A stretch of 64,000 bases of DNA from Bosea sp. Tri-49 (lineage in GTDB: Bacteria; Pseudomonadota; Alphaproteobacteria; Rhizobiales; Beijerinckiaceae), in NCBI RefSeq assembly GCF_003952665.1, contig NZ_CP017946.1, forward strand, positions 2,294,001 through 2,358,000. Reading direction: 5' to 3'. Position numbers and translations under genes: made by a program. Position 1 is the first letter of the stretch. Each line of letters starts with the position of its first letter. Positions 1 through 64,000 of this stretch are shown one piece after another. The notes beneath the pieces are model-generated. The model was not told the origin of the DNA. It made no database searches and worked only from the letters and a program-made list of their open reading frames with translations.

Positions 1-1
1 G

Positions 2-757
2 TTCGGCGGCAAGAACACGGCTCCAGATACCCGCCTGGTCCAGGCGATGATCAATCCGCATACGGCCGCGCTCGGCATCGACCTGCTCGAGGTCGACGGC
101 GATTGCGGGCCGCTGACCAGAGGCGGGATCAAGCGCTACCAGCAGGTCTTCCTGAAGATGCCGAGCCCCGACTCCCGGGTCGACCCGGGCGGCAAGACCT
201 TCCTGCACATGGCCAACAACCCCGCGCCGGCCGGCGTCGTGGTCAGCGCCTCGCGCCTGCCGATCAAGCTCAAGGCCGGCGACTTCCTGCAGGTGCCGGT
301 GGTGATGGACCCGGCGGACGGCACGGTCCAGGACGCCTACACTGCCTTCGAGTACGAAATCTTCGACAAGGGCGCCCGCATGGTCGGGACCGACTATGCC
401 TTCGGCGTGCCCAACGACATCGAGGTCTGGCCGAACGCACAGGTCAGGATCGGCGTGACTTTGGACGCGGGCCTGCTGGCGCATGAGCAGTTTCACTACG
501 ATGTCGGCTTCGTCGTCTGCCGGGCGCTGGCGCACCAGCTCACCATCGCCCGCGCCCCGACTATCGGCGGGCTGGTGACGCAGCTCACCAGCCTCGTCAA
601 TCTGCACATCAATAAGCGGGTCAAGCTGATCCAGCGCCGCTACGACATCGACACCCAGCACGGGCTCAACGCCAAATACCAACGCATCTGGCTCGACCGG
701 ATGACCGCCTGCATCGCCAATCCAACGGCGAACCAGATCGGCGGGTTCTGGCTCTAA
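2..757 (+). CDS. Partial peptidoglycan-binding-like protein with a HEQxH-type Zn-protease domain (DUF922-like)
   Basis: The frame is open to the left edge, so the start lies outside the window; the first internal ATG is at 47. The N-terminal part (GKN..DTRLVQ..LN, then VDGDCGPLTRGGIKRYQ) looks like a PG_binding_1 repeat, which binds cell-wall glycan. The C-terminal part holds HEQFHYD, resembling the HEQGHFD zinc site of DUF922 putative metalloproteases, so a zinc-dependent envelope peptidase is an inference. Its stop overlaps by 3 bases the stop of the convergent NAD synthetase gene. No signal peptide can be judged because the N-terminus is missing. Confidence 0.6.
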   Translation, partial: FGGKNTAPDTRLVQAMINPHTAALGIDLLEVDGDCGPLTRGGIKRYQQVFLKMPSPDSRVDPGGKTFLHMANNPAPAGVVVSASRLPIKLKAGDFLQVPVVMDPADGTVQDAYTAFEYEIFDKGARMVGTDYAFGVPNDIEVWPNAQVRIGVTLDAGLLAHEQFHYDVGFVVCRALAHQLTIARAPTIGGLVTQLTSLVNLHINKRVKLIQRRYDIDTQHGLNAKYQRIWLDRMTACIANPTANQIGGFWL

Positions 758-2493
758 AAGTCGAAGCTCTCGCCACCGGCCTTGCCGACGCCCTTGACCA
801 GCGACCGGTCCAGCTGGTGCGCCGGCTCGCCGGAATCGCGGAAGCGGTTGACGATCGGGTAGCGCCGGTCGCGGCCGAAGTTCTTGCGGGTGACCTTGAC
901 GCCCGGCGCCGCCTGCCGCCGCTTGTACTCGGCGAGATAGAGCAGGCGCTCGACCTTCTGCACCGTCTCGAGATCGTGGCCGCGCGCGACGATGTCGGCG
1001 AGGCGCATCTCGTGCTCGATCAGGCAGGCGAGGATGTCGTCGAGCACCTCATAGGGCGGCAGCGAATCCTGATCCTTCTGGTTCTCGCGCAGTTCGGCTG
1101 AAGGCGGCTTGATGATGATGTTCTCGGGGATCACCTCGCCATCCGGCCCGAGCGCGCCCGCCGGCTTCCAGCGGTTGCGCAGGGCCGAGAGGCGGAAGAC
1201 CTCGGTCTTGTAGAGATCCTTGATCGGGTTGTAGCCGCCGTTCATGTCGCCATAGAGCGTGGCGTAGCCGCAGGACATCTCCGACTTGTTGCCGGTCGTC
1301 ACCACCATCGGCCCGAACTTGTTCGAGATCGACATCAGGAGCGTGCCGCGGACACGGCTCTGCAGGTTCTCCTCGGTGATGCCGCGATTGGTGCCGGCAA
1401 AGAGCTCGGCCAGTGCCTGCTCGAAGCCCTCGACCGGCTCGGCGATCGGTACGATCTCGTAGCGTACACCGAGCGCGTCGGCGCATTTCCTGGCGTCGTC
1501 GAGGCTCTCCTGCGAGGTAAAGCGATAGGGCATCATCACGCAGCGCACGCGTTCCGCGCCTAGCGCATCGACCGCGATAGCGGCACAGATAGCCGAATCG
1601 ATGCCACCGGAGAGGCCGAGCACGACGCCGGGGAAGCGGTTCTTCTCAACATAGTCGCGCAGGCCCAGAACGCAGGCGGCGTAATCGGCCTCGTCGCCAC
1701 TCTCGACCGGGGCGACCTCGCCGGGCAGGCAGCGCCAGCCGTCGGGCCCACGCTCCCATTGCGTGATCGCGATCGTCTCGCGGAAGGCCGGCAGCTGGTG
1801 CGCGAAGCTGCGGTCGGCATTGAGCACGAAGGAGGCGCCCTCGAAGACAAGCTCGTCCTGGCCGCCGAGCTGGTTGAGATAGACCATCGGCAGGCCGCTC
1901 TCGACGACGCGGGCGACGGCGACGTTGAGCCGCTCCTCGATCACACCACGACGGAAGGGCGAGCCGTTGGGAACCAGCAAGATTTCGCCGCCGGTCTCGG
2001 CGATGCACTCGACGACCTCCTCGCCCCAGATGTCCTCGCAAATCGGAATGCCCAGGCGGACATGGTTGCGGAAGACGACCGGGCCGGGCAGCGGGCCGGG
2101 CTCGAACACCCTCTTCTCGTCGAAGACGCCGTAGTTCGGCAGGTCAACCTTGAAGCGCACCGACTGGATCAGGCCGCCGTCGAGCAGTACATAGGCGTTG
2201 TAGAGCTTGCCATCCTCGAGCCAGGGCAGGCCGAGCAGCACGGCCGGGCCACCATCGGCGGTCTCGCGGGCAAGCTCCTCGCAGGCCTTGCGGCAAGCGT
2301 CCTGGAAGGCCGGCTTCAGCACCAGATCCTCCGGCGGGTAGGCCGAGAGGAAGAGCTCGGGGAACATCACGAGTTCGGCCCCGCCGGCAGCCGCCTCGCG
2401 GCGGGCGGCGCGCACCTTGTCGGCATTGCCGGCGACATCGCCGACGATCGGGTTGAGCTGGGCGAGCGCCAGGCGAAGAGAAGTCGTGGTCAT
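754..2493 (-). CDS. nadE: Glutamine-dependent NAD+ synthetase
   Basis: Catalyses the last step of NAD synthesis, ATP-dependent amidation of nicotinate adenine dinucleotide with ammonia drawn from glutamine; cytoplasmic. The 579 residues match the two-domain bacterial form. The N-terminal nitrilase-type glutaminase domain shows the catalytic Glu (FPELFLSAYPPEDL) and Cys (LGIPICEDIW). The C-terminal synthetase domain carries the ATP pyrophosphatase loop LSGGIDSA and the NAD-site segment TGNKSEMSCGY. The start is ATG at 2493 with no nearby competitor. It is a single gene, convergent with the partial gene at the left edge. Confidence 0.96.
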   Translation of the reverse strand: MTTTSLRLALAQLNPIVGDVAGNADKVRAARREAAAGGAELVMFPELFLSAYPPEDLVLKPAFQDACRKACEELARETADGGPAVLLGLPWLEDGKLYNAYVLLDGGLIQSVRFKVDLPNYGVFDEKRVFEPGPLPGPVVFRNHVRLGIPICEDIWGEEVVECIAETGGEILLVPNGSPFRRGVIEERLNVAVARVVESGLPMVYLNQLGGQDELVFEGASFVLNADRSFAHQLPAFRETIAITQWERGPDGWRCLPGEVAPVESGDEADYAACVLGLRDYVEKNRFPGVVLGLSGGIDSAICAAIAVDALGAERVRCVMMPYRFTSQESLDDARKCADALGVRYEIVPIAEPVEGFEQALAELFAGTNRGITEENLQSRVRGTLLMSISNKFGPMVVTTGNKSEMSCGYATLYGDMNGGYNPIKDLYKTEVFRLSALRNRWKPAGALGPDGEVIPENIIIKPPSAELRENQKDQDSLPPYEVLDDILACLIEHEMRLADIVARGHDLETVQKVERLLYLAEYKRRQAAPGVKVTRKNFGRDRRYPIVNRFRDSGEPAHQLDRSLVKGVGKAGGESFDF

Positions 2494-2571
2494 GCTCCGG
2501 ATGTAGCTTGCGGCCGGCGCGCCAGCAACGGGCCGGCGCCCTGCCCGCCCCTGCGTTTTCGCAAGGGCAGG

Positions 2572-2865
2572 TCAGACAAGCACTGAGCGAAAATCGGCCG
2601 AGTAGCGCAATTCGCGCAAGGGACGCACCGCCTGCGTCGTCTCGTCATAGATCGGATGCGCCTTCCAGGCGGCGAGCGCGGCCTCATCGGCGAACTCGCC
2701 ATAGACGACGATGTCGATCTCGTTGCCGATCGGATCGATTCTGGCGTTGGCCACGACCTCGAAGGCAAGTGCGTGCGGGATCTCGCCGAGGCGACCGAGC
2801 AGGCGCTGGACCAGGCCGACATCATCGGCGCGCCTGGCCGTGAAGAATACGATGTGCCGGATCAT
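2572..2865 (-). CDS. Dabb (stress-responsive A/B barrel) family protein
   Basis: A 97-residue protein beginning MIRHIVFFTAR, the usual opening of the Dabb family (dimeric alpha/beta barrels). The middle has the family-like stretch IDIVVYGEFADEAALAAW followed by HPIYDE, near the conserved C-terminal segment. Biochemical roles in this family vary widely (stress proteins, cyclases, unknowns), so no substrate can be named. It lies 78 bases upstream of nadE on the same strand and may be cotranscribed with it. Confidence 0.85.
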   Translation of the reverse strand: MIRHIVFFTARRADDVGLVQRLLGRLGEIPHALAFEVVANARIDPIGNEIDIVVYGEFADEAALAAWKAHPIYDETTQAVRPLRELRYSADFRSVLV

Positions 2866-3031
2866 CCGCCCTCTCCTCGCAGCCGGGAATCGCGCGTCCT
2901 GACCGCGGGCGGATGTCTGATCGAGGATGATCGGATCGGCAATCCATTAACCCGACATTAGGGTTAACCCGGCATGAATCATCTCCGGGCAGTGCAACCA
3001 TCGTGCTGGCCACCGTTCGGAGAGACACGCG

Positions 3032-3919
3032 ATGCGTGCTGGATCTATCGCCACCCTCGCCCCGGTCGTCGCAATCGCCTGCACGCTGGCGGTGCCGCAG
3101 GCGGCGCAAGGCGCCGACTATCTCAGGGGTTCGCAGATCGAGCAGCCTGTGGAGCCGCCGCCGATGTTCGGCGGTGGCCGCTTCGACTGGTCCGGCTTCT
3201 ATCTCGGCGGCGGCGCCGGCGTCTCCGACACGAAATTCAAGCCCGGCGAGGGTATGGCTGCCCTCGCGAACTACGCCTTCCGCAATACCGCGCTCGGCGC
3301 GGAGAACGATTTGGGTTCCTGGGTCGGGAATCTGCCGGAAAAACGCGACAGCGGCGCGCAATTCTTCGGCATCGTCGGCTACAATTACCTGTTCGACGAC
3401 GTCGTTCTCGGCTTCGAGGCCGACTACACGCGCTCGGGGCACAATTACAGCGTCAACGACTATATCGGACGGCGCACTTCCACTTCGGACGGTGCTGTCA
3501 ACGATATCCGGATGACCTCTAATCAGAGTGCCAAGCTGAATGACTATGCGACGCTACGGCTGCGCATGGGCTGGGCCTACGGCCGGATCATGCCCTATGC
3601 GACGATCGGCGGCGCGATCGGCCGCTTCAATACGAGCTCGACGATCCAGTCGACCTGGTTCTTCACCCGCACCAATCCGGTCAGCGGCGCCACCGAGGCT
3701 TCTTACGCCACCGGTTACACACCAGCCAATCCATCCGTAGTTGGTGGCAGCAAGAAGAACACCTACGCCTTCGGCCTCAGCGCCGGCGCTGGCGTCGACT
3801 GGGCCCTCACCGACAACCTGTTCCTGCGCGCCGAGTACCAGATCATCCGCTTCGCCGAGATCGAGGGCACCACGACGACGGTCAACACCGGCCGTGTCGC
3901 CGCCGCGCTGAAGTTCTGA
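3032..3919 (+). CDS. Outer-membrane beta-barrel protein (Omp25/RopB-like porin family)
   Basis: A 295-residue exported protein. Residues 1-28 form a signal peptide (basic start, hydrophobic core, cleavage near QAAQGAD). The mature part has the rhizobial barrel signature WSGFYLGGGAGVSD, alternating aromatic/polar strands, and ends in a C-terminal strand closing with Phe (AAALKF), the outer-membrane assembly signal. Such proteins are abundant 8-strand barrels of alphaproteobacterial outer membranes with structural or host-interaction roles. The gene stands alone, followed by a strong bidirectional terminator. Confidence 0.88.
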   Translation: MRAGSIATLAPVVAIACTLAVPQAAQGADYLRGSQIEQPVEPPPMFGGGRFDWSGFYLGGGAGVSDTKFKPGEGMAALANYAFRNTALGAENDLGSWVGNLPEKRDSGAQFFGIVGYNYLFDDVVLGFEADYTRSGHNYSVNDYIGRRTSTSDGAVNDIRMTSNQSAKLNDYATLRLRMGWAYGRIMPYATIGGAIGRFNTSSTIQSTWFFTRTNPVSGATEASYATGYTPANPSVVGGSKKNTYAFGLSAGAGVDWALTDNLFLRAEYQIIRFAEIEGTTTTVNTGRVAAALKF

Positions 3920-3935
3920 AGAACGCGATCCTCCA

Positions 3936-3976
3936 AACGAAACAGGGCCGCAGCGTTGCTGCGGCCCTGTTTCGTT
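3936..3976. terminator. Bidirectional hairpin terminator between the barrel gene and DAHP synthase
   Basis: A perfect 19-bp inverted repeat, AACGAAACAGGGCCGCAGC at 3936-3954 and its complement at 3958-3976, with a 3-base loop. It sits in the gap between two convergent genes and has A/T-rich outer ends on both sides, as expected for a shared intrinsic terminator. Confidence 0.88.
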
Positions 3977-3992
3977 GGCTGTATCGCCGAGA

Positions 3993-5378
3993 TCACTCCG
4001 CGGCTTCGGCCTCCGGCCGCGCCCGGCCGGCGCGCTCGCGCTTGACCAGCTCGGCGACGAGGAAGGCGAGTTCCAGTGCCTGCTCGGCATTGAGGCGCGG
4101 ATCGCAGACCGTGTGATAGCGGTCGTTGAGATCGGCGTCGGTCATGCCGCGAGCGCCGCCGGTGCATTCGGTGACGTTCTTGCCGGTCATTTCGAGGTGC
4201 AGGCCGCCGGCATGCGTCCCTTCCGCCTGATGGACGGCGAAGAAGTTCTTCACCTCGGTCAGGATCAGATCGAAGGGCCGGGTCTTGTAGCCGCTCGCCG
4301 CCTTGACGGTGTTGCCGTGCATCGGATCGCATGACCAGACGACGTTGCGCCCTTCCCGCTTGGTGGCGCGCACCAGAGCCGGCAGGTGGTCGAAGACCTT
4401 GTCGGCGCCGAAGCGGCCGATCAGCGTCAGGCGGCCGGCCTGGTTCTGCGGATCGAGCACATCGATCAGCTTGAGCAAGCCATCGACCGTGGTCGAGGGG
4501 CCGCATTTCAGGCCGATCGGGTTCTTGATGCCGCGGAAGAACTCGACATGGGCATGGTCGAGCTGGCGGGTGCGATCGCCGATCCAGACCATATGGCCTG
4601 AGGTGTCGTACCATTCGCCGGTGGTCGAGTCGGTGCGCGTCATCGCCTGCTCGTAGCCGAGTAGCAGCGCCTCGTGGCTGGTGTAGAAATCCGTGGTCCG
4701 CATCTCGGGATGCGTCTCGGGATCGACGCCGATGGCGCGCATGAAGTCGAGCGCCTCGGTGATGCGCTCGGCCACCTCCTGGTAGCGATGCGAGGCCGGC
4801 GAATCCTTGACGAAGCCGAGCATCCAGCGATGCGCCTGGTCGAGATTGGCGTAGCCGCCGGTCGCGAAGGCACGGAGCAGGTTCAGCGTCGCCGCCGACT
4901 GCCTGTAGGCCTCGAGCTGACGGCGCGGGTCCGGAATCCGGGACTCGGCCGTGAACTCGTTGTCGTTGATGATGTCGCCCTTGTAGCTCGGCAGTTCGAC
5001 ACCGCCGATCGTCTCGGTCGGGGTCGAACGCGGCTTGGCGAACTGGCCGGCGATACGGCCGATCTTCACCACTGGCGAGCCACCGGCAAAGGTCAGCACC
5101 ACCGCCATCTGCAGGAACAGCCGGAAGAAGTCGCGGATATTGTCGGCCGAGTGCTCGGCGAAGCTTTCAGCGCAATCGCCACCCTGGAGGAGGAAGGCCT
5201 CACCGGCAGCGACCTTGCTCAACGCCCGTTTGAGCTTGCGCGCCTCGCCTGCAAAAACCAGCGGCGGAAAGCCGGCGAGCTGCTGCTCAACCGCCTTCAA
5301 GGCTGCCTGATCCGGATATTCCGGCATCTGCTGGACGGGCTTTGCCCTCCAGCTATCGGGCGTCCACCGCTCGGACAT
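3993..5378 (-). CDS. Class II 3-deoxy-7-phosphoheptulonate (DAHP) synthase
   Basis: First enzyme of the shikimate pathway: condenses phosphoenolpyruvate with erythrose 4-phosphate in the cytoplasm. Length 461 matches the plant-type (class II) family. Visible family segments are [11 protein letters not shown], the metal and PEP region around [16 protein letters not shown], and CDPMHGNT near the C-terminus. Class II enzymes often receive feedback inhibition through surface helices; nothing here shows which amino acid would act. It is monocistronic, and the start at 5378 ([10 protein letters not shown]) fits the family N-terminus. Confidence 0.95.
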
Positions 5379-5623
5379 GGGTACTGCTCCTGATTTCAGA
5401 CGTCGCGCCTGCCGTTAACCTCATCTTGGCGCGAAGGGGGGCCTATACACCCGCAAATGGCTGCTGGCCACCGTTACGGCAAGGACGGCATGCCAGAGCG
5501 CGAAATTGCGAATCCCATCAAGCGATTGGCACCACCCACTGCAACATGGATTCAGGCACTTCAGCGACCGATTCAACGCGTTCGGACGTTGATTCAACCG
5601 CCCCCCCAAGACAGGACAGCCCC

Positions 5624-6013
5624 ATGCCCAAGCGCAGCGTTTCGTCGGACCGCGTCTACAAGAGCCGGCTGCCCTTCGCCCAGGCGACGATCGCCGGCGA
5701 CTTCATGTTCGTCTGCTGCGTCGGCGCCGATCTGCAGGGCAAATACGCGATCGGCGACGCAAGGCGGCAGACCCAGCAATGCATCGACAACATCAGGGCC
5801 CTGCTCGAGGAAGCCGGGGCGGGCCTGAAGGATATCGTCAAGTGCACGGTCTACGTCACCGAGCGGACCTATTGGGAGCCGATGAACGAGGTCTATTTCG
5901 CGAATTTCGCGGAAGAGCCGCTGCACCGCGTCTCCTGCATCGTCAACGGGCTGGGCTCGCCCGACTGCCTCGTCGAGATCGACGCGACCGCCTATCTCGG
6001 CAAGGCGGATTGA
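5624..6013 (+). CDS. RidA/YjgF family enamine/imine deaminase
   Basis: A 129-residue protein with the RidA core: the sequence DARRQTQQCIDNIRALLEEAG matches the family helix, and the C-terminal DCLVEIDATAYLG is the typical final strand. RidA proteins hydrolyse reactive 2-aminoacrylate and other enamines released by PLP enzymes. The usual active-site Arg region is altered here (LHRVSCIVNGLGSPDC), so this may be one of the non-archetypal Rid subfamilies. An upstream in-frame ATG at 5342 exists, but the start at 5624 has AGGA eight bases upstream and begins the conserved region. Confidence 0.85.
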   Translation: MPKRSVSSDRVYKSRLPFAQATIAGDFMFVCCVGADLQGKYAIGDARRQTQQCIDNIRALLEEAGAGLKDIVKCTVYVTERTYWEPMNEVYFANFAEEPLHRVSCIVNGLGSPDCLVEIDATAYLGKAD

Positions 6014-6160
6014 GGCAGCGCGCAGTTTGATGCACTGCTTGCATCAATCGCTCCGGCATTTGCATTTCACACCTGCCCGCAAAGACCATTGTCTCGCCCG
6101 CGCGGCGCGGCTGAAGATGGCCGCGCATCAATAACGCCCATTGCGGCGACGGGAGGGACC

Positions 6161-7198
6161 ATGAAGCGTCATATTCTGGCGGCCGCTTTCGGCCTGGCAT
6201 GCAGCCTTGGATCGGCACAGGCCCAGCAGGCGCAGGAGCCGATCTCGCTGCGGGGAATGGGCTCCTTCCATGTCGGCGGCAAGCTGGTCGAGCTCTCCGG
6301 CCGGCCGGTCAAGGACGTCGTGTTCACCCCGGGCGGCACGCCGGCCCGCGTCGACCCGAACGGCACCTACCAGACCGGGCAGATGTATGTGCAGTACTTC
6401 CTGCCTCAGAACGAGAAAGGCAGCGTGCCGCTCCTGCTCTGGCATGGCGGCGGCATGACCGGCGTCAATTACGAGACGACGCCTGACGGGCGCCAGGGCT
6501 GGCTCGAATTCTTCCTGCGCAAGGGCTGGTCGGTCTACAACTCCGACGCGGTCGAGCGCGGGCGCTCGGGCTGGGCGATGTATCCCGACGTGATCCCTGG
6601 CGAGCCGGTGTTCCTGACCACGGCGAATCCGTTCGAGCGCTTCCGCATCGGTGCGAGCGGCGGCTATGACGGCGATGCGGCCAAGCGCAAATACCTGCCA
6701 GGCAGCCAGTTCCCGGCCGAAGGCTACGACAACTTCGTCAAGCAGATCGTGCCGCGCTGGACCTCCACCGACCAGATGATCATCGACGCCTATATCGCCG
6801 AGGTCGACAAGGTCTGCCCCTGCGTGATCGCCTTCCACAGCCAGTCCGGCCAGTTCGGCTTCAAGGTGGCGCAGGCTCGGCCCGACAAGGTCAAGGCGCT
6901 GATCGCGGTCGAGCCGGCCGGCATCGGCGACCCGGCCAAGGCAGCGGCGCTGAAGGACATCCCCGTCCTGATGGTGTTCGGCGACTATATCGAGCAGGAC
7001 GCGCGCTGGCCGACGATCCGCAAGACCGCGACCGATTTCGGCGACAAGATCAGCGCCGCCGGCGGCTCGGTCGAGGTCGTCAACCTGCCCACCGTCGGCA
7101 TCAAGGGCAATTCGCACATGCTCATGCTGGACAAGAATAATCTTTCCGTCGCGCAGCTGATTCAGGACTGGCTGGCGAAGAAGGGCCTGACGAAATAG
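6161..7198 (+). CDS. Exported alpha/beta-hydrolase (esterase)
   Basis: A 345-residue protein whose start at 6161 is preceded by GGGAGG. Residues 1-22 form a signal peptide ending SAQAQ, so it is periplasmic. The body has an alpha/beta-hydrolase layout: an oxyanion-type stretch LLWHGGGMTG, a nucleophile elbow that reads HSQSGQFG (Ser in SQSG), and a late His region (KGNSHMLMLD). Similar proteins are annotated as esterases of unknown substrate. Its last 77 bases overlap the 3' end of the convergent LysR gene. Confidence 0.82.
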   Translation: MKRHILAAAFGLACSLGSAQAQQAQEPISLRGMGSFHVGGKLVELSGRPVKDVVFTPGGTPARVDPNGTYQTGQMYVQYFLPQNEKGSVPLLLWHGGGMTGVNYETTPDGRQGWLEFFLRKGWSVYNSDAVERGRSGWAMYPDVIPGEPVFLTTANPFERFRIGASGGYDGDAAKRKYLPGSQFPAEGYDNFVKQIVPRWTSTDQMIIDAYIAEVDKVCPCVIAFHSQSGQFGFKVAQARPDKVKALIAVEPAGIGDPAKAAALKDIPVLMVFGDYIEQDARWPTIRKTATDFGDKISAAGGSVEVVNLPTVGIKGNSHMLMLDKNNLSVAQLIQDWLAKKGLTK

Positions 7199-8093
7199 CC
7201 GGGAGTTCGCGCGCCTGCTCCAGCAGCCAGTCGCGGAACAGGCTGATCTTGCGTGCCGTCCGGCGCCGCACCGGGTAGGTCAGCCAATAGTCGTGGCCGC
7301 CAGCGAGCATAAGGTCGAAGGGCTGGATCAGCAGCCCTTCGCAAAGCTCGCGCCGGAAGAAGATCGGCGAGCACATGGCCGCGCCATTGCTGGCGAGCGC
7401 GGCCGTCACTTCGAGCTGCTGCACGGCGAGGTCAAAGCGCGGCTCTACCGACGTCGCCTCGGAATTGACGCCAGCGGCTGCGAACCAGCGATCCCAGGCC
7501 TCGGTCTTTCCGATGCGGTTCACACCCAGCAGGTCGGAAGGCTGCGGCGGCCGGCCAAGATCGCGAAACAGGTTCGGCCCACAAAGCGGGGTGAACTCGC
7601 TCTTCATCAGCCAGTGCGCCTCCAACCCTGGCCACTGACCGCCGCCACGGTGGATGGCAACGTCGCAATCGTCGCGCTGCGGATCGTGCGGGCCGACCTG
7701 CGTGACCATCCTCACCGCCAGCCCAGGATTCTCGCACTGAAACAGGCCGAGGCGCGGCACCAGCCAGTTCGAGGCAATGGTCGGCAGCGCCTGGATCGAG
7801 AGCACGCCCTCGGCCGTCTGCGTCACCGCGGCGAAAGCCGCGCGCAATCCATCGAAGGAATCCATTACCGACGACGCCAGGCGGTCGCCCGCCTCGGTCA
7901 GGACGACCCGGCGCGCCTGGCGCTGGAATAGTGGGAGGCCGAGGCGCTCCTCCAGCAGCTTGATCTGATAGCTCACCGCCGCCTGCGTCATGCCGAGCTC
8001 GACCGCGGCACGAGTGAAGCTGCCATGGCGCGCCGCCGCCTCGAAGGCGCGGACCGCGCTCAGCGGCGGCAGGCCTGTCGCCAGGTCATTCAT
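7122..8093 (-). CDS. LysR-family transcriptional regulator (GcvA-like)
   Basis: A 323-residue DNA-binding regulator. The N-terminal winged helix-turn-helix is clear: LSAVRAFEAAARHGSFTRAA followed by LGMTQAAVSYQIKLLEERLG. The rest is the periplasmic-binding-like effector domain (VLSIQALPTIASNWLVPRL, as in GcvA/AmpR relatives). The target is unknown. It is divergent from a small DUF1127-like gene and convergent with the exported esterase, so either could be a target. The last about 25 residues look like a low-complexity extension read through the esterase 3' end. Confidence 0.9.
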   Translation of the reverse strand: MNDLATGLPPLSAVRAFEAAARHGSFTRAAVELGMTQAAVSYQIKLLEERLGLPLFQRQARRVVLTEAGDRLASSVMDSFDGLRAAFAAVTQTAEGVLSIQALPTIASNWLVPRLGLFQCENPGLAVRMVTQVGPHDPQRDDCDVAIHRGGGQWPGLEAHWLMKSEFTPLCGPNLFRDLGRPPQPSDLLGVNRIGKTEAWDRWFAAAGVNSEATSVEPRFDLAVQQLEVTAALASNGAAMCSPIFFRRELCEGLLIQPFDLMLAGGHDYWLTYPVRRRTARKISLFRDWLLEQARELPAISSGPSSPASPESAARRKDYSCPA

Positions 8094-8191
8094 CAGTAGA
8101 CCTTATGTATCGGGCGTGAAATCCGGTTTGTCCTCGAGACCGATCGGCGGCATCCCTGAGCGCAATCGAAACCCGCCGCGGGAGCCGCCTC

Positions 8192-8407
8192 ATGTCGGCC
8201 GAAGTTAGCAGGAATATTGGATATGTCAGCCTTATGCCTGCGCTGCGTGCCACCTTGGCCCGCATTCGGCAATTCCGGCGCAGTCGTCTGGTCGCGCTCG
8301 ACGATCGCCTCGACCAGGAGGGCCTGAGCCCTCACATGGCGCGCGATCTCGGCCTCAATGATGCAAGCCTGATTTATGACAGCAGCCGCGCAGACCGCGG
8401 CGGCTGA
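8192..8407 (+). CDS. Small DUF1127-like protein
   Basis: A 71-residue basic protein. The C-terminal half (RLVALDDRL, then MARDLGLNDA) resembles the DUF1127 pattern RxLxxLsDrxLxDIGLsRxd found in many small alphaproteobacterial proteins; some relatives affect phosphate, carbon or stress adaptation through RNA-binding. It sits between the divergent LysR gene and the convergent glutathione reductase gene. Codon use matches the neighbours, but the short length leaves doubt that it is translated. Confidence 0.5.
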   Translation: MSAEVSRNIGYVSLMPALRATLARIRQFRRSRLVALDDRLDQEGLSPHMARDLGLNDASLIYDSSRADRGG

Positions 8408-8413
8408 TACTGT

Positions 8414-9787
8414 TCAGAGCGCACTCTTGCGCGGCGTGCGCATAGTGACGAGTTCCTCGGCCGCGCTCGGATGCAGCGCGACGGTCCGATCGAAATCGGC
8501 CTTGGTCGCACCCATGGTGACGGCGATCGCGACCGACTGGACGATCTCGCCGGCGTCATGGCCGAGGATGTGGACGCCAACGACCCGGTCGGTCTCGGCA
8601 TCGACGACGAGCTTCATGTAGATGCGCTCGTCGCGGCCCGAGATCGTCGCCTTCATTGCCCGGAAGCCGGTCTCGAAGATGCGCAGCTGACGGCCCGTCG
8701 CCAGCGCCTGCTGCTCGGTGAGACCGACACTGCCGAGCTCCGGCGTGGTAAATACGGCCGACGCGACGAGCGCATGGTCGACCGTCCATGGCTTGCCGCC
8801 GAAGGTCGAGTCGGCGAAGGCGTGGCCCTCGCGGATCGCGACAGGAGTCAGGTTGACGCGGTCGGTGACGTCTCCGACAGCAGCGATCGATTGGACATTG
8901 GAGAGCGAGGCGGCATCGACCAGGACTTGGCCGGTCGGGCCGAGCTTGACACCGGCCGCCTCGAGGCCGAGCCCGGCCGTGTTCGGACGGCGCCCTGTCG
9001 CGACGAGGACGACATCCGCATCGATCGGCGCGCCATGGGCGCAATGAGCGCGGCGCGAGCCGTCCGGCAGCAACTCGATGCGATTGACCGTGCAGCCAAG
9101 ACGCAGCGTGATGCCGGCATGGCCGAGCGCATCGCGCAGGCGCGAGCGCAGATCCTCGTCGAAGCCGCGCAGGACATTGTCGCCGCGATGCAGCAGCGTG
9201 ACCGCGACGCCGAGCCGCGCGAAGACGCTGGCGAATTCGAGGGCGATGTAGCCGCCGCCGACGACGAGCATGCGCTTGGGCAGGCTCGGCAGATGGAAGA
9301 CCTCGTTCGAGGAGATGCCGAGCTCGCCGCCGGGGATCGGCGGCTCGAAGGCCGGATGACCGCCGGTGGCGACAAGGATATGGCGGGCGCTGACCACCTT
9401 GCCGCTCTTCTGGAGCCGGACCGCATGCGGCCCTTCGACGACGGCGCGCTCCTCGCGAATCTCGACCATCGCGGCGTCGAGCCCCTTGCGATAGAGGCCG
9501 GAGAGCCGCGTCACCTCATTGGCGACGGCATCGCGCAGCGTCGGCCAGTCGAATTCCGGCTTGCCGATGTTCCAACCAAAGCCAGCGGCATCCTCGAACT
9601 CGTCGGCGAAGCGGCTGGCATAGACGAAGAGCTTCTTCGGCACGCAACCGCGGATGACGCAGGTGCCGCCGATGCGGTCCTCCTCGGCGATCATCACGCG
9701 GGCACCATGGCCGGCGGCGATGCGGGCGGCGCGCGTACCGCCCGATCCCGCGCCGATGACGAAGAGATCGACGTTGAACTCAGCCAT
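8414..9787 (-). CDS. gor: Glutathione-disulfide reductase
   Basis: An NADPH-dependent flavoenzyme that reduces oxidised glutathione in the cytoplasm. The 457 residues contain the FAD-binding GAGSGGTRAARIAA loop, the redox disulfide GGTCVIRGCVPKKL (Cys-x4-Cys), an NADPH-binding VVGGGYIALEFA loop, and the C-terminal interface ending in HPSAAEEL with the catalytic His. A longer open frame exists upstream, but ATG at 9787 has GGGAGA seven bases upstream and begins right before the FAD fold. The start overlaps the stop of the upstream O-antigen-ligase-like gene by 8 bases, implying translational coupling. Confidence 0.94.
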   Translation of the reverse strand: MAEFNVDLFVIGAGSGGTRAARIAAGHGARVMIAEEDRIGGTCVIRGCVPKKLFVYASRFADEFEDAAGFGWNIGKPEFDWPTLRDAVANEVTRLSGLYRKGLDAAMVEIREERAVVEGPHAVRLQKSGKVVSARHILVATGGHPAFEPPIPGGELGISSNEVFHLPSLPKRMLVVGGGYIALEFASVFARLGVAVTLLHRGDNVLRGFDEDLRSRLRDALGHAGITLRLGCTVNRIELLPDGSRRAHCAHGAPIDADVVLVATGRRPNTAGLGLEAAGVKLGPTGQVLVDAASLSNVQSIAAVGDVTDRVNLTPVAIREGHAFADSTFGGKPWTVDHALVASAVFTTPELGSVGLTEQQALATGRQLRIFETGFRAMKATISGRDERIYMKLVVDAETDRVVGVHILGHDAGEIVQSVAIAVTMGATKADFDRTVALHPSAAEELVTMRTPRKSAL

Positions 9788-11057
9788 GAGCGTCTCCCTG
9801 CCGCGGCGCGGCATCCATAGCGAACCAGAGAGTGGCGGCGCCGAGCCCGGCGATCCACCAGCCTTGCCAGGCCCCGTGTCCGACGGTTGCGATCGAGAAC
9901 GCCGCGGTGAAGATGGCGAGGCGCGGCGCCAGCTCCACGGCTGGCAACTGCCGCAGCCGAGCAAGCAGCAAAAGGCCGGCGAGCGTCAGCAGGCCAGCGC
10001 CGATGACACCGGTCTCCGCCCAGGCCTGCAGGGGCATGTCGTGCGGATGGCCCACCCCCAGCAACACCCTATGCTCAGCCGAAACCTCCGCCGCCACCTT
10101 GTGTTCATGCATGGTCGCCGAAGTGCCGAAGCCGGCGCCGGCGATCGGCCGGGCTCGCGCCACCTCGCCGAAACTGTCCCAGATGTCGATACGCGCCTGG
10201 GCGCTCATGACATCAAGCCGATTGAGCACGAAGGACGGCACCAGCTTTTCGGCGATTGGACCGAGCCACGGGGCGATCGCCATGGTCAGGACGAAGGCGA
10301 GCGCGGTCGCCGCGAGCGCGACACGCGGCACGATGGCGGCGAAGGCCCAGCAGAGGATCAACACGAGCGCGCCGAGCTTGGCGGCCTCGCTTTCCGAGCG
10401 GAAGACAAAGACGACGACGGCAGCCGCCAGCAAGGCGGCCAGGACGCGGTCGAGCCACCCCGCCGACCGCGACCAGAGCGCGTGGGCAGTCGGTACGGCG
10501 AGCAAGAGGAGGACGATCGCCGGGCGGTTGAAGACGAAACTCATCATCTTGCCGGTGCCGAGCGCGGCGCGCTGGGACAGACCGGAGGCGAGTTCGATCA
10601 TTACGAGTACAGCGGCGGCGATGATGGCCAAGGCAAGCGCGCGCAAAAGGGGCAGCGTCGGCCGCCATTGCCCGGACGCCGCGATCGCTAGCGCGAACCC
10701 AATCGGCAGGACCAGTTCTCCCCAGGCCTGCAGGGACCCAGAAAGCTTGTGGCTCCAGCCGATCGAGATCAAGGCCCAGGCGAGGAAGGCGGCGATTGCA
10801 AGCGCCACCTGCGCTGTGAGCAGCCGACGCAGGCGCGCGATGCTCGCACCCGCCGGCTCCGACAACAGCGCCGCACCAAGGAAAGCCGCGGCGGCGAGGC
10901 CGAGCATCAGCGGCGCGGAGCGGTTCGCCAGCCACATCGCAAGCGGCATCAGCACGAGGCAGACCCCGCCGGCGACGCGAAGGCCTCGGCTTGCCGCCGG
11001 CTCGCCTGCACGCGACGGTGACGCATCCGAATGGGCTGACGGAGAGGTCTGACTCAT
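9780..11057 (-). CDS. O-antigen ligase-like (Wzy_C/RfaL superfamily) membrane protein
   Basis: A 425-residue polytopic membrane protein with about 10-12 hydrophobic segments. The large periplasmic loop in the second half carries ARIDIWDSFGEVARARPIAG and HPHDMPLQAWAETGVIGAG, matching the Wzy_C pattern (G.G..., HNx.LQ..xExG). Members polymerise or ligate undecaprenyl-linked glycans such as O-antigen or exopolysaccharide. No glycosyltransferases are nearby, so the acceptor is unknown. It is upstream of and coupled to gor, an unusual pairing for which the sequence gives no functional reason. Confidence 0.82.
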   Translation of the reverse strand: MSQTSPSAHSDASPSRAGEPAASRGLRVAGGVCLVLMPLAMWLANRSAPLMLGLAAAAFLGAALLSEPAGASIARLRRLLTAQVALAIAAFLAWALISIGWSHKLSGSLQAWGELVLPIGFALAIAASGQWRPTLPLLRALALAIIAAAVLVMIELASGLSQRAALGTGKMMSFVFNRPAIVLLLLAVPTAHALWSRSAGWLDRVLAALLAAAVVVFVFRSESEAAKLGALVLILCWAFAAIVPRVALAATALAFVLTMAIAPWLGPIAEKLVPSFVLNRLDVMSAQARIDIWDSFGEVARARPIAGAGFGTSATMHEHKVAAEVSAEHRVLLGVGHPHDMPLQAWAETGVIGAGLLTLAGLLLLARLRQLPAVELAPRLAIFTAAFSIATVGHGAWQGWWIAGLGAATLWFAMDAAPRQGDAHG

Positions 11058-11091
11058 GTGCTGGGGCTTACGCGATGGGGCATGCCGCGCC

Positions 11092-11131
11092 TAGAGCATG
11101 TTCCGCAGATGTGAGCACCGCTTTTGCGGGG
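11092..11131. repeat. Short dispersed repeat, GAGCATGTTCCG...CGCTTTTGCGG type
   Basis: The segment CTAGAGCATGTTCCGCAGAT followed by GTGAGCACCGCTTTTGCGG resembles a small non-coding repeat common in Hyphomicrobiales intergenic DNA. A second, diverged member lies at 16568-16607 in this window. It accounts for part of the 295-base gap upstream of tctC; the rest of that gap presumably holds the tctC promoter and shows nothing else I can name. Confidence 0.5.
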
Positions 11132-11352
11132 AGGCTGGAGCCGGCCGAACGGAATGCGCGGTAGAGGCTTACGACCTTTGGCGACGCCGGCCGCGGTTAC
11201 TTGTCGAATTTTCGTGCGCTCGCAGGCCTCTCAGGCGAAACATCTTGACTTGTGATTATGCAATCAGGCGCAATTGATCCGCGGTCCGATGCGGTGCCAC
11301 AGGCGAGCGTCAACAATCGGTGCGCCCGCAGCGTGCCATCAGGGAGGTAACT

Positions 11353-12315
11353 ATGCTGACGTCCTTCATCAAGCGCGGGGCCGTAGCCGCCGTCGCGCTC
11401 GCAGGCCTCACCACGGCCGCCTTCGCCCAGATGGAACTGAAGATCATGGCTCCGGCAGCCCCGGGCGGCGGCTGGGACGGCACGGCGCGCTCGATGCAGC
11501 AGGCGCTGACGGCCGCCGGCATCGCCAAGAGCGTCCAGGTCACCAACGTCACCGGCGCCGGCGGCACCATCGGCCTCGCCCAGCTGATCGGCGCCAAGGG
11601 CGACGGCCACCAGCTGATGGTCAACGGCTTCGTGATGGTCGGCGCGATCCTGCTCAACAAATCGCCGGTGAACCTGACGCAGACCACACCGATCGCACGG
11701 CTCACGGCCGAGGCGCTGGTCATCGTCGTGCCGACGGATTCGCCGGTCAAGAACGCCAAGGACCTTGCCGACCGCGTCAAGGCCGATCCGGCCAAGGTGA
11801 CCTGGGCCGGCGGCTCGGCCGGCGGCGCCGACCACATCCTCGCCGCCCTCTTCGCGGAAGCCGCCGGCGGCGACGCGAAGAAGATCAACTACATCCCGTT
11901 CTCGGGCGGCGGCGAAGCGCTTGCCGCCATGCTGGGCGGCCGCGTGACCGCTGGCATCTCGGGCTATGGCGAGTTCGAAGGCCAGATCAAGGCCGGCAAG
12001 CTGCGCGTGATCGGCGTCAGCGCCAGCAAGCGCCTGGAGAACGCTCCGGATGCCCCGACCCTGAAGGAAGGTGGCGTCAACCTCGAGCTCCTGAACTGGC
12101 GCTCGGTCGTTGCTCCCCCCGGCCTCAGCGACGCGCAGAAGAAGGATCTCTCCGGCGCGGTCGAAAAGCTGGTCAAGTCGAAGGAATGGACCGAGATCCT
12201 CAAGGCCCGCGGCTGGGATGACGCCTATCTCGGCGCAGCCGAGTTCGACAGCTTCCTGAAGACCGAGACAGTCCGCGTCGAGAAGGTGATGAAGGATGTC
12301 GGCCTGGTGAAGTGA
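11353..12315 (+). CDS. tctC: Tripartite tricarboxylate transporter substrate-binding protein
   Basis: A periplasmic binding protein of the TTT (TctCBA) secondary uptake family. 320 residues; the start at 11353 follows AGGGAGGTAAC, and a signal peptide runs to about residue 26 (AAFAQ). The mature N-terminus [17 protein letters not shown] matches the ligand-loop signature of the BugT/TctC family. The ligand is probably a di- or tricarboxylate, but the family binds many carboxylates. It is the first gene of a three-gene operon; a hairpin with a T-run follows it before tctB. Confidence 0.92.
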
Positions 12316-12334
12316 GGCCCTGAGACGTCGACGA

Positions 12335-12367
12335 GGGCGGGCTGCCGCAAGGCCGTCCGCCCTTTTT
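12335..12367 (+). terminator. Intra-operon hairpin with T-run between tctC and tctB
   Basis: GGGCGG at 12335-12340 pairs with CCGCCC at 12357-12362. Inner pairs continue to a GCC-gcaa-GGC tip, and five T residues follow. It sits after the tctC stop and before the small permease gene. I infer a leaky terminator or mRNA 3'-end stabiliser that lets the binding protein be made in excess over the membrane subunits. Confidence 0.7.
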
Positions 12368-12397
12368 CACCTTTGCTCCAGCCAGACGGCCGCGCCC

Positions 12398-12862
12398 ATG
12401 TCCCGCTCCTTCGACCGCCCCGCCCTCGTCGTCGGGCTCCTTCTCCTGGCGGCAGCGGCGATCGTCGCCTTCGACGCCTCGCGCCAGACGATCACCTCGA
12501 ACTATGGGGTCGGGCCAACGGCGATGCCCTATGTCGTCTGCATCGGCCTCACCGTACTCGGGCTGGCGCACTTCATCGTTGCCTTCAAGGACGGGTTGCC
12601 GAAGCCGGAAGAGGCCGACCGCAAAGCTCTGCTCTGGATCATCGGCGGCTTGGTCGGGCTCGTCGCCTGCATCGCGCTCGGCGGCGGCTTCATCATCGCC
12701 ACCGCGATCATCTTCGCCTGCACGGCGCGCGGCTTCGGACGCGATGCGCTTGTTGTCGACATCGTCATCGGGGCGGTGCTCGGCACCATCATCTATGTGG
12801 TCTTCCTCAAGCTCCTGACCCTGTCATTGCCGGCCGGGCCGCTCGAAGCGCTGCTGAGCTGA
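12398..12862 (+). CDS. tctB: Tripartite tricarboxylate transporter small permease
   Basis: A 154-residue membrane protein with four predicted hydrophobic helices (about residues 9-25, 38-58, 77-95 and 105-140), the usual size and topology of TctB. It partners the large TctA subunit in Na+- or proton-coupled uptake. The start is ATG at 12398 with only a weak purine stretch upstream, which may contribute to low expression. tctA follows 12 bases later. Confidence 0.88.
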   Translation: MSRSFDRPALVVGLLLLAAAAIVAFDASRQTITSNYGVGPTAMPYVVCIGLTVLGLAHFIVAFKDGLPKPEEADRKALLWIIGGLVGLVACIALGGGFIIATAIIFACTARGFGRDALVVDIVIGAVLGTIIYVVFLKLLTLSLPAGPLEALLS

Positions 12863-12874
12863 AGGAGCACACAC

Positions 12875-14374
12875 ATGGAAACCCTGCTCTCGCTCGCCAA
12901 CGGCTTCTCCGTCGCCCTCGAGCCCTCCAAGCTGCTGTTCTGCCTGATCGGCGTCTTCCTCGGCACCGCCGTCGGCGTGCTGCCCGGCATCGGCCCGGCG
13001 CTCACCGTGGCACTGCTGCTGCCGGTCACCTTCAAGCTCGATCCGGCCGGCTCGCTGATCATGTTCGCCGGCATCTACTATGGCGGCATGTATGGCGGCT
13101 CGACCACCGCGATTCTGCTCAACGCTCCCGGCGAGAGTGCCTCGCTCGCGACCGCGCTCGAAGGCTCGAAGATGGCCAAGGCCGGCCGCGGCGGCCCGGC
13201 CCTGGCGACGGCGGCGATCGGTTCGTTCGTCGCCGGCCTGATCGCCACGATCGGCCTCGCCTTCCTGGCGCCCTGGCTGGTCGAGCTCGCGGTCAAGTTC
13301 GGACCCTGGGACTATTTCGCCCTGATGATCGTCGCCTTCGTCACGGTGTCCGCGACCTTCGGCGATTCCCCCCTGCGCGGCCTGACCAGCCTGTTCCTCG
13401 GCATGCTGCTCGGGCTCATCGGCATCGACAAGCTGACCGGCCAGGCGCGTCTGACCTTCGGCGTGCCGGAACTGCTCAACGGCGTCGAGGTGACGACGCT
13501 GGCAGTCGGCCTGTTCGCCGTGGGCGAAGCGCTCTACGTCGCCTCGAAGCGCTGGCGCGAGCCGGAAGAGATCATCCCGATCAAGGGCTCGCTCTGGATG
13601 AGCAAGCAGGACTGGAAGCGCTCCTGGGCACCCTGGCTGCGCGGCACCGCCTTCGGCTTCCCGATCGGCGCGCTGCCAGCAGGCGGCGCCGAGGTTCCGA
13701 CCTTCCTCAGCTATTCGACCGAGAAGAAGCTCTGCAAATATCCGGAGGAATTCGGCAAGGGCGCGATCGAGGGCGTCGCCGGACCGGAGGCGGCCAACAA
13801 CGCCTCCGCCGCCGGCACGCTGGTGCCGCTGCTGACGCTCGGCCTGCCAACCTCCGCAACGGCTGCGATCATGCTCGCCGGCTTCCAGCAATACGGCCTC
13901 AACCCCGGCCCGCTGCTCTTCGCCGAGAAGCCCGACCTGGTCTGGGGCCTGATCGCCTCGCTCTTCGTCGCCAACGTCATGCTGGTGATCCTGAACCTGC
14001 CGCTGATCGGGCTCTGGGTCCGGCTGCTGGCGATCCCGCAGCCCTGGCTCTATGCCGGCATCCTGGTCTTCGCGACCATGGGCACGCTCGCGGTCAACCC
14101 CTCGCCGGTCGAGCTCGGCATGCTCTTCGGCTTCGGCTATCTCGGCTATCTGATGCGGCGCTACGATTATCCGGTCGCGCCGATGGTGGTCGGACTGATC
14201 CTCGGGCCGATGGCGGAGGCGCAATTGCGCCGCGCGCTGCAGATCAGTCTCGGCGATCCGATGATCCTGCTCGAGAACCCGATCTCGGCAACGCTGCTCG
14301 GCATCGCCTTCATCGCACTGGTCGCACCCTTCGTGATGAGCGGGCTGAACAAGTTCAAGGCGGCGGAAGACTAG
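12875..14374 (+). CDS. tctA: Tripartite tricarboxylate transporter large permease
   Basis: A 499-residue integral membrane protein with about 12 helices. It has the family's repeated glycine/proline-rich signatures: [37 protein letters not shown] with the SLATA segment, and the second-half counterpart [21 protein letters not shown]. It forms the transport path of the TctCBA system. A good ribosome site (AAGGAG) precedes ATG at 12875, and the gene closes the operon. Confidence 0.94.
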
Positions 14375-14391
14375 ATTGACCGCGCGACGCA

Positions 14392-14416
14392 CAACCGGGG
14401 CAGCACGCCCCGGTTG
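14392..14416. terminator. Hairpin after tctA
   Basis: CAACCGGGGC at 14392-14401 and its exact complement at 14407-14416 enclose a 5-base loop. It lies just after the tctA stop. No T-run follows, so it may terminate weakly or simply protect the operon's 3' end. Confidence 0.55.
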
Positions 14417-14488
14417 CGCTTGAACAAATATGGCGTGACTGTGTTCTCCTCTTCACCGGCCCTGCGGCCCGTCGAGCGAGGAAGAACC

Positions 14489-15913
14489 ATGAGCGACACG
14501 ACGCTACCCCCGTCCGCCGTACAAACCGAAGGCGCCGAACCCAGCCTCCATCGCGTGATGGGGCCATGGCTGCTGCTGCTCTTCATCGTCGGCGACATTC
14601 TCGGCACCGGCATCTACGCGCTCACCGGCCAGGTGGCGAAACAGGTCGGCGGCGTCGTCTGGCTGCCCTTCCTGGTCGCCTTCGTCGTCGCGATGATCAC
14701 GGCGTTCAGCTATCTCGAACTGGTGACGAAGTATCCGCGCGCCGCTGGCGCCGCGCTCTATACGCACAAGGCCTTCGGCATCCACTTCATCACCTTCATC
14801 GTCGCCTTCGCCGTGATGTGCTCGGGCATCACATCGGCCTCGACCGCCTCGCGTGCTTTCGCCGCCAACATGTCGCACGCTTTCGGGCTGAACCTCGCTG
14901 GCGGAATCGGCATCACCATCGTTGGCCTCGCCTTCATGGCGCTGGTCGCCGCGATCAATTTCCGCGGTGTCGGCGAGAGCGTGAAGGCCAATGTCGTCCT
15001 CACCTGCGTCGAGCTGACCGGCCTACTGATTGTGATCTTCGTCGGCCTGTGGGCGATCGCCGCCGGCCAGGGCGACGTCTCGCGCATCACGCAGTTCAAG
15101 CCGGCGGGCGATGGCGGCCTGTTCTGGCCTGTGATCGCGGCGACGACCCTCGCCTTCTTCGCCATGGTCGGCTTTGAGGACTCGGTCAACATGGCCGAGG
15201 AAACCAAGGACCCGACACGAACCTTCCCGAAGATCCTGCTCGCCGGCCTTGTCATCACCGGCACGATCTACGTGCTGGTGTCGATCTCAGCCATCACACT
15301 GGTCTCGCCCGAACAGCTCGGCGAAGGCGAGACGCCGCTGCTCAAGGTGGTCGCGGCCGGTGCGCCCAACTTCCCGATCTGGATCTTCGGCTTCATCACC
15401 ATGTTCGCGGTCGCCAACAGCGCCCTGATCAACATGCTGATGGCGAGCCGGCTGGTCTACGGCATGAGCCGCGAGCACGTGCTGCCGCCGGCGCTCGGCA
15501 AGGTCCATCCGACGCGCCGCAGCCCTTACGTCGCGATCGGCTTCACCACGCTGCTCGCCTTCGCGCTGATCACCTTCGTCGGTGAGGTGCCGGCGCTGGG
15601 CGGCACGACCGCGCTGCTGCTGCTCTGCGTCTTCACGGTCGTCAACATCGCCGTGCTGATGCTGCGCAAGGACACGGTCGAGCACGAGCACTTCCGCACG
15701 CCGACGATCCTGCCGATCGCCGGGGCGATCTCCTGCGCCTTTTTTGCCGGTCCCTGGACCGGGCGCGACCCGGTCCAGTACAAGATCGCCGGCATCCTGA
15801 TCGGCATCGGCATCGTGCTCTGGTTCGTCACCGTGATGGTCAACCGCGCCGCTGGCGTGCGGCCGAGCGACCCGACGGTGGAAGACCTCGGCAGAGGCGG
15901 GCCGGTGAACTGA
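14489..15913 (+). CDS. APC-family amino acid permease
   Basis: A 474-residue transporter with about 12 hydrophobic helices. Helix 1 shows the APC unwound glycine motif (GDILGTGIYALTG), and the later segment GFEDSVNMAEETKDPTRTFPK matches the conserved loop of the APC superfamily (FxGFDxxxxxAEExKNPxRxxP). The likely role is proton- or Na+-driven uptake or exchange of an amino acid or amine; the sequence does not show which. ATG at 14489 follows GAGGAAG, which favours it over an open frame starting 75 bases earlier. A strong terminator follows. Confidence 0.88.
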   Translation: MSDTTLPPSAVQTEGAEPSLHRVMGPWLLLLFIVGDILGTGIYALTGQVAKQVGGVVWLPFLVAFVVAMITAFSYLELVTKYPRAAGAALYTHKAFGIHFITFIVAFAVMCSGITSASTASRAFAANMSHAFGLNLAGGIGITIVGLAFMALVAAINFRGVGESVKANVVLTCVELTGLLIVIFVGLWAIAAGQGDVSRITQFKPAGDGGLFWPVIAATTLAFFAMVGFEDSVNMAEETKDPTRTFPKILLAGLVITGTIYVLVSISAITLVSPEQLGEGETPLLKVVAAGAPNFPIWIFGFITMFAVANSALINMLMASRLVYGMSREHVLPPALGKVHPTRRSPYVAIGFTTLLAFALITFVGEVPALGGTTALLLLCVFTVVNIAVLMLRKDTVEHEHFRTPTILPIAGAISCAFFAGPWTGRDPVQYKIAGILIGIGIVLWFVTVMVNRAAGVRPSDPTVEDLGRGGPVN

Positions 15914-15921
15914 ACGCCAAG

Positions 15922-15954
15922 AAAAAGGCCGCCGGTTTCGCCGGCGGCCTTTTT
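15922..15954. terminator. Bidirectional intrinsic terminator
   Basis: The arms AAAAAGGCCGCCGG (15922-15935) and CCGGCGGCCTTTTT (15941-15954) are perfect complements around a 5-base loop, with A-run and T-run ends. It serves both the permease gene (plus) and the convergent DUF2059 gene (minus). Confidence 0.92.
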
Positions 15955-15980
15955 TTGCTATCGAGAGCCAGGCTTTCAGC

Positions 15981-16475
15981 TCAGAGCTGATGGCCGCGCT
16001 TGCGCATCTCGGCCTGGAAGAGGTCGAAAAGCCGGTTGCTGGTCGCGGTGCTCCAGGGCTGCAGCAACGCGAATATCTCATCGATCACCTGCGGACGATA
16101 GGAATTGTAGCGCTGGCCGACGGGCGAGTTGAAGAAAGCCGCGACGTCCTTGAGGTCGGCCTCGGTCATCTTGCTGGCAAAAATCCGGGCCGAGCCGTCG
16201 ACGATCTCGTCGCGCCGGAGATCGGCCTCGGCCTTGAGCGCGGTCAGGACCTCGTCCATGTCCTTCTTCAGCTCGGGCCGGGTCGAGCCGATGTTCTGCC
16301 GGACACCGGCGGTGAATTCGGCGTAGATCGACTCGAAGGACTGCGACAGGCCGGAAGAGATCACGACCTCGCGGGCAGCCTTGAGATGCTCCGGCGTCGG
16401 CGCCTGCTGCGCGTGTGCGGGCACCATGAACAACGCCAGCGAAAAAAGCGCGCCTGCCAGGCTGTGACGGATCAT
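15981..16475 (-). CDS. Exported DUF2059 domain protein
   Basis: A 164-residue secreted protein. ATG at 16475 follows AAGGGG; residues 1-23 are a signal peptide ending PAHAQ. The mature part has the DUF2059 layout: an N-terminal helix (HLKAAREVVISSGLSQSFESI) and a C-terminal half around KMTEADLKDVAAFFNSPVGQ. The family is widespread in proteobacterial envelopes with no assigned biochemistry. A longer open frame upstream is ignored because it lacks a ribosome site and would bury the signal peptide. Confidence 0.85.
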   Translation of the reverse strand: MIRHSLAGALFSLALFMVPAHAQQAPTPEHLKAAREVVISSGLSQSFESIYAEFTAGVRQNIGSTRPELKKDMDEVLTALKAEADLRRDEIVDGSARIFASKMTEADLKDVAAFFNSPVGQRYNSYRPQVIDEIFALLQPWSTATSNRLFDLFQAEMRKRGHQL

Positions 16476-16567
16476 GCGGTTACCCCTTCGTCGATCGTCC
16501 GGAATGCGGCGATTCCATTGTTTTGGCGCGGCAACGTCCCTGACCAAGAGCAGCCGCCGGCCGCTCT

Positions 16568-16613
16568 TAGAACATGTCCAGCCAAAGTGGAAACCACTTT
16601 TGCGGCCGGATCA
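16568..16613. repeat. Short dispersed repeat, diverged copy
   Basis: TTAGAACATGTCCAGCCAAA followed by GTGGAAACCACTTTTGCGG aligns with the copy at 11092-11131 over its whole length. It is located between rpiA and the DUF2059 gene. Confidence 0.45.
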
Positions 16614-16629
16614 GGTCGTCAAGCTAGTC

Positions 16630-17340
16630 TCAACGGCGCTCGGCGGCAGGATCGCCGAGGACGCGGACGCCGTCGGCTCCGGCGAGGAAGGCCGCCGTCG
16701 CCAGGCCGAGAAACAAGCCGTGCTCGACCACCCCGGGAACCTGGTTGAGTGCCAGCCCCAGCACCTCGGGCAATTCGATCCGGCCAAGATGCGCGTCGAG
16801 GATGTAGTGGCCGCCATCGGTCAGCAGCGTCGAACCATCGGGACGCTTTCGCAGAATGAGCTCGCCATGCGCGCCGGCCGAAGCGATCGCAGCAGCAACC
16901 GCCCGGCGCGTCGCCTCGAGCCCGAAGGGCACGACCTCGATCGGCAGCGGGAAGCGGCCGAGCGTCTCGACCTGTTTGCCGGTGTCGGCGATCACGATCA
17001 TGCGCTTCGAAGCGGCGGCAACGATCTTCTCGCGCAGATGCGCGGCGCCGCCGCCCTTGATCAGCCGCAAGGCGCTGTCGAGTTCGTCGGCGCCGTCGAT
17101 GGTGAGGTCGAGCTCTGGCGTCTCGTCGAGGGTCGACATCGGGATACCGAGACCGAGCGCCTGCGCCTGCGTTGCCTCCGAGGTCGCGACACAAAGCACC
17201 TCCAGGCCGGCAGCGACCTTCGCCCCGAGCCCGTCGACGAAGAGCTTCGCGGTCGAGCCGGTGCCGAGGCCGAGACGCATGCCCGGCCGCACCAGCTCCA
17301 GCGCCGCCAGCGCGGCGGCCTTCTTCAGTTCCTCGCTCAC
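16630..17340 (-). CDS. rpiA: Ribose-5-phosphate isomerase A
   Basis: Interconverts ribose 5-phosphate and ribulose 5-phosphate in the pentose phosphate pathway. The 236 residues carry the RpiA phosphate loop [15 protein letters not shown], the active-site segment [20 protein letters not shown] with catalytic Asp residues, and the family Lys segment ([21 protein letters not shown]). The start is GTG at 17340, overlapping the TGA of the upstream aldehyde dehydrogenase gene in a GTGA junction, so translation is probably coupled. Confidence 0.95.
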
Positions 17341-18788
17341 GCGCCGAGCCCACCCATCAGCATGTACTTGATCTCGACGAACTCCTCGATGCCGTGGAGC
17401 GAGCCCTCGCGGCCGAGGCCGGATTCCTTGACGCCGCCAAAGGGCGCGACCTCGGTGCCGAGAATGGCCGAATTGACGCCGACCATGCCGTATTCGAGCT
17501 CCTCGGCGACGCGGAAGGCGCGGCCGAGATCCTTCGTGTAGAAGTACGCTGCCAGGCCGAACGGCGTGTCGTTGGCCATGGCGACGACCTCATCCTCGCT
17601 CGTGAAGCGATAGACCGGCGCGATCGGCCCGAAGGTCTCCTCGCGCGTCACCAGCATCTTGGTGGTGACGCCGGAGATCACCGTCGGCTCGTAGAAGGTG
17701 CGGCCGAGCGCATGGCGGCGGCCGCCGACCATCACCTTGGCGCCGTTGGCGACCGCATCAGCGACGTGGCGCTCGACCTTCTCGACCGCGCGCTCGTTGA
17801 TCAGCGGTCCCTGCACGACGCCGACCTCGACGCCGTTGCCGACCTTCATCTTTGCGACCTCGCCGGCGAATTTGGCGACGAAGTCATCATGGATGCCGTC
17901 CTGGACGAAGAGCCGGTTGGTGCAGACGCAGGTCTGGCCCATGTTGCGGAACTTGGCGATGATCGCGCCCTCGACCGCCTTGTCGAGATCGGCATCGTCG
18001 AAGACGATGAAGGGGGCATTGCCGCCGAGCTCGAGCCCGACCTTCTTCACCGTCGTGGCCGCCTGCTGCATCAGGAGCTTGCCGACCGGAGTCGAGCCGG
18101 TGAAGCCGATGAAGCGCACCGCCGGGTGGCTGGTCATCACGCCGCCGATCGCGACTGCGTCGCCGGTGACGATGTTGATGACGCCCTTGGGGAAGCCAGC
18201 CCGTTCGGCGAGCACGACCAGCGCCAGCGCGGTCAGCGGGGTGTCGGGAGCAGGCTTGACCACGAAGGTGCAGCCCGCCGCCAGACCCGGCGCGCATTTG
18301 CGGGTGATCATCGCCGCCGGGAAATTCCAGGGTGTGATCGCGGCGCAGACGCCGACCGGCTGCTTTGCGACGATGATGCGCGAATTCGGGAAGGGCGAGG
18401 GAATGGTCTCGCCATAGATGCGCTTGGCCTCCTCGGCGTAGAACTCGACGAAGGAGGCGGCATAGGCGACCTCGCCGCGGGCTTCGCTGAGCGGCTTGCC
18501 CTGCTCGGCCGTCATGATCTGCGCCAGGTCCTCCTGGTTCGCCATGATCAGATCGAACCATTTGCGCAGGATGACCGAGCGCTCCTTGGCGCTCTTCTTG
18601 GCCCAGGGCTTGAAAGCGCGCGAGGCGGCCTCGACCGCGGCGGTGGTCTCGTCGGCGCCGAAGCGCGGCACCTTGGCCAGCACCTCTCCCGTCGCCGGAT
18701 TGTCGACCACATCGACGCCATCGCCGATCCAGGCGCCATCGACATGGCACTGCGAACGCAGCAGCGAGGGATCCTTGAGCGTCAGCAT
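17337..18788 (-). CDS. gabD: NAD(P)-dependent succinate-semialdehyde dehydrogenase
   Basis: Oxidises succinate semialdehyde to succinate (GABA degradation). 483 residues with the aldehyde dehydrogenase landmarks: [14 protein letters not shown] (substrate tunnel and cofactor Lys), the GSTPVGK Rossmann turn, catalytic Glu in [10 protein letters not shown], and catalytic Cys in [11 protein letters not shown], whose second Cys is typical of GabD. It closes with the family C-terminus [10 protein letters not shown]. It is first in a two-gene unit with rpiA. Assignment to SSADH rather than a related semialdehyde enzyme is by resemblance. Confidence 0.9.
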
Positions 18789-18921
18789 GCGAGCCTCCGG
18801 CGGCGTGAGCGGGTTGCCGGGGCTCTAGCACGTGGCGCGAGCGCTTGCCGATAGCAAAACGCCGCATGCAGGCGGTGCGCGGAATGCAGTTACTGTTCGG
18901 CCACCAGTCCGTCGGCAGCCG

Positions 18922-19311
18922 CTATTTCGCCATCGGCGTGCAGACGACCTTGTCGTCGAAGACGTAGCAGACGCTGAGCTCACCGGTGCGGACATTGGCG
19001 CGGAAGATGCCGCCTTCGCGCTCATGGCGCGAGGGGACGAGAACATAGTCGCTTGGCGCCTGCGGGCCGGCCCCCTCGCCCGCCGGGAAGCAGACAGTGA
19101 TGCCGACGCCGCCCTCCTTGAGCTGGAACTGGCAGGCACCGACTTCGCCCGTCGCCTTGTCGATGCGATAGACGCGATTGAGGTCGGTCTGCGGGGCGGG
19201 TGCAAACTCGAACGGCGCAGCCAACGCCGCGCCGAAGACTGGCAAGACGAACAGGCCGGCGCCCAGCGCCCGGCCGAGGGAGCTTCTGGAACAGCTCGAC
19301 AGTTTCGGCAC
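18922..19311 (-). CDS. Exported hypothetical protein
   Basis: A 129-residue protein with a likely signal peptide (residues 1-31, ending AALAA) and a small mature domain of paired strands: NRVYRIDKATGEVGACQF and GIFRANVRTGELSVCYVFDDKVVCTPMAK. The two halves share a pattern (R..R...GE...C), suggesting an internal repeat with two Cys pairs that could form disulfides. I do not recognise the family; similar small exported proteins occur in Hyphomicrobiales. It is divergent from the phosphatase gene. Confidence 0.7.
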   Translation of the reverse strand: MPKLSSCSRSSLGRALGAGLFVLPVFGAALAAPFEFAPAPQTDLNRVYRIDKATGEVGACQFQLKEGGVGITVCFPAGEGAGPQAPSDYVLVPSRHEREGGIFRANVRTGELSVCYVFDDKVVCTPMAK

Positions 19312-19477
19312 CGCTACGACCCCTTTCGACGATTCGCCTGCACCCTATCATGCCGGCCGAGCCGTATCATCGCGATTGCGGCGGGGTCACGACGAGATGA
19401 AGTGGCTGTTGCCGAAGCGCCCTTGCCAAGCCGCGCCGACCGGCCTTTATGCGGATGGCCGCCCTACAGGATCGCTC

Positions 19478-20176
19478 ATGTCCCTGCCCCCGATCGTCGT
19501 CTTCGATCTCGACGGCACCCTCGCCGAGACCGCTCCCGACATCATGCACACGCTCAATGTCATCCTCGAGCGCGAAGGGCTGCCGGCGCTGCCGATCGAG
19601 CGGGCGCGCGAACTGGTCGGCGCCGGTGCGCGAGCTTTGATCGAGCGCGGCTTCAAGGTCAGCGGCCGGCCGCTCGATGCCGAGAAGCTGGAGCAGTTGT
19701 TCGAGGAATTCCTGGTGATCTATGCCGGCGCGGTCGCCAAGGACTCTTACGTCCATGACGGCGTGACTGCCGCGCTCGACGCGCTCGCCGCCGACGGCTT
19801 CGTCTTCGCCGTCTGCACCAACAAGCCGATCCTGCACACGCGGCTGATCCTCGACCATTTCGGCATTACCGGGCGTTTCGCGGCGATCGCCGGGCGCGAC
19901 AGCTTCCCCTTCTTCAAGCCCGATCCGCGCCATCTGACGCAGACCATCGCCGAGGCCGGCGCCGATCCGGCACGCGCAGTCATGGTCGGCGATTCGCGCA
20001 CCGATGTGAGCACGGCGCGCGCCGCCGGCATCCCCGTGGTCTGCGTGCCCTTCGGCTATACCGACGTGCCTGTCGAGGCTCTCGATCCCGATCTGGTGAT
20101 CCAGCACTTCAGCGAACTGCCCCAGGCAGTGCGCCGTCTGACCGGCGGCGAACCGGCGCTCGCTACTCATTCTTGA
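19478..20176 (+). CDS. gph: HAD-superfamily phosphoglycolate phosphatase
   Basis: Hydrolyses 2-phosphoglycolate, a product of DNA repair and photorespiration-like metabolism. The 232 residues carry the four HAD motifs: DLDGTLAET (nucleophile Asp), CTNKP, the Lys in FFKPDPRHL, and GDSRTDVSTARAA. The cap inserted after motif 1 gives the Gph-like (HAD-IA) fold. ATG at 19478 is chosen because it directly precedes motif 1; an open frame extends 300 bases upstream but antisense to another gene. A tRNA gene follows 36 bases after the stop. Confidence 0.9.
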   Translation: MSLPPIVVFDLDGTLAETAPDIMHTLNVILEREGLPALPIERARELVGAGARALIERGFKVSGRPLDAEKLEQLFEEFLVIYAGAVAKDSYVHDGVTAALDALAADGFVFAVCTNKPILHTRLILDHFGITGRFAAIAGRDSFPFFKPDPRHLTQTIAEAGADPARAVMVGDSRTDVSTARAAGIPVVCVPFGYTDVPVEALDPDLVIQHFSELPQAVRRLTGGEPALATHS

Positions 20177-20212
20177 CGGCGCAGGCGCGCCCCACTAGGA
20201 ACAGCGCGGTCC

Positions 20213-20287
20213 GGGCGGCTAGCTCAGCGGTAGAGCACTCCCTTCACACGGGAGGGGTCACAGGTTCGATCCCTGTGCCGCCCACCA
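20213..20287 (+). tRNA. tRNA-Val (anticodon CAC)
   Basis: The acceptor stem GGGCGGC (20213-20219) pairs with GCCGCCC (20277-20283), followed by discriminator A and an encoded CCA. The D-arm is GCTC...GAGC, the anticodon stem CTCCC/GGGAG holds the loop TTCACAC with anticodon CAC, and the T-loop is TTCGATC. 75 bases long. It reads GUG valine codons. Confidence 0.96.
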
Positions 20288-20446
20288 TTTTCCCCGACAT
20301 TTTCGGAAGACCCGGCGCACCAGCGCAGGGCGTGAAGATGCGCGCCATGCTGGCCCTGATTCGATCAGCGGCACTTCCGGCGCTTCGTCCCCTCCCGGGC
20401 AGCCACCACGAACAGATCAGCGCATCCGGACAGCCCCAACGCACAA

Positions 20447-20474
20447 AGACCGCCGAGCGTCGGCTCGGCGGTCT
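20447..20474 (-). terminator. Intrinsic terminator of the aldehyde dehydrogenase gene
   Basis: AGACCGCCGAGC (20447-20458) and its exact complement (20463-20474) enclose a 4-base loop. On the minus strand the stem is followed by TTTGTG. It is located just past the stop of the minus-strand gene. Confidence 0.8.
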
Positions 20475-20502
20475 CTGGAAGGCGCTGCTTTACGAGCCTG
20501 GG

Positions 20503-21936
20503 TCAGGCTGCGGCGTAGCCGACCGTGCCCTTGATCTCGAGGAATTCCTCGAGGCCGAAGTCAGCATATTCGCGGCCATTGCCGGACTGCTTGTAGCCGC
20601 CGAACGGGGCGCCGGCGTCCCAGGCGGGATAGTTGATGTAGACGTTGCCGGAGCGCATCTGCGCCGCGACCTTGCGCGCCCGCTCGAGCGAGCCGGACTG
20701 GACGTAGGAGGCGAGCCCGTAGGGTGTGTCGTTCGCCCGCGCGATCACTTCCTCTTCGCTCTCATAGGGCAGGATCGACAGCACCGGCCCGAAGATCTCC
20801 TCGCGCGCGATCGTCATCTCGTCGGTCACGTTGCCGAAGACCGTCGGCCGGACAAAGTAGCCGCGGTTGAGGTCCTCGGGCCGGCCCGGTCCGCCGGTGA
20901 CCAAGGTCGCGCCTTCCTTGATGCCGCTCTCGATGAGGCGCTGAATCTTGTCGAACTGCGTCTCGCTGACGACCGGGCCGAGAAAGACGCTCTCCGCCGA
21001 CGGCGCGCCGACCTTGAGCGGTTCGGCGGTCGCCTTGGCGATGGCCAGCGCGTCCTCATGCAGCCTGGCCGGCACGAACATCCGTGTCGGCGCATTGCAG
21101 GACTGGCCGGAGTTGCGCATCACGCTCTCGACGCCGAGCTTGACCGCCCGCTTCAGGTCGACATCGTCGAGCAGGATGTTGGCCGACTTGCCGCCGAGCT
21201 CCTGATGCACGCGCTTGACCGTGTCGGCGGCCGCCTTGGCAACCAGGATGCCGGCGCGGGTCGAGCCGGTGAAGGAGACCATGTCGACGCCGGGATGGCG
21301 CGAGATCGCTTCGCCGACCGTCGGGCCATCTCCGTTGACGAGATTGAACACGCCCTTGGGCACGCCGGCCTCGTGCATCACCTCGGCGAAGATAATCGCA
21401 TTCATCGGGGCGATCTCGGAAGGCTTCAGCACCATGGTGCAGCCAGCCGCGAGAGCCGGCGCGACCTTGCACATGATCTGATTCAGCGGCCAGTTCCAGG
21501 GCGTGATCATACCGACGACGCCGATCGGCTCCTTGGCGATCAGGGTGGTGCCGCGCAGTTCCTCGAACTCGAAATTCTCCAGCGTCTCGATCATTTTGGC
21601 GAGATGCCCGGTGCCCATCGCAGCCTGCGCCCGGTGAGCCAATTCCTTCGGCGCGCCCATCTCCTGCGACAGCGCGTCCGCGATATCGGCATAGCGCGCC
21701 TTATAGGCTTCGAGCAGGCGCCGCATCAGCGCCAGCCGCTCCTGCTTCGAGGTTGCGGCGAAGGCCGGAAAGGCGGCGCGTGCCGCCGCGACGGCCTTGT
21801 CGACATCGGCCTCACTGCCGAGCGCGATCTGCGCGAATGCCTCCTCGGTCGAGGGGTCGATCACGTCGAGGGTCTTCAGGCCGGCAGCGGGGTCGACCCA
21901 GGCACCGTCGATGTAGAACTGGAGGGCATGAGACAT
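20503..21936 (-). CDS. Aldehyde dehydrogenase family protein
   Basis: A 477-residue NAD(P)-dependent aldehyde dehydrogenase. Landmarks: MITPWNWPLNQIMCK, the GSTRAG Rossmann turn, catalytic Glu in QELGGKSANILLDD, catalytic Cys in NSGQSCNAPTRM, and C-terminal KQSGNGREYADFGLEEFLEIKG. The NSGQSC context resembles AldA/DhaS-type general aldehyde dehydrogenases, distinct from the GabD-like gene near 18 kb. The substrate cannot be read from the sequence. It is monocistronic with its own terminator. Confidence 0.9.
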   Translation of the reverse strand: MSHALQFYIDGAWVDPAAGLKTLDVIDPSTEEAFAQIALGSEADVDKAVAAARAAFPAFAATSKQERLALMRRLLEAYKARYADIADALSQEMGAPKELAHRAQAAMGTGHLAKMIETLENFEFEELRGTTLIAKEPIGVVGMITPWNWPLNQIMCKVAPALAAGCTMVLKPSEIAPMNAIIFAEVMHEAGVPKGVFNLVNGDGPTVGEAISRHPGVDMVSFTGSTRAGILVAKAAADTVKRVHQELGGKSANILLDDVDLKRAVKLGVESVMRNSGQSCNAPTRMFVPARLHEDALAIAKATAEPLKVGAPSAESVFLGPVVSETQFDKIQRLIESGIKEGATLVTGGPGRPEDLNRGYFVRPTVFGNVTDEMTIAREEIFGPVLSILPYESEEEVIARANDTPYGLASYVQSGSLERARKVAAQMRSGNVYINYPAWDAGAPFGGYKQSGNGREYADFGLEEFLEIKGTVGYAAA

Positions 21937-22266
21937 GAGCGGGCTTCCTTCCTTCTGCGCGACGCTCGGCCGGACATGTGAACCGGCCTGCCCCTGCGCT
22001 GTGTCTTGTCAGATACAGCGTAGCAGCCCGGAGGCGCCTGTCATCGCGCGGTGGGCGAATGGGGGGAATACCCTGCGCGGGAGCGGCCGACGACGAATTG
22101 CCATATCTGGGCGCCTTTCCGATCGGACGCGTAGCCGGAACGTCAGCAAGAAGCAGGCTGCACATTTGGTGCAATGTAGCCACCGAATCCTGGGCGAAGG
22201 GCGCAGGCGCGACATCTTCGAGTCGCGAGACCTTGCGTTGCGTCAAGTGAATGGGTGACACCTACC
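21937..22266. other. 330-base non-coding gap between divergent genes
   Basis: It separates the minus-strand aldehyde dehydrogenase from the plus-strand hydrolase-like gene, so it should hold both promoters. Short open frames on both strands lack ribosome sites and codon bias. I see no repeat, hairpin or recognisable operator. Confidence 0.5.
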
Positions 22267-23010
22267 ATGCTTCGATTTCAGCAGCGCGCTTCGCGCGCGC
22301 TCGGCGCCCTCGCGATCGCCTTGTGGCTCGCCGCCCCGTCAGCTCGGGCGGAAGCGCCGATAACGGTCAAGGGCGGCGAGACCGTCACGATCAGCGGCGT
22401 CCGCAGCATCCTCATCCGGGCTCCACATCCCAAGGGCAGCGTGATCCTGCTGACCGGCGGCGACGGGCGTCTTGAGGTCGGCAGCGGCGCGCGCTTCGGC
22501 AAGGCCGGAGACAACGTCCTGATCCGCAACCGCGATGCGTTCGTCGCACAAGGCTACAACGTGCTTCTCGCCGAGCTCGGGACGAACCTCTCCGCTGCAG
22601 TCGACCACATGGCCGCCATCAAGCGCCCGGTCATCGTGATCGCCACCAGCAAGGGCACGCAGCGAGCCGCCGAAGGGCTCGTGGAGGGCGCCATGCCGGA
22701 CAGGCTGGTCCTGACCTCCGGCTTCCTCAGCAAGGCATCCGGTCCCGACGACACCGTCCAGAGCATCCTGGGAACGCCGAACCGGCTGCCTCGAACGCTC
22801 GCGCTGCACCATCGCGAGGATCGCTGCCGCTGGACACAGCCTGCCGGCGTCGCGCCCTTCCAGGCCTGGGCCGGCGGCCGGGCCCATATCGAGTGGATGA
22901 GTGGCGGCAATGCCGACGAGGCCAATCCCTGCCGCTCCAGCGCTCATCACGGCTTTGCGGGGCAAGACGAGGAGTTCGTCGCCCGCATCGTCAAGTTCAT
23001 GATGCGCTGA
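22267..23010 (+). CDS. Exported alpha/beta-hydrolase-like protein
   Basis: A 247-residue protein. Residues 1-27 form a signal peptide (hydrophobic LGALAIALWLAAPSARA). The mature part shows SVILLTGGDGRLEVG, resembling the first strand and oxyanion turn of alpha/beta hydrolases, VIVIATSKGTQRAAEG as a possible nucleophile elbow (SKGT in place of GxSxG), and a late ALHHREDRC. The function is unknown. An in-frame GTG at 22255 adds four residues; ATG at 22267 is preferred because it begins a normal signal peptide. It is followed after 79 bases by a DUF374 gene on the same strand. Confidence 0.7.
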   Translation: MLRFQQRASRALGALAIALWLAAPSARAEAPITVKGGETVTISGVRSILIRAPHPKGSVILLTGGDGRLEVGSGARFGKAGDNVLIRNRDAFVAQGYNVLLAELGTNLSAAVDHMAAIKRPVIVIATSKGTQRAAEGLVEGAMPDRLVLTSGFLSKASGPDDTVQSILGTPNRLPRTLALHHREDRCRWTQPAGVAPFQAWAGGRAHIEWMSGGNADEANPCRSSAHHGFAGQDEEFVARIVKFMMR

Positions 23011-23089
23011 AGGCGGCCGCACAGCCGCGCAATGTTCGAGCAAACCGACGCAACGACCACTCCACCGGAGCCACCGTGGAGATCGGATC

Positions 23090-23773
23090 ATGCGATTCGG
23101 CAATGGACAATCCGTGGCAATCGCCGGCCGCGCCTTGCACGCCTATCTCGATTTCGTCCAGCGGACGACCCGTTTCAAGCCGGCGATCCCGGGCGCCAGG
23201 CCGTGGGAACGAAGCCGCGAGCCCTTCATCGCCTTGACCTGGCATGGCCAGCAGATGTTGAGTCTGGCGGCGCTGGACGGCGCCTCGCAGGTCGCGATCC
23301 TGGCCTCGCTGCATTTCGATGGATCCGTGGTGGCCTCGGTGGTGGGGCGGGCCGGTTTCCAGGTTATCCGCGGTTCGGGCACGCAGAGCCGCACGAAGAT
23401 CCAGGCCAAGCGCGCCATTCCCGCCTTCTTCGAGATGCGCGAGGCACTGCGCGACGGAACCAGTCTCCTGCTCACCGCCGATGTCCCGAAGGTTGCGCGC
23501 GTCGCCGGCCAGGGCGCGGTCCAGCTCGCGCGCGCCACGGGCCGACCGATCTATCTCTTCGCCGCGGTGACCAGCGCGCGCGTCGAACTCGACAATTGGG
23601 ACAAGGCGAGCATCGCCCTGCCCTTCGGCCGCGGCTGCATTCTCTGGTCGGAGCCGCTCTATGTCCGCCGAACGGCGGACGAGCGCGAGATGGGCCTGAT
23701 CGCGCTCGATATTTCGAGCCAGCTCGACGAGCTGCACGCCACGGCACGTCGCCTTATCGAGCGGCGCCGCTAG
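23090..23773 (+). CDS. DUF374 acyltransferase-like protein
   Basis: A 227-residue protein related to lysophospholipid/lipid A acyltransferases of the DUF374 family. Visible family segments: FIALTWHGQQML (with the H of the active region), ILASLHFDGSVVASVV, GFQVIRGSGTQSR, and the later GQGAVQLARATGRPIYLF and WDKASIALPFGRG. The usual DGPxGP stretch reads ADVPKVAR, a departure that may weaken donor binding. Many DUF374 proteins act on lipid A or lipid precursors at the inner membrane; no substrate is proven here. Confidence 0.8.
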   Translation: MRFGNGQSVAIAGRALHAYLDFVQRTTRFKPAIPGARPWERSREPFIALTWHGQQMLSLAALDGASQVAILASLHFDGSVVASVVGRAGFQVIRGSGTQSRTKIQAKRAIPAFFEMREALRDGTSLLLTADVPKVARVAGQGAVQLARATGRPIYLFAAVTSARVELDNWDKASIALPFGRGCILWSEPLYVRRTADEREMGLIALDISSQLDELHATARRLIERRR

Positions 23774-23801
23774 GACCGAAGCCTTGTTTATCCGAGACGT
23801 G

Positions 23802-24470
23802 TCAGCGACCCGGCGAGGGGCAGTCAGCCGGCGTGGCGCAGATTCTGCCGGGCGGGCGCAGCTGTTCCTGCACACCCGCCGGCTCGATGACGATGCGGCT
23901 GAGATCGCCGGAAAGGCGCAGGCCGAGGCCGGAGGAAATCAGAACGATGCGGGCGCGCGTGGAGGCGAGGATGGTGGCGTTGGCGCCGGCGAGAAAATGG
24001 GCGCTGCCGCCGAGGCTGCCATAGGTGCCGAACACATCCTCGTAGCGGTCGAGCCCGTAGACCAGCATGATCACCCGGCCGTAATCGGCGCCGAGGCCGA
24101 TGCCGACGGAGAGCGCCGACCAGCTCACCGGCATCGGAATCCCGTCGGAGAAGCGCAATTCGCCGCTGCCATGGCGGCCGCCGAGTACGAAGGAACCGCT
24201 GAGCTCGCCGCCGACGATATAGGCGTTCGGCTCGCCGAAGAGCGCAAGCGAGCGTTCGATCGGGATGCTGACCGTCTTGGAAGCGGTGTCGAAGACGCCC
24301 TCGACGATCCCGAAAATATCCTGCCGCGGGGTTGTCGGCAGCTGGCCGGCCCGGACATCCCCTTTCGTGACAGCCCCCTGCGCGAGCACGAGGCTCGGCA
24401 CCAAGGCCAGCAGCGTGGCCAGCATGAAGCGCAGCCCAGGCCAACTCCGGATGACGCGTAACGCGGACAT
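23802..24470 (-). CDS. DUF1134 (EipA-like) envelope protein
   Basis: A 222-residue exported protein. The signal peptide ends near LVLAQG. The mature part matches DUF1134: ALFGEPNAYIVGGELSGSFV, GIGLGADYGRVIMLVYGL, GSLGGSAHFLAGANATIL, and GLGLRLSGDLSRIVIEP. In Brucella the DUF1134 protein EipA is a periplasmic beta-structured protein needed for envelope integrity; a similar role is inferred. The start is ATG at 24470; a longer open frame to 24593 would hide the signal peptide. The C-terminal tail is rich in Pro and Cys. It is divergent from the histidine kinase gene. Confidence 0.78.
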   Translation of the reverse strand: MSALRVIRSWPGLRFMLATLLALVPSLVLAQGAVTKGDVRAGQLPTTPRQDIFGIVEGVFDTASKTVSIPIERSLALFGEPNAYIVGGELSGSFVLGGRHGSGELRFSDGIPMPVSWSALSVGIGLGADYGRVIMLVYGLDRYEDVFGTYGSLGGSAHFLAGANATILASTRARIVLISSGLGLRLSGDLSRIVIEPAGVQEQLRPPGRICATPADCPSPGR

Positions 24471-24683
24471 CAGGCCGGCAGCTCCGGGAGAGAGTTGAAC
24501 GGCAATGGCAATACGGTCCATGCAGAGACAGGAAGAGGCGAGCGCCCCGCTCCGCAAGCCATACCCCGATCGAGGTTCCGTGACGACCCGCAACGCCGCA
24601 TCAATCTCCAGCCGATCGCAAGCGACAGACCTGCTCTCCCGAGAAGGTCGCCGCGCAGCCCGGCATGATAGCGGAGACCGGCC

Positions 24684-26024
24684 ATGACCTCACTGTCGCG
24701 CGCCCTCACCCTGCGTCTGTCGCTGCTCGGCATCGTCCTGTTCACCGCCTTCATCGGCGCTGTCATCGCCTTCGCCCTGATCACCGAGGATCCTGGCGCC
24801 CTGCGCAACGACGTCACCTCCCGGATCATCCGGCAAGGCGTGCGCCAGCAATCCGGCAACGCCTTGCAGGTCGAGAAGACCGCAGACCTGACCCGGATCG
24901 AGCGCGCCAGCCCCGGCCTCTGGTACCTCGTCTCGGATGGACGTTCCGTCGTCGAGTATGCGCCAGAGTTGCGGCCGGGCCTGCCGATCGACATTCGGCT
25001 CGACGGGCCGACCATCGCTGCGCAGATGCGGGTCGGCGGCGATAATGCGCTCGCCTTCGACGTGATCGAGAAGGACGGCAACCGCTTCATCGTCGCAACC
25101 GGCGGCGGCCGACCGGGCTGGGATCTGATCCTCGGCTTCTACTTGCGGGCCATCGCGGGCTCGGCGCTGGCGATCTCGGTGGTCTTCGGCCTGCTGATCG
25201 CAGGCGCGATCGCCATGTCGGTGTCCTATATTGGCGAGCGGCTGCGCAGCGCCGCGGAGGCCGCTGCCCGGATCGACCCCAGGGCGCCGCGCGGCCTGCT
25301 GCCGACCGAGGAGACCCCGATCGAGCTGATGCCGCTGACCACGGCGCTCAATGCCGCGCTCGACCAGATCGCCGGGAACATGGAGGTGCAGCAGCGCTTC
25401 ATGAACAATGTCGCGCACGAGCTGCGCACCCCGCTGACCGTGATGCGCGGCCGGATCGACGCGCTGCCGAACGATCAGATGCGGCTGGCGCTCACCACCG
25501 ACGTCAACCGGCTGACCACCATCGTCTCGTCGATGCTGCAGCTCGCGCGCCTGCACAGCACGGAACTCCCCTTCGAGCCGCTGCAGCTCAACAGCACCGC
25601 CCGCGCGGTACTGGCCGATCTCGCGCCGCTGATCCTGAGCAACGGCGCCGATATCGCGCTGGAGGAGGAAGGCGATCGCCGATCGCTGATCCAGGCTAAC
25701 GAGCCTACGGTCCGGGCGGCCATCGCCAATCTGGTCGACAACGCGCTGCGCCACGCCCAAGCGAAATCGACAATCCTGGTCAAGGTGATCGACAGCGCCG
25801 TGGTTGAAGTCGCCGATGACGGGGTCGGCATCGAGGCCTCCGACCGCTCGCAGGTGACCGAGCCGTTCAACCGGATGTCGCCGAATTCCACCGGTGCCGG
25901 GCTTGGCCTGACGATCGTGCGCGACATCATGGCGGCCCATGGCGGGACGCTCACCATCCTTGGCCGGCCGGGCGGCGGCACCATGGTGCGGCTGGTCTTC
26001 CCGCCGTCCGAGCCCGGCACCTGA
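24684..26024 (+). CDS. Sensor histidine kinase
   Basis: A 446-residue inner-membrane two-component kinase. TM1 is at about residues 10-34, a periplasmic sensor domain at about 35-150, and TM2 at about 152-180, followed by a HAMP-like linker. The HisKA domain has the phospho-acceptor His245 in VAHELRTPLTVMRGR. The ATPase domain shows N-box NLVDNALRHA, G1 DDGVGI and G2 GAGLGLTIV. The likely partner is the response regulator encoded convergently 212 bases away; this tail-to-tail arrangement is unusual for a cognate pair. The signal is unknown. Confidence 0.92.
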   Translation: MTSLSRALTLRLSLLGIVLFTAFIGAVIAFALITEDPGALRNDVTSRIIRQGVRQQSGNALQVEKTADLTRIERASPGLWYLVSDGRSVVEYAPELRPGLPIDIRLDGPTIAAQMRVGGDNALAFDVIEKDGNRFIVATGGGRPGWDLILGFYLRAIAGSALAISVVFGLLIAGAIAMSVSYIGERLRSAAEAAARIDPRAPRGLLPTEETPIELMPLTTALNAALDQIAGNMEVQQRFMNNVAHELRTPLTVMRGRIDALPNDQMRLALTTDVNRLTTIVSSMLQLARLHSTELPFEPLQLNSTARAVLADLAPLILSNGADIALEEEGDRRSLIQANEPTVRAAIANLVDNALRHAQAKSTILVKVIDSAVVEVADDGVGIEASDRSQVTEPFNRMSPNSTGAGLGLTIVRDIMAAHGGTLTILGRPGGGTMVRLVFPPSEPGT

Positions 26025-26059
26025 GGCGCTGTCTCAAAGCGCCCTTCTTTCCGAGTTCA

Positions 26060-26206
26060 GCGTCATTCCGAGACTTCGCGCAGCGAAGGGCCCGGAACCC
26101 AGAACCGATGCCGACTACAATTGATAGCGCTACGGTCGCCGCGCTTTTCCGGAGATGGCAGCTATTCTGGGTTCCGGGCTCAGGCCTTCGGTCTGCCCCG
26201 GAAAGA
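26060..26206. repeat. Intergenic inverted repeat element
   Basis: GCCCGGAACCCAGAA at 26090-26104 has its exact complement at 26165-26179, inside a wider pattern opening CGTCATTCCGAG and closing CCCCGGAAAGACG. It resembles the dispersed CGTCATTCCGGG...CCCGGAATCC elements common in Hyphomicrobiales. It fills the gap between the kinase and regulator genes and may act as a terminator for both. Confidence 0.7.
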
Positions 26207-26235
26207 CGGCATCATCCGTCTCGGAGAACCACGTG

Positions 26236-26919
26236 CTATGCTACCGTTTCCGACACCCTCAGCATATAGCCGATGCCGCGCAGCGAGGTGATCTCGACCC
26301 GGGCGCCGGCATCCTTGAGCTTGCGCCGCAGCCGCGAGATCTGCGCCTCCAGCGTGTTCGACTCGATCAGATCGTCGAAGCCGTAGACGGCCTCGATCAG
26401 GACGTCGCGGGTGACGACGCGGCCGACGCGCTGGACCAGTGCTTCCAGGATCAGCGCCTCGCGCCGCCGCAGGTCGAGCAGTTCCGAACCGACGGAGGCA
26501 CAGCGCCCCTCGAGATCGAGCGAGAGATTGCCCGCGGTGATCACCAGCGAGCGCTTGGGATTGCGCCGGCGCATGATGACCCGCAGGCGCGCCAGCAGCT
26601 CCTCCGGCTCGAAGGGCTTGACCAGGTAGTCGTCCGCGCCGCCGTTCAAGCCCTCGATCACGTCGGCTTTGGCATCGCGGGCGGTCAGAATCAGGAAAGC
26701 GGGCCGCGTATCGGAAGCGTTCAGCGCCTTGACGATCGACAGACCGTCGCCATCAGGCAGGCGCCGATCCACGATGACGATGTCGAAGGGAGTAGAGCGC
26801 AGGGCCGCCAGCGCCGCATCGATCGTGGTCGTGCGATCGGCGATCAGCCCTGCATTGGTAAGGAGCGAGGACAGGAAAGCCATCAGCTGAGGCTCGTCCT
26901 CGACGATCAGTGCGCGCAT
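26236..26919 (-). CDS. OmpR/PhoB-family response regulator
   Basis: A 227-residue two-component transcription factor. The receiver domain (1-115) shows the acidic pocket VEDEP, the phospho-acceptor Asp in IVIVDRRLPDGDG, the switch Thr in LILTARD, and the Lys in LVKPFEPEEL. The C-terminal winged helix (about 130-225) ends TSLRGIGYMLR, typical of OmpR members. Probably driven by the convergently encoded kinase. The target genes are unknown. Confidence 0.93.
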   Translation of the reverse strand: MRALIVEDEPQLMAFLSSLLTNAGLIADRTTTIDAALAALRSTPFDIVIVDRRLPDGDGLSIVKALNASDTRPAFLILTARDAKADVIEGLNGGADDYLVKPFEPEELLARLRVIMRRRNPKRSLVITAGNLSLDLEGRCASVGSELLDLRRREALILEALVQRVGRVVTRDVLIEAVYGFDDLIESNTLEAQISRLRRKLKDAGARVEITSLRGIGYMLRVSETVA

Positions 26920-27066
26920 TAAGGGGTCGATTCAGGGTGCACGGATGGAACGTGATGCCGGAATAGGGGCGAAATATCCAGACACATCACGCTCCATCCA
27001 TGCCTTGGCGCGGCAATAAGGCCGCAAGGCGATCCAGGCCGGTCACCTGGCCCGGGATTTCAGGAT

Positions 27067-27708
27067 TCAGAACCGGTAGTTCAGGCCGGTCTTGACGATA
27101 TGCTCGCTGACACCGACGCGGGCGCGGCCGCTGTTGAACTGGAAGTTCTGCTTGCCGAGCGAGACATAGTTGTACTCGACCTTGGCGGAGAGATTGTCGG
27201 TGATGCCGTATTCGGCGCCGGCGCCGACGACATAGCCGATCTTGCTCTTCTCCTTCGAGACCAGGCCGTCGCTCGCCTTCAGGCTGCCATAGGCGACACC
27301 GCCGAGGCCGTAGACCAGGAGGCGATCGAAGGCGAAGCCGGCGCGGGCCTTCAGGGTGCCGGCGTAGCGCATGTCCGCGCTGGTGCCGCCGGTGCGCTTG
27401 GCGCCCTTGCCGAAGCCGTTCATCGACATATCGGCCTCGAGGCCGGTGACGAGACCGCCCATCTGGAGGTTGTAGCCGACCTGACCACCGAGCAGGATTT
27501 CGTTGCGGCTCTTCTTGGCGGTTCCCTCGAAACGGTCGAAGGCGGCGCCGGCATGCACACCGGCGTAGATGCCGTTCCAGTTATAGGGACGCGGCTGCGA
27601 ATAGGCCGGCTGGTATTGCTGCACGCGCGCGGGACGATCGGCCGCCATGGCCGGAACCGCGAGCAGGGCCAGCAGGCCGAGGCCGACCATCGGAATGAGA
27701 CGCTTCAT
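27067..27708 (-). CDS. Outer-membrane beta-barrel protein (Omp25/Omp31-like)
   Basis: A 213-residue exported barrel. ATG at 27708 follows AAGGAG; the signal peptide ends VPAMAAD. The mature part has NWNGIYAGVHAGAAFDRF, LGGQVGYNLQMG, TLKARAGFAFDRLLVYGLGGVAYG, and a C-terminal strand ending in YRF, the signal for BAM-dependent insertion. It is shorter than the barrel near 3 kb and unrelated beyond the family pattern. A longer upstream open frame adds a basic stretch that would not be a signal peptide, so it is rejected. Confidence 0.88.
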   Translation of the reverse strand: MKRLIPMVGLGLLALLAVPAMAADRPARVQQYQPAYSQPRPYNWNGIYAGVHAGAAFDRFEGTAKKSRNEILLGGQVGYNLQMGGLVTGLEADMSMNGFGKGAKRTGGTSADMRYAGTLKARAGFAFDRLLVYGLGGVAYGSLKASDGLVSKEKSKIGYVVGAGAEYGITDNLSAKVEYNYVSLGKQNFQFNSGRARVGVSEHIVKTGLNYRF

Positions 27709-27889
27709 CAAAGGCTCCTTGCGGCGGCTTGATCGCCGCCGACGCATCAGGCTTGCGACCGCAGGTCCGTTCATCGGACCGGGTCAGCACGGCGCAGATT
27801 GCGGGCGAAGATTACGGCAACGTTGCCCGCCATGCGGGCACCAGCCTGAATCAGGTCCGTTGGAGGTGTACGGTCGCCGCGGGTGGCGC

Positions 27890-28168
27890 TCAGCCGCGGC
27901 CGATGCGCTCAGGACGCGGCTGCGCGCCGTGCGTGCTGCTCGCCCATTCGGCCAAGGGCGAGGTCGCCTGGAACTGCTCGATCGCGAGCAGCGTGATGTC
28001 GCCGGAATGGCCGGAGCGGCGCAGGCCGAGAATCAGGCGTGCGAGCCATTCGCGATGGGGATTCTCGAACGGTCCGTCGATCGGGCCGACATGCCGCCAC
28101 GCCTCATGAAAGGCTGTTCCGAGGGCAGCGAGTTCGTCTGGTCCGGCATTGAGTTGGCACGCAGGCAT
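27890..28168 (-). CDS. Small hypothetical protein
   Basis: A 92-residue protein, probably helical: ELAALGTAFHEAWRHVGPI and REWLARLILGLRRSGHSGDITLLAIEQF. I do not recognise a named domain; short proteins with a similar helical core occur in alphaproteobacteria. ATG at 28168 follows GGGAAG at a good distance; an upstream start at 28222 is less likely. It is followed on the minus strand by nothing nearby before the barrel gene. Confidence 0.55.
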   Translation of the reverse strand: MPACQLNAGPDELAALGTAFHEAWRHVGPIDGPFENPHREWLARLILGLRRSGHSGDITLLAIEQFQATSPLAEWASSTHGAQPRPERIGRG

Positions 28169-28286
28169 GGCGAGCTTCCCGGCGTTTGCATGCAGCGGAC
28201 CAGAGCCCGCTCGGCTTTGCAATCGGAAGTTGCCCCTTCATCTGAATACTAGGCGAACGGCCGGTTAACGACAATCGGAGAAGCCG

Positions 28287-28511
28287 TCAGAGGCTGCTCA
28301 CAATCTCGCGCGGATAACGAGCGGCGAAATCACGAGCCGAAGCACGGAAGGCGACCCACGCAGGCAGTCCCTCTGCCGGAGAGTGATAGGCTTCGCGAAG
28401 AAGGTGACGGGTGCGTTCGTCGATAGCGGCATCAGGGTCGATGCGCGCCGAGCGGCAGAGCGCCCGCGCGATCCTGATGATGCGCTGTTCTTCGCTGTCT
28501 TCGGGAATCAT
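28287..28511 (-). CDS. Small hypothetical protein
   Basis: A 74-residue protein with a charged helical N-terminus (EEQRIIRIARALCRSARIDPDAAIDERTRHLL) and a C-terminal segment AFRASARDFAARYPREIV. No family recognised. The start at 28511 has GAGG about ten bases upstream. Codon use fits the neighbours. It could share a transcript with the 92-residue gene downstream on the same strand. Confidence 0.5.
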   Translation of the reverse strand: MIPEDSEEQRIIRIARALCRSARIDPDAAIDERTRHLLREAYHSPAEGLPAWVAFRASARDFAARYPREIVSSL

Positions 28512-28822
28512 GGTCGGCAGGCCTCGACATCGTCACTACGTATGCGGCGCAACGAGAACGCACCGATGCCCCCCGCGGTTCCCCGAAATTGCTCGCCTCG
28601 CTTCCGCCCGAAAACCGCCCAGATCGGGCCAAGCAGCCTTCAGACAGCCGCGCCTGTTGCACACCGGCAACGGGCGCCTCCAAAGCTCGGAAGGTCGCGC
28701 CGATGTGAACGCCGATCGATTGTATGGCAGCCCTCGCTCTGCCAGAGATTTGGGGAATTGTTGACGTTTTTCCGTCACCTTTCTTAGCGCCCGCCACCCC
28801 CGCACTCCCTTCCGAGGCCGCA
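28512..28822. other. 311-base non-coding gap upstream of the L,D-transpeptidase gene
   Basis: It holds the promoter region of ldt. TGACG (28762-28766) and CGTCA (28773-28777) form a small inverted repeat about 45 bases before the ldt start, a possible operator or weak hairpin. The remaining sequence shows no coding bias and no repeat. Confidence 0.4.
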
Positions 28823-29401
28823 ATGCTCCGCTTCTTCCGTTTGGCCCTGATCGCCGGCACGGCCGTCGCGGCCACGGCGACTGCCGCGATCGCCGAGATC
28901 GACCCGCTCACCCGCCAGCCGCTCGTCACCTATGTCGACCCCGCCAAGGCGCAGGCGACCGCGATCCCGCGCGAGGTTGTCTCCTTCAGCGGCACCTATC
29001 GCCCCGGCACGATCGTGATCAACACGAGCGAGCGCCGCCTCTATTTCGTGCTGCCCGATGGCAAGGCCGTCCGCTACGGCGTCGGCGTCGGCCGCCCCGG
29101 CTTCGACTGGGCCGGCTCGCAGACCGTCACCCGCAAGGCCGAGTGGCCGGGCTGGACCCCGCCGGCGCAGATGCTGAAGCGCCGCCCCGATCTGCCGCGC
29201 TTCATGCCCGGCGGCCCGGAGAACCCGCTCGGCGCCCGCGCCATGTATCTCGGCTCGACCCTTTACCGCATCCACGGCTCGAACGAGCCGGAGACGATCG
29301 GCCAGGCGGTCTCCTCCGGCTGCATCCGCATGCTGAACGAGGACGTGATCGACCTCTACGAGCGCGCCAAGGTCGGCACCCGCGTCGTCGTCGCCCGCTG
29401 A
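28823..29401 (+). CDS. L,D-transpeptidase (YkuD domain)
   Basis: A periplasmic enzyme that makes 3-3 peptidoglycan cross-links or attaches proteins to the cell wall. 192 residues; the signal peptide ends near AIAEI. The YkuD domain (about 55-190) starts IVINTSERRLYFVLPDGKAVRY and holds the catalytic motif HGSNEPETIGQAVSSGCIRM, with the His, Ser-Ser-Gly-Cys and Arg expected. ATG at 28823 is chosen for the signal peptide. Degenerate copies of this gene's 3' end plus its terminator recur at 30965-31083 and 32972-33112. Confidence 0.93.
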   Translation: MLRFFRLALIAGTAVAATATAAIAEIDPLTRQPLVTYVDPAKAQATAIPREVVSFSGTYRPGTIVINTSERRLYFVLPDGKAVRYGVGVGRPGFDWAGSQTVTRKAEWPGWTPPAQMLKRRPDLPRFMPGGPENPLGARAMYLGSTLYRIHGSNEPETIGQAVSSGCIRMLNEDVIDLYERAKVGTRVVVAR

Positions 29402-29425
29402 ACGAACGCTGCATCGCGCATTACG

Positions 29426-29452
29426 AAAGGCCGGCCTCGTGCCGGCCTTTTT
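29426..29452 (+). terminator. Intrinsic terminator of the L,D-transpeptidase gene
   Basis: AAAGGCCGGC (29426-29435) and GCCGGCCTTT (29441-29450) enclose CTCGT and run into further T residues. Two further copies of this terminator occur downstream with the gene-tail remnants. Confidence 0.92.
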
Positions 29453-29491
29453 GTTTGCTTCGACCCGCCCCGGCAACGAGGCGCAGGGCGA

Positions 29492-29674
29492 TCAGAACGG
29501 GGCCGTGAAATATACTCGGGCGGCCACGACACCGGCCAGCAGAAGCAGCAGGACGAGGCACTGCAACAGGTCCCGGGCGATCTCGCTGGACCGCGTATCG
29601 GACAGCTCGTTGCGAGGTCCGGTCCGATGCGCAGCCGCGCGCCGCTGTCTCTCCGACGCTTCATAAGTGGTCAT
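29492..29674 (-). CDS. Small single-pass membrane protein
   Basis: A 60-residue protein with a charged N-terminal half and one hydrophobic helix (LLQCLVLLLLLAGVVAARVYF, about 36-56) near the C-terminus. ATG at 29674 has an excellent GGAGGT eight bases upstream, so a longer frame to 29782 is rejected. No family recognised. It is the first gene inside the insert that lies between the real ldt tail and its first degenerate copy; the next gene (DapA-like) is on the same strand, 124 bases upstream of it. Confidence 0.6.
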   Translation of the reverse strand: MTTYEASERQRRAAAHRTGPRNELSDTRSSEIARDLLQCLVLLLLLAGVVAARVYFTAPF

Positions 29675-29797
29675 GGCGACCTCCGTATTTGACGGCGGAT
29701 GATCGACCAGGTCCGCGTAAGCTCGCGATGCCGGCCATGGCTCGGCGTCATCAAGCCCGCATAAGCGCGAGGACGCGCTCATGCGGGCTGTTGAAAG

Positions 29798-30718
29798 TCA
29801 GGCCGCTGAACGATGCTCGATCGCGTGACCATTGCTCGGTCGCGGCAGGTCATCGAGCGCGTATTTGAGTTCCTCGGCCAGCGAGGGCTGCGCCGCGACC
29901 AGAGGCAACCGGCAGACGGAGCCGACACCCGGATGCTGGAACGACAGGGCCAGCTTGACCGCGACCGGATCGGGCTCTCGGGACAGCAGGTCATGGAGCG
30001 GGATCAGCCGCCGCTGGAGGGTCTGGGCCTGCTCGAATGCACCGGCGCGGCAGGCTTCCCTGATCCGGCGCAGCAGGCGCGGCGCGAGATTGCCGATGCT
30101 GGTGACCGCGCCGCAGCCGCCCGCGACGACATAGGACGGGATGGTGTCGCTGGCCCCGGTTAGGCGCAGGAAGTGCCGGCTGCAGTTGCGCATGATGCGA
30201 TCGCAACGGGCGATATCGCCGCGCCGCTCGAGGATGCCGACGATGGTCGGATGTTCGGCCATCTCGGCCAGGGTTCCGGGTGCAAGGTCGATGGCGCAAC
30301 GATCGGGATCGTTGTCGATGATCACAGGTAGCGAGGTGACCTCCGCCACCGACAGGACGTGCCGGACAAGGCCGGCCTGCGTCGGCTTGCTGTAATAGGG
30401 CAGCCGCAGGAGAATGGCGCTCGCCCCTGCCGCAGTCGCCTCCCTGACTTCCGCGATGCTGTCCGCGGCCGAATACGACCCGGCGGCAGCCAGGATCGGA
30501 TAACCAGGCCCAGCCGCGGCGCGCGCAACCGTGACGAGCCGGATGCGTTCCTTGCCGGACAGCGTCGAATACTCGCCGCTGGCAGAGCCGAGCACGATGC
30601 CATCGGCACCCTCCTGGACCTGCCAGTCCACCAGCCGAGCCAGGCTTGGCTCGTCGAGGGCGCCGGCCCTGAAGGGCGTGACGAGCGCGGTGAACATCCC
30701 ATGAAGCCAGTGATCCAT
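29798..30718 (-). CDS. DapA-like (dihydrodipicolinate synthase family) protein with missing catalytic residues
   Basis: A 306-residue protein of the TIM-barrel N-acetylneuraminate lyase/DHDPS family: FTALVTPFRAGALDE, the GSASGEYSTLSGKER region, LPYYSKPTQAGLVRH. The Schiff-base Lys (normally in GIKE) is Leu163 in TIVGILERRGD, the catalytic Tyr of ILYNVPxR is Asp135 in VIIDNDPDR, and the conserved Thr pair of GTTGE is Ala/Ser. These three losses argue against aldolase chemistry. It may be a non-catalytic or redirected paralog. ATG at 30718 follows GAGGT; a 66-codon upstream extension is rejected. It sits in the insert behind ldt. Confidence 0.8.
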   Translation of the reverse strand: MDHWLHGMFTALVTPFRAGALDEPSLARLVDWQVQEGADGIVLGSASGEYSTLSGKERIRLVTVARAAAGPGYPILAAAGSYSAADSIAEVREATAAGASAILLRLPYYSKPTQAGLVRHVLSVAEVTSLPVIIDNDPDRCAIDLAPGTLAEMAEHPTIVGILERRGDIARCDRIMRNCSRHFLRLTGASDTIPSYVVAGGCGAVTSIGNLAPRLLRRIREACRAGAFEQAQTLQRRLIPLHDLLSREPDPVAVKLALSFQHPGVGSVCRLPLVAAQPSLAEELKYALDDLPRPSNGHAIEHRSAA

Positions 30719-30747
30719 ATCGACCTCGGCAGAGTGGATTGACGATG

Positions 30748-30782
30748 GAGGCGCAGCGGAGCGTTCTGCTCCGCTGCGCCTC
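30748..30782. repeat. Perfect 15-bp hairpin in the leader of the DapA-like gene
   Basis: GAGGCGCAGCGGAGC (30748-30762) is followed by GTTCT and its exact complement (30768-30782). It lies 30 bases upstream of the minus-strand start at 30718. There is no T-run on the minus strand, so it is not a standard terminator; a leader structure or protein-binding palindrome are options. Confidence 0.75.
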
Positions 30783-30964
30783 GGCCGAACTCGGGACGAC
30801 CGGTGAAACAGGGGCCGAGGGCCCTCAAACCCCACGGGGCGGTCGGGGTTCGATGGCGCCTCTGGTTCCAAACGTGCCCGAGCACGACGCCGGATCAAGG
30901 CTAGGCCGGTCGGCATAAGGGTTCGATGCGGATCGGGGCGAATAGTGTGAAGCCGGCATCAGGG

Positions 30965-31083
30965 CGGCGTGCCGAACGAGGATGTGATTAACCTCTGCGA
31001 GCGCTTCGTCTCCGTCGCGCGCTGAATGCCACTGCAGAAGGGTTACGAAAGGCCGGCGTGAAGCTGGCCTTTTTGTTTGCTTC
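30965..31083 (+). pseudogene. Degenerate copy A of the L,D-transpeptidase 3' end and terminator
   Basis: Reads AACGAGGATGTGATTAACCT then CTGCGAGCGC, then jumps (15-base in-frame deletion) to a tail ending GTCGCGCGCTGA. It encodes NEDVINLCERFVSVAR-stop against NEDVIDLYERAKVGTRVVVAR-stop in the intact gene. The terminator stem AAAGGCCGGC...GCTGGCCTTTTT follows (one pair becomes G-T) with the same TTTGCTTCG flank. It is a remnant, not a gene. Confidence 0.85.
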
Positions 31084-31095
31084 GATTCATGCCGG

Positions 31096-32031
31096 CTATG
31101 CGGCGGCCGAGCGCGATGAAGCCGCATTGTCGGTGCGACAGGCACGGGCGAACGCTCTCGGCGAGCAGCCGATCCGCCGGCGAAACGCCGTGCTGAAAGC
31201 ACTGGCGGATTCATAACCTATCTCCTCCGCGAGGCGCTCAAGCGATCTTGCCCCGCGGTTCAACGCGTCCTGCGCCAGAGCCATCCGCCAACGCGCCAAA
31301 TATTCGATCGGGGCGCAGCCAAGAGCCTCGGCAAACCGGTTCGCAAAGGACGATCGCGACATGCCGGCGAGGTCGGCGAGGTCGGCAACCGTCCATCCAG
31401 CCCGAACATCGGAGTGGAGTGCACGCAGGACCTTGGCCATGGCCGGGTCGCGCATCCCGGCCAGCAGCCCGGTCGGCCAAACTCCCTCCTCGACGCCATG
31501 CCAGCGCAGGCACTCGACCAGCATCACCTCCAGCAGGCGCTGCAGGATCATGTCCCGGCCCGCGCGATCGGCTGCGCACTCGTCCATGATCAAGCCGACG
31601 ATGCCGGAAATCCGGCCGGCTCCGCCGTCCACCGCGCGAATATGGATCATACGGGGTAGCAGCCCGAGCAGAAGCGGCGCGTTGACCTGCTCGACCTGAA
31701 AGGCACCGCCCAGCATTTCGACATCGGGCTCGCCATCGATCTCGCCATGCCGGGTAGCCTTTTCAGACGGCTCCACCAGCACAGGGGCGACGCCGGGCTC
31801 GCTGAACAACGCAAAGGCCGGCGTCGACGGCAGGAGCACGAAGTCACCGCGCTCGAGCCGCACCGGTTCGGCCATGTCGAGCGCAAGCCAGCATTGTCCG
31901 GACAGAACGATCGCGAAGCCCGGCTGCCCGTAGGCCGCATAGCGAACGCCCCAGGCGCCCCGCCCGGTTATCGGCTTCGACAAAGCGGCGTGAGGGCGCA
32001 GCAGGGCAACGATATCGCTGAGAGGGTCCAT
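31096..32031 (-). CDS. AraC-family regulator with N-terminal cupin (AraC_binding-like)
   Basis: A 311-residue transcription factor. Residues about 1-170 form a cupin sensor (WGVRYAAYGQPGFAIVLSGQCWLAL, then ERGDFVLLPSTPAFALF) of the kind linked to AraC regulators of short-chain dehydrogenase genes. Two C-terminal helix-turn-helices follow: WTVADLADLAGMSRSSFANRF and LAEEIGYESASAFSTAFRRRIG, with the closing motif GCSPRAF. It is divergent from an SDR gene; a 14-bp inverted repeat lies between them, so it probably controls that gene and itself. It lies in the second insert. Confidence 0.92.
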   Translation of the reverse strand: MDPLSDIVALLRPHAALSKPITGRGAWGVRYAAYGQPGFAIVLSGQCWLALDMAEPVRLERGDFVLLPSTPAFALFSEPGVAPVLVEPSEKATRHGEIDGEPDVEMLGGAFQVEQVNAPLLLGLLPRMIHIRAVDGGAGRISGIVGLIMDECAADRAGRDMILQRLLEVMLVECLRWHGVEEGVWPTGLLAGMRDPAMAKVLRALHSDVRAGWTVADLADLAGMSRSSFANRFAEALGCAPIEYLARWRMALAQDALNRGARSLERLAEEIGYESASAFSTAFRRRIGCSPRAFARACRTDNAASSRSAAA

Positions 32032-32033
32032 TT

Positions 32034-32077
32034 GGACGATCGATAATGTTTCATGGATCTACGATTATAGATCGTCC
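32034..32077. promoter_or_regulatory. Candidate operator between the AraC regulator and SDR genes
   Basis: GGACGATCGATAAT (32034-32047) and ATTATAGATCGTCC (32064-32077) are inverted repeats matching at 13 of 14 positions, separated by 16 bases. They lie in the 90-base divergent gap between the two starts. The spacing and position suit a dimeric regulator, most simply the adjacent AraC protein. Binding is inferred. Confidence 0.65.
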
Positions 32078-32121
32078 CGAAATTCTGTCTATTGGAGGCA
32101 GTGCGACCAACGGAGATCAGA

Positions 32122-32952
32122 ATGATCAAGACAGTCCTCATCACCGGCACCTCATCGGGATATGGCAAGGCGACAGCCGAGCTCTTCCTGCGGCGCGGCT
32201 GGAACGTGCTGGCGACGATGCGCCGCCCCGAATCGGCTTCGTTCGAGGTGAGCTCGGGCCGGTTGAAAGTGCTTCCTCTCGACGTCACCGACCAGAGCAG
32301 CATCGACGCGGCGATCGCCGAGGGCGTCGCCACCTTCGGTGCGATCGACGCATTGGTGAACAATGCCGGGATCGGCATGGCCTCAGTCGTCGAGGCGACG
32401 CCGGATGCGACGATCCGCGAGGTGTTCGAGACCAACACCTTCGGCGTTTTTGCGACCTGCCGCGCCATCATCCCGCAAATGCGCAAGCAAGGCGGTGGTC
32501 ATGTCGTCAACCTCACCTCGAGCACGACCATCGGGGTCATGCCGCTCGTGGCGATCTATGCCGCCAGTAAATGCGCCGTCGAGGGCTTCACGGAATCGCT
32601 GTCCTACGAGTTGGAGGGCTTCGGCATCAAAGCCAGGCTGGTGGAACCGGGCTACGCGCCGACCACGAGCTTCACCGCCAATGGCACCCCACGCATGCAG
32701 GGCCTTATTCCGCCCGATTACAGCAGCTTCGCCCAGTCCTGCTTCGGTAAGATGGCGAGCTATCCGACGCCGTACTGCACCGAGGAGGAGGTCGCCGAGG
32801 CCGTCTTTGCAGCCGCGACAGACGATGGTCGAAAGATCCGCTATCCGGCCGGCGCCGACACCAAGCTGCTGGCGGAACTGCGCTGGTCGACCTCGGAAGA
32901 TCATTACCTGCAGAAGATGCGCGAGATGTTCGGCCCGGAGCTCGCCGCTTAG
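32122..32952 (+). CDS. Short-chain dehydrogenase/reductase (SDR) family oxidoreductase
   Basis: A 276-residue NAD(P)-dependent enzyme. The cofactor loop reads TGTSSGYGKATAE, where the classical TGxxxGIG has Tyr in place of Ile. The NNAG motif is LVNNAGIGMAS. The catalytic triad is Ser in NLTSSTTIG and YxxxK in YAASKCAVEGF. The substrate is unknown. ATG at 32122 follows GGAGATCAG. It is controlled presumably by the divergent AraC regulator. Its stop lies 20 bases before the second ldt-tail remnant. Confidence 0.93.
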   Translation: MIKTVLITGTSSGYGKATAELFLRRGWNVLATMRRPESASFEVSSGRLKVLPLDVTDQSSIDAAIAEGVATFGAIDALVNNAGIGMASVVEATPDATIREVFETNTFGVFATCRAIIPQMRKQGGGHVVNLTSSTTIGVMPLVAIYAASKCAVEGFTESLSYELEGFGIKARLVEPGYAPTTSFTANGTPRMQGLIPPDYSSFAQSCFGKMASYPTPYCTEEEVAEAVFAAATDDGRKIRYPAGADTKLLAELRWSTSEDHYLQKMREMFGPELAA

Positions 32953-32971
32953 AGCCAGACGCACGCTGGAG

Positions 32972-33112
32972 CTGGTCCAGCGGTCTGCGCATGCTGAACA
33001 AGGACACAATCGGCCGCTACGAGCCTGCCGAGGGTCGCACCCGAGCGTCGTCGCCCGCTGATCCGCCCTATCGACCGCTGCGCTCAAGGCCGGCCTCGTG
33101 CCGGCCTTTTTC
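32972..33112 (+). pseudogene. Degenerate copy B of the L,D-transpeptidase 3' end and terminator
   Basis: CGCATGCTGAACAAGGACAC then AATCGGCCGCTACGAG aligns with the tail of the real gene (RMLNEDVIDLYER), here RMLNKDTIGRYEP. It then frameshifts so that GTCGTCGCCCGCTGA is read out of frame. The terminator AAGGCCGGCCTCGTGCCGGC plus CTTTTT at 33086-33111 is identical to the original. It is noncoding today and marks the right end of the second insert. Confidence 0.85.
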
Positions 33113-33162
33113 GTTCGCATAAGTTGTGGACCGCCACGGCGCGCCCGCTGCAATAAGGTGCG

Positions 33163-35010
33163 ATGTTCAGGTTCTTCGATTCGATTGTCGATCCGACCGC
33201 ATCGCCGCCGGGCCAGCCCCCCGGCGGTCTCCTATCGTTCTATTGGCATTTCGTGCGCCAGGCGAAGGGCCTGTTCGCTGCGCTGTTCCTGATCGGCTTC
33301 ACGCTCGCCGTGATCGAGGCGGTGGTGCCCTATCTGATCGGCCGCCTCGTCTCTGTACTGTCGTCGGTCGCGCGCGAACGGGTTTTCGACGCTGCCGGCC
33401 AGCTGCTTTTGATCATGGCGGCGATCGTGCTCGTGGTCCGGCCGCTCGGCACCATCCTGTTCCGCCTGCTCGTGAACCACTCGATCGCGGTCTCCTTCAC
33501 GACGCTGATCCACTGGCAGAACTACTGGCATGTCGTCCGCCAGCCGCTCGCCTTCTTCCAGGACGACTTCGCCGGGCGACTGGCCAACCGGGTGATGCAA
33601 ACGGCCCGACCACTGCGGGAAAGCATCGTCGCCTTCGTTCGAGCGGTCTGGCAGATACTCGTCTTCGGCGCGACCGCAATCGGTCTGCTCGGCACGCAGG
33701 ACCTTCGCCTGGCGGCGCCGATGCTGGTCTGGTTTCTGTTCTATGGGGGGCTCCTCGCCTACACGCTGCCGAAGGTGCAGGTCAGGTCTCGTGAGACCTC
33801 GGAGACGCGCTCGGCGATCTCCGGGAAAGTCGTCGACACGTTCACCAACATGATGACGGTCAAGCTGTTCGGGCGCCGAGCCGATGACGACGCCTATATT
33901 CGCGACGGATTTCTTCGCTTCCAGACCGCTTTCGCCCGCCAGCAGCAGCTCAATACCGTCTATGTGTTTTGCTTGGTCTGCCTCAACGCGGTCCTGCTGG
34001 TCACAACCGGCGGCATCGGCGTCTGGCTTTTCTCCGAGGGACGCGCCGACGCGGGGACGCTGACGACCGCCCTTCTCCTCACCACCCAGATCATTGCCAT
34101 GTCGGGCTGGGTGGCGTTCGAGATCGCAGGGATTTTCGAGAACATCGGCATCGTGCAGGAGGGCATGAAAACCATCGCGCAGCCGCTCAGCCTGCTCGAC
34201 AAGCCCGACGCGCGTCCGCTCGAGGCCCAGGATGGCGAGATCCGGTTCGAGAATCTGCATTTCCACTACAGCCAGCCGCACCGCGTGGTGGACGGGCTGT
34301 CTTTGACCATCGCCGCCGGTGAAAAGGTCGGTCTCGTCGGACGCTCCGGCGCGGGCAAGTCGACGCTCATCAATCTGCTGCTGCGCTTCTATGAGCCGCA
34401 ATCGGGCCGCATCCTGATCGACGGGCAGGACATCGCCCATGTCACCGAGGAATCGCTGCGCGCCCGGATCGCGGTGGTGGCTCAGGACTCTTCACTTTTG
34501 CATCGCTCCATCGGCGAGAACATCCTCTACGCCCGCCAGGAGGCCGACGAAGGCATGATGCGCGATGCCGCCCGAAAGGCGCAGGCAGATGCCTTCATCG
34601 ACAAGCTGGTGGATGGCAAGGGACGCCAGGGCTTCGAAGCCTTTGTCGGCGAGCGCGGCGTCAAGCTCTCCGGCGGGCAGCGCCAGCGGATCGCCATCGC
34701 CCGGGTGATCCTGAAGGATGCCCCGATCCTCCTGCTCGACGAGGCGACGTCGTCCCTCGACTCACAGGTCGAGGCCGCGATCCAGGAAGCGCTCTCGGAG
34801 CTGATGCGCGGCAGGACGGTTATCGCCATCGCCCATCGGCTCTCCACGCTTCAGCTCATGGACCGCCTGGTGGTGATGGACGCCGGACGCATCGTCGAAC
34901 AGGGCACCCATGCGGACCTGCTCGCCGCCGGCGGGCTTTATGCCGACCTCTGGGCGCATCAATCCGGCGGCTTTATCGTGCCGCAACGCCCTCAGCGCGG
35001 GGGAAGATAA
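33163..35010 (+). CDS. ABC exporter half-transporter (fused permease and ATPase)
   Basis: A 615-residue type IV (exporter-fold) ABC protein. The N-terminal 6-helix membrane domain is at about 25-330. The ATPase domain at about 350-600 has Walker A VGRSGAGKST, signature LSGGQ in GVKLSGGQRQRIAIAR, Walker B ILLLDEATS and the switch His in AIAHRLSTL. It probably acts as a homodimer exporting lipids or hydrophobic substrates; the substrate is unknown. Preceded closely by the second ldt-tail remnant, so it is the first native gene after the two inserts. Confidence 0.93.
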   Translation: MFRFFDSIVDPTASPPGQPPGGLLSFYWHFVRQAKGLFAALFLIGFTLAVIEAVVPYLIGRLVSVLSSVARERVFDAAGQLLLIMAAIVLVVRPLGTILFRLLVNHSIAVSFTTLIHWQNYWHVVRQPLAFFQDDFAGRLANRVMQTARPLRESIVAFVRAVWQILVFGATAIGLLGTQDLRLAAPMLVWFLFYGGLLAYTLPKVQVRSRETSETRSAISGKVVDTFTNMMTVKLFGRRADDDAYIRDGFLRFQTAFARQQQLNTVYVFCLVCLNAVLLVTTGGIGVWLFSEGRADAGTLTTALLLTTQIIAMSGWVAFEIAGIFENIGIVQEGMKTIAQPLSLLDKPDARPLEAQDGEIRFENLHFHYSQPHRVVDGLSLTIAAGEKVGLVGRSGAGKSTLINLLLRFYEPQSGRILIDGQDIAHVTEESLRARIAVVAQDSSLLHRSIGENILYARQEADEGMMRDAARKAQADAFIDKLVDGKGRQGFEAFVGERGVKLSGGQRQRIAIARVILKDAPILLLDEATSSLDSQVEAAIQEALSELMRGRTVIAIAHRLSTLQLMDRLVVMDAGRIVEQGTHADLLAAGGLYADLWAHQSGGFIVPQRPQRGGR

Positions 35011-35028
35011 GCAGAGCCTGCTGCGCGC

Positions 35029-35397
35029 TCAGCCTCTCCTGGCCCGCTCCCGCGACAGCCCCTTCGCTGCGAGATCGTCGAGATAGGCCTGCAGCTTCGC
35101 CTCGCCATCGCGGCCAAGCTCGCGCAGATAATCCCAGCCATAGATGCCGGTGTCGTGCATGTCGTCGAAGGTCAGGCGGACGGCGTAATGGCCGACCGGC
35201 TCGACCTTGATGATCTCGACCTCGCGCTTGCCCGGCACGGTCTGCTTCTGCGTCGGGCCATGGCCCTGGACCTCGGCCGAGGGGCTCTCGACCCGCAGCA
35301 ATTCGGCGGCGAGTGCATGACTCTCGCCGCTCTCGAAGGTGACATGCAGGGTGCGGCGATCCTTCGACAGGCGGATCTCGCTCGGCCAATCTGACAT
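35029..35397 (-). CDS. DUF971 protein (gamma-butyrobetaine hydroxylase N-like)
   Basis: A 122-residue protein matching DUF971, the small beta domain otherwise found at the N-terminus of gamma-butyrobetaine hydroxylases: [39 protein letters not shown] and [14 protein letters not shown]. Related proteins act in Fe-S or cofactor metabolism in some bacteria, but the role is unsettled. It is convergent with the ABC transporter gene and divergent from moaA; its neighbourhood with molybdenum cofactor genes is recurrent in proteobacteria from memory. Confidence 0.88.
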
Positions 35398-35538
35398 CTT
35401 CGTGTTTCTCCAGAACGGCTTGCGACCATCAGCCTGCTTGACCGCGGGCTTGCGGCCGACAATGCTGCCTTCCTATATCAGAGCAACGGCAGGCGCACTG
35501 CGCCGCAAGACCGCGATCGCCCGAGGATTTCAGCCACC

Positions 35539-36567
35539 GTGCTGCATGACCCCATCAGGCCCTTGATGCGTGCGCCGCTGACCGATCCGTTCGGCCGCGA
35601 CATCTCCTATCTGCGCATCTCGGTGACGGATCGCTGCGATTTCCGCTGCGTCTACTGCATGTCCGAGGACATGGCCTTCCTGCCGAAGCGTGACTTGCTG
35701 ACGCTCGAGGAGGTCGACCGCGTCGCCACCGCCTTCGTTTCGCGCGGCACGCGCAAGCTGCGCATCACCGGCGGCGAGCCGCTGGTCAGGCGCGACATCA
35801 TGAACCTGTTCCGCTCGCTCTCGCGCCACCTCGCCTCGGGCGCGCTCGACGAATTGACCGTGACCACCAACGGCTCGCAGCTTTCCCGCTATGCGCAGGA
35901 GCTGGCCGATTGCGGGGTGCGCCGTGTCAACGTGTCGATGGATACACTCGATCCCGAGAAATTCCGCAAGATCACGCGCTGGGGCGATCTCTCCAAGGTG
36001 CTCGCCGGCATCGAGGCGGCGCGCGCGGCGGGCCTGCGCGTCAAGATCAATGCGGTCGCGCTGAAAGGCGTCAACGAGGACGAGATCGAGGGGCTGATGC
36101 ACTGGGCCCATGGGCTCGGCATGGACCTGACGCTGATCGAGGTGATGCCGCTCGGCGATATCGAGCCGGCGCGGCTAGACCAGTTCCTGCCGCTCTCGAT
36201 GGTGCGGGCCAAGCTGATGGACCGCTACACGCTCGACGACGATCCGTACCGGACCGGCGGGCCGGCGCGCTATGTCCGGGTCCGCGAGACGGACGGCCTC
36301 ATCGGCTTCATCACGCCGATGACCCATAATTTCTGCGAAAGCTGCAACCGCGTGCGCCTGACCTGCACCGGCACGCTCTATATGTGCCTCGGCCAAGAGG
36401 ACGCCGCCGACCTGCGCGCGCCGATCCGGGCTTCAAGCGACGACGCCCTGCTCTACCGGGCGATGGAAGAGGCGATCTCGCGCAAGCCCAAGGGCCACGA
36501 CTTCGTCATCGACCGGCGCCAGCCACGCGCCGCCGTCGGCCGGCACATGAGCGTGACCGGCGGCTGA
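35539..36567 (+). CDS. moaA: GTP 3',8-cyclase (molybdenum cofactor biosynthesis)
   Basis: A radical SAM enzyme catalysing the first step of molybdopterin synthesis from GTP. 342 residues. The N-terminal radical-SAM cluster CDFRCVYCM and SAM-binding ITGGEPLVR are present. A C-terminal 4Fe-4S site has [13 protein letters not shown], and the tail ends GRHMSVTGG, the two-Gly C-terminus needed for MoaC partnership. The start is taken as GTG at 35539 (GAGGA upstream); ATG at 35566 is possible. A degenerate copy of its 3' end lies at 39845-39900. Confidence 0.95.
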
Positions 36568-36590
36568 GACGGCGCGGGCCTCGACCAAGC

Positions 36591-37232
36591 TCAGCGAGCC
36601 CGCAATCCGCGTACGATATTCGTCGCCCGCCTGAGAGCCGTCACGGCAGCGCCCGCCGCGATGAGCCAGAGCGCGACGACCAGCACTTCGTTCTGGCCTC
36701 GCCACAGCGGCTCCAGCAGTGACAGGAGCGCGGCCGCGGTGATCGTCGCCATGCGGTGCTGCTTGGCCATCGGACCGGAGAAGTCGGCCGGCAGACCGCA
36801 ATTGCGGCCGAGCTCGCGGGTGTAGGCCGTCAGCACGGCAAGACCGGCAGCCGCCCACCCCAGGGCCGGTGTGCCGATGCCGTAACCGACGCCGGTGAGG
36901 ATCAGGATATCGGCGATCCGATCGGGGAACTCGTTCCAGAACGGCCCGTCCGCAGCCTGCTTGCCGCCCTCGATCGCGACCATTCCGTCGAAGAGATTGC
37001 AGAGCAACCTGAGCTGACAGAACAGGGCCGCGGCAAGCAGCAGGGCAGCGCGCGGCCCGGAAGCCGCCGTGCCCGCGAGCCAGAAGGCGGCGCCGGCGAA
37101 GGCCGCCATCACCATGCTCGCTATCGAGATCTGGTTCGGCGTGATGCCGCTGGCACTCAGCCGGCGCGCAATCGCCCTGGCCCAGCCTGTATCGCGGCTC
37201 GAGAGCGGCCGCCGATCGTCACTCTGCGCCAT
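36591..37232 (-). CDS. CDP-alcohol phosphatidyltransferase-like membrane protein with altered motif
   Basis: A 213-residue protein with about five hydrophobic helices in the CDP-alcohol transferase layout. The family motif DxxDGxxAR(x8)GxxxDxxxD appears here as N79-LF-D82-G83-MV-A86-I87, eight residues, then G96-PFW-N100-EFP-D104: first and third Asp are Asn and the Arg is Ile. Activity is therefore uncertain. With CdsA and PlsC partners it suggests synthesis of an unusual phospholipid; the pairing recalls E. coli ynbA-ynbB. It overlaps the next upstream gene by 14 bases. In the insert behind moaA. Confidence 0.75.
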   Translation of the reverse strand: MAQSDDRRPLSSRDTGWARAIARRLSASGITPNQISIASMVMAAFAGAAFWLAGTAASGPRAALLLAAALFCQLRLLCNLFDGMVAIEGGKQAADGPFWNEFPDRIADILILTGVGYGIGTPALGWAAAGLAVLTAYTRELGRNCGLPADFSGPMAKQHRMATITAAALLSLLEPLWRGQNEVLVVALWLIAAGAAVTALRRATNIVRGLRAR

Positions 37233-37626
37233 GGTTCATCGCCTTCCTGCTCCGCCACAGCGAGAGATTGTAGAGCGCCGCATAGCTGGTCGCGACGGTC
37301 AGCGGGACGGCGATCGTCCTGCCGATCTCGGGCGTGCCGCCGATGGTGTGGATGAGCGTCAGCACGCTCGCGGAGACGAATCCTGCGATCACCGGCGGCG
37401 CCAGCAGCGCGGCCAGGCCGGTGAAGCGGCTGGCGAGATACTCGATGCCCCCTTTCAGCAGCAGTGTGATGAGAGCGGACAACGTGCCCTGAATCAGCCC
37501 GGCGAGAAGCGGCGCCGGCATCGAGTGGATGCGGTTGGCGAAAGCCGCCCAGCTGCCCATGGCGATGAAGGCAAAGGCGACATGCACAATGCTGCTTCGC
37601 ATCAGGCGCGCGAGCGGCGCGCTCAC
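37219..37626 (-). CDS. Small four-helix membrane protein of the phospholipid cluster
   Basis: A 135-residue protein with four predicted helices (about 12-30, 40-60, 70-95 and 100-122). No named domain recognised. The start is GTG at 37626, forming a GTGA overlap with the CdsA stop, so it is translated as part of the operon. Context (PlsC, CdsA, CDP-alcohol transferase) suggests a flippase, regulator or assembly role in lipid synthesis, without direct evidence. Confidence 0.65.
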   Translation of the reverse strand: MSAPLARLMRSSIVHVAFAFIAMGSWAAFANRIHSMPAPLLAGLIQGTLSALITLLLKGGIEYLASRFTGLAALLAPPVIAGFVSASVLTLIHTIGGTPEIGRTIAVPLTVATSYAALYNLSLWRSRKAMNHGAE

Positions 37627-38573
37627 GTGCTCGACCAGCCGTATCGGACGAGGTGGAAGAAGATCGGGGCGGAGAACACCACCGAATCGAGTCGGTCGAG
37701 GAAGCCGCCATGGCCGGCGATCAGATGACCCCAATCCTTGATGCCGCGATCGCGCTTGATCGCCGACATGACGAGCCCGCCGAAGAAGCCCATCACGACA
37801 ATGACCAGCGCCAGGAAAGCCGCCTGCAGCGGCGTGAATGGCGTCATCCAGGACAAGGCGGCCCCGACCGCCGTTGCGCTGAGCGCGCCGCCGACGAAGC
37901 CCTCGACCGTCTTGGACGGCGACAGCCTGGGCGCGATCTTGGTCCGGCCGAGCAGCTTGCCCCAGACATACTGCAACACATCGCTCATCTGCACGACGAT
38001 GACGAGAAAGGCGATCAGCAGGACGTTGCGCCCCTGATAGCCGGGGATGTCGAGGCTCAGCAGCGCCGGCACATGCGAGGTACAAAAGACGCAGATCATC
38101 AGCGCCCACTGCACTTCGGCGATGCGCACCAGAAAATGCTCGGTGTCGCCGCGCGCCGTCGCGATGATCGGCATGAGCAGGAAGGCATAGACGGGAATGA
38201 AGATCGAGTAGAGGCCGTACCACTCGATCCAGATCAAGTAATATTGCACCGGCAGCACGATGAAGAAGCCGGCGGCCAACGCCCAATGGTCGGCGCGCCG
38301 CGTGTTCGTCAGCGTGATGAACTCACGCAAGGCTGCGAAGGAGCAGAAGGCGAAGAGCAGCGTCACGCCGGTCTTGCCGCCGATCAGCGCCAGGCCCATC
38401 AGCACGATCATGATCCACCAGGCGCGGATGCGATCGTTCAGGTTCTCGACCACGGCATTCGAGCCATCCGGCGAAAGCCGGCGCTGCAGCACGTAGCCGA
38501 CAGCGGAAGCCAGGACCAGCACGGCAAGCAGACAGGCCAGCACGGCGACGAGATCAGGATGCGGCATCGTCAT
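37623..38573 (-). CDS. Phosphatidate cytidylyltransferase (CdsA family)
   Basis: Makes CDP-diacylglycerol from phosphatidate and CTP at the inner membrane. 316 residues with about eight helices. The signature is clear near the C-terminus: SPSKTVEGFVGG and, later, SAIKRDRGIKDWGHLIAGHG followed by GFLDRLDS. ATG at 38573 overlaps the PlsC stop in an ATGA junction; a longer frame upstream is the shadow of PlsC. As an accessory copy within an insert it is probably not the housekeeping CdsA. It feeds the CDP-alcohol transferase-like gene two places downstream. Confidence 0.92.
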   Translation of the reverse strand: MTMPHPDLVAVLACLLAVLVLASAVGYVLQRRLSPDGSNAVVENLNDRIRAWWIMIVLMGLALIGGKTGVTLLFAFCSFAALREFITLTNTRRADHWALAAGFFIVLPVQYYLIWIEWYGLYSIFIPVYAFLLMPIIATARGDTEHFLVRIAEVQWALMICVFCTSHVPALLSLDIPGYQGRNVLLIAFLVIVVQMSDVLQYVWGKLLGRTKIAPRLSPSKTVEGFVGGALSATAVGAALSWMTPFTPLQAAFLALVIVVMGFFGGLVMSAIKRDRGIKDWGHLIAGHGGFLDRLDSVVFSAPIFFHLVRYGWSST

Positions 38574-39268
38574 GGCACGCTCGCCTTGGGTGACAGGGCC
38601 AGCAGCGCCGCCTCCGCCCTGGCCAGGAATTCCTGCTTCGTCTCGGTGTCGGCGATGGCGATGGGAGCGCCGAAGGTGACGGTGCAGATGAGAGGTACCG
38701 GCACGAACTCGCCCTTCGGCATGACCCGGTTGAGATTGTCGATCCACACCGGCACGAGCGTAACGTTCGGCCGCGCCTGCGCCAGATGGAACAGCCCGCT
38801 CTTGAACGGCAGCAGCCGTGCATCCGTGGTGTTGCGCGTCCCTTCCGGGAACACAATGAGAGAGGAGCCGGCATCGAGCGCCTCCGTCATCTGGGCGACC
38901 GGGTCACTCGTTCGGCTCTCACGGTCCCGGTCGATCAGGACGGCGTTGAAGACATCGCGGCCGATGAAACGCCGAAGGCTGCTCTTCAGCCAGTAATCGC
39001 TTCCGGCGACCGGCCGGGTCGCGAACCGCATGCGGCGCGGCAATACGGTCCAGATCAGGACGAAATCGCCGTGGCTGGCATGATTGGCGAAATAAATCCG
39101 CTGCTCACCGGTCGGCGCGACGCCGTCCCATCGTCCGCGGACCGCCGTGATGAAGCGGGCAAAGACCACAATGAGCGTACCAGCCAAGCTGATCCCTGCT
39201 TCGCGCATCCCCATACCCGATTGCCGCCCTTGCGATGACGTAACGTTCATCTCGAACGCTGTCGACAT
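38570..39268 (-). CDS. PlsC-type lysophospholipid acyltransferase
   Basis: A 232-residue (maximum) acyltransferase of the LPLAT family that acylates lysophosphatidate or a related lipid. HxxxxD motif is NHASHGD; the glycerol-binding motif is FPEGTR; a short N-terminal hydrophobic segment anchors it. Several in-frame starts are possible (39268, 39250, 39214, 39208); ATG at 39214 has GGGCGG upstream and is a good alternative. First gene of the four-gene minus-strand cluster that supplies CDP-lipids; divergent from the cyclic-nucleotide-binding gene. Confidence 0.86.
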   Translation of the reverse strand: MSTAFEMNVTSSQGRQSGMGMREAGISLAGTLIVVFARFITAVRGRWDGVAPTGEQRIYFANHASHGDFVLIWTVLPRRMRFATRPVAGSDYWLKSSLRRFIGRDVFNAVLIDRDRESRTSDPVAQMTEALDAGSSLIVFPEGTRNTTDARLLPFKSGLFHLAQARPNVTLVPVWIDNLNRVMPKGEFVPVPLICTVTFGAPIAIADTETKQEFLARAEAALLALSPKASVP

Positions 39269-39436
39269 TGCAGCGGTCTGGGGCGAATTCGAAAGCTGGT
39301 CGCGGGCTTCCGCTCACCGCCTTTTGGGGGCCTCCAAAGACCTCGTATCCACCGGCCGCGGCCTGCTGGATCGATTGGAGCTCCCTGGTTCCTGCGCTAC
39401 AGTGAGCCGCCACCGACCAGAGAGCGAGTTCGAGCG

Positions 39437-39835
39437 ATGAACGAGCATTCCGCCGCGGCTAGGCCTGCCCTTGCGCCCATGGATTTCCGCCAGCTCGCCC
39501 GCGGTCTGGGAACGGTGATCAACTATGCCGCCGGGGATGTCGTCTTCCGTGAGGGCGACGAGCCCGCCCATGCCTATATTGTTCTCACCGGCAGAATCGA
39601 AGTCAGCAGCCGCGGAAAACTGATCGAAGAGGTCAGTGAAGGGCGAGCCTTCGGCATTGTTTCGCTGATCGACAGGAAGCCGCGATCCGCTACGGCAAAA
39701 GCGATAGCACCCTCCGAAATTGCCTTGGTCGATGCAAAGCAATTCCGGTTCATGGTCGAAACGACGCCGAATTTCATCTGGTACGTGCTGTCAGAAGTTG
39801 TCGACCGACTGCGAGCAACAAATTCTGCTTTGTGA
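39437..39835 (+). CDS. Cyclic nucleotide-binding domain protein
   Basis: A 132-residue stand-alone CAP_ED/cNMP-binding domain: INYAAGDVVFREGDEPAHAY, VLTGRIEVSSRGKLI, the phosphate-cassette-like region EGRAFGIVSLIDRKPRSATAKA and a C-terminal helix ending VDRLRATNSAL. The consensus cassette GExALL....R.A reads RAFGIVSLIDRKPRSATA, so ligand binding may differ. No DNA-binding domain, so it would act through a partner. Codon use is visibly more A/T rich than nearby core genes. It is divergent from the phospholipid cluster in the insert behind moaA. Confidence 0.82.
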   Translation: MNEHSAAARPALAPMDFRQLARGLGTVINYAAGDVVFREGDEPAHAYIVLTGRIEVSSRGKLIEEVSEGRAFGIVSLIDRKPRSATAKAIAPSEIALVDAKQFRFMVETTPNFIWYVLSEVVDRLRATNSAL

Positions 39836-39844
39836 ACGCGGTCA

Positions 39845-39900
39845 GCGGTCGCCGCCGGCGCGCGCCGCGGTCGGGCCGCATATGAGTGTAACCGGCGGCG
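39845..39900 (+). pseudogene. Degenerate copy of the moaA 3' end
   Basis: CGCGCCGCGGTCGGGCCGCA then TATGAGTGTAACCGGCGGC encodes RAAVGPHMSVTGG against [13 protein letters not shown] of the real moaA tail. The stop is lost (GGA for TGA). Five of six pre-stop differences within that stretch are synonymous (for example CAC to CAT, AGC to AGT, GTG to GTA), so the copy diverged as coding sequence before it became a fragment. It marks the right end of the insert between moaA and nrdB. Confidence 0.82.
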
Positions 39901-40024
39901 GAGGGCGGGCGAGCCCGAGACTGACGAAATCGGCATTGTTTCCCTGAAACCAGGCCATTGCGCTTCGGATGTTTCGGGATGGCTGATCGCCTGTCAGGCA
40001 ACCCGGCGTTCGGTTGCCGTCGTA

Positions 40025-41146
40025 TCACTCCCAACTCAAGGCGCCGCCGTTCTGGTACTCGATGACGCGGGTCTCGAAGAAGTTCTTCTCCTTCTTCAGG
40101 TCCATCGCTTCGCTCATCCACGGGAACGGGTTCTCGGTCTCGGCGAAGACAGGGGTGAGGCCGAGCTGGGCGCAGCGGCGGTTGGCGATGAAGTGCATGT
40201 ACTGCTCGCACAGCGCCGCGTTGAGCCCGAGGAAGCCCCTAGGCATCGTGTCACGACCATAGGCGGCTTCGAGCTCGGCCGCATCGCGGATCATGCCGCG
40301 CACCTCGTCCTGGAAGGCCTTGGTCCAGAGATGCGGGTTCTCGATCTTGATCTGGTTGATCACGTCGATGCCGAAGTTCAGATGGATCGATTCATCGCGC
40401 AGGATGTACTGATACTGCTCGGCGATGCCGACCATCTTGTTGCGCCGGCCGAGCGAGAGGATCTGGGCGAAGCCGGTGTAGAACCACATGCCTTCGAAGA
40501 TCGCATAGAAGGTGATCAGGTCGCGCAGCAAGGCCTGGTCGTTCTCGGGCGTCCCGGTCTGGAAGTCGGGATCCTCGATGCTCTGCGTGTGCTTCAGCGC
40601 CCAGGCCGCCTTGTCGGTGATCGAGGGCACCTCGCGGTACATGTTGAACAATTCGCCCTCGTCGAGGCCGAGACTCTCGACGATGTACTGGAAGGTGTGG
40701 GTATGGATCGCCTCCTCGAAGGCCTGGCGCAGCAGGTACTGCCGGCATTCGGGATTGGTCAGGTGGCGGTAGATCGCCAGCACGATGTTGTTGGCGACGA
40801 GAGATTCGGATGCCGCGAAGAAGCCGAGATTGCGCTTGAGCATGCGCCGCTCATCCTCGGTCAACCCGTCCTTGGACTTCCACAGCGCGATGTCGGCCTG
40901 CATCGAGACCTCGGTCGGCATCCAATGGTTGTTGCAGCCGGCGAGGTACTTCTCCCAGGCCCATTTGTACTTGAGCGGCAACAACTGATTCACGTCGGCG
41001 CGGCAGTTGATCATCCGCTTCTCGTCGACGCTGACCCGCCCGCCCTTGCGGTCGATTTCGCCGAGGCCGGTGGCGTCGGCGGCGGGTGCGTTCAGGATGG
41101 CGGGATTGGCTGGGTTCGCCGGCTTGGTGTCGGACCAGTCGAGCAT
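40025..41146 (-). CDS. nrdB: Ribonucleotide reductase beta subunit, class Ic-like
   Basis: A 373-residue metal-cofactor subunit of ribonucleotide reductase. Ligand pattern: E114 (in [10 protein letters not shown]), E145-A-I-H148, then a C-terminal Glu and RDESIHLNF (E-x-x-H). The position of the radical Tyr (seven after E145) is Phe152 in EAIHTHTF, and the first ligand is Glu rather than Asp. These are the marks of class Ic (Mn/Fe) enzymes such as that of Chlamydia. It lies downstream of nrdA, separated by 159 bases that hold a repeat element. A B12 riboswitch sits upstream of nrdA. Confidence 0.93.
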
Positions 41147-41175
41147 GGGGTGAGTTCCATTTTGAAACTAAAAGG

Positions 41176-41280
41176 CGTCATGCTCGGGCTTGATCCGAGC
41201 ATCTCATGCCGAATGAGGCTCCTGCGCCTCGTCCTGCCGGAGATTCTCGGGTCTGCGCTTCGCTTCGCCCGAGAATGACG
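41176..41280. repeat. REP-like element between nrdA and nrdB
   Basis: Two hairpins: ATGCTCGG (41180-41187) with CCGAGCAT (41195-41202), and ATTCTCGGG (41243-41251) with CCCGAGAAT (41268-41276). The whole is bounded by GTCAT and ATGAC. Typical of dispersed alphaproteobacterial intergenic elements. It interrupts the nrdA-nrdB transcript and could alter relative expression. Confidence 0.8.
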
Positions 41281-41305
41281 CGGGAGGTGGAATGACGGCA
41301 GGGCC

Positions 41306-44212
41306 TTACTGGCACGCCTCGCAGGTGGGATCGTCGATCGAGCAGGCGTTCGGGACGGCCATGCCGTTCCCGAGCGGGATGTCGACAATGATCGGCGCGG
41401 CCGCGACCGGCACGGTGGCCGAAACCGCGTTGAGCTTGCCGTCGGTGCCCTTCAGCGTCGACTTCTCGACATGGGTCGCCGAGAGCGCACGCAGGTAATA
41501 GGTCGTCTTGAGGCCGAGCCGCCACGCCAGCCGATAGGCCTCGTCGAGTTTCCGGCCCGAGGGCTGCGCCATATAAAGGTTCAGCGACTGGCCCTGGTCG
41601 ATCCATTTCTGCCGGCGCGCGGCGGCCTTGATCAGCCACTCCGTCGGGATCTCGAAGGAGGTGGCGTAGAGCGCCTTGAGATCGTCCGGCACCCGGTCGA
41701 TCCCGGTGACCTTGCCGTCATAATATTTGAGATCCGAGACCATCACCTCGTCCCAGAGCCCCCTCGCCTTCAGGTCATGCACGAGCCCGGCATTCACCAC
41801 GGTGAAGTCGCCCGACATGTTCGCCTTGACGTAGAGCTGGCTGTAGGACGGTTCGATCGACTGCGAGACGCCGACGATGTTCGAGATCGTCGCGGTCGGG
41901 GCGATCGCCATCGTGTTCGAGTTGCGCATGCCGATTGTTACGACGCGCTGGCGCAGGGCATCCCAGTCCAGCGTGGAGGAACGATCCAATTCAACGTTGC
42001 CGTCGCGGGCCTCCGAGAGGATCTCCAGCGAGTCGATCGGCAGGATGCCCTTCGACCAGAGCGAGCCTTCGAAGCTCGGATAGCGGCCGCGCTCGGCGGC
42101 GAGATCGACCGAGGCCGAGATCGCATGGAAGCTGATCGCCTCCATCGAGGTGTCGGCGAAGGCGACCGCCGCCTCCGAAGCCGTCGGCAGACGCAGCGCC
42201 TGGAGCGCGTCCTGGAAACCCATGATGCCGAGGCCGACCGGGCGATGCCGCAGGTTCGAGCGGCGCGCTTCCGGGATCGTGTAGAAATTGATGTCGATGA
42301 CGTTGTCGAGCATACGCATCGCAGTCGTCACCGTGCGCTTCAGCCGCGCCTGATCGAGCCCTTCCGCGGTGACATGCGCTGCGAGATTGACCGAGCCGAG
42401 ATTGCAGACCGCGACCTCGTCGGCCGAGGTGTTGAGCGTGATCTCGGTGCAGAGGTTGGACGAGTGAACGATGCCGGCATGCTGCTGCGGCGAGCGCAGG
42501 TTGCAGGCATCCTTGAAGGTGATCCAGGGGTGTCCGGTCTCGAACAACATGGTCAGCATGCGCCGCCAGAGATCGAGCGCCTTGATCCGCTTGAAGACCT
42601 TGATCCCGCCTTGCTCCGCCTTGGCCTCATAAGCCTCGTAGGCCGTCTTGAACGGCTTGCCATAGAGGTCGTGCAGGTCCGGCACCTCGTCGGGCGAGAA
42701 CAGCGTCCAGTCGGCACCGGCTTCGACGCGCTGCATGAACAGGTCGGGAATCCAGTTCGCCGTGTTCATGTCATGGGTGCGGCGGCGGTCGTCGCCGGTG
42801 TTCTTGCGGAGATCGAGGAACTCCTCGATGTCGACATGCCAGGTCTCGAGATAGGCGCAGACGGCGCCCTTTCGCTTGCCGCCCTGGTTCACCGCGATAG
42901 CGGTGTCGTTGGCGACCTTCAGGAAGGGCACCACACCCTGGCTCTCGCCATTGGTGCCCTTGATATGGGCGCCGAGACCGCGCACAGGCGTCCAGTCATT
43001 GCCGAGCCCGCCGGAGTATTTGGCGAGCAGGGCATTGTCCTTCACCGCCTTGAAGATGCCGTCGAGATCGTCGGCGACCGTGGTCAGGAAGCAGGAGGAG
43101 AGCTGCGGCCGCAGCGTGCCCGAATTGAACAGGGTCGGCGTCGAAGCCATGAAATCGAAGGACGACAGCAGGTCGTAGAATTCGATCGCCCTCGCCTCCC
43201 GGTCGATCTCGCGCAGGCTCAACCCCATGGCGACACGCATGAAGAAGGCCTGCGGCAGCTCGAAGCGGTTGCCGCGGACATGCAGGAAGTAGCGATCGTA
43301 AAGCGTCTGGAAGCCGAGATAGTCGAGCTGCAGGTCGCGCTCTGGCTTCAGCGCAGCGGCGATACGGGCGATGTCGAAGCGGTCAAGCTCGGGGTCGATC
43401 AGCTCGTTGGCAATGCCCACCTTCAGATAGGCCTCGAAATACTCGCCATAGCGGCCGGCCATCTCTTGCTGCGTCGCCTGCTCGGCGCGGCCGTGGACGA
43501 AGCTCAGCGCCTCGCGGCGCAGCTTGTCGAGCAGCAGGCGGGCCGAGACCTTGGCATAGTTCGGCTCGCTCTCGATCAGCGTCCGCGCGGCAAGGATCGG
43601 CGCCAGCGCCAACTCGTCGAGCGAGATGCCGTCATAGAGATTACGCTGTGCCTCGGCGAGGACGGGCTCGGCCGAAACGCCGTCGAGCTCCGCACAGGCC
43701 TCGCGAACCACCTTGTCGAGACGCGCGGCATCGAGCGGAACCAGCGTGCCGTCGGCGAGCTTCATCTGCAGCGACGGCGCAGCGGCGGCGGCCGGCTGGG
43801 TCTCAGCGACCACCTTGGCGCGCTCCCGGGCACGCTCGGCGCGATAGAGCACATAGGCGCGGGCGACCTTGTGATGCTCGCCGCGCATCAGGGCGAGTTC
43901 GACCTGGTCCTGGACGTCCTCGATATGGAAGGTGCGGCCGGTGGCGGCGCGGCGGGTCAGTCCGGCGACGACCTGCTCGGTCAGCTCGGCGACGACGTCG
44001 TGGATGCGGCGCGAGGCGGCAGCGCTGGAGCCTTCGACGGCGAGGAAGGCCTTGGTCAGCGCAACCGCGATCTTCGAGGGATCGAAAGGGGTGACCCCGC
44101 CGTTGCGCCGAATGATCTGGTAGCCCGGCTCGCTCGCCGCGGCTGTCGGCGGCGCAGCAGTGATAACCGGCGCGGCGGCCGCAGGCCGTTCGGCTTCGAG
44201 AGACAGAGACAT
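41306..44212 (-). CDS. nrdA: Ribonucleotide reductase alpha subunit (two ATP-cone, NrdAz-like)
   Basis: The catalytic subunit of aerobic ribonucleotide reductase. 968 residues from ATG at 44212. An ATP-cone at about 31-130 (YQIIRRNGGVTPFDPSKIA) and a second at about 148-245 (PSLQMKLADGTLVPLDAARL) give dATP/ATP activity control. The catalytic barrel has PFLKVANDTAIAVNQGGKRK, DLRKNTGD and NLCTEITLN. The C-terminus ends SIDDPTCEACQ, with the CxxC used for re-reduction. The two-cone form matches NrdB's class Ic features. A frame to GTG at 44314 exists but lies in the riboswitch leader. Confidence 0.93.
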   Translation of the reverse strand: MSLSLEAERPAAAAPVITAAPPTAAASEPGYQIIRRNGGVTPFDPSKIAVALTKAFLAVEGSSAAASRRIHDVVAELTEQVVAGLTRRAATGRTFHIEDVQDQVELALMRGEHHKVARAYVLYRAERARERAKVVAETQPAAAAAPSLQMKLADGTLVPLDAARLDKVVREACAELDGVSAEPVLAEAQRNLYDGISLDELALAPILAARTLIESEPNYAKVSARLLLDKLRREALSFVHGRAEQATQQEMAGRYGEYFEAYLKVGIANELIDPELDRFDIARIAAALKPERDLQLDYLGFQTLYDRYFLHVRGNRFELPQAFFMRVAMGLSLREIDREARAIEFYDLLSSFDFMASTPTLFNSGTLRPQLSSCFLTTVADDLDGIFKAVKDNALLAKYSGGLGNDWTPVRGLGAHIKGTNGESQGVVPFLKVANDTAIAVNQGGKRKGAVCAYLETWHVDIEEFLDLRKNTGDDRRRTHDMNTANWIPDLFMQRVEAGADWTLFSPDEVPDLHDLYGKPFKTAYEAYEAKAEQGGIKVFKRIKALDLWRRMLTMLFETGHPWITFKDACNLRSPQQHAGIVHSSNLCTEITLNTSADEVAVCNLGSVNLAAHVTAEGLDQARLKRTVTTAMRMLDNVIDINFYTIPEARRSNLRHRPVGLGIMGFQDALQALRLPTASEAAVAFADTSMEAISFHAISASVDLAAERGRYPSFEGSLWSKGILPIDSLEILSEARDGNVELDRSSTLDWDALRQRVVTIGMRNSNTMAIAPTATISNIVGVSQSIEPSYSQLYVKANMSGDFTVVNAGLVHDLKARGLWDEVMVSDLKYYDGKVTGIDRVPDDLKALYATSFEIPTEWLIKAAARRQKWIDQGQSLNLYMAQPSGRKLDEAYRLAWRLGLKTTYYLRALSATHVEKSTLKGTDGKLNAVSATVPVAAAPIIVDIPLGNGMAVPNACSIDDPTCEACQ

Positions 44213-44221
44213 CGGCATCAA

Positions 44222-44237
44222 CCCCAAGATGTTGAGG
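44222..44237 (-). promoter_or_regulatory. Hairpin over the nrdA ribosome binding site
   Basis: On the minus strand, CCTCAA (44237-44232) pairs with TTGGGG (44227-44222), one G-T pair, with loop CATC. The GGGG is the likely Shine-Dalgarno for ATG at 44212. The equivalent position in the metE leader also pairs its GGGG, with different bases. Confidence 0.6.
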
Positions 44238-44341
44238 GCAAAGGCCGAGCGGTTGCGTCGAGAAGGCGCGCGGCAACCCAAGGCCGCGACCTGCCAAGCG
44301 CACCACCGGGACACCCCGCCCGAGGACGTAAAACTAGGGTC

Positions 44342-44506
44342 GCGGCAGGTCTCCTGGCTCGCGGGTCGCAGCTCTCGCCCGTCTTCCCAAGGCCTTGCGG
44401 CCTCAGTGACTTACATGGACGCGAACTCACCGCTGACAGTTGCGGGGGCAGCGCCGGTTTCCCACCGGCTTCCCTCTTAGCTCTCGATCTTGCGATTCGA
44501 GAGACC
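44342..44506 (-). ncRNA. Cobalamin riboswitch upstream of nrdA
   Basis: On the minus strand the classical B12 aptamer elements are in order: GCTAAGAGGGAAGCCGGTG, the paired CCGGT...ACCGG, GCGCTGCCCCCGCAACTGTC, GTAAGTCACTGAGGCC (B12 box region) and GAGCCAGGAGACCTGCC. About 130 bases separate it from the nrdA start. It should switch off the B12-independent reductase when adenosylcobalamin is present, as known for nrdABS in Streptomyces. Implies a B12-dependent class II reductase (NrdJ) elsewhere. Confidence 0.92.
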
Positions 44507-44682
44507 ATCGACCACCAGATTTAGTAGTCTCTGCGCTGACGCTGTCAATTGATCGTGCGTGACTTGTCTCTCGCATGTGGAAAGCGAGGATATCTCCAAC
44601 AGCCCCCAAAAAACATGGAGACATAAAGATGTCTTTATATCTCGATTGACGTCTACTCTCGGATCGGCATACTGGCACGGTC

Positions 44683-44856
44683 GAGGTTCTCCGGCGCGGC
44701 TTGCCGCATCGGAGCTAAGAGGGAAGCCGGTGAAGTGCCGGCGCTGCCCCCGCAACTGTAAGCGGCGAGCCGCTGTCCAATCGAAGCCACTGGGACCGAC
44801 AAGGTCGCGGGAAGGCCGGACAGCTGCCCTGACCCGTGAGCCAGGAGACCTGCCCC
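44683..44856 (+). ncRNA. Cobalamin riboswitch upstream of metE
   Basis: Plus-strand B12 aptamer: GGAGCTAAGAGGGAAGCCGG, paired GCCGG...CCGGC, GCTGCCCCCGCAACTGTAAG, GAAGCCACTGGGACC (B12 box) and GAGCCAGGAGACCTGCCCC. It precedes metE by about 127 bases. It should repress the cobalamin-independent methionine synthase when cobalamin is present, allowing MetH to take over. This leader and the nrdA leader are inverted duplicates. Confidence 0.95.
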
Positions 44857-44866
44857 GACAACATGA

Positions 44867-44897
44867 ACGTCCTCGGGCGGGGTGTCCCGGTGGTGCG
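44867..44897 (+). repeat. 31-base identical segment shared by the metE and nrdA leaders
   Basis: The bases ACGTCCTCGGGCGGGGTGTC and 11 more after them are identical at 44867-44897 (plus) and 44329-44299 (minus). The segment lies right after each aptamer and contains short self-complementary runs (CGGG...CCCG, GGG...CCC), so it is likely part of the expression platform. Confidence 0.85.
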
Positions 44898-44960
44898 GTT
44901 GCGGATCCGCGCCGATTTTCCGTCGCCCGGATTCTCACACGCGTCCGCTCTGGCCTTTGC

Positions 44961-44975
44961 CCCCATTTTATGGGG
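44961..44975 (+). promoter_or_regulatory. Hairpin over the metE ribosome binding site
   Basis: CCCCAT (44961-44966) pairs with ATGGGG (44970-44975) around a TTT loop. The GGGG is the probable Shine-Dalgarno for ATG at 44984. Sequestration would give translational control by the upstream riboswitch. Confidence 0.65.
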
Positions 44976-44983
44976 TTAAGCCT

Positions 44984-47329
44984 ATGTCTCAATCAGTCTC
45001 CGTCGCCGCTCTCGGCACGCCGCGCATCGGTCCGCGCCGCGAACTCAAGACCGCGCTCGAAAGCTTCTGGGCCGGGAAATCGGACGAACAGTCCCTGCTT
45101 GAAACCGCAGCCGGTCTGCGCGCCGCCAACTGGGCGCGGCAGAAGGCGCAAGGGATCACCGTGATCCCGTCAAACGACTTCTCGTTCTACGACCAGGTCC
45201 TCGACACCAGCGTCATGGTCGGCGCGATCCCGGCCATTTACGGCTGGAAGGGTGGCCCGGTGCCGCTCGGCACCTATTTCGCCATGGCACGGGGCTCGCA
45301 GGGCGAGACCGAGCCGCACACCTCCTGCGGCCATGCTCATCACGACCATGAGCATCATCACGGCGTCCCGGCGCAGGAGATGACCAAATGGTTCGACACC
45401 AACTACCACTATATGGTGCCGGAGTTCGCAGCCGGGCAGCGCTTCGAACTGGCCTCGCTGAAGCCCGTCGAGGAATATCGCGAGGCCAAGGCACTCGGCT
45501 ACGAGACGCGGCCCGTCCTGCTCGGGCCCGTGACCTTCCTCAAGCTCGGCAAGGCCAAGGATCCGTCCTTCGATCCGCTCTCGCTGCTGGGTGAACTGCT
45601 GCCGATCTATATCGACGTGCTGCGCCGGCTCTCGGCCAATGGCGCGGACTGGGTGCAGATCGACGAGCCCTGCCTCGTGCTCGATCTCGACGAGCCGGCC
45701 CGCGAGGCTCTGCGCCGGAGCTATGCGACGATCGCCCACGCCCTGCCGCAGCTGAAGATCATGCTGGCGACCTATTTCGGCGCGCTCGGCGACAATCTCG
45801 ATACTGCCGTATCCCTGCCGGTCGCCGGCCTGCATCTCGACCTCGTCCGCGCGCCCGAACAGCTCGACACGGTTCTCGCCAAGGCGCCGCGCGGCCTCGT
45901 GCTCTCTCTCGGCGTGGTCGACGGCCGCAACATCTGGAAGACCGATCTGGAGAAGGTGCTGGCGCGGATCGAGCCGATCGCAGCCAGGCGCGGCACCGAT
46001 CATGTCCAGGTCGCGCCGTCCTGCTCGATGCTGCACAGCCCGATCGACCTCGAGCTGGAAACCAACCTCGATCCCGAGGTGAAGGGCTGGCTCGCCTTCT
46101 GCGTCCAGAAGATGGGCGAACTCTCGACGCTTGGTCGCGCGCTCGGTGGCGGGCGCAACAGCGTCCAGGAAGCCTTGGCCGCCTCGACCGCGGCAGCCGC
46201 CGCGCGCAAGGCCTCCCCGAAGGTCAACGACAAGGCGGTGGCCGCTCGCATGGCGGCGGTCACGGAAGCCTTCGCGCGCCGCGAGAACGAGTTCGCAAAG
46301 CGCGCGAAACTGCAGCGCACCCGTTTCAACCTGCCTGCCTTCCCGACTACGACGATCGGCTCCTTCCCGCAGACAGCTGAGGTCCGCAAGGCGCGCGCCG
46401 CCCATGACAAGGGCCAGCTCGGCCATGCCGAATACGAGCAGTTCCTGCGCGAGGAGACGGCGCGCACCGTGCGCTGGCAGGAGGAGATCGGGCTCGACGT
46501 GCTCGTCCACGGCGAGTTCGAGCGCAACGACATGGTGCAGTATTTCGGCGAGCAGCTCGCCGGCTTCGCCTTCACGCGCAGCGGCTGGGTGCAGAGCTAC
46601 GGCTCGCGCTGCGTGCGCCCGCCGATCCTGTTCGGCGACGTCTCGCGGCCGAAGCCGATGACGGTCGAATGGTGGCGCTATTCGCAGTCGCTGACCAGGA
46701 AGCCGATGAAGGCGATGCTGACCGGCCCGGTCACCATCCTGAACTGGTCCTTCGTGCGCGACGACCTGCCCCGCAGCGAGGCGTCGAAGCAGATTGCGCT
46801 GGCGATCCGCGACGAGGTGCTCGACCTGGAGACGGCCGGCGCAGCGATGATCCAGATCGACGAGGCGGCTTTGCGCGAGGGCCTGCCGCTGCGGCGGGGT
46901 GACTGGACGCATTATCTCGACTGGGCCGTGGAGAGCTTCCGCATCTGCGCTTCCGGCGTCGCCGACGAGACGCAGGTCCACACCCATATGTGCTATTCGG
47001 AGTTCAACCAGATCATCGACGCCATCGCGGCGATGGATGCCGACGTGATCTCGATCGAGACCTCGCGCTCGAAGATGGAGCTGCTCGACGCCTTTGTCGA
47101 CTACAACTATCCGAACGAGATCGGCCCCGGAGTCTACGACATCCACTCGCCGCGCGTGCCGGATGTCGCCGAGATGAGCGAGCTCCTGCAGCTCGCCCGG
47201 CAAAGGCTGAAGGACGAGCAGCTCTGGATCAACCCCGATTGCGGGCTGAAGACCCGGAAATGGGAGGAGGTCCGGCCAGCCTTGGTCAACATGGTAAGGG
47301 TAGCGCAGCTGATAAGAGGCGAGGCCTAG
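44984..47329 (+). CDS. metE: Cobalamin-independent methionine synthase
   Basis: Transfers a methyl group from 5-methyltetrahydrofolate triglutamate to homocysteine; cytoplasmic, zinc-dependent. 781 residues with the two-barrel MetE layout: N-terminal domain (TKWFDTNYHYMVPEF), and C-terminal domain with TTIGSFPQTAEVR, EFERNDMVQYFGEQL, HTHMCYSEF and C-terminal NPDCGLKTRKW (zinc ligands His and Cys). A His-rich insert at 112-126 (H-T-S-C-G-H-A-H-H-D-H-E-H-H-H) precedes TKWFDTN and is absent from E. coli MetE as I recall it. Under a B12 riboswitch. Confidence 0.96.
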   Translation: MSQSVSVAALGTPRIGPRRELKTALESFWAGKSDEQSLLETAAGLRAANWARQKAQGITVIPSNDFSFYDQVLDTSVMVGAIPAIYGWKGGPVPLGTYFAMARGSQGETEPHTSCGHAHHDHEHHHGVPAQEMTKWFDTNYHYMVPEFAAGQRFELASLKPVEEYREAKALGYETRPVLLGPVTFLKLGKAKDPSFDPLSLLGELLPIYIDVLRRLSANGADWVQIDEPCLVLDLDEPAREALRRSYATIAHALPQLKIMLATYFGALGDNLDTAVSLPVAGLHLDLVRAPEQLDTVLAKAPRGLVLSLGVVDGRNIWKTDLEKVLARIEPIAARRGTDHVQVAPSCSMLHSPIDLELETNLDPEVKGWLAFCVQKMGELSTLGRALGGGRNSVQEALAASTAAAAARKASPKVNDKAVAARMAAVTEAFARRENEFAKRAKLQRTRFNLPAFPTTTIGSFPQTAEVRKARAAHDKGQLGHAEYEQFLREETARTVRWQEEIGLDVLVHGEFERNDMVQYFGEQLAGFAFTRSGWVQSYGSRCVRPPILFGDVSRPKPMTVEWWRYSQSLTRKPMKAMLTGPVTILNWSFVRDDLPRSEASKQIALAIRDEVLDLETAGAAMIQIDEAALREGLPLRRGDWTHYLDWAVESFRICASGVADETQVHTHMCYSEFNQIIDAIAAMDADVISIETSRSKMELLDAFVDYNYPNEIGPGVYDIHSPRVPDVAEMSELLQLARQRLKDEQLWINPDCGLKTRKWEEVRPALVNMVRVAQLIRGEA

Positions 47330-47542
47330 TCACCGGGAACTCTGCTCAAGGAGGTCTGCGTCAGCAGACCTCCAAGTTCCGCTCTTCCCTTGGCGCCATC
47401 CAGAACTGCACCTCCCTTTCGAGCAGCGCGCTCAGCCAGCCGCCACGCAGCCAGCCCCTGCTTTCGCATCTTGCCTGTCAGTTCTGGTGTACTAGTATAC
47501 ATGGCAAGGCCGCAGCAAAGCAGGCCAGCACAGGGAGGTATC

Positions 47543-48727
47543 ATGAGCCATCTGACACGGCGCGGCGTCATCGCCGGCGCCTCCAGTCTCGCCGCGCTCT
47601 CCGCCGGTGGAGCCTTCGCCCAGGGCGCACTGCCGGCGAGCCCGGTCGCACTCAACATCATCGACGTCGCCGGCAATCTGCAATTGACGCAGGCCGCGAT
47701 CGAAAAATTCGCCAAGGACAATCCGAAGCTGATCTCGCGGCTGAATTTTTCGCGCGCGCCGTCGCCGGAGCTGCCAGCCAAGCTCAAAGCCCAGCAGGAT
47801 GCCAACCGCGTCGACATCGACATGGTGCTGACCGGCCCTGGCGCGATGTCGGACGGCATCCAGCAGGGCTTGTGGGTCGACGTCTGGAAGTCGCACACCG
47901 CTGCCCTGCCCAAGGCGGAGGAGACCTATCACGAGCAGGCGCTGATGATGCAGCGCAATTTCGGCCAGAACGAAGGCGTCGCCGTCGTCTATTCGCCATC
48001 GGGGCCGCTGTTCGAATATGCGCCCGACCGGCTGAAGACCGTGCCCAAGACGGCCGAGGAGTTCCTCGCCTATGTCAAGCAGAACAAGAACCGCTTCACC
48101 TATGCCCGCCCGCTCAATTCCGGCCCGGGTTGGACCTTCCTGCAGGGCCTGCCCTACATCCTCGGCGACAGCGACCCGAGCGATCCGATGAACGGCTGGG
48201 CCAAGAGCTGGGCCTATCTCAAGGAGCTCGGCACCGGCATCGACTACTATCCCGGCGGCACGACGCCGACGATGAAGGAGCTCGGCGAGGGCACGCGCGA
48301 CGTCATCGTCTCGACGCTGGGCTGGGACATCAACCCGCGCGCGCTCGGCATCGTGCCGAAGGAGGCCAAGGTCTTCGTCCTCGCCAACACGCACTGGATT
48401 CCCGACACCCAGTTCATGTGCATCCCCAAGGGCGTCGCAGCGGCGAAGATCCCGGTGATCCTGGCGCTGATGTCCTACATGCTGAAGCCAGAGGCGCAGG
48501 CTGCGACCTATGACAAGGGCTATTTCTATCCTGGCCCGGCGATCAAGGGCGTTACTCTCGCAATGGCCCCGCAGGAGAGCCAGGACGTGATCAGGGAGTA
48601 CGGCCGGCCCGAATATGACGGGCTGATCGGCAGCCTGCCGACCCGTCCGCCACTGACGCCCGAGCGCCTGGTCGCCGCCTTCCGACGCTGGGACCAGGAG
48701 ATCGGCGTCGGCCATACGCCGAAGTAA
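47543..48727 (+). CDS. Extracellular solute-binding protein (ABC type), Tat-like signal
   Basis: A 394-residue periplasmic binding protein. ATG at 47543 follows AGGGAGGT; the N-terminus SHLTRRGVIAGASSLAALSAG has a twin-arginine look. The body is a type 2 periplasmic fold (DVAGNLQLTQAAIEKFAKDNP, then VAVVYSPSGPLFEYAP), related to ABC sugar or polyamine binding proteins. No permease or ATPase gene follows; two Gfo/Idh/MocA oxidoreductases do. TGTACTAGTATACA at 47488-47501, 42 bases upstream of the start, is a possible regulator-binding site of GntR type. The ligand is unknown. Confidence 0.85.
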   Translation: MSHLTRRGVIAGASSLAALSAGGAFAQGALPASPVALNIIDVAGNLQLTQAAIEKFAKDNPKLISRLNFSRAPSPELPAKLKAQQDANRVDIDMVLTGPGAMSDGIQQGLWVDVWKSHTAALPKAEETYHEQALMMQRNFGQNEGVAVVYSPSGPLFEYAPDRLKTVPKTAEEFLAYVKQNKNRFTYARPLNSGPGWTFLQGLPYILGDSDPSDPMNGWAKSWAYLKELGTGIDYYPGGTTPTMKELGEGTRDVIVSTLGWDINPRALGIVPKEAKVFVLANTHWIPDTQFMCIPKGVAAAKIPVILALMSYMLKPEAQAATYDKGYFYPGPAIKGVTLAMAPQESQDVIREYGRPEYDGLIGSLPTRPPLTPERLVAAFRRWDQEIGVGHTPK

Positions 48728-48728
48728 G

Positions 48729-49751
48729 ATGCGCTTCGCTGCCATCGGCCTCGACCACCGCCATATCTACCATATGGTCGGCGGTCTCCTCGAAGCCGGC
48801 GCGGATTGCGCCGGCTTCGATCCCCAGACCAGCGATCCGCGCGTGCTCGACGGCTTCCGCGAGCGCTTCCCGCAGTTGCGGGAGGCGGAAAGCCAGCGGC
48901 TGCTCGACGATCCCTCGATCGACCTCATCGTCTGCGCCGGCATCCCCTCGGAGCGGGCCGCCCTCGCCGTCCGGGCGATGCGGGCCGGCAAGGACGTGAT
49001 GGTGGACAAGCCGGGCGTGACCAGCTTCGAGCAGCTTGCCGAGGTTGAGCGGGTCGTTGCGGAGACCGGGCGGATCTTTTCGGTCTGCTTCTCCGAACGC
49101 TTCGTCGTTCCTGCCACCATCATCGCCGGCAAGCTCATCGCGGACGGCGCGATCGGGCGCGTGATCCAGACGGTGGGCCTCGGACCGCACCGCCTCAACC
49201 GGGCGATCCGGCCGGACTGGTTCTTCGACAAGCGCTATTTCGGCGGCATATTGACCGACATCGCCTCGCACCAGATCGACCAGTTCCTACATTTCACCGG
49301 CTCGCAGGACGCCGAGATCGCGATCTCCGGGATCGGCCATTTCGGTATGCCCGACCTGCCCGATTTCGAGGATTTCGGTGAAATTCTACTCCGGAGCGAT
49401 CGTGCGAGCGGCTTTATCCGCGTCGACTGGTTCACCGCGGACGGCCTGCCGACCTGGGGCGACGGGCGTCTCACCATTCTTGGCACGGAAGGGACGATCG
49501 AGCTGCGCAAATATGTCGACATCGCCGGCCGGCCCGGCACCGACCATCTCTTCCTGGTCGACAGGGCCGGCACCCGCCATATCGACGCATCGCGCGAGCC
49601 GTTGACTTATTTCCGGGCCCTCATTGCGGACGTCGAAGGTCGCAGCGAAACGGCAGCGACGCAGCAGCACATGTTCACGGTCTGCCGACTCGCCTTGCAT
49701 GCGCAGGACCGGGCCGTGCGCCTGCCGATCAGAGGAACAGAGGCAAAGTGA
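48729..49751 (+). CDS. Gfo/Idh/MocA family oxidoreductase
   Basis: A 340-residue NAD(P)-dependent oxidoreductase. The N-terminal Rossmann part starts FAAIGLDHRHIYHMVGGLLE, departing from the usual GxGxxG; the cofactor-site Lys is in VMVDKPGVTSFEQL (EKP-like motif). The C-terminal domain holds TDIASHQIDQFLHF, where the His of DxxxHxxD is the expected catalytic residue. The substrate is probably a sugar or inositol-like polyol. Starts two bases after the binding-protein stop, so it is in the same operon. Confidence 0.85.
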   Translation: MRFAAIGLDHRHIYHMVGGLLEAGADCAGFDPQTSDPRVLDGFRERFPQLREAESQRLLDDPSIDLIVCAGIPSERAALAVRAMRAGKDVMVDKPGVTSFEQLAEVERVVAETGRIFSVCFSERFVVPATIIAGKLIADGAIGRVIQTVGLGPHRLNRAIRPDWFFDKRYFGGILTDIASHQIDQFLHFTGSQDAEIAISGIGHFGMPDLPDFEDFGEILLRSDRASGFIRVDWFTADGLPTWGDGRLTILGTEGTIELRKYVDIAGRPGTDHLFLVDRAGTRHIDASREPLTYFRALIADVEGRSETAATQQHMFTVCRLALHAQDRAVRLPIRGTEAK

Positions 49752-50752
49752 CACGCAAGATCGGTATCGCCGTCATCGGTCTGGGACCGGCCGCCCTGCC
49801 CCATTCGCGCAGCCTGGTCGACTTAGGCAGCCGGGTCGATGTCCGGCACGTCGTCAGCCGCTCGCAGAAGCGGCTCGACGCCTATCGCAGCCAGTTCCCC
49901 TTCCCTGGCACGACCGATATCGACGCCGTCCTCGCCGATAAGAGCGTCGAGGCAGTCATCGTGCTGACGCCACCCTCGAGCCATCGCGATGTCGGGGCGC
50001 GCTGCCTTGCCGCCGGCAAGCACGTATTGGTCGAAAAGCCATTGGAGCTGACGGTCGCGCGCGGCGAAGAGCTGGTCGCGGCGGCGCGGGCCTCGGGCAA
50101 GGCCTTCGGCGTCGTGCTGCAGCATCGCTTCCGGCCGGCGAGCCTGCGGCTAAAGGCGGCTTTGGACGGCGGCGAGCTCGGCAGCGTCGAAGCAGCTTTG
50201 CTACAGGTGCCGTGGTGGCGGCCGCAGAGCTATTATGACGAGCCCGGTCGCGGTACGACGGCACGCGATGGCGGCGGCGTGCTGCTGACGCAGGCGATCC
50301 ACTCCTTCGACCTGTTCCGCTCGCTGGTCGGCGTGTCGAAGGTCGTGGCGGCGCAGGTGCGTACCACCTCCCTGCACAGGATGGAGACCGAAGACTATGT
50401 CGGCGCTCTGCTCGAGACCGGCAATGGCGCGCCGGCGACGCTGGTGACGACCACCGCCGCCCATCCCGGCCATCCCGAGCGCATCGAGATCATCGGCAGC
50501 AAGGGCCATGCGGCACTGGTCGGCGGGCGTCTGCAGCTCTCCTTCCTCGACGGCCGGTCCGAAGTGGTCGAGGCCGAGGGCAATACCGGCAGCGGCGCCA
50601 ACATCATGGACTTCCCGCACGACGCCCATCGCGCCGTGATCGCCGATTTCCTCGAAGCGATCGAGGCCAACCGCGAGCCCGTGGTCACCGGCGAGGAAGC
50701 CCTGACCTCGCAGCGCTGGATCGACACGATCCTGGCGGCGGGGCGGAGTTGA
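49748..50752 (+). CDS. Gfo/Idh/MocA family oxidoreductase (second)
   Basis: A 334-residue oxidoreductase starting with GTG at 49748 in a GTGA overlap with the previous gene. The Rossmann loop is IAVIGLGPAALPHSRSL; the EKP motif is HVLVEKPLELTVARGEEL; the catalytic region is GGGVLLTQAIHSFDLFRSLVG. The two oxidoreductases differ enough to act on different substrates or steps. Operon with the solute-binding protein suggests uptake and oxidation of the same compound. Confidence 0.88.
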   Translation: MTRKIGIAVIGLGPAALPHSRSLVDLGSRVDVRHVVSRSQKRLDAYRSQFPFPGTTDIDAVLADKSVEAVIVLTPPSSHRDVGARCLAAGKHVLVEKPLELTVARGEELVAAARASGKAFGVVLQHRFRPASLRLKAALDGGELGSVEAALLQVPWWRPQSYYDEPGRGTTARDGGGVLLTQAIHSFDLFRSLVGVSKVVAAQVRTTSLHRMETEDYVGALLETGNGAPATLVTTTAAHPGHPERIEIIGSKGHAALVGGRLQLSFLDGRSEVVEAEGNTGSGANIMDFPHDAHRAVIADFLEAIEANREPVVTGEEALTSQRWIDTILAAGRS

Positions 50753-50756
50753 TCCG

Positions 50757-52520
50757 TCAGGTCATTCGGTAGGCCATACGCACGCCGCCCCAATGGCGAC
50801 CGGCGACACGTAAGGGCGCGTCGACCTCGCGCATCAGCTGAACGCCGGCGCTGCCCATGTCGCGCTGATAAGACTGGATGATGAAGGGCCGTGCCGAGCG
50901 CGCCGCAGTGATGCCCGCGCGGTCGTCGAAGATACGGCGGTCGCGGCTATAGGCGGGGTCCCAGCCAGGATCGCCGGGCCGTTGCGGCTGCGAATACTCG
51001 GGGTGATGCACCGGGACATAGCCGTTGCGGTCGATCGGCAAGGTGAAGACGAGGCGCGGATCGCTCGCCTTGGCCTGCTCCATCACAGGCGGCAGGATCG
51101 CCTGCAGCGCCGGCAGCGCCCGGTTGGCGAACTGGCGTGGATTGGACTCCGGAACCGGCACGTAGTCGGTGTCGAACAGATCCTCTTCGGTGAGGCGGCC
51201 GGTGCGCAGCGCCGCTTCCAGCAGCGCCGCGACGCAGTGCGCGAATTCCTGCGCCTGCTCGATCAACGGACGATACTCGTCCTCGATCTCGGCCAGCCGC
51301 TTGTGCAGCGCTGCATGCGCGCCCTCGCCGCCGCGCTCGAAGGCGATGTGAAGGCCGAGATCGCTCCGGGCCATCACCCGGCAAGGTAATGACGGAAGAT
51401 TCTCGATCGCGACGGTGCCTCGTGCCCTCGCCTTCAGCTCCGTGTCGGCGACCGACAGCAATGCTCCGCCAAAGCCGAGATCGATCGTCTGCCCGGCGAC
51501 CACGCGTCCGCCGAATTCGAGCCTGACCGGGCATTCGGCCGGGAAACGGTCGTGCTGGCGCCGGTCGGCGAAGACGGTGTGGCGCAGCGTCGGCACGAAG
51601 CGCTCCAGCAGCCCCTCAGCCTGGCGCGCGCCTTCGGCCAGCGCCCGCCTAGCATCGACATTCTCCTGCGCGGCGGCAAGCGCGACGCGGTCGACCTGCG
51701 TGACGCGGTCGCGCACGGTCTCGATGAAACGCGCCGTGGCTTCGGCGCTGCGCGACAGTTCCGCCGCGGCGGCCGCCTGTTCCTGCGAGGCCTCGCCGAC
51801 GGTCGCCATGACCGGATTGACCTCACCGACAAGCCGGAAGGCGTCGGTGACCACCGCGGCTGATCCCTGTGCTGTCTGGTTCAGGCGATCGACCTGGTTG
51901 CGGATATGGTCGGCCGCTTCGCGCACGCCGAGCGAGAGCGACTTCACCTCCTGCGCGACGACGCCGAAACCCCTGCCGGCCTCGCCGGCGCGGGCTGCCT
52001 CAATCGTGGCGTTGAGGGCGAGCAGATTGGTCTGGCGGGCGATCTCGGCAATGGCATCGACGATCGAGCGGATTTCGCCGGTCGCCGCCGCGAGCCCGTT
52101 GATCATCGCCGTCGCTTCGGCGGCGCGCTCGGCAGCATTGTCGAGCATGTCGCGGGCGCCGGACATGGCGGCGCCGACCCGTTCGGCCGCCTCCGAGACC
52201 TGTAGGGTCGCCGTCGCCAATGCCGAAGAATTCTCGCTTGCCAGCACAGCCGCGTCGCGCAATTCCGCCATGCCACCACGGATCTCGCGGGAGCGGACCT
52301 CGGAGCGTTCGGAGCAATCCTCGGCCTGGTCGAGCCCGTCATTGAGACGGCGCATCGCGGCGACGACATCGTTCTCGAGCTCGTTGATCGCTTCGCTGAT
52401 CGAGGTCTCGGCGGTCGCAGGCATCGGCAACGCCTCGGCCACAGCCTGCGACGCAGCCGGCGCGGCAGCGGGGCCGGCGCGGCCCAACAGGCGCCAGACG
52501 GAGCGAGCAAGCATAGGCAT
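50757..52520 (-). CDS. Soluble methyl-accepting chemotaxis-type receptor with PilZ domain
   Basis: A 587-residue protein with no membrane segment. The signalling helix bundle is N-terminal (about 75-300), containing the hairpin tip [20 protein letters not shown] followed by [16 protein letters not shown] PilZ-like c-di-GMP domain follows (about 318-410: RRQHDRFP then DLGFGG, where the usual Ser is Gly). The C-terminal third resembles a Cache sensor fragment ([19 protein letters not shown] and [13 protein letters not shown]). The order is reversed relative to classical MCPs. Convergent with the oxidoreductase operon, 4 bases away. Confidence 0.88.
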
Positions 52521-52739
52521 TCCCGAGGCGAAACAGGATGCCGGACTATGCCGCCAACAGGGTTAACAAAAGCCTGAAGTCGGCCGCTCGATGCTCAGTT
52601 TTCCAGTGTGTCGGCCTGCCGCCCTGCCCGCTACGCGTATGCGCTCACCCACCAGGCGGGATGGACCCGAACCGCCCGCCCGCCTAGATTGCAGGCAGAT
52701 TTGACCGACGGATGAAGTCGGCCCTTCCAGGAAGCTTCC

Positions 52740-53879
52740 ATGAGCTCATCGCAATACGACGTGATCGTCGCCGGCGTCGGTGCGATGGGCTCCGCCGCCT
52801 GCTGGCATCTGGCCAAGCGCGGCCTCAAGGTTCTCGGCCTCGAACGCTTCGACCTCGGCCACGCGATGGGCTCCTCGCACGGGCTGACTCGGATCATCCG
52901 GCTCGCCTATTTCGAGGGCTCGCACTATGTGCCGATCGTCAAGCGGGCGCACCAGCTCTGGAGCGAGACCGGCGAGGCGGCTGGGCTGAAGCTTCTGCAC
53001 GTCACCGGCTCGCTCGACCTGGCACCGGAAGGGCTCGGCCCGGTCGAGTCGTCGCTGAAGTCCTGCCTCGACCATGGGCTCGAGCACGAGGTGCTCGACC
53101 GTAAGGAGATTTCCCGCCGCTTTCCGGCCTTCCAGCTGCCGGAGGGGCATATCGGCCTGTGGCAGGCGGGCGGCGGCTTCGTCGCCTCGGAGAAGGCGAT
53201 CTACGCCCATGTCGGATTGGCGCAGTCAAAAGGCGCCGATATCCGCACCGGCGAGCCGATGCTCGACTGGCAGCCGACCGCCGATGGTGGCGTCACCGTC
53301 AGGACCGAGCGCGGCACCTATTCGGCCGGGCGGCTCGTGCTCACGTCCGGCGGCTGGATCGCGGATGCCGTGCCGGCGCTGAAGCGGCAGGTCAGGACGG
53401 TGCGGCAGGCGATCGGCTGGTTCACCACACGCCGGCCGGAACTCTTCCGCGAGGGCGCTTTCCCGGTCTTCATCCTCAGCGTCGAGGAAGGCAATTTCTA
53501 CGGTTTCCCGCTCTATGAGCATCCCGGATTCAAGCTCGGCGGACCGCATTTCGGGCGCGAGCCGATGGACCCGCGCGATCCCGACCGGACACCGAGCCCG
53601 AACCAGGTCAGGCTGATCCGAGAGTGCCTGGCGCGCTATATCCCCGACGCCGCAGGCGAGCCGCTGACCGTGAAGGGCTGCATCTATACCGTCTCGCCCG
53701 ACGAAGGCTTCATCATCGACGCCGTGCCGGGTGTGCCGCAGGCCGTGTTCGCCTCGGCCTGCTCCGGCCATGGCTTCAAGTTTGCCAGCGCGATCGGCGA
53801 GATTCTCGCCGATCTCTCGACCAGCGGCCGCTCGGCCTTCGATCTATCCGCCTTCTCCCTTTCCCGCTTCGACGCCTGA
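52740..53879 (+). CDS. solA: N-methyl-L-amino-acid oxidase (SolA/monomeric sarcosine oxidase family)
   Basis: A 379-residue flavoenzyme that oxidatively demethylates N-methyl amino acids, giving formaldehyde and hydrogen peroxide. The FAD loop is VAGVGAMGSAACWHLAKRG; SHGLTRIIRLAY matches the flavin-contacting His/Arg region; KGCIYTVSPDEGFIID holds the Cys that binds FAD covalently in this family. N-methyltryptophan versus sarcosine cannot be separated from sequence alone. Followed closely by two exporter genes on the same strand, which suggests an operon. Confidence 0.9.
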   Translation: MSSSQYDVIVAGVGAMGSAACWHLAKRGLKVLGLERFDLGHAMGSSHGLTRIIRLAYFEGSHYVPIVKRAHQLWSETGEAAGLKLLHVTGSLDLAPEGLGPVESSLKSCLDHGLEHEVLDRKEISRRFPAFQLPEGHIGLWQAGGGFVASEKAIYAHVGLAQSKGADIRTGEPMLDWQPTADGGVTVRTERGTYSAGRLVLTSGGWIADAVPALKRQVRTVRQAIGWFTTRRPELFREGAFPVFILSVEEGNFYGFPLYEHPGFKLGGPHFGREPMDPRDPDRTPSPNQVRLIRECLARYIPDAAGEPLTVKGCIYTVSPDEGFIIDAVPGVPQAVFASACSGHGFKFASAIGEILADLSTSGRSAFDLSAFSLSRFDA

Positions 53880-53906
53880 GCCTGCCCAGGCTCGACAGGA
53901 AACGCC

Positions 53907-54809
53907 TTGGCCACCGCCGCCCAGAACCGCCGCGGCATCATCGCCATGATGACGGCGATGTCGCTCTTCTGCTGCAACGACGCGCTGATGAAGCTCGCCC
54001 GCGAAGCCTTCCCGACCGGGCAGGCGGTGACGCTGCGCACCGGCTTTGCGATCGTGGCGGCCGTCACCATGGTGGTGATGATGGGCGACTGGCGCAAGCT
54101 GCCGCTCGGGCTGAAGCCCGTGGTCCTGGCTCGCGGGATCTTCGAGGCGCTGTGTGCGCTGACTTTCATCTGGGCGCTCGGCCTGCTGCCCCTCGCCAAC
54201 ATAACGGCGATCGTGATGGCTTCGCCTTTGCTCATCGTCTTGTTGGCGGTGCTGCTGCGGATCGAAACCGTCGGCTGGCGCCGGGCGGTCGCGCTGGCAG
54301 TCGGCTTCCTCGGCGTCCTGATCGTGATGCGCCCGAGCGCGGACGGCTTCAGCCTGGCCGCACTGATCGCTCTCGCGGGCGCCGGCCTCGTCGCCGTCCG
54401 CGACCTGACAACCCGCTTCATCAGCAGCGACGTTCCCTCGACGATCATCTCCCTGACAGCGACGATCATCGTCGGGCTGATGAGCTTCGGCATGGGCGCC
54501 CTCGAAACCTGGCAGTCGCCCTGGCGGATCGAGCTGCTCTATCTCGGGCTCGCCTCCATCCTGGTGACAGCAGGCAGCTTTTGTATCATCAGCGCCTTCC
54601 GCAACACCGATGTCGGCGTCGTCGCGGGTTATCGCTACTCGGTCGTGCTCATCGCCGTGCTGATCGGCTGGCTGGTCTGGGGCGAGACGCCGGACAAGAT
54701 CGCCTTCGCCGGCATCGCGCTGATCGTCGGCAGCGGCCTCTACACCCTGCACCGCCAGCGCGTCCGCCCCGATTCGCAGCTGAAGCCTGAGGGCGACAAG
54801 CCGCTATGA
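53907..54809 (+). CDS. DMT-family (EamA) transporter
   Basis: A 300-residue protein with ten predicted helices and two EamA repeats (about 10-140 and 150-285): GIIAMMTAMSLFCCNDALMKLAR and FIWALGLLPLANITAIVMAS fit repeat 1. Drug/metabolite exporters of this type move amino acids, nucleobases or amines. The start is taken as TTG at 53907, with AGGAA five bases upstream; ATG at 53946 is the alternative. Lies 27 bases after solA; its stop overlaps the next gene. Confidence 0.86.
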   Translation: MATAAQNRRGIIAMMTAMSLFCCNDALMKLAREAFPTGQAVTLRTGFAIVAAVTMVVMMGDWRKLPLGLKPVVLARGIFEALCALTFIWALGLLPLANITAIVMASPLLIVLLAVLLRIETVGWRRAVALAVGFLGVLIVMRPSADGFSLAALIALAGAGLVAVRDLTTRFISSDVPSTIISLTATIIVGLMSFGMGALETWQSPWRIELLYLGLASILVTAGSFCIISAFRNTDVGVVAGYRYSVVLIAVLIGWLVWGETPDKIAFAGIALIVGSGLYTLHRQRVRPDSQLKPEGDKPL

Positions 54810-55981
54810 CCCCCAAACCCTCCCTCACCGTCCTCGTCGCGATCTCGACGCTGCAGCCGATCGCGCTCAACATGCTGGCTCCGGCGACGCCGGCGCTCGC
54901 CCGCAACTTCGCCACCAGCTACGCGACGATCCAGCTGACGCTGACGCTCTTCCTGGTGGCAGTCGCGCTGACACAGCTCATCGTCGGCCCGCTTTCCGAC
55001 CGCTTCGGGCGCCGCCCTTGTGTCTTGGCCGGCACCGCAGTCTTCATGGCCGGCTCGGTGCTCGGCGCCCTGGCGGACAGCGCGGGAACCCTCTTGTTCG
55101 CGCGCGTGCTCGAGGGCGCCGGCTCCGGCACCACCTTCGCCCTGGCGCGCGCCATCATCCGCGACACGGCCAGCCGCGACCAGGCGGCCCGCCAGATCGC
55201 GACGGTGACCATGGTGATGGTCGTGGCGCCGATGATCACGCCCTATCTCGGCGGCCATATCGAGACCAATTTCGGCTGGCGCATGATCTTCTGGTCGATG
55301 GCCGCCGCCGCCGCGATCGTGCTGGTGCTCGTCGGCATGCGCCTGCCCGAGACGGCGCCGAATGTCGGCGTGCGGACTTCGCTCATCGGCATCTTCCGGG
55401 CATTCCCGGACCTGGCACGCGACCGCAGCTTCATCCGCAATGTGATTGCGCTGGCGATGACCTCCGCCGCCTTCTTCGCCTTCATCGCGGCGGCGCCGTT
55501 CATCGTGGTCGAGACGATGGGGCGCGGCTCCGACACCTATGGCGCCTACTTCATCCTCAACGCCTTCGGCTACATGGTGGGCAATTTCGCGATGTCCCGA
55601 TTGGTGCTCCGGCACGGCACGGCGCGGATGGCCTGGATCGGCCTGGTCATCTCGTTCGTGGCGACGACGGCAGCCTTCGCGGTCGCGCTGACGCCCTGGT
55701 GGACGCCGCTCACCCTCTTCCTGCCGCTTGCCATCAACGCGATCGGCAACGGGCTGACCCTGCCCGGAGCGACCGCGGCAGCGCTCTCTGCGAGACCTGA
55801 GCTTGCCGGCTCGGCCGCCGGACTCGCGGGCGCGATCCAGCTCGGCTCGGGGGCGCTCGCGACCGTGCTGATCAGCTCGCTGGTCGCGCATTGGCCGCCG
55901 GCGCTGATGGCGATGATGTGGCTGATGCTTGTCGTCGCCCTGCTCGCATTGCGCAGCGAGCCTCGCGGGCGCAACGACTGA
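54806..55981 (+). CDS. Bcr/CflA-type MFS efflux transporter
   Basis: A 391-residue 12-helix MFS protein. Helix 1 region LNMLAPATPALARNF resembles the Bcr/CflA start, motif A is GPLSDRFGRRPCVLAG, and motif C-like glycines follow (GAGSGTTFALARAIIRD). This family exports drugs, small toxins or peptides by proton antiport. ATG at 54806 overlaps the previous gene's TGA (ATGA), so it is translated with the DMT gene. Ends the solA unit. Confidence 0.9.
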   Translation: MTPKPSLTVLVAISTLQPIALNMLAPATPALARNFATSYATIQLTLTLFLVAVALTQLIVGPLSDRFGRRPCVLAGTAVFMAGSVLGALADSAGTLLFARVLEGAGSGTTFALARAIIRDTASRDQAARQIATVTMVMVVAPMITPYLGGHIETNFGWRMIFWSMAAAAAIVLVLVGMRLPETAPNVGVRTSLIGIFRAFPDLARDRSFIRNVIALAMTSAAFFAFIAAAPFIVVETMGRGSDTYGAYFILNAFGYMVGNFAMSRLVLRHGTARMAWIGLVISFVATTAAFAVALTPWWTPLTLFLPLAINAIGNGLTLPGATAAALSARPELAGSAAGLAGAIQLGSGALATVLISSLVAHWPPALMAMMWLMLVVALLALRSEPRGRND

Positions 55982-56090
55982 TCCACAGCGCCTTGCGCCG
56001 CGCAATCTTGTACGGCATGTAGCATTGGTATAACCGCCCTTCGCACACCGCATGATGCGGCCGTAATCCACGAGGTCAGGGAGGACTGAG

Positions 56091-56690
56091 GTGGACGCAC
56101 CCCTCGCTTTGAGTCGCGCGATCGACACTCTCAACCGCAAGATCGGTCAATGGGTCGCATGGCTGATCCTGCTGGCGGTCATCGTCTCGACCGTGAACGC
56201 GATCATCCGCAAGCTGTTCAACGTGTCGTCGAACTCCTGGCTCGAACTGCAATGGGTGCTGTTCGGCGCGGTCTTCCTGCTCTGCGCCGCCTGGACGCTG
56301 CAGGTGAAGGAGCACATCCGCATCGACATCGTGAACAACCTGCTGCCGAAGCGCGTGCAGCAATGGATCGACCTGATCGGCCATCTCCTGTTCCTGCTGC
56401 CGTTCTGCGTGCTGATGATCTACCACTCCGGCCCGTTCTTCATGCGCTCCTACCAGGTCAACGAGCAGTCGCTCTCGGCCGGCGGCCTGCCGCAATGGCC
56501 GGCCAAGGGGCTGGTGATCATCGGCTTTTTCCTGCTGCTGCTGCAGGGCATCTCCGAGGTGATCAAGCAGATCGCGATCATGCGCGGAAAGCTCGAAGAC
56601 GACGAGACGCTGCGCGGCCACGCCGCAGCCGCCGAAGCCGAAGCGCAGCGCCTGCTCGACCAGGCCAGGGCCGAAGGTCTCGCCCCGTGA
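56091..56690 (+). CDS. TRAP transporter small permease (DctQ type)
   Basis: A 199-residue membrane protein with four helices: WVAWLILLAVIVSTVNAIIRK, then the characteristic WLELQWVLFGAVFLLCAAWT and KEHIRIDIV motif, then two C-terminal helices. Stabilises the large permease in Na+-dependent TRAP uptake. The start is GTG at 56091, preceded by AGGGAGGACTGAG. Its stop overlaps the next gene in GTGA. The C-terminus carries an extra charged helix of about 40 residues. Confidence 0.92.
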   Translation: MDAPLALSRAIDTLNRKIGQWVAWLILLAVIVSTVNAIIRKLFNVSSNSWLELQWVLFGAVFLLCAAWTLQVKEHIRIDIVNNLLPKRVQQWIDLIGHLLFLLPFCVLMIYHSGPFFMRSYQVNEQSLSAGGLPQWPAKGLVIIGFFLLLLQGISEVIKQIAIMRGKLEDDETLRGHAAAAEAEAQRLLDQARAEGLAP

Positions 56691-58495
56691 GCCAAGCCGT
56701 TTCCCGGACCCGTTCAATGACCCTCGCCCGCTCTGCCGCGCTGCTGCTCGCGCTCACCGTCGCCGCCTTCCTCAGCCTGCACACCGGCGACGCGCATGCT
56801 GCCGGGATCGGCGACTTCCTGCGCGTCAACATGGCGCCGGTGATGTTCGGCGCGCTCGTGCTGTTCCTGCTGCTCGGCTATCCGGTCGCCTTCGCGCTCG
56901 CCGCCAACGGCCTGTTCTTCGCGCTGGTCGGCATCGAGCTCGGCATGTTCCAGGAGAACTTCCTGCAGGCGCTGCCGGAACGCATCTACGGCACGATGAA
57001 CAACGACGTGCTGCTGGCGATCCCGTTCTTCACCTTCATGGGCCTGGTGCTGGAGCGCTCCGGCATGGCGGAGGATCTGCTCGACACGATCGGCCAGCTC
57101 TTCGGGCCGATCCGCGGCGGCCTCGCCTATGCGGTGATCTTCGTCGGCGCGCTGCTCGCAGCCACCACCGGCGTCGTCGCGGCCTCCGTCATCTCGATGG
57201 GGCTGATCTCACTGCCGATCATGCTGCGCTATGGCTATGACCGGCGGCTTGCCTCGGGCGTGATCGCAGCGTCCGGCACATTGGCGCAGATCATCCCACC
57301 CTCGCTCGTCCTGATCGTGCTCGCCGACCAGCTCGGCCGCTCGGTCGGCGACATGTATGAGGGCGCCTTCATCCCCGGCCTGGTGCTGGCCGGGCTATAC
57401 GCCGGCTATGTCTTCCTGATCACCATCGTGCGCCCCGAGCGCGCGCCCGGCCTGCCCGCGGAAGCACAGACACTACGCGACACCGACGGCGTGACGCGGC
57501 GGCGCTCTCTGCTGGTGGTGACAATCCTCGCCTTCGCCGTCGCCATTGCCTACATGAAGTACTTCACCAAGGTCGGCGGCGGCGCGGATTTCGTCATCCT
57601 GACGATGTCGATCGCAGTTGCGGTCTCCTTCGTGATCGCGCTGGTCAACAAGTACCTGAAGCTCAACCTGCTCTCGCGCATGACCGAGCAGGTCGTCTTC
57701 GTGATGGTGCCGCCGCTGGCGCTGATCTTCCTGGTGCTGGGCACGATCTTCATCGGCGTCGCGACGCCGACCGAGGGCGGCGCGATGGGCGCGGCCGGCG
57801 CGATCCTGCTCGCCTGGGGCAAGGGGCGCATGACCTTCAGCCTGCTCCGGCAGGCGACGGAGTCGACCGCGAAGCTCTCGGCCTTCGTGCTGTTCATCCT
57901 GGTCGGCGCCCGCGTGTTCTCGCTGACCTTCTACGGCGTCAACGGCCATGTCTGGGTCGAGCATCTGCTCGTCGGACTGCCCGGCGGTGCGACGGGCTTC
58001 CTAATCGTCGTCAACGTGCTGGTCTTCCTGCTCGCGTTCTTCCTCGACTTCTTCGAGCTCGCCTTCATCATCGTGCCGCTGCTCGGCCCGGCGGCGGAGA
58101 AGCTCGGGATCGACCTGATCTGGTTCGGCGTCATCCTCGGCGTGAACATGCAGACCTCGTTCATGCACCCGCCCTTCGGCTTTGCCCTGTTCTTCCTGCG
58201 CTCGGTGGCGCCGAAGAACCCCTATCGCGACAAGGTGACGGGCAAGATGATGGAGCCGGTCACCACCGGGCAGATCTACTGGGGCGCCGTGCCCTTCGTA
58301 GTGATCCAGTGCATCATGGTGGCACTCGTCGTGCTCTTCCCGCAGATGGTGATGCACTACAAGAGTTCGGGCATTCAGCTCGACCAGCAGCAGATCAACA
58401 AGCAGCTCGACAGCATCACCATTCCAGGGCTCGGCGGCTCCGGCGGACTGCCGGGACTTGATATCAACGCTCCGCCAACACTGAACCTCCAGTAG
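56687..58495 (+). CDS. TRAP transporter large permease (DctM type)
   Basis: A 602-residue membrane protein, longer than the usual about 430-residue DctM, like the FcbT3/mannitol-chloroaromatic subfamily. Motifs: NNDVLLAIPFFTFMGLVLERSGMAEDLLD, GVVAASVISMGLISLPIMLRYGYD, ASGTLAQIIPPSLVLIVLADQ. The final extension (QQINKQLDSI...) is hydrophilic. The start is GTG at 56687, overlapping the small permease stop; ATG at 56717 is possible. Forms the transport channel; two binding-protein genes lie downstream on the other strand. Confidence 0.92.
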   Translation: MSQAVSRTRSMTLARSAALLLALTVAAFLSLHTGDAHAAGIGDFLRVNMAPVMFGALVLFLLLGYPVAFALAANGLFFALVGIELGMFQENFLQALPERIYGTMNNDVLLAIPFFTFMGLVLERSGMAEDLLDTIGQLFGPIRGGLAYAVIFVGALLAATTGVVAASVISMGLISLPIMLRYGYDRRLASGVIAASGTLAQIIPPSLVLIVLADQLGRSVGDMYEGAFIPGLVLAGLYAGYVFLITIVRPERAPGLPAEAQTLRDTDGVTRRRSLLVVTILAFAVAIAYMKYFTKVGGGADFVILTMSIAVAVSFVIALVNKYLKLNLLSRMTEQVVFVMVPPLALIFLVLGTIFIGVATPTEGGAMGAAGAILLAWGKGRMTFSLLRQATESTAKLSAFVLFILVGARVFSLTFYGVNGHVWVEHLLVGLPGGATGFLIVVNVLVFLLAFFLDFFELAFIIVPLLGPAAEKLGIDLIWFGVILGVNMQTSFMHPPFGFALFFLRSVAPKNPYRDKVTGKMMEPVTTGQIYWGAVPFVVIQCIMVALVVLFPQMVMHYKSSGIQLDQQQINKQLDSITIPGLGGSGGLPGLDINAPPTLNLQ

Positions 58496-58513
58496 GCGGT
58501 AGCCAGAATGACG

Positions 58514-58542
58514 AAGCCCCGGATCAGCGATCCGGGGCTTTT
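58514..58542 (+). terminator. Terminator after the TRAP permease operon
   Basis: AAGCCCCGGATC (58514-58525) and GATCCGGGGCTT (58529-58540) enclose AGC, followed by TTC. A perfect 12-bp stem directly after the DctM stop, ending before the convergent gene. Confidence 0.85.
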
Positions 58543-58571
58543 CATTCCGCAAGCTGCTGCGAGCGCTCAAC

Positions 58572-58961
58572 TCACCAGCGCTGCCAACCGCTATTCAGGT
58601 TGTTGTCGATCCGGCCACGACCACTGATCACGGCGCGCATCTCGCCAATTGAGGTCTGACTGCGCGCTTCACCGTAGACCATCGCATCGGCGGCGGAGCC
58701 GTAGCCGCGGCGGCTGGAGGTCTTGCCGAACTCGACGCGAACGCCGCCACCGACACGAACGCAGGCCGAAGAGCCTTCGACCCGAACGAAGCCGGGCCCG
58801 TATTCGGGGCAAGGCCGCGTCGCCTGCGCCGGCGCGGGACGAGTTGCGGCCGGCTTGGTCTTGACCGCCCCGCGACCGGGAATGGGCTCGCCGATCGACT
58901 GAGCAGCGGCGAGCGCCGGCAGGCCCAGGGTCGCGAGGATGATGACGAATGGCAGCTTCAT
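58572..58961 (-). CDS. Small exported protein with a porin-like N-terminal motif
   Basis: A 129-residue protein. The signal peptide ends ALAAAQ. The middle has CPEYGPGFVRVEGSSACVRVGGGVRVEFGK, which strongly recalls the first strands of alphaproteobacterial porins (CxxYGxGFxxxPGxxxCxRxGGxVR). Only about 40 residues follow, too short for a 16-strand barrel. It could be a truncated porin relative or a small independent family. ATG at 58961. Convergent with the TRAP permease operon. Confidence 0.6.
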   Translation of the reverse strand: MKLPFVIILATLGLPALAAAQSIGEPIPGRGAVKTKPAATRPAPAQATRPCPEYGPGFVRVEGSSACVRVGGGVRVEFGKTSSRRGYGSAADAMVYGEARSQTSIGEMRAVISGRGRIDNNLNSGWQRW

Positions 58962-59026
58962 GAGCGCCCCGATTTGCGATGAGCCTTAACCTAACGCCGT
59001 AAGCGTGGCCGGGCTAGGGCAAGTCT

Positions 59027-59473
59027 TCAGCCGGCCCTGACGCTCTCCGCCAGGATCGGCGCGGTTTCGATCTCGCCGACGCCAGGCACGGCACTCAGCC
59101 TGTCAACCAGTTGCGACAGGGCCGCCGCATCCTGCGTCTCCACGATCAGCATCGCGTCGACGGGCCCGGCCAGCGAATAGCAGGCGACGATCTCCGGCCA
59201 GTGCCTGAAGCGATCGAGAACGGCTGCGCAGGGGCGCGTGCGAATGCGTAGCGAGAGCATCGCGCGGGTGATGGGCGCCTTCGGCAGGTCGGCGAGACGG
59301 ACGGTGTAGCCGAGGATGACACCGCAGCGCTCGAGCCGCGCCATCCGTTCCTGGATCGCGGTGCGCGAGAGCCCGGCATCGCGCGCCAGCGCGGTGAAGG
59401 AGGCGCGCGCGTCGGCCTGGAGCAGCGCAAGCAGCTTCCGGTCGATGGCGTCGAGCTCACCGTCGTTTCGCAA
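59027..59473 (-). CDS. Lrp/AsnC-family transcriptional regulator
   Basis: A 148-residue regulator with an N-terminal helix-turn-helix (LDAIDRKLLALLQADARASF then ALARDAGLSRTAIQERMARL) and a C-terminal RAM ligand-binding domain (VDAMLIVETQDAAALSQLVD). Controls amino-acid-linked genes in response to a small effector. Start taken as TTG at 59473, eight bases after GGAGGG; an open frame extends to 59572 with no ribosome site. Divergent from the small cupin gene, its probable target. Confidence 0.86.
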   Translation of the reverse strand: MRNDGELDAIDRKLLALLQADARASFTALARDAGLSRTAIQERMARLERCGVILGYTVRLADLPKAPITRAMLSLRIRTRPCAAVLDRFRHWPEIVACYSLAGPVDAMLIVETQDAAALSQLVDRLSAVPGVGEIETAPILAESVRAG

Positions 59474-59583
59474 GCAACATCCCTCCAGAAACCGCCGATC
59501 GCAGGCGCCGCCAGCGTCTTGCCTATGGCATGGGCGCCGCGGCCAGTGAAGATTCCGGGCCTCTTCCACCATGGAGAACGGGA

Positions 59584-59895
59584 ATGAGGACGATCAAGCC
59601 GCAGGACTTCACCGGCAACCGCGCCTGGGAGGCACTCGACATCGACCGGATCGACGACGCGACGATCCGGCTGCACTGGACCGATCAGCCCTACAAATGG
59701 CACGTCAATGACGGGCCGGAGGTCTTCGTCGTGCTCGACGGCGAGGTCGACATGCACACTAGAACCGACGGCATCGAAAGCGTGCAGCGACTGGTTCGCG
59801 GCGACATCTTTCATGCGCAGGACGGCGACGCCCATGTCGCCCATCCCGTCGGAGCCGCACGCGTGCTGGTGATCGAGCGCGCCGGCAGCATCTGA
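59584..59895 (+). CDS. Small cupin-domain protein
   Basis: A 103-residue single-cupin protein. Cupin motif 1 reads WHVNDGPEVFVVLDGEVDMH (a His and Glu of the metal site) and motif 2 is HAQDGDAHVAHPVGAARVLV (a His). Metal-dependent enzyme or sensor of unknown substrate. ATG at 59584 follows GGAG. Divergent from the Lrp-type regulator, so they may form a regulator-enzyme unit. The product overlaps nothing. Confidence 0.82.
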   Translation: MRTIKPQDFTGNRAWEALDIDRIDDATIRLHWTDQPYKWHVNDGPEVFVVLDGEVDMHTRTDGIESVQRLVRGDIFHAQDGDAHVAHPVGAARVLVIERAGSI

Positions 59896-59900
59896 GATGA

Positions 59901-59926
59901 AAAATCCCCGGCCTCGCGGCCGGGGA
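59901..59926 (-). terminator. Terminator of the downstream TRAP binding-protein gene
   Basis: TCCCCGGCC (59905-59913) and GGCCGGGGA (59918-59926) enclose TCGC. On the minus strand the stem is followed by TTTTTCATC, the T-run for the gene ending at 59969. It also lies just after the plus-strand cupin stop. Confidence 0.85.
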
Positions 59927-59968
59927 CCCCATAACAAGTTGGCCGGCGGACCGGCAGTCGCCCTCTTC

Positions 59969-61201
<1,233 letters not shown>

Positions 61202-61253
61202 CTAACCCATCTTGGCATCGGCGCACCGCCCGGCCTTTCCCGGCCGAACAAAA

Positions 61254-61277
61254 AAGCCCGGCCTCGCGGCCGGGCTT
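61254..61277 (-). terminator. Terminator between the two TRAP binding-protein genes
   Basis: AAGCCCGGCC (61254-61263) and GGCCGGGCTT (61268-61277) enclose TCGC. On the minus strand six T residues follow, so transcripts of the second copy end here and the first copy needs its own promoter. Confidence 0.88.
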
Positions 61278-61305
61278 CGTTGCTGTCGCCGTATCTGGCG
61301 GTCGA

Positions 61306-62704
<1,399 letters not shown>

Positions 62705-63124
62705 ATGACCAGCGTCCCTGCCCCGATCTGGCTCTATGACGGTGTCTGTGTGCTCTGCTCCGGCGGCGTGCGCTACACCTTGCGGCATGAGCGCGACCAC
62801 AACATCCGCTTCGTCGCGATCCAATCGCGTGAGGGGCGTGAGTTAGCCCGGACTCAGGGCATCGATCCCGACGAGCCGGACAGCTTCCTCTTCATCGAGG
62901 ACGGCAAGGCGCTCGCCAAATCCGACGGGGTGCTCGCCCTGACCCAGCACCTGAACGGACCGGCCCGCCTGCTGCTCCTCGGCCGGGCGCTGCCAAAGCG
63001 CTGGCGCGACTGGCTCTATGACCGCGTCGCCCGCAACCGCTACCGGCTCTTCGGCAAGAAGGACAGCTGCGAGATCCCGGATCCGGCGACGCGGCACCGC
63101 TTCACCTTGCCGGACGGCTCATGA
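62705..63124 (+). CDS. Thiol-disulfide oxidoreductase of the DCC family (DUF393)
   Basis: A 139-residue thioredoxin-fold protein with the DxxCxxC motif: IWLYDGVCVLCSGGVRYTL, where Asp precedes two Cys. The C-terminal half (RLFGKKDSCEIPDP) fits DUF393. Members are found in redox-linked modification and electron transfer; the partner here is not visible. ATG at 62705. Its stop overlaps the next gene's ATG (ATGA), so translation is coupled. Confidence 0.9.
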   Translation: MTSVPAPIWLYDGVCVLCSGGVRYTLRHERDHNIRFVAIQSREGRELARTQGIDPDEPDSFLFIEDGKALAKSDGVLALTQHLNGPARLLLLGRALPKRWRDWLYDRVARNRYRLFGKKDSCEIPDPATRHRFTLPDGS

Positions 63125-64000
63125 AGCGCGTCGTGCTGATCGGCGCGACCGGCGTCTTCGGCCGGCGGCTGGCGCGCCATCTCTCGCGCATGGACGGCCT
63201 CGATCTGGTGCTGACCTCGCGCAGCGCCGACAAGGCCGAAGCCCTGGCGAAGGAGCTGGCGAGCGAGGCGAACGTGCCGGTGAGCGGCATCGCCTTCGAC
63301 CGCGACAGGGAACTCGTGGCCGCGCTCGCCGCGCTGCAGCCCTGGCTGGTGATCGATGCCTCGGGGCCGTTCCAGCAGCAGGGCTACGAAGTTCCGACGG
63401 CGGCGCTCCTGCTCGGCGCCCATGTCGTCGACCTCGCCGATGCGCGCGACTATCTCACCGGTTACGGACTGCAGCTGGATGAGCTCGCGCGGCAGCATGG
63501 CCTCGTCGCGCTAGCCGGCGCGAGCTCGACGCCGGCGCTCTCGGCCGCGGCGGCACGGGAACTCAGCGAAGGCTGGCAGCGGCTCGATACGGTCGACATC
63601 GCGATCACGCCGGGCGGACGCAGCGAGGTCGGACCAGCAGTCATCGCTGCCGTTCTCAGCTATGCCGGCAAGCCGGTACCGATCTGGCGCGAAGGCGAAT
63701 TGCAGACGACGCCCGGCTGGGAGACCGGAGAAGTCATCGACATGCCGGGCCTGGGCCTGCGGCGGGTCGCACCGGTCGAGACCGTCGATGCCGAGACGCT
63801 CGGTACCGGCCTCGCCGTTCATTCCCGCGTGAGCTTCTCCGCCGGGCTTGAAGCCGGCATCGAACAATGGGGGCTGGCGCTGCTCGGCTGGCTGCGCCGC
63901 CGTGGCTGGGTCGCCGATCTCGCGCCGCTGGTGCCTTATCTCGTCAGGGCGCGCCGGATCACCCGCCTCTGGACTTCAGATCGCGGCGGCATGCGGGTCG
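63121..64000 (+). CDS. Partial saccharopine dehydrogenase-like NAD(P)-binding protein
   Basis: An open frame from ATG at 63121 to the right edge without a stop (293 codons visible). The N-terminus MKRVVLIGATGVFGRRLARH is a Rossmann loop; VIDASGPFQQQGYEV and HVVDLADARDYLTG match the saccharopine-dehydrogenase NADP-binding family. Such proteins include trans-acting enoyl reductases and unknown oxidoreductases. Couples to the DCC gene by ATGA overlap. Product beyond the edge cannot be judged. Confidence 0.8.
   Translation, partial: MKRVVLIGATGVFGRRLARHLSRMDGLDLVLTSRSADKAEALAKELASEANVPVSGIAFDRDRELVAALAALQPWLVIDASGPFQQQGYEVPTAALLLGAHVVDLADARDYLTGYGLQLDELARQHGLVALAGASSTPALSAAAARELSEGWQRLDTVDIAITPGGRSEVGPAVIAAVLSYAGKPVPIWREGELQTTPGWETGEVIDMPGLGLRRVAPVETVDAETLGTGLAVHSRVSFSAGLEAGIEQWGLALLGWLRRRGWVADLAPLVPYLVRARRITRLWTSDRGGMRV

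What the first reader, a model, noticed from the sequence alone, without database searches (positions are those of the whole stretch)
29401..39905. Three accessory inserts, each ending in a decayed copy of the upstream core gene's own 3' tail
Two conserved genes in this stretch are followed by accessory DNA that ends in a degenerate, same-orientation copy of their own 3' ends: ldt at 30965-31083 and again at 32972-33112, and moaA at 39845-39900. The order is always intact gene, insert, tail copy. This is the classical layout of integration at a gene's 3' end, where the incoming DNA restores the gene and the displaced tail decays. No integrase is visible, so homology-facilitated capture of donor DNA carrying a diverged tail is the alternative. 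The moaA copy differs mostly at synonymous positions, implying it came from a functional, diverged allele. Two unrelated genes showing the same scar in 11 kb suggests a recurrent gene-capture mechanism.
Basis: partly seen in the sequence, partly recalled or inferred. Interest (0 to 1): 0.75.

Follow-up and report, generated by a model that had tools for sequence, protein, structure and literature searches.

The report
Duplicated gene tails behind inserted genes
In a soil bacterium of the Bosea group, blocks of extra genes sit behind ordinary housekeeping genes and several of them end in a worn second copy of the housekeeping gene's own tail, a scar that most likely records gene addition by homologous recombination rather than by a dedicated mobile element.

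Summary
The tail copies are real and near the stated coordinates: ldt at 30967-31105 and 32976-33118, moaA at 39841-39915; the window's moaA copy alone is weak but recurs longer in three relatives. In 60 fetched loci of the genus (Bosea by contig match) ldt > < DUF971 moaA > is the frame and its gaps vary. In G038 the ldt copy and all to its right are collinear with the uninterrupted ldt-lipocalin-DUF971 order of G050: the copy is the displaced native tail. A scan of 1.24 Mb of the own genome found five same-strand downstream tail copies (four genes) against one upstream and one opposite. At one of them, an acyl-CoA dehydrogenase, relatives carry serial inserts whose copies mostly start at one position. 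No tyrosine-integrase match lies within 68 kb of ldt. Best reading: additive single-crossover or homology-facilitated illegitimate integration of alternative cargo at hotspots. Tandem duplication with loss is not excluded. New variant of a known kind.

The parts
28823..29401 (+). ldt, YkuD-type L,D-transpeptidase, intact core gene
   Evidence: Pfam PF03734 E 2.6e-23; 67 of 67 genus genomes have a DNA match, paralogues included
29237..29483 (+). segment of ldt 3' end, terminator and flank (about -164 to +82) that is duplicated downstream
   Evidence: 5' limit from the G022/G038 copies, 3' limit from window copy 1
29484..30966 (-). insert 1: small ORF without Pfam match (29492-29782) and DHDPS-family gene (29798-30718)
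   Evidence: Pfam PF00701; 25 of 67 genomes have a match, at ldt in G000, G022, G038, G065 only
30967..31105 (+). ldt tail copy 1 with terminator; about 90 bp shorter inside than in G022/G038
31106..32952 (.). insert 2: AraC/cupin regulator (31096-32031, -; its end overlaps copy 1 by 10 bp) and SDR oxidoreductase (32092-32952, +)
   Evidence: Pfam; the same pair lies between ldt and DUF971 without a detected ldt copy in G013 and G024
32976..33118 (+). ldt tail copy 2 with terminator; weaker similarity from about 32955
   Evidence: terminator 27 of 28 bases
33163..35010 (+). insert 3: ABC transporter gene, no tail copy behind it
   Evidence: Pfam; 10 of 67 genomes, no close match in 60 other ldt loci
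35029..35397 (-). DUF971-type gene (Pfam GBBH-like_N), conserved right border of the ldt gap
   Evidence: Pfam PF06155; 60 of 60 fetched loci
35539..36567 (+). moaA, intact core gene
   Evidence: TIGR02666 above cut-off
36327..36580 (+). segment of moaA 3' end that is duplicated downstream (approximate limits, partly by eye)
   Evidence: G013 copy starts about -240, window copy ends +13
36591..39835 (.). insert 4: CDP-alcohol phosphatidyltransferase-like, protein without match, CTP_transf_1, PlsC-type acyltransferase (all -), cNMP-binding gene (+)
   Evidence: at moaA in 13 of 13 clade members, matches at other places in 18 further genomes, some partial
39841..39915 (+). moaA tail copy
40025..47329 (.). 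accessory DNA 5: nrdB, nrdA (-) and metE (+), no tail copy found behind it
   Evidence: Pfam; homology to clade relatives resumes at 47392-47470

Best explanation
Each scar marks an addition of DNA behind a core gene. Incoming DNA from a related strain carried the 3' part of the same gene followed by different cargo. It recombined with the resident gene on the homologous side, and its other end was closed either by circle (Campbell-type) integration or by illegitimate joining (homology-facilitated illegitimate recombination, HFIR). The result is intact gene, new cargo, then the resident's displaced gene tail followed by the resident's old neighbour. Freed from coding, the displaced tail decays, while its terminator may be kept. 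Repetition at the same gene stacks cargo with the newest block next to the gene. Shown: the copies, their direction, the displaced native order at ldt, recurrence, no tyrosine integrase near. Inferred: donor within the genus, RecA dependence, single-crossover or HFIR chemistry.
For: Filled versus empty order: G038 ldt-DHDPS-ldt'-lipocalin-DUF971 against G050 ldt-lipocalin-DUF971; the stretch from ldt -171 to DUF971 is collinear (71%), and the DNA beyond the copy alone scores 308.5 against a maximum of 43.5 in 100 shuffles. Alternative cargo sits directly behind the same core gene in other lineages, as donors should look: AraC-SDR between ldt and DUF971 in G013 and G024 with no ldt copy found, a five-gene block (k11-k15) behind acd in G030 and G013, the DUF3108 gene (k2) behind acd in G065, G050, G066, G038, G022, G025. 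ldt-DUF971 gaps run from under 100 bp to 9.8 kb over the fetched loci, a hotspot. The acd locus stacks units in series in G012 and G057. Nearest tyrosine-integrase match about 68 kb away. Bias: tail copies same strand/downstream 5 against 2 in all other tail classes. Behind eight copies tested, the cargo is not repeated. Matches of 6-8 nt at the junctions (CGCGCC at ldt, GCGACGCG at acd) are compatible with microhomology (by eye).
Against: The 'empty' G050 order could be an excision product of ldt x ldt' recombination, so polarity is not proven. The intact tails show no foreign signature: the window's moaA tail has clade members as its 11 best matches; the ldt tail is too conserved to tell (98% in clade, 97% outside). 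Copies in different acd units begin at one place (profile position 82-85 in 5 of the 7 copies longer than 150 bp) and share about 280 bp upstream; independent illegitimate joins should differ, so unit-to-unit recombination or duplication must be added. Head-copy controls in other genera are not empty. Transformation or conjugation in these bacteria was not tested. The TctC-gene case (2011765-2012739) does not fit: the gene with the copied tail is absent from six outgroups searched.
Confidence: 0.6

Rival explanations
1. Tandem duplication and loss: a segment from inside the core gene to beyond its neighbour was duplicated in place, and the second copy of the neighbour was then deleted, leaving gene, neighbour, gene tail.
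For: It needs no foreign DNA. Repeated k2-end-acd' segments in G050 (546 bp, 89%), G057 (about 415 and 250 bp) and G012 (484 bp) show that local duplication does occur at the acd locus. The TctC-gene case fits it better than insertion.
Against: In eight copies tested (four moaA, four ldt) no second cargo copy was found in the 675-1500 bp behind the tail. The moaA cargo has matches at other places in 18 further genomes and so probably had to arrive at moaA first. The DNA behind the ldt copy in G038 is the neighbour of ldt in G050.
Confidence: 0.2
2. Site-specific integration at gene 3' ends by an element whose recombinase acts in trans or was lost, as in SCCmec or icd/guaA/dusA islands.
For: Layout intact gene, insert, tail. 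One common copy start and a conserved region of about 280 bp before it in several acd units.
Against: No recombinase in the cargo scanned (all window cargo ORFs and the own acd insert; only a sample in relatives). Seven tyrosine-integrase matches in the genome, none within about 68 kb of ldt; serine recombinases not searched. The conserved acd end region occurs nowhere else in the 1.24 Mb scanned and is the upstream region of one cargo gene. Copies in four target genes start at different places and no shared core was seen by eye.
Confidence: 0.12
3. Chance similarity or conserved unrelated sequence such as a shared terminator or repeat.
For: Part of the ldt match is a terminator hairpin, and short terminator matches occur elsewhere. 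The window's moaA copy is short and not significant in one search.
Against: In relatives the coding parts match over 171 bp (ldt) and about 220 bp (moaA), E 9e-44 to 7e-62; the controls in the own genome are nearly empty.
Confidence: 0.02

Closest known systems
Homology-facilitated illegitimate recombination (HFIR; Acinetobacter, Pseudomonas stutzeri, Streptococcus pneumoniae, E. coli conjugation)
   Same: One homologous anchor, one non-homologous join, foreign DNA added beside the anchor (PMC3240628: search listing and start of abstract; PMC2884548: passages).
   Different: Known from laboratory crosses; here inferred from old scars at housekeeping genes, and RecA dependence is untested.
T6SS immunity-gene arrays of Vibrio cholerae formed by sequential displacement (PMC5361080, passages read)
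   Same: New module inserted next to a constant upstream part, old 3' end and old cargo shifted downstream, repeated to form arrays; the authors propose HFIR.
   Different: There the displaced part belongs to an effector gene. Here the anchor is a constant housekeeping gene that stays intact and the cargo is metabolic or regulatory.
Rhs C-terminal displacement (named in passages of PMC5361080; otherwise recalled)
   Same: Strings of orphaned 3' regions behind an intact gene.
   Different: The displaced tips encode toxin domains (recalled); here the tails have no evident use apart from a terminator.
HGT hotspots without mobility genes, with recombination at flanking core genes (PMC5635113, passages read)
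   Same: Variable cargo between conserved genes without mobility genes; homologous recombination of flanking core genes proposed.
   Different: That model is replacement by double crossover. The tail copies look like the physical trace of addition.
SCCmec/orfX and islands in icd, guaA, dusA 3' ends (recalled; a dusA-island paper is in the listing)
   Same: Gene restored, tail repeated at the far end, tandem elements stack.
   Different: They use serine or tyrosine recombinases and short att cores (recalled); none found here in what was searched.

Membership tests
HFIR product | Insert joined through homology to the recipient on one side | tested here: met
   ldt, moaA and acd intact and continuous on the left; gene tails on both sides of the cargo
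HFIR product | Other end joined at a few matching bases, positions differing between events | tested here: inconclusive
   6-8 nt matches at ldt and acd by eye; different start in each gene, but one start for several acd units
HFIR product | RecA dependence, occurs on DNA uptake | not testable with these tools
   needs a recA mutant cross
Sequential-displacement array (T6SS/Rhs type) | Several cargo blocks in series, separated by remnants of the anchor gene's 3' end | tested here: met
   two copies at ldt in the window, two or three at acd in G012 and G057
Sequential-displacement array (T6SS/Rhs type) | Displaced part is a toxin tip or effector with immunity gene | tested here: not met
   anchor genes are L,D-transpeptidase, MoaA, acyl-CoA dehydrogenase; own cargo metabolic, regulatory or without match
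Site-specific integrative element at a gene 3' end | Recombinase in the insert | tested here: not met
   none in cargo scanned; nearest tyrosine-integrase match about 68 kb from ldt
Site-specific integrative element at a gene 3' end | Short identical att core shared by insertions | tested here: inconclusive
   common start GCGACGCG in acd units but no core seen shared between ldt, moaA and acd
HGT hotspot without mobility genes | Variable gene content between the same conserved genes, no mobility genes | tested here: inconclusive
   variable content met: ldt-DUF971 gap under 100 bp to 9.8 kb; absence of mobility genes tested for the window's cargo and a sample of relatives' cargo only

The most novel reading that the evidence does not exclude
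The duplicated gene tails are more than scars. Each unit, cargo plus displaced tail, is a cassette that plain homologous recombination can cut out as a circle and re-insert behind any copy of that core gene, so core genes work as integrase-free capture platforms with integron-like stacking. The acd locus points this way: three kinds of cargo (k2; k11-k15; k16-k17) end in the same segment of about 280 bp plus acd tail, and two of the blocks occur in opposite order in different strains.
Probability: 0.25. Interest if true: 0.72.

Novelty: new variant of a known kind. Interest (0 to 1): 0.5.

Why it matters
In one survey half of the hotspots of horizontal transfer showed no mobile element and 27% no integrase or transposase at all (PMC5635113, passages), and how cargo enters them is mostly inferred from statistics. 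A gene-tail copy is a physical record of one addition event: it gives the insertion point, the order of arrival and the displaced neighbour, and can be searched for in any genome. It also suggests that displacement arrays are not confined to toxin or effector genes.

Tried and rejected
Rejected: chance (controls); a dispersed repeat or common element end (the acd end region is found once in 1.24 Mb of the own genome, and the ends of the ldt and moaA inserts hit only the same inserts in relatives and cargo homologues; the end of the TctC-locus insert had one weak further hit, E 2e-6); ABC gene and nrdB as native neighbours. Constant length of the duplicated segment: about 247-255 bp for the first event at ldt, acd and moaA, but about 250-546 bp for later ones, left as unexplained. 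A duplicated DUF971 tail was sought and not found: best non-self hit E 0.0017, lying antisense in ldt. A rate special to this genus is only partly shown. In 60 loci around moaA from other genera (1.13 Mb, 815 called ORFs; 60 of the 69 loci L241-L309, the others being too short) tail copies at E <= 1e-6 were same/downstream 4, same/upstream 2, opposite 3, with one strong same/downstream case (L278, DctP-type gene, 83%, E 4e-30); head copies were same/upstream 5, same/downstream 3, opposite 3, several of them from one repeat in L278. In 48 Bosea loci outside the clade (0.71 Mb) tail copies were same/downstream 0, same/upstream 1 (E 5e-44), opposite 1, head copies 0. So the scar is uncommon but not confined to this clade. 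In G065 an ldt copy is visible by eye only and is not significant by profile or pairwise score. An E. coli stretch was fetched as a possible control and not used; loci L205-L208 were fetched and not analysed further, and L129-L148 were used only in the search. Gene calling in my scripts was a simple codon-usage caller, so gene counts are approximate and genes were missed (the cNMP-binding and AraC genes in the window locus). Six of the 67 genomes (G019, G021, G032, G045, G047, G056) were not fetched at the ldt locus; the loci fetched were chosen from the listed ldt and moaA matches, so the frame is tested on 61 of 67.
Full report
1. Observation. The window lies in a 6.45-Mb genome (G000, C1:2294001-2358000). 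Its genus is inferred to be Bosea: relatives G012, G022 and G065 have contigs of the same lengths as NZ_LMJW01000016.1 (Bosea sp. Root483D1), NZ_NBDP01000030.1 (Bosea sp. Tri-44) and PNLY01000001.1 (a MAG labelled Methylobacterium). The repeats were found by an unguided repeat search and by directed searches. ldt copy 1 is 30967-31105, ldt copy 2 32976-33118, moaA copy 39841-39915. The moaA copy is the weakest: a whole-genome search at E <= 0.01 did not list it and its profile E-value is 0.014, while a sensitive pairwise search gives 3e-10 in its locus and 1.5e-8 over 840 kb.

2. Relatives. 67 genomes of the genus, the own one included, were searched for ldt, the ABC gene and moaA, and 60 ldt-moaA loci of relatives were fetched. 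DUF971 lies behind ldt, convergent, in 60 of 60, with moaA behind it in 58 of 60 (two pieces lack it). The ldt-DUF971 gap goes from under 100 bp to 9.8 kb, with many kinds of content: DHDPS-type gene, AraC-SDR, amidase-AtzH pair, TctAB transporter, DUF87/HerA-like helicase, lipocalin, metallo-beta-lactamase-superfamily gene plus LysR. It is a hotspot. Behind moaA there are several alternatives before an MCP/PilZ gene (c3) that most loci have. The ABC gene is in 10 of 67 genomes; no close match lies in a relative's ldt locus. A tree of ldt and moaA without their last 200 and 250 bases and of whole DUF971 (59 tips) puts the window in a clade of 13 with support 1.00.

3. Copies in relatives. Profile searches over the 61 loci found ldt copies in the window (two), G022 and G038, and moaA copies in G013, G030 and G066 and, at E 0.014, in the window; none at E < 0.01 in the 48 loci outside the clade. 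The G022 and G038 ldt copies are longer and better kept (-171 to +45/+53, 86%), and the insert's right end just before them is the same as in the window, so they most likely stem from one event and the window copy has lost about 90 bp inside. The G013 moaA copy runs from -223 to -5 at 78%.

4. The displaced tail. G050 has ldt-lipocalin-DUF971, G038 has ldt-DHDPS-ldt'-lipocalin-DUF971, and the stretch from ldt -171 to DUF971 aligns between G050's intact gene and G038's copy (71%; 69% with G004). In G004 the first 155 bp behind ldt match the left end of the DHDPS insert and then comes the lipocalin gene, as after a deletion. The moaA cargo (CDP-alcohol phosphatidyltransferase-like, a protein without match, CTP_transf_1, PlsC type) is at moaA in all 13 clade members and has matches at other places, some partial, in 18 further genomes, so it probably came to moaA in the clade's ancestor.

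5. Behind the moaA copy, homology to the clade's relatives resumes only at 47392-47470. nrdB, nrdA and metE (Pfam) in between are absent from this place in the 60 fetched loci as far as nrdB shows; in four clade genomes searched, nrdB lies elsewhere in two (G057, G013) and gave no match in the list for two (G066, G022). The variable stretch spans about 29.4-47.4 kb, with DUF971 and moaA as the conserved genes inside.

6. Genome-wide. I scanned 1.24 Mb of the own genome (1075 called ORFs). At E <= 1e-6 and with paralogues removed, tail copies were same strand and downstream 5 times (four genes: ldt twice, moaA, an acyl-CoA dehydrogenase, a TctC-type gene), same/upstream once, opposite/upstream once, opposite/downstream never; head copies gave 2, 0, 1 and 0. 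A first scan (840 kb, 719 ORFs, E <= 1e-4) gave the same five, one weak further same/downstream hit (59% identity) and three weak opposite/upstream ones. No further downstream case turned up in the last 400 kb.

7. The acd locus. Behind the acyl-CoA dehydrogenase (G000 C1:2156410-2157681) the own genome has a three-gene insert and a tail copy at +2211; G012 has copies at +6437 and +11540, G057 at +55, +4481 and +9636, G050 at +4282. Of the seven copies longer than 150 bp, five begin at profile position 82-85 of 335 (the own one at 62, one of G004 at 131). The start lies at the octamer GCGACGCG, which is at -246 of the gene in four of six genomes looked at and at -240 in two. About 280 bp before the copies are shared among units with different cargo: 14 near-complete occurrences in nine acd loci, up to three in G057, and only the own one in 1.24 Mb. 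That segment is the upstream region of a DUF3108 gene (k2); in G050 the repeated part reaches into k2 (546 bp, 89%). Two blocks, k2 and the five-gene k11-k15 block (ABC transporter and threonine-synthase-like genes by appearance, not tested), stand in the order k2, k11-15 in G012 and G057 and k11-15, k2 in G030 and G013. G066, G022, G038, G025, G065 and G050 lack the two-gene part 233-234 and join acd directly to the k2 region.

8. Mechanism. Three facts favour addition by homology: alternative cargo sits directly behind the same gene in sister lineages (AraC-SDR at ldt in G013 and G024; k11-15 and k2 at acd); at ldt the copy continues into the neighbour that another strain has directly behind the gene; and no tyrosine integrase is near. 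Tandem duplication with loss is not excluded because G050 could be an excision product, though no second cargo copy was found behind eight copies tested. A site-specific element has only the common start in acd for it. The test of allele differences is indecisive: third-position mismatches are 38 of 79 (moaA), 82 of 186 (acd), 18 of 52 (ldt); at third positions the copy's base is one seen in other intact tails in 43 acd cases where about 15 were expected for random change, 32 against 24 for moaA and 14 against 9.5 for ldt (the copies are not independent). Either the two tails were different alleles from the start, or the intact gene changed later.

9. Terminator. The first three of nine terminator-like sites listed in 29300-40100 (5.7 expected) are the ldt terminator and its two copies. 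Copy 2 keeps 27 of 28 terminator bases against 84 of 108 coding bases, G038 27 of 28 against 146 of 166; copy 1 23 of 28 against 48 of 60, and G022's is damaged (17 of 21 against 154 of 163). Selection for termination of the inserted operons is possible; four copies, two each way, do not prove it.

10. Known kinds. The model matches HFIR and the sequential displacement proposed for Vibrio T6SS arrays and Rhs loci (PMC5361080 and PMC2884548, passages read; PMC3240628, listing and start of abstract) and the hotspot model of PMC5635113 (passages read). Merodiploidy by transformation (PMC3784515, passages read) shows that uptake can create partial duplications. New here is the use of constant housekeeping genes as anchors and the cassette-like acd series. 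In the listings of my searches I recognised no report of the same scar at housekeeping genes, but I saw titles and abstract starts and read passages of four papers only.

Noticed in passing
window 41175-41281; also G000 C1:2156256-2156390: A dispersed intergenic repeat of about 108 bp; searches that scored at most 40 candidates a genome listed some 30-40 matches in each of four relatives.
   Followed up: no
G000 C1:2011765-2014065 (L154): A TctC-type gene whose last 80 bp recur behind the next gene; six outgroups lack the TctC gene, so here the gene with the copied tail is itself the newcomer.
   Followed up: partly
L278:13610-15937: A Beijerinckiaceae MAG has a DctP-type gene with a same-strand tail copy 1.3 kb downstream (83%), the same layout in another genome.
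   Followed up: no
window 39284-39303 and 39437-39835: The cNMP-binding gene seems to have landed inside the moaA tail copy, splitting it (by eye); the gene is at the same place in G022, G057, G065 and G050.
   Followed up: partly
L069:6457-11000 in ldt orientation (G066): G066 has other ORFs at the place where the window has nrdBA-metE, behind its moaA copy.
   Followed up: no
ldt, acd and moaA loci: The first duplicated segment is about 247-255 bp at all three genes (limits partly by eye); later ones vary.
   Followed up: partly
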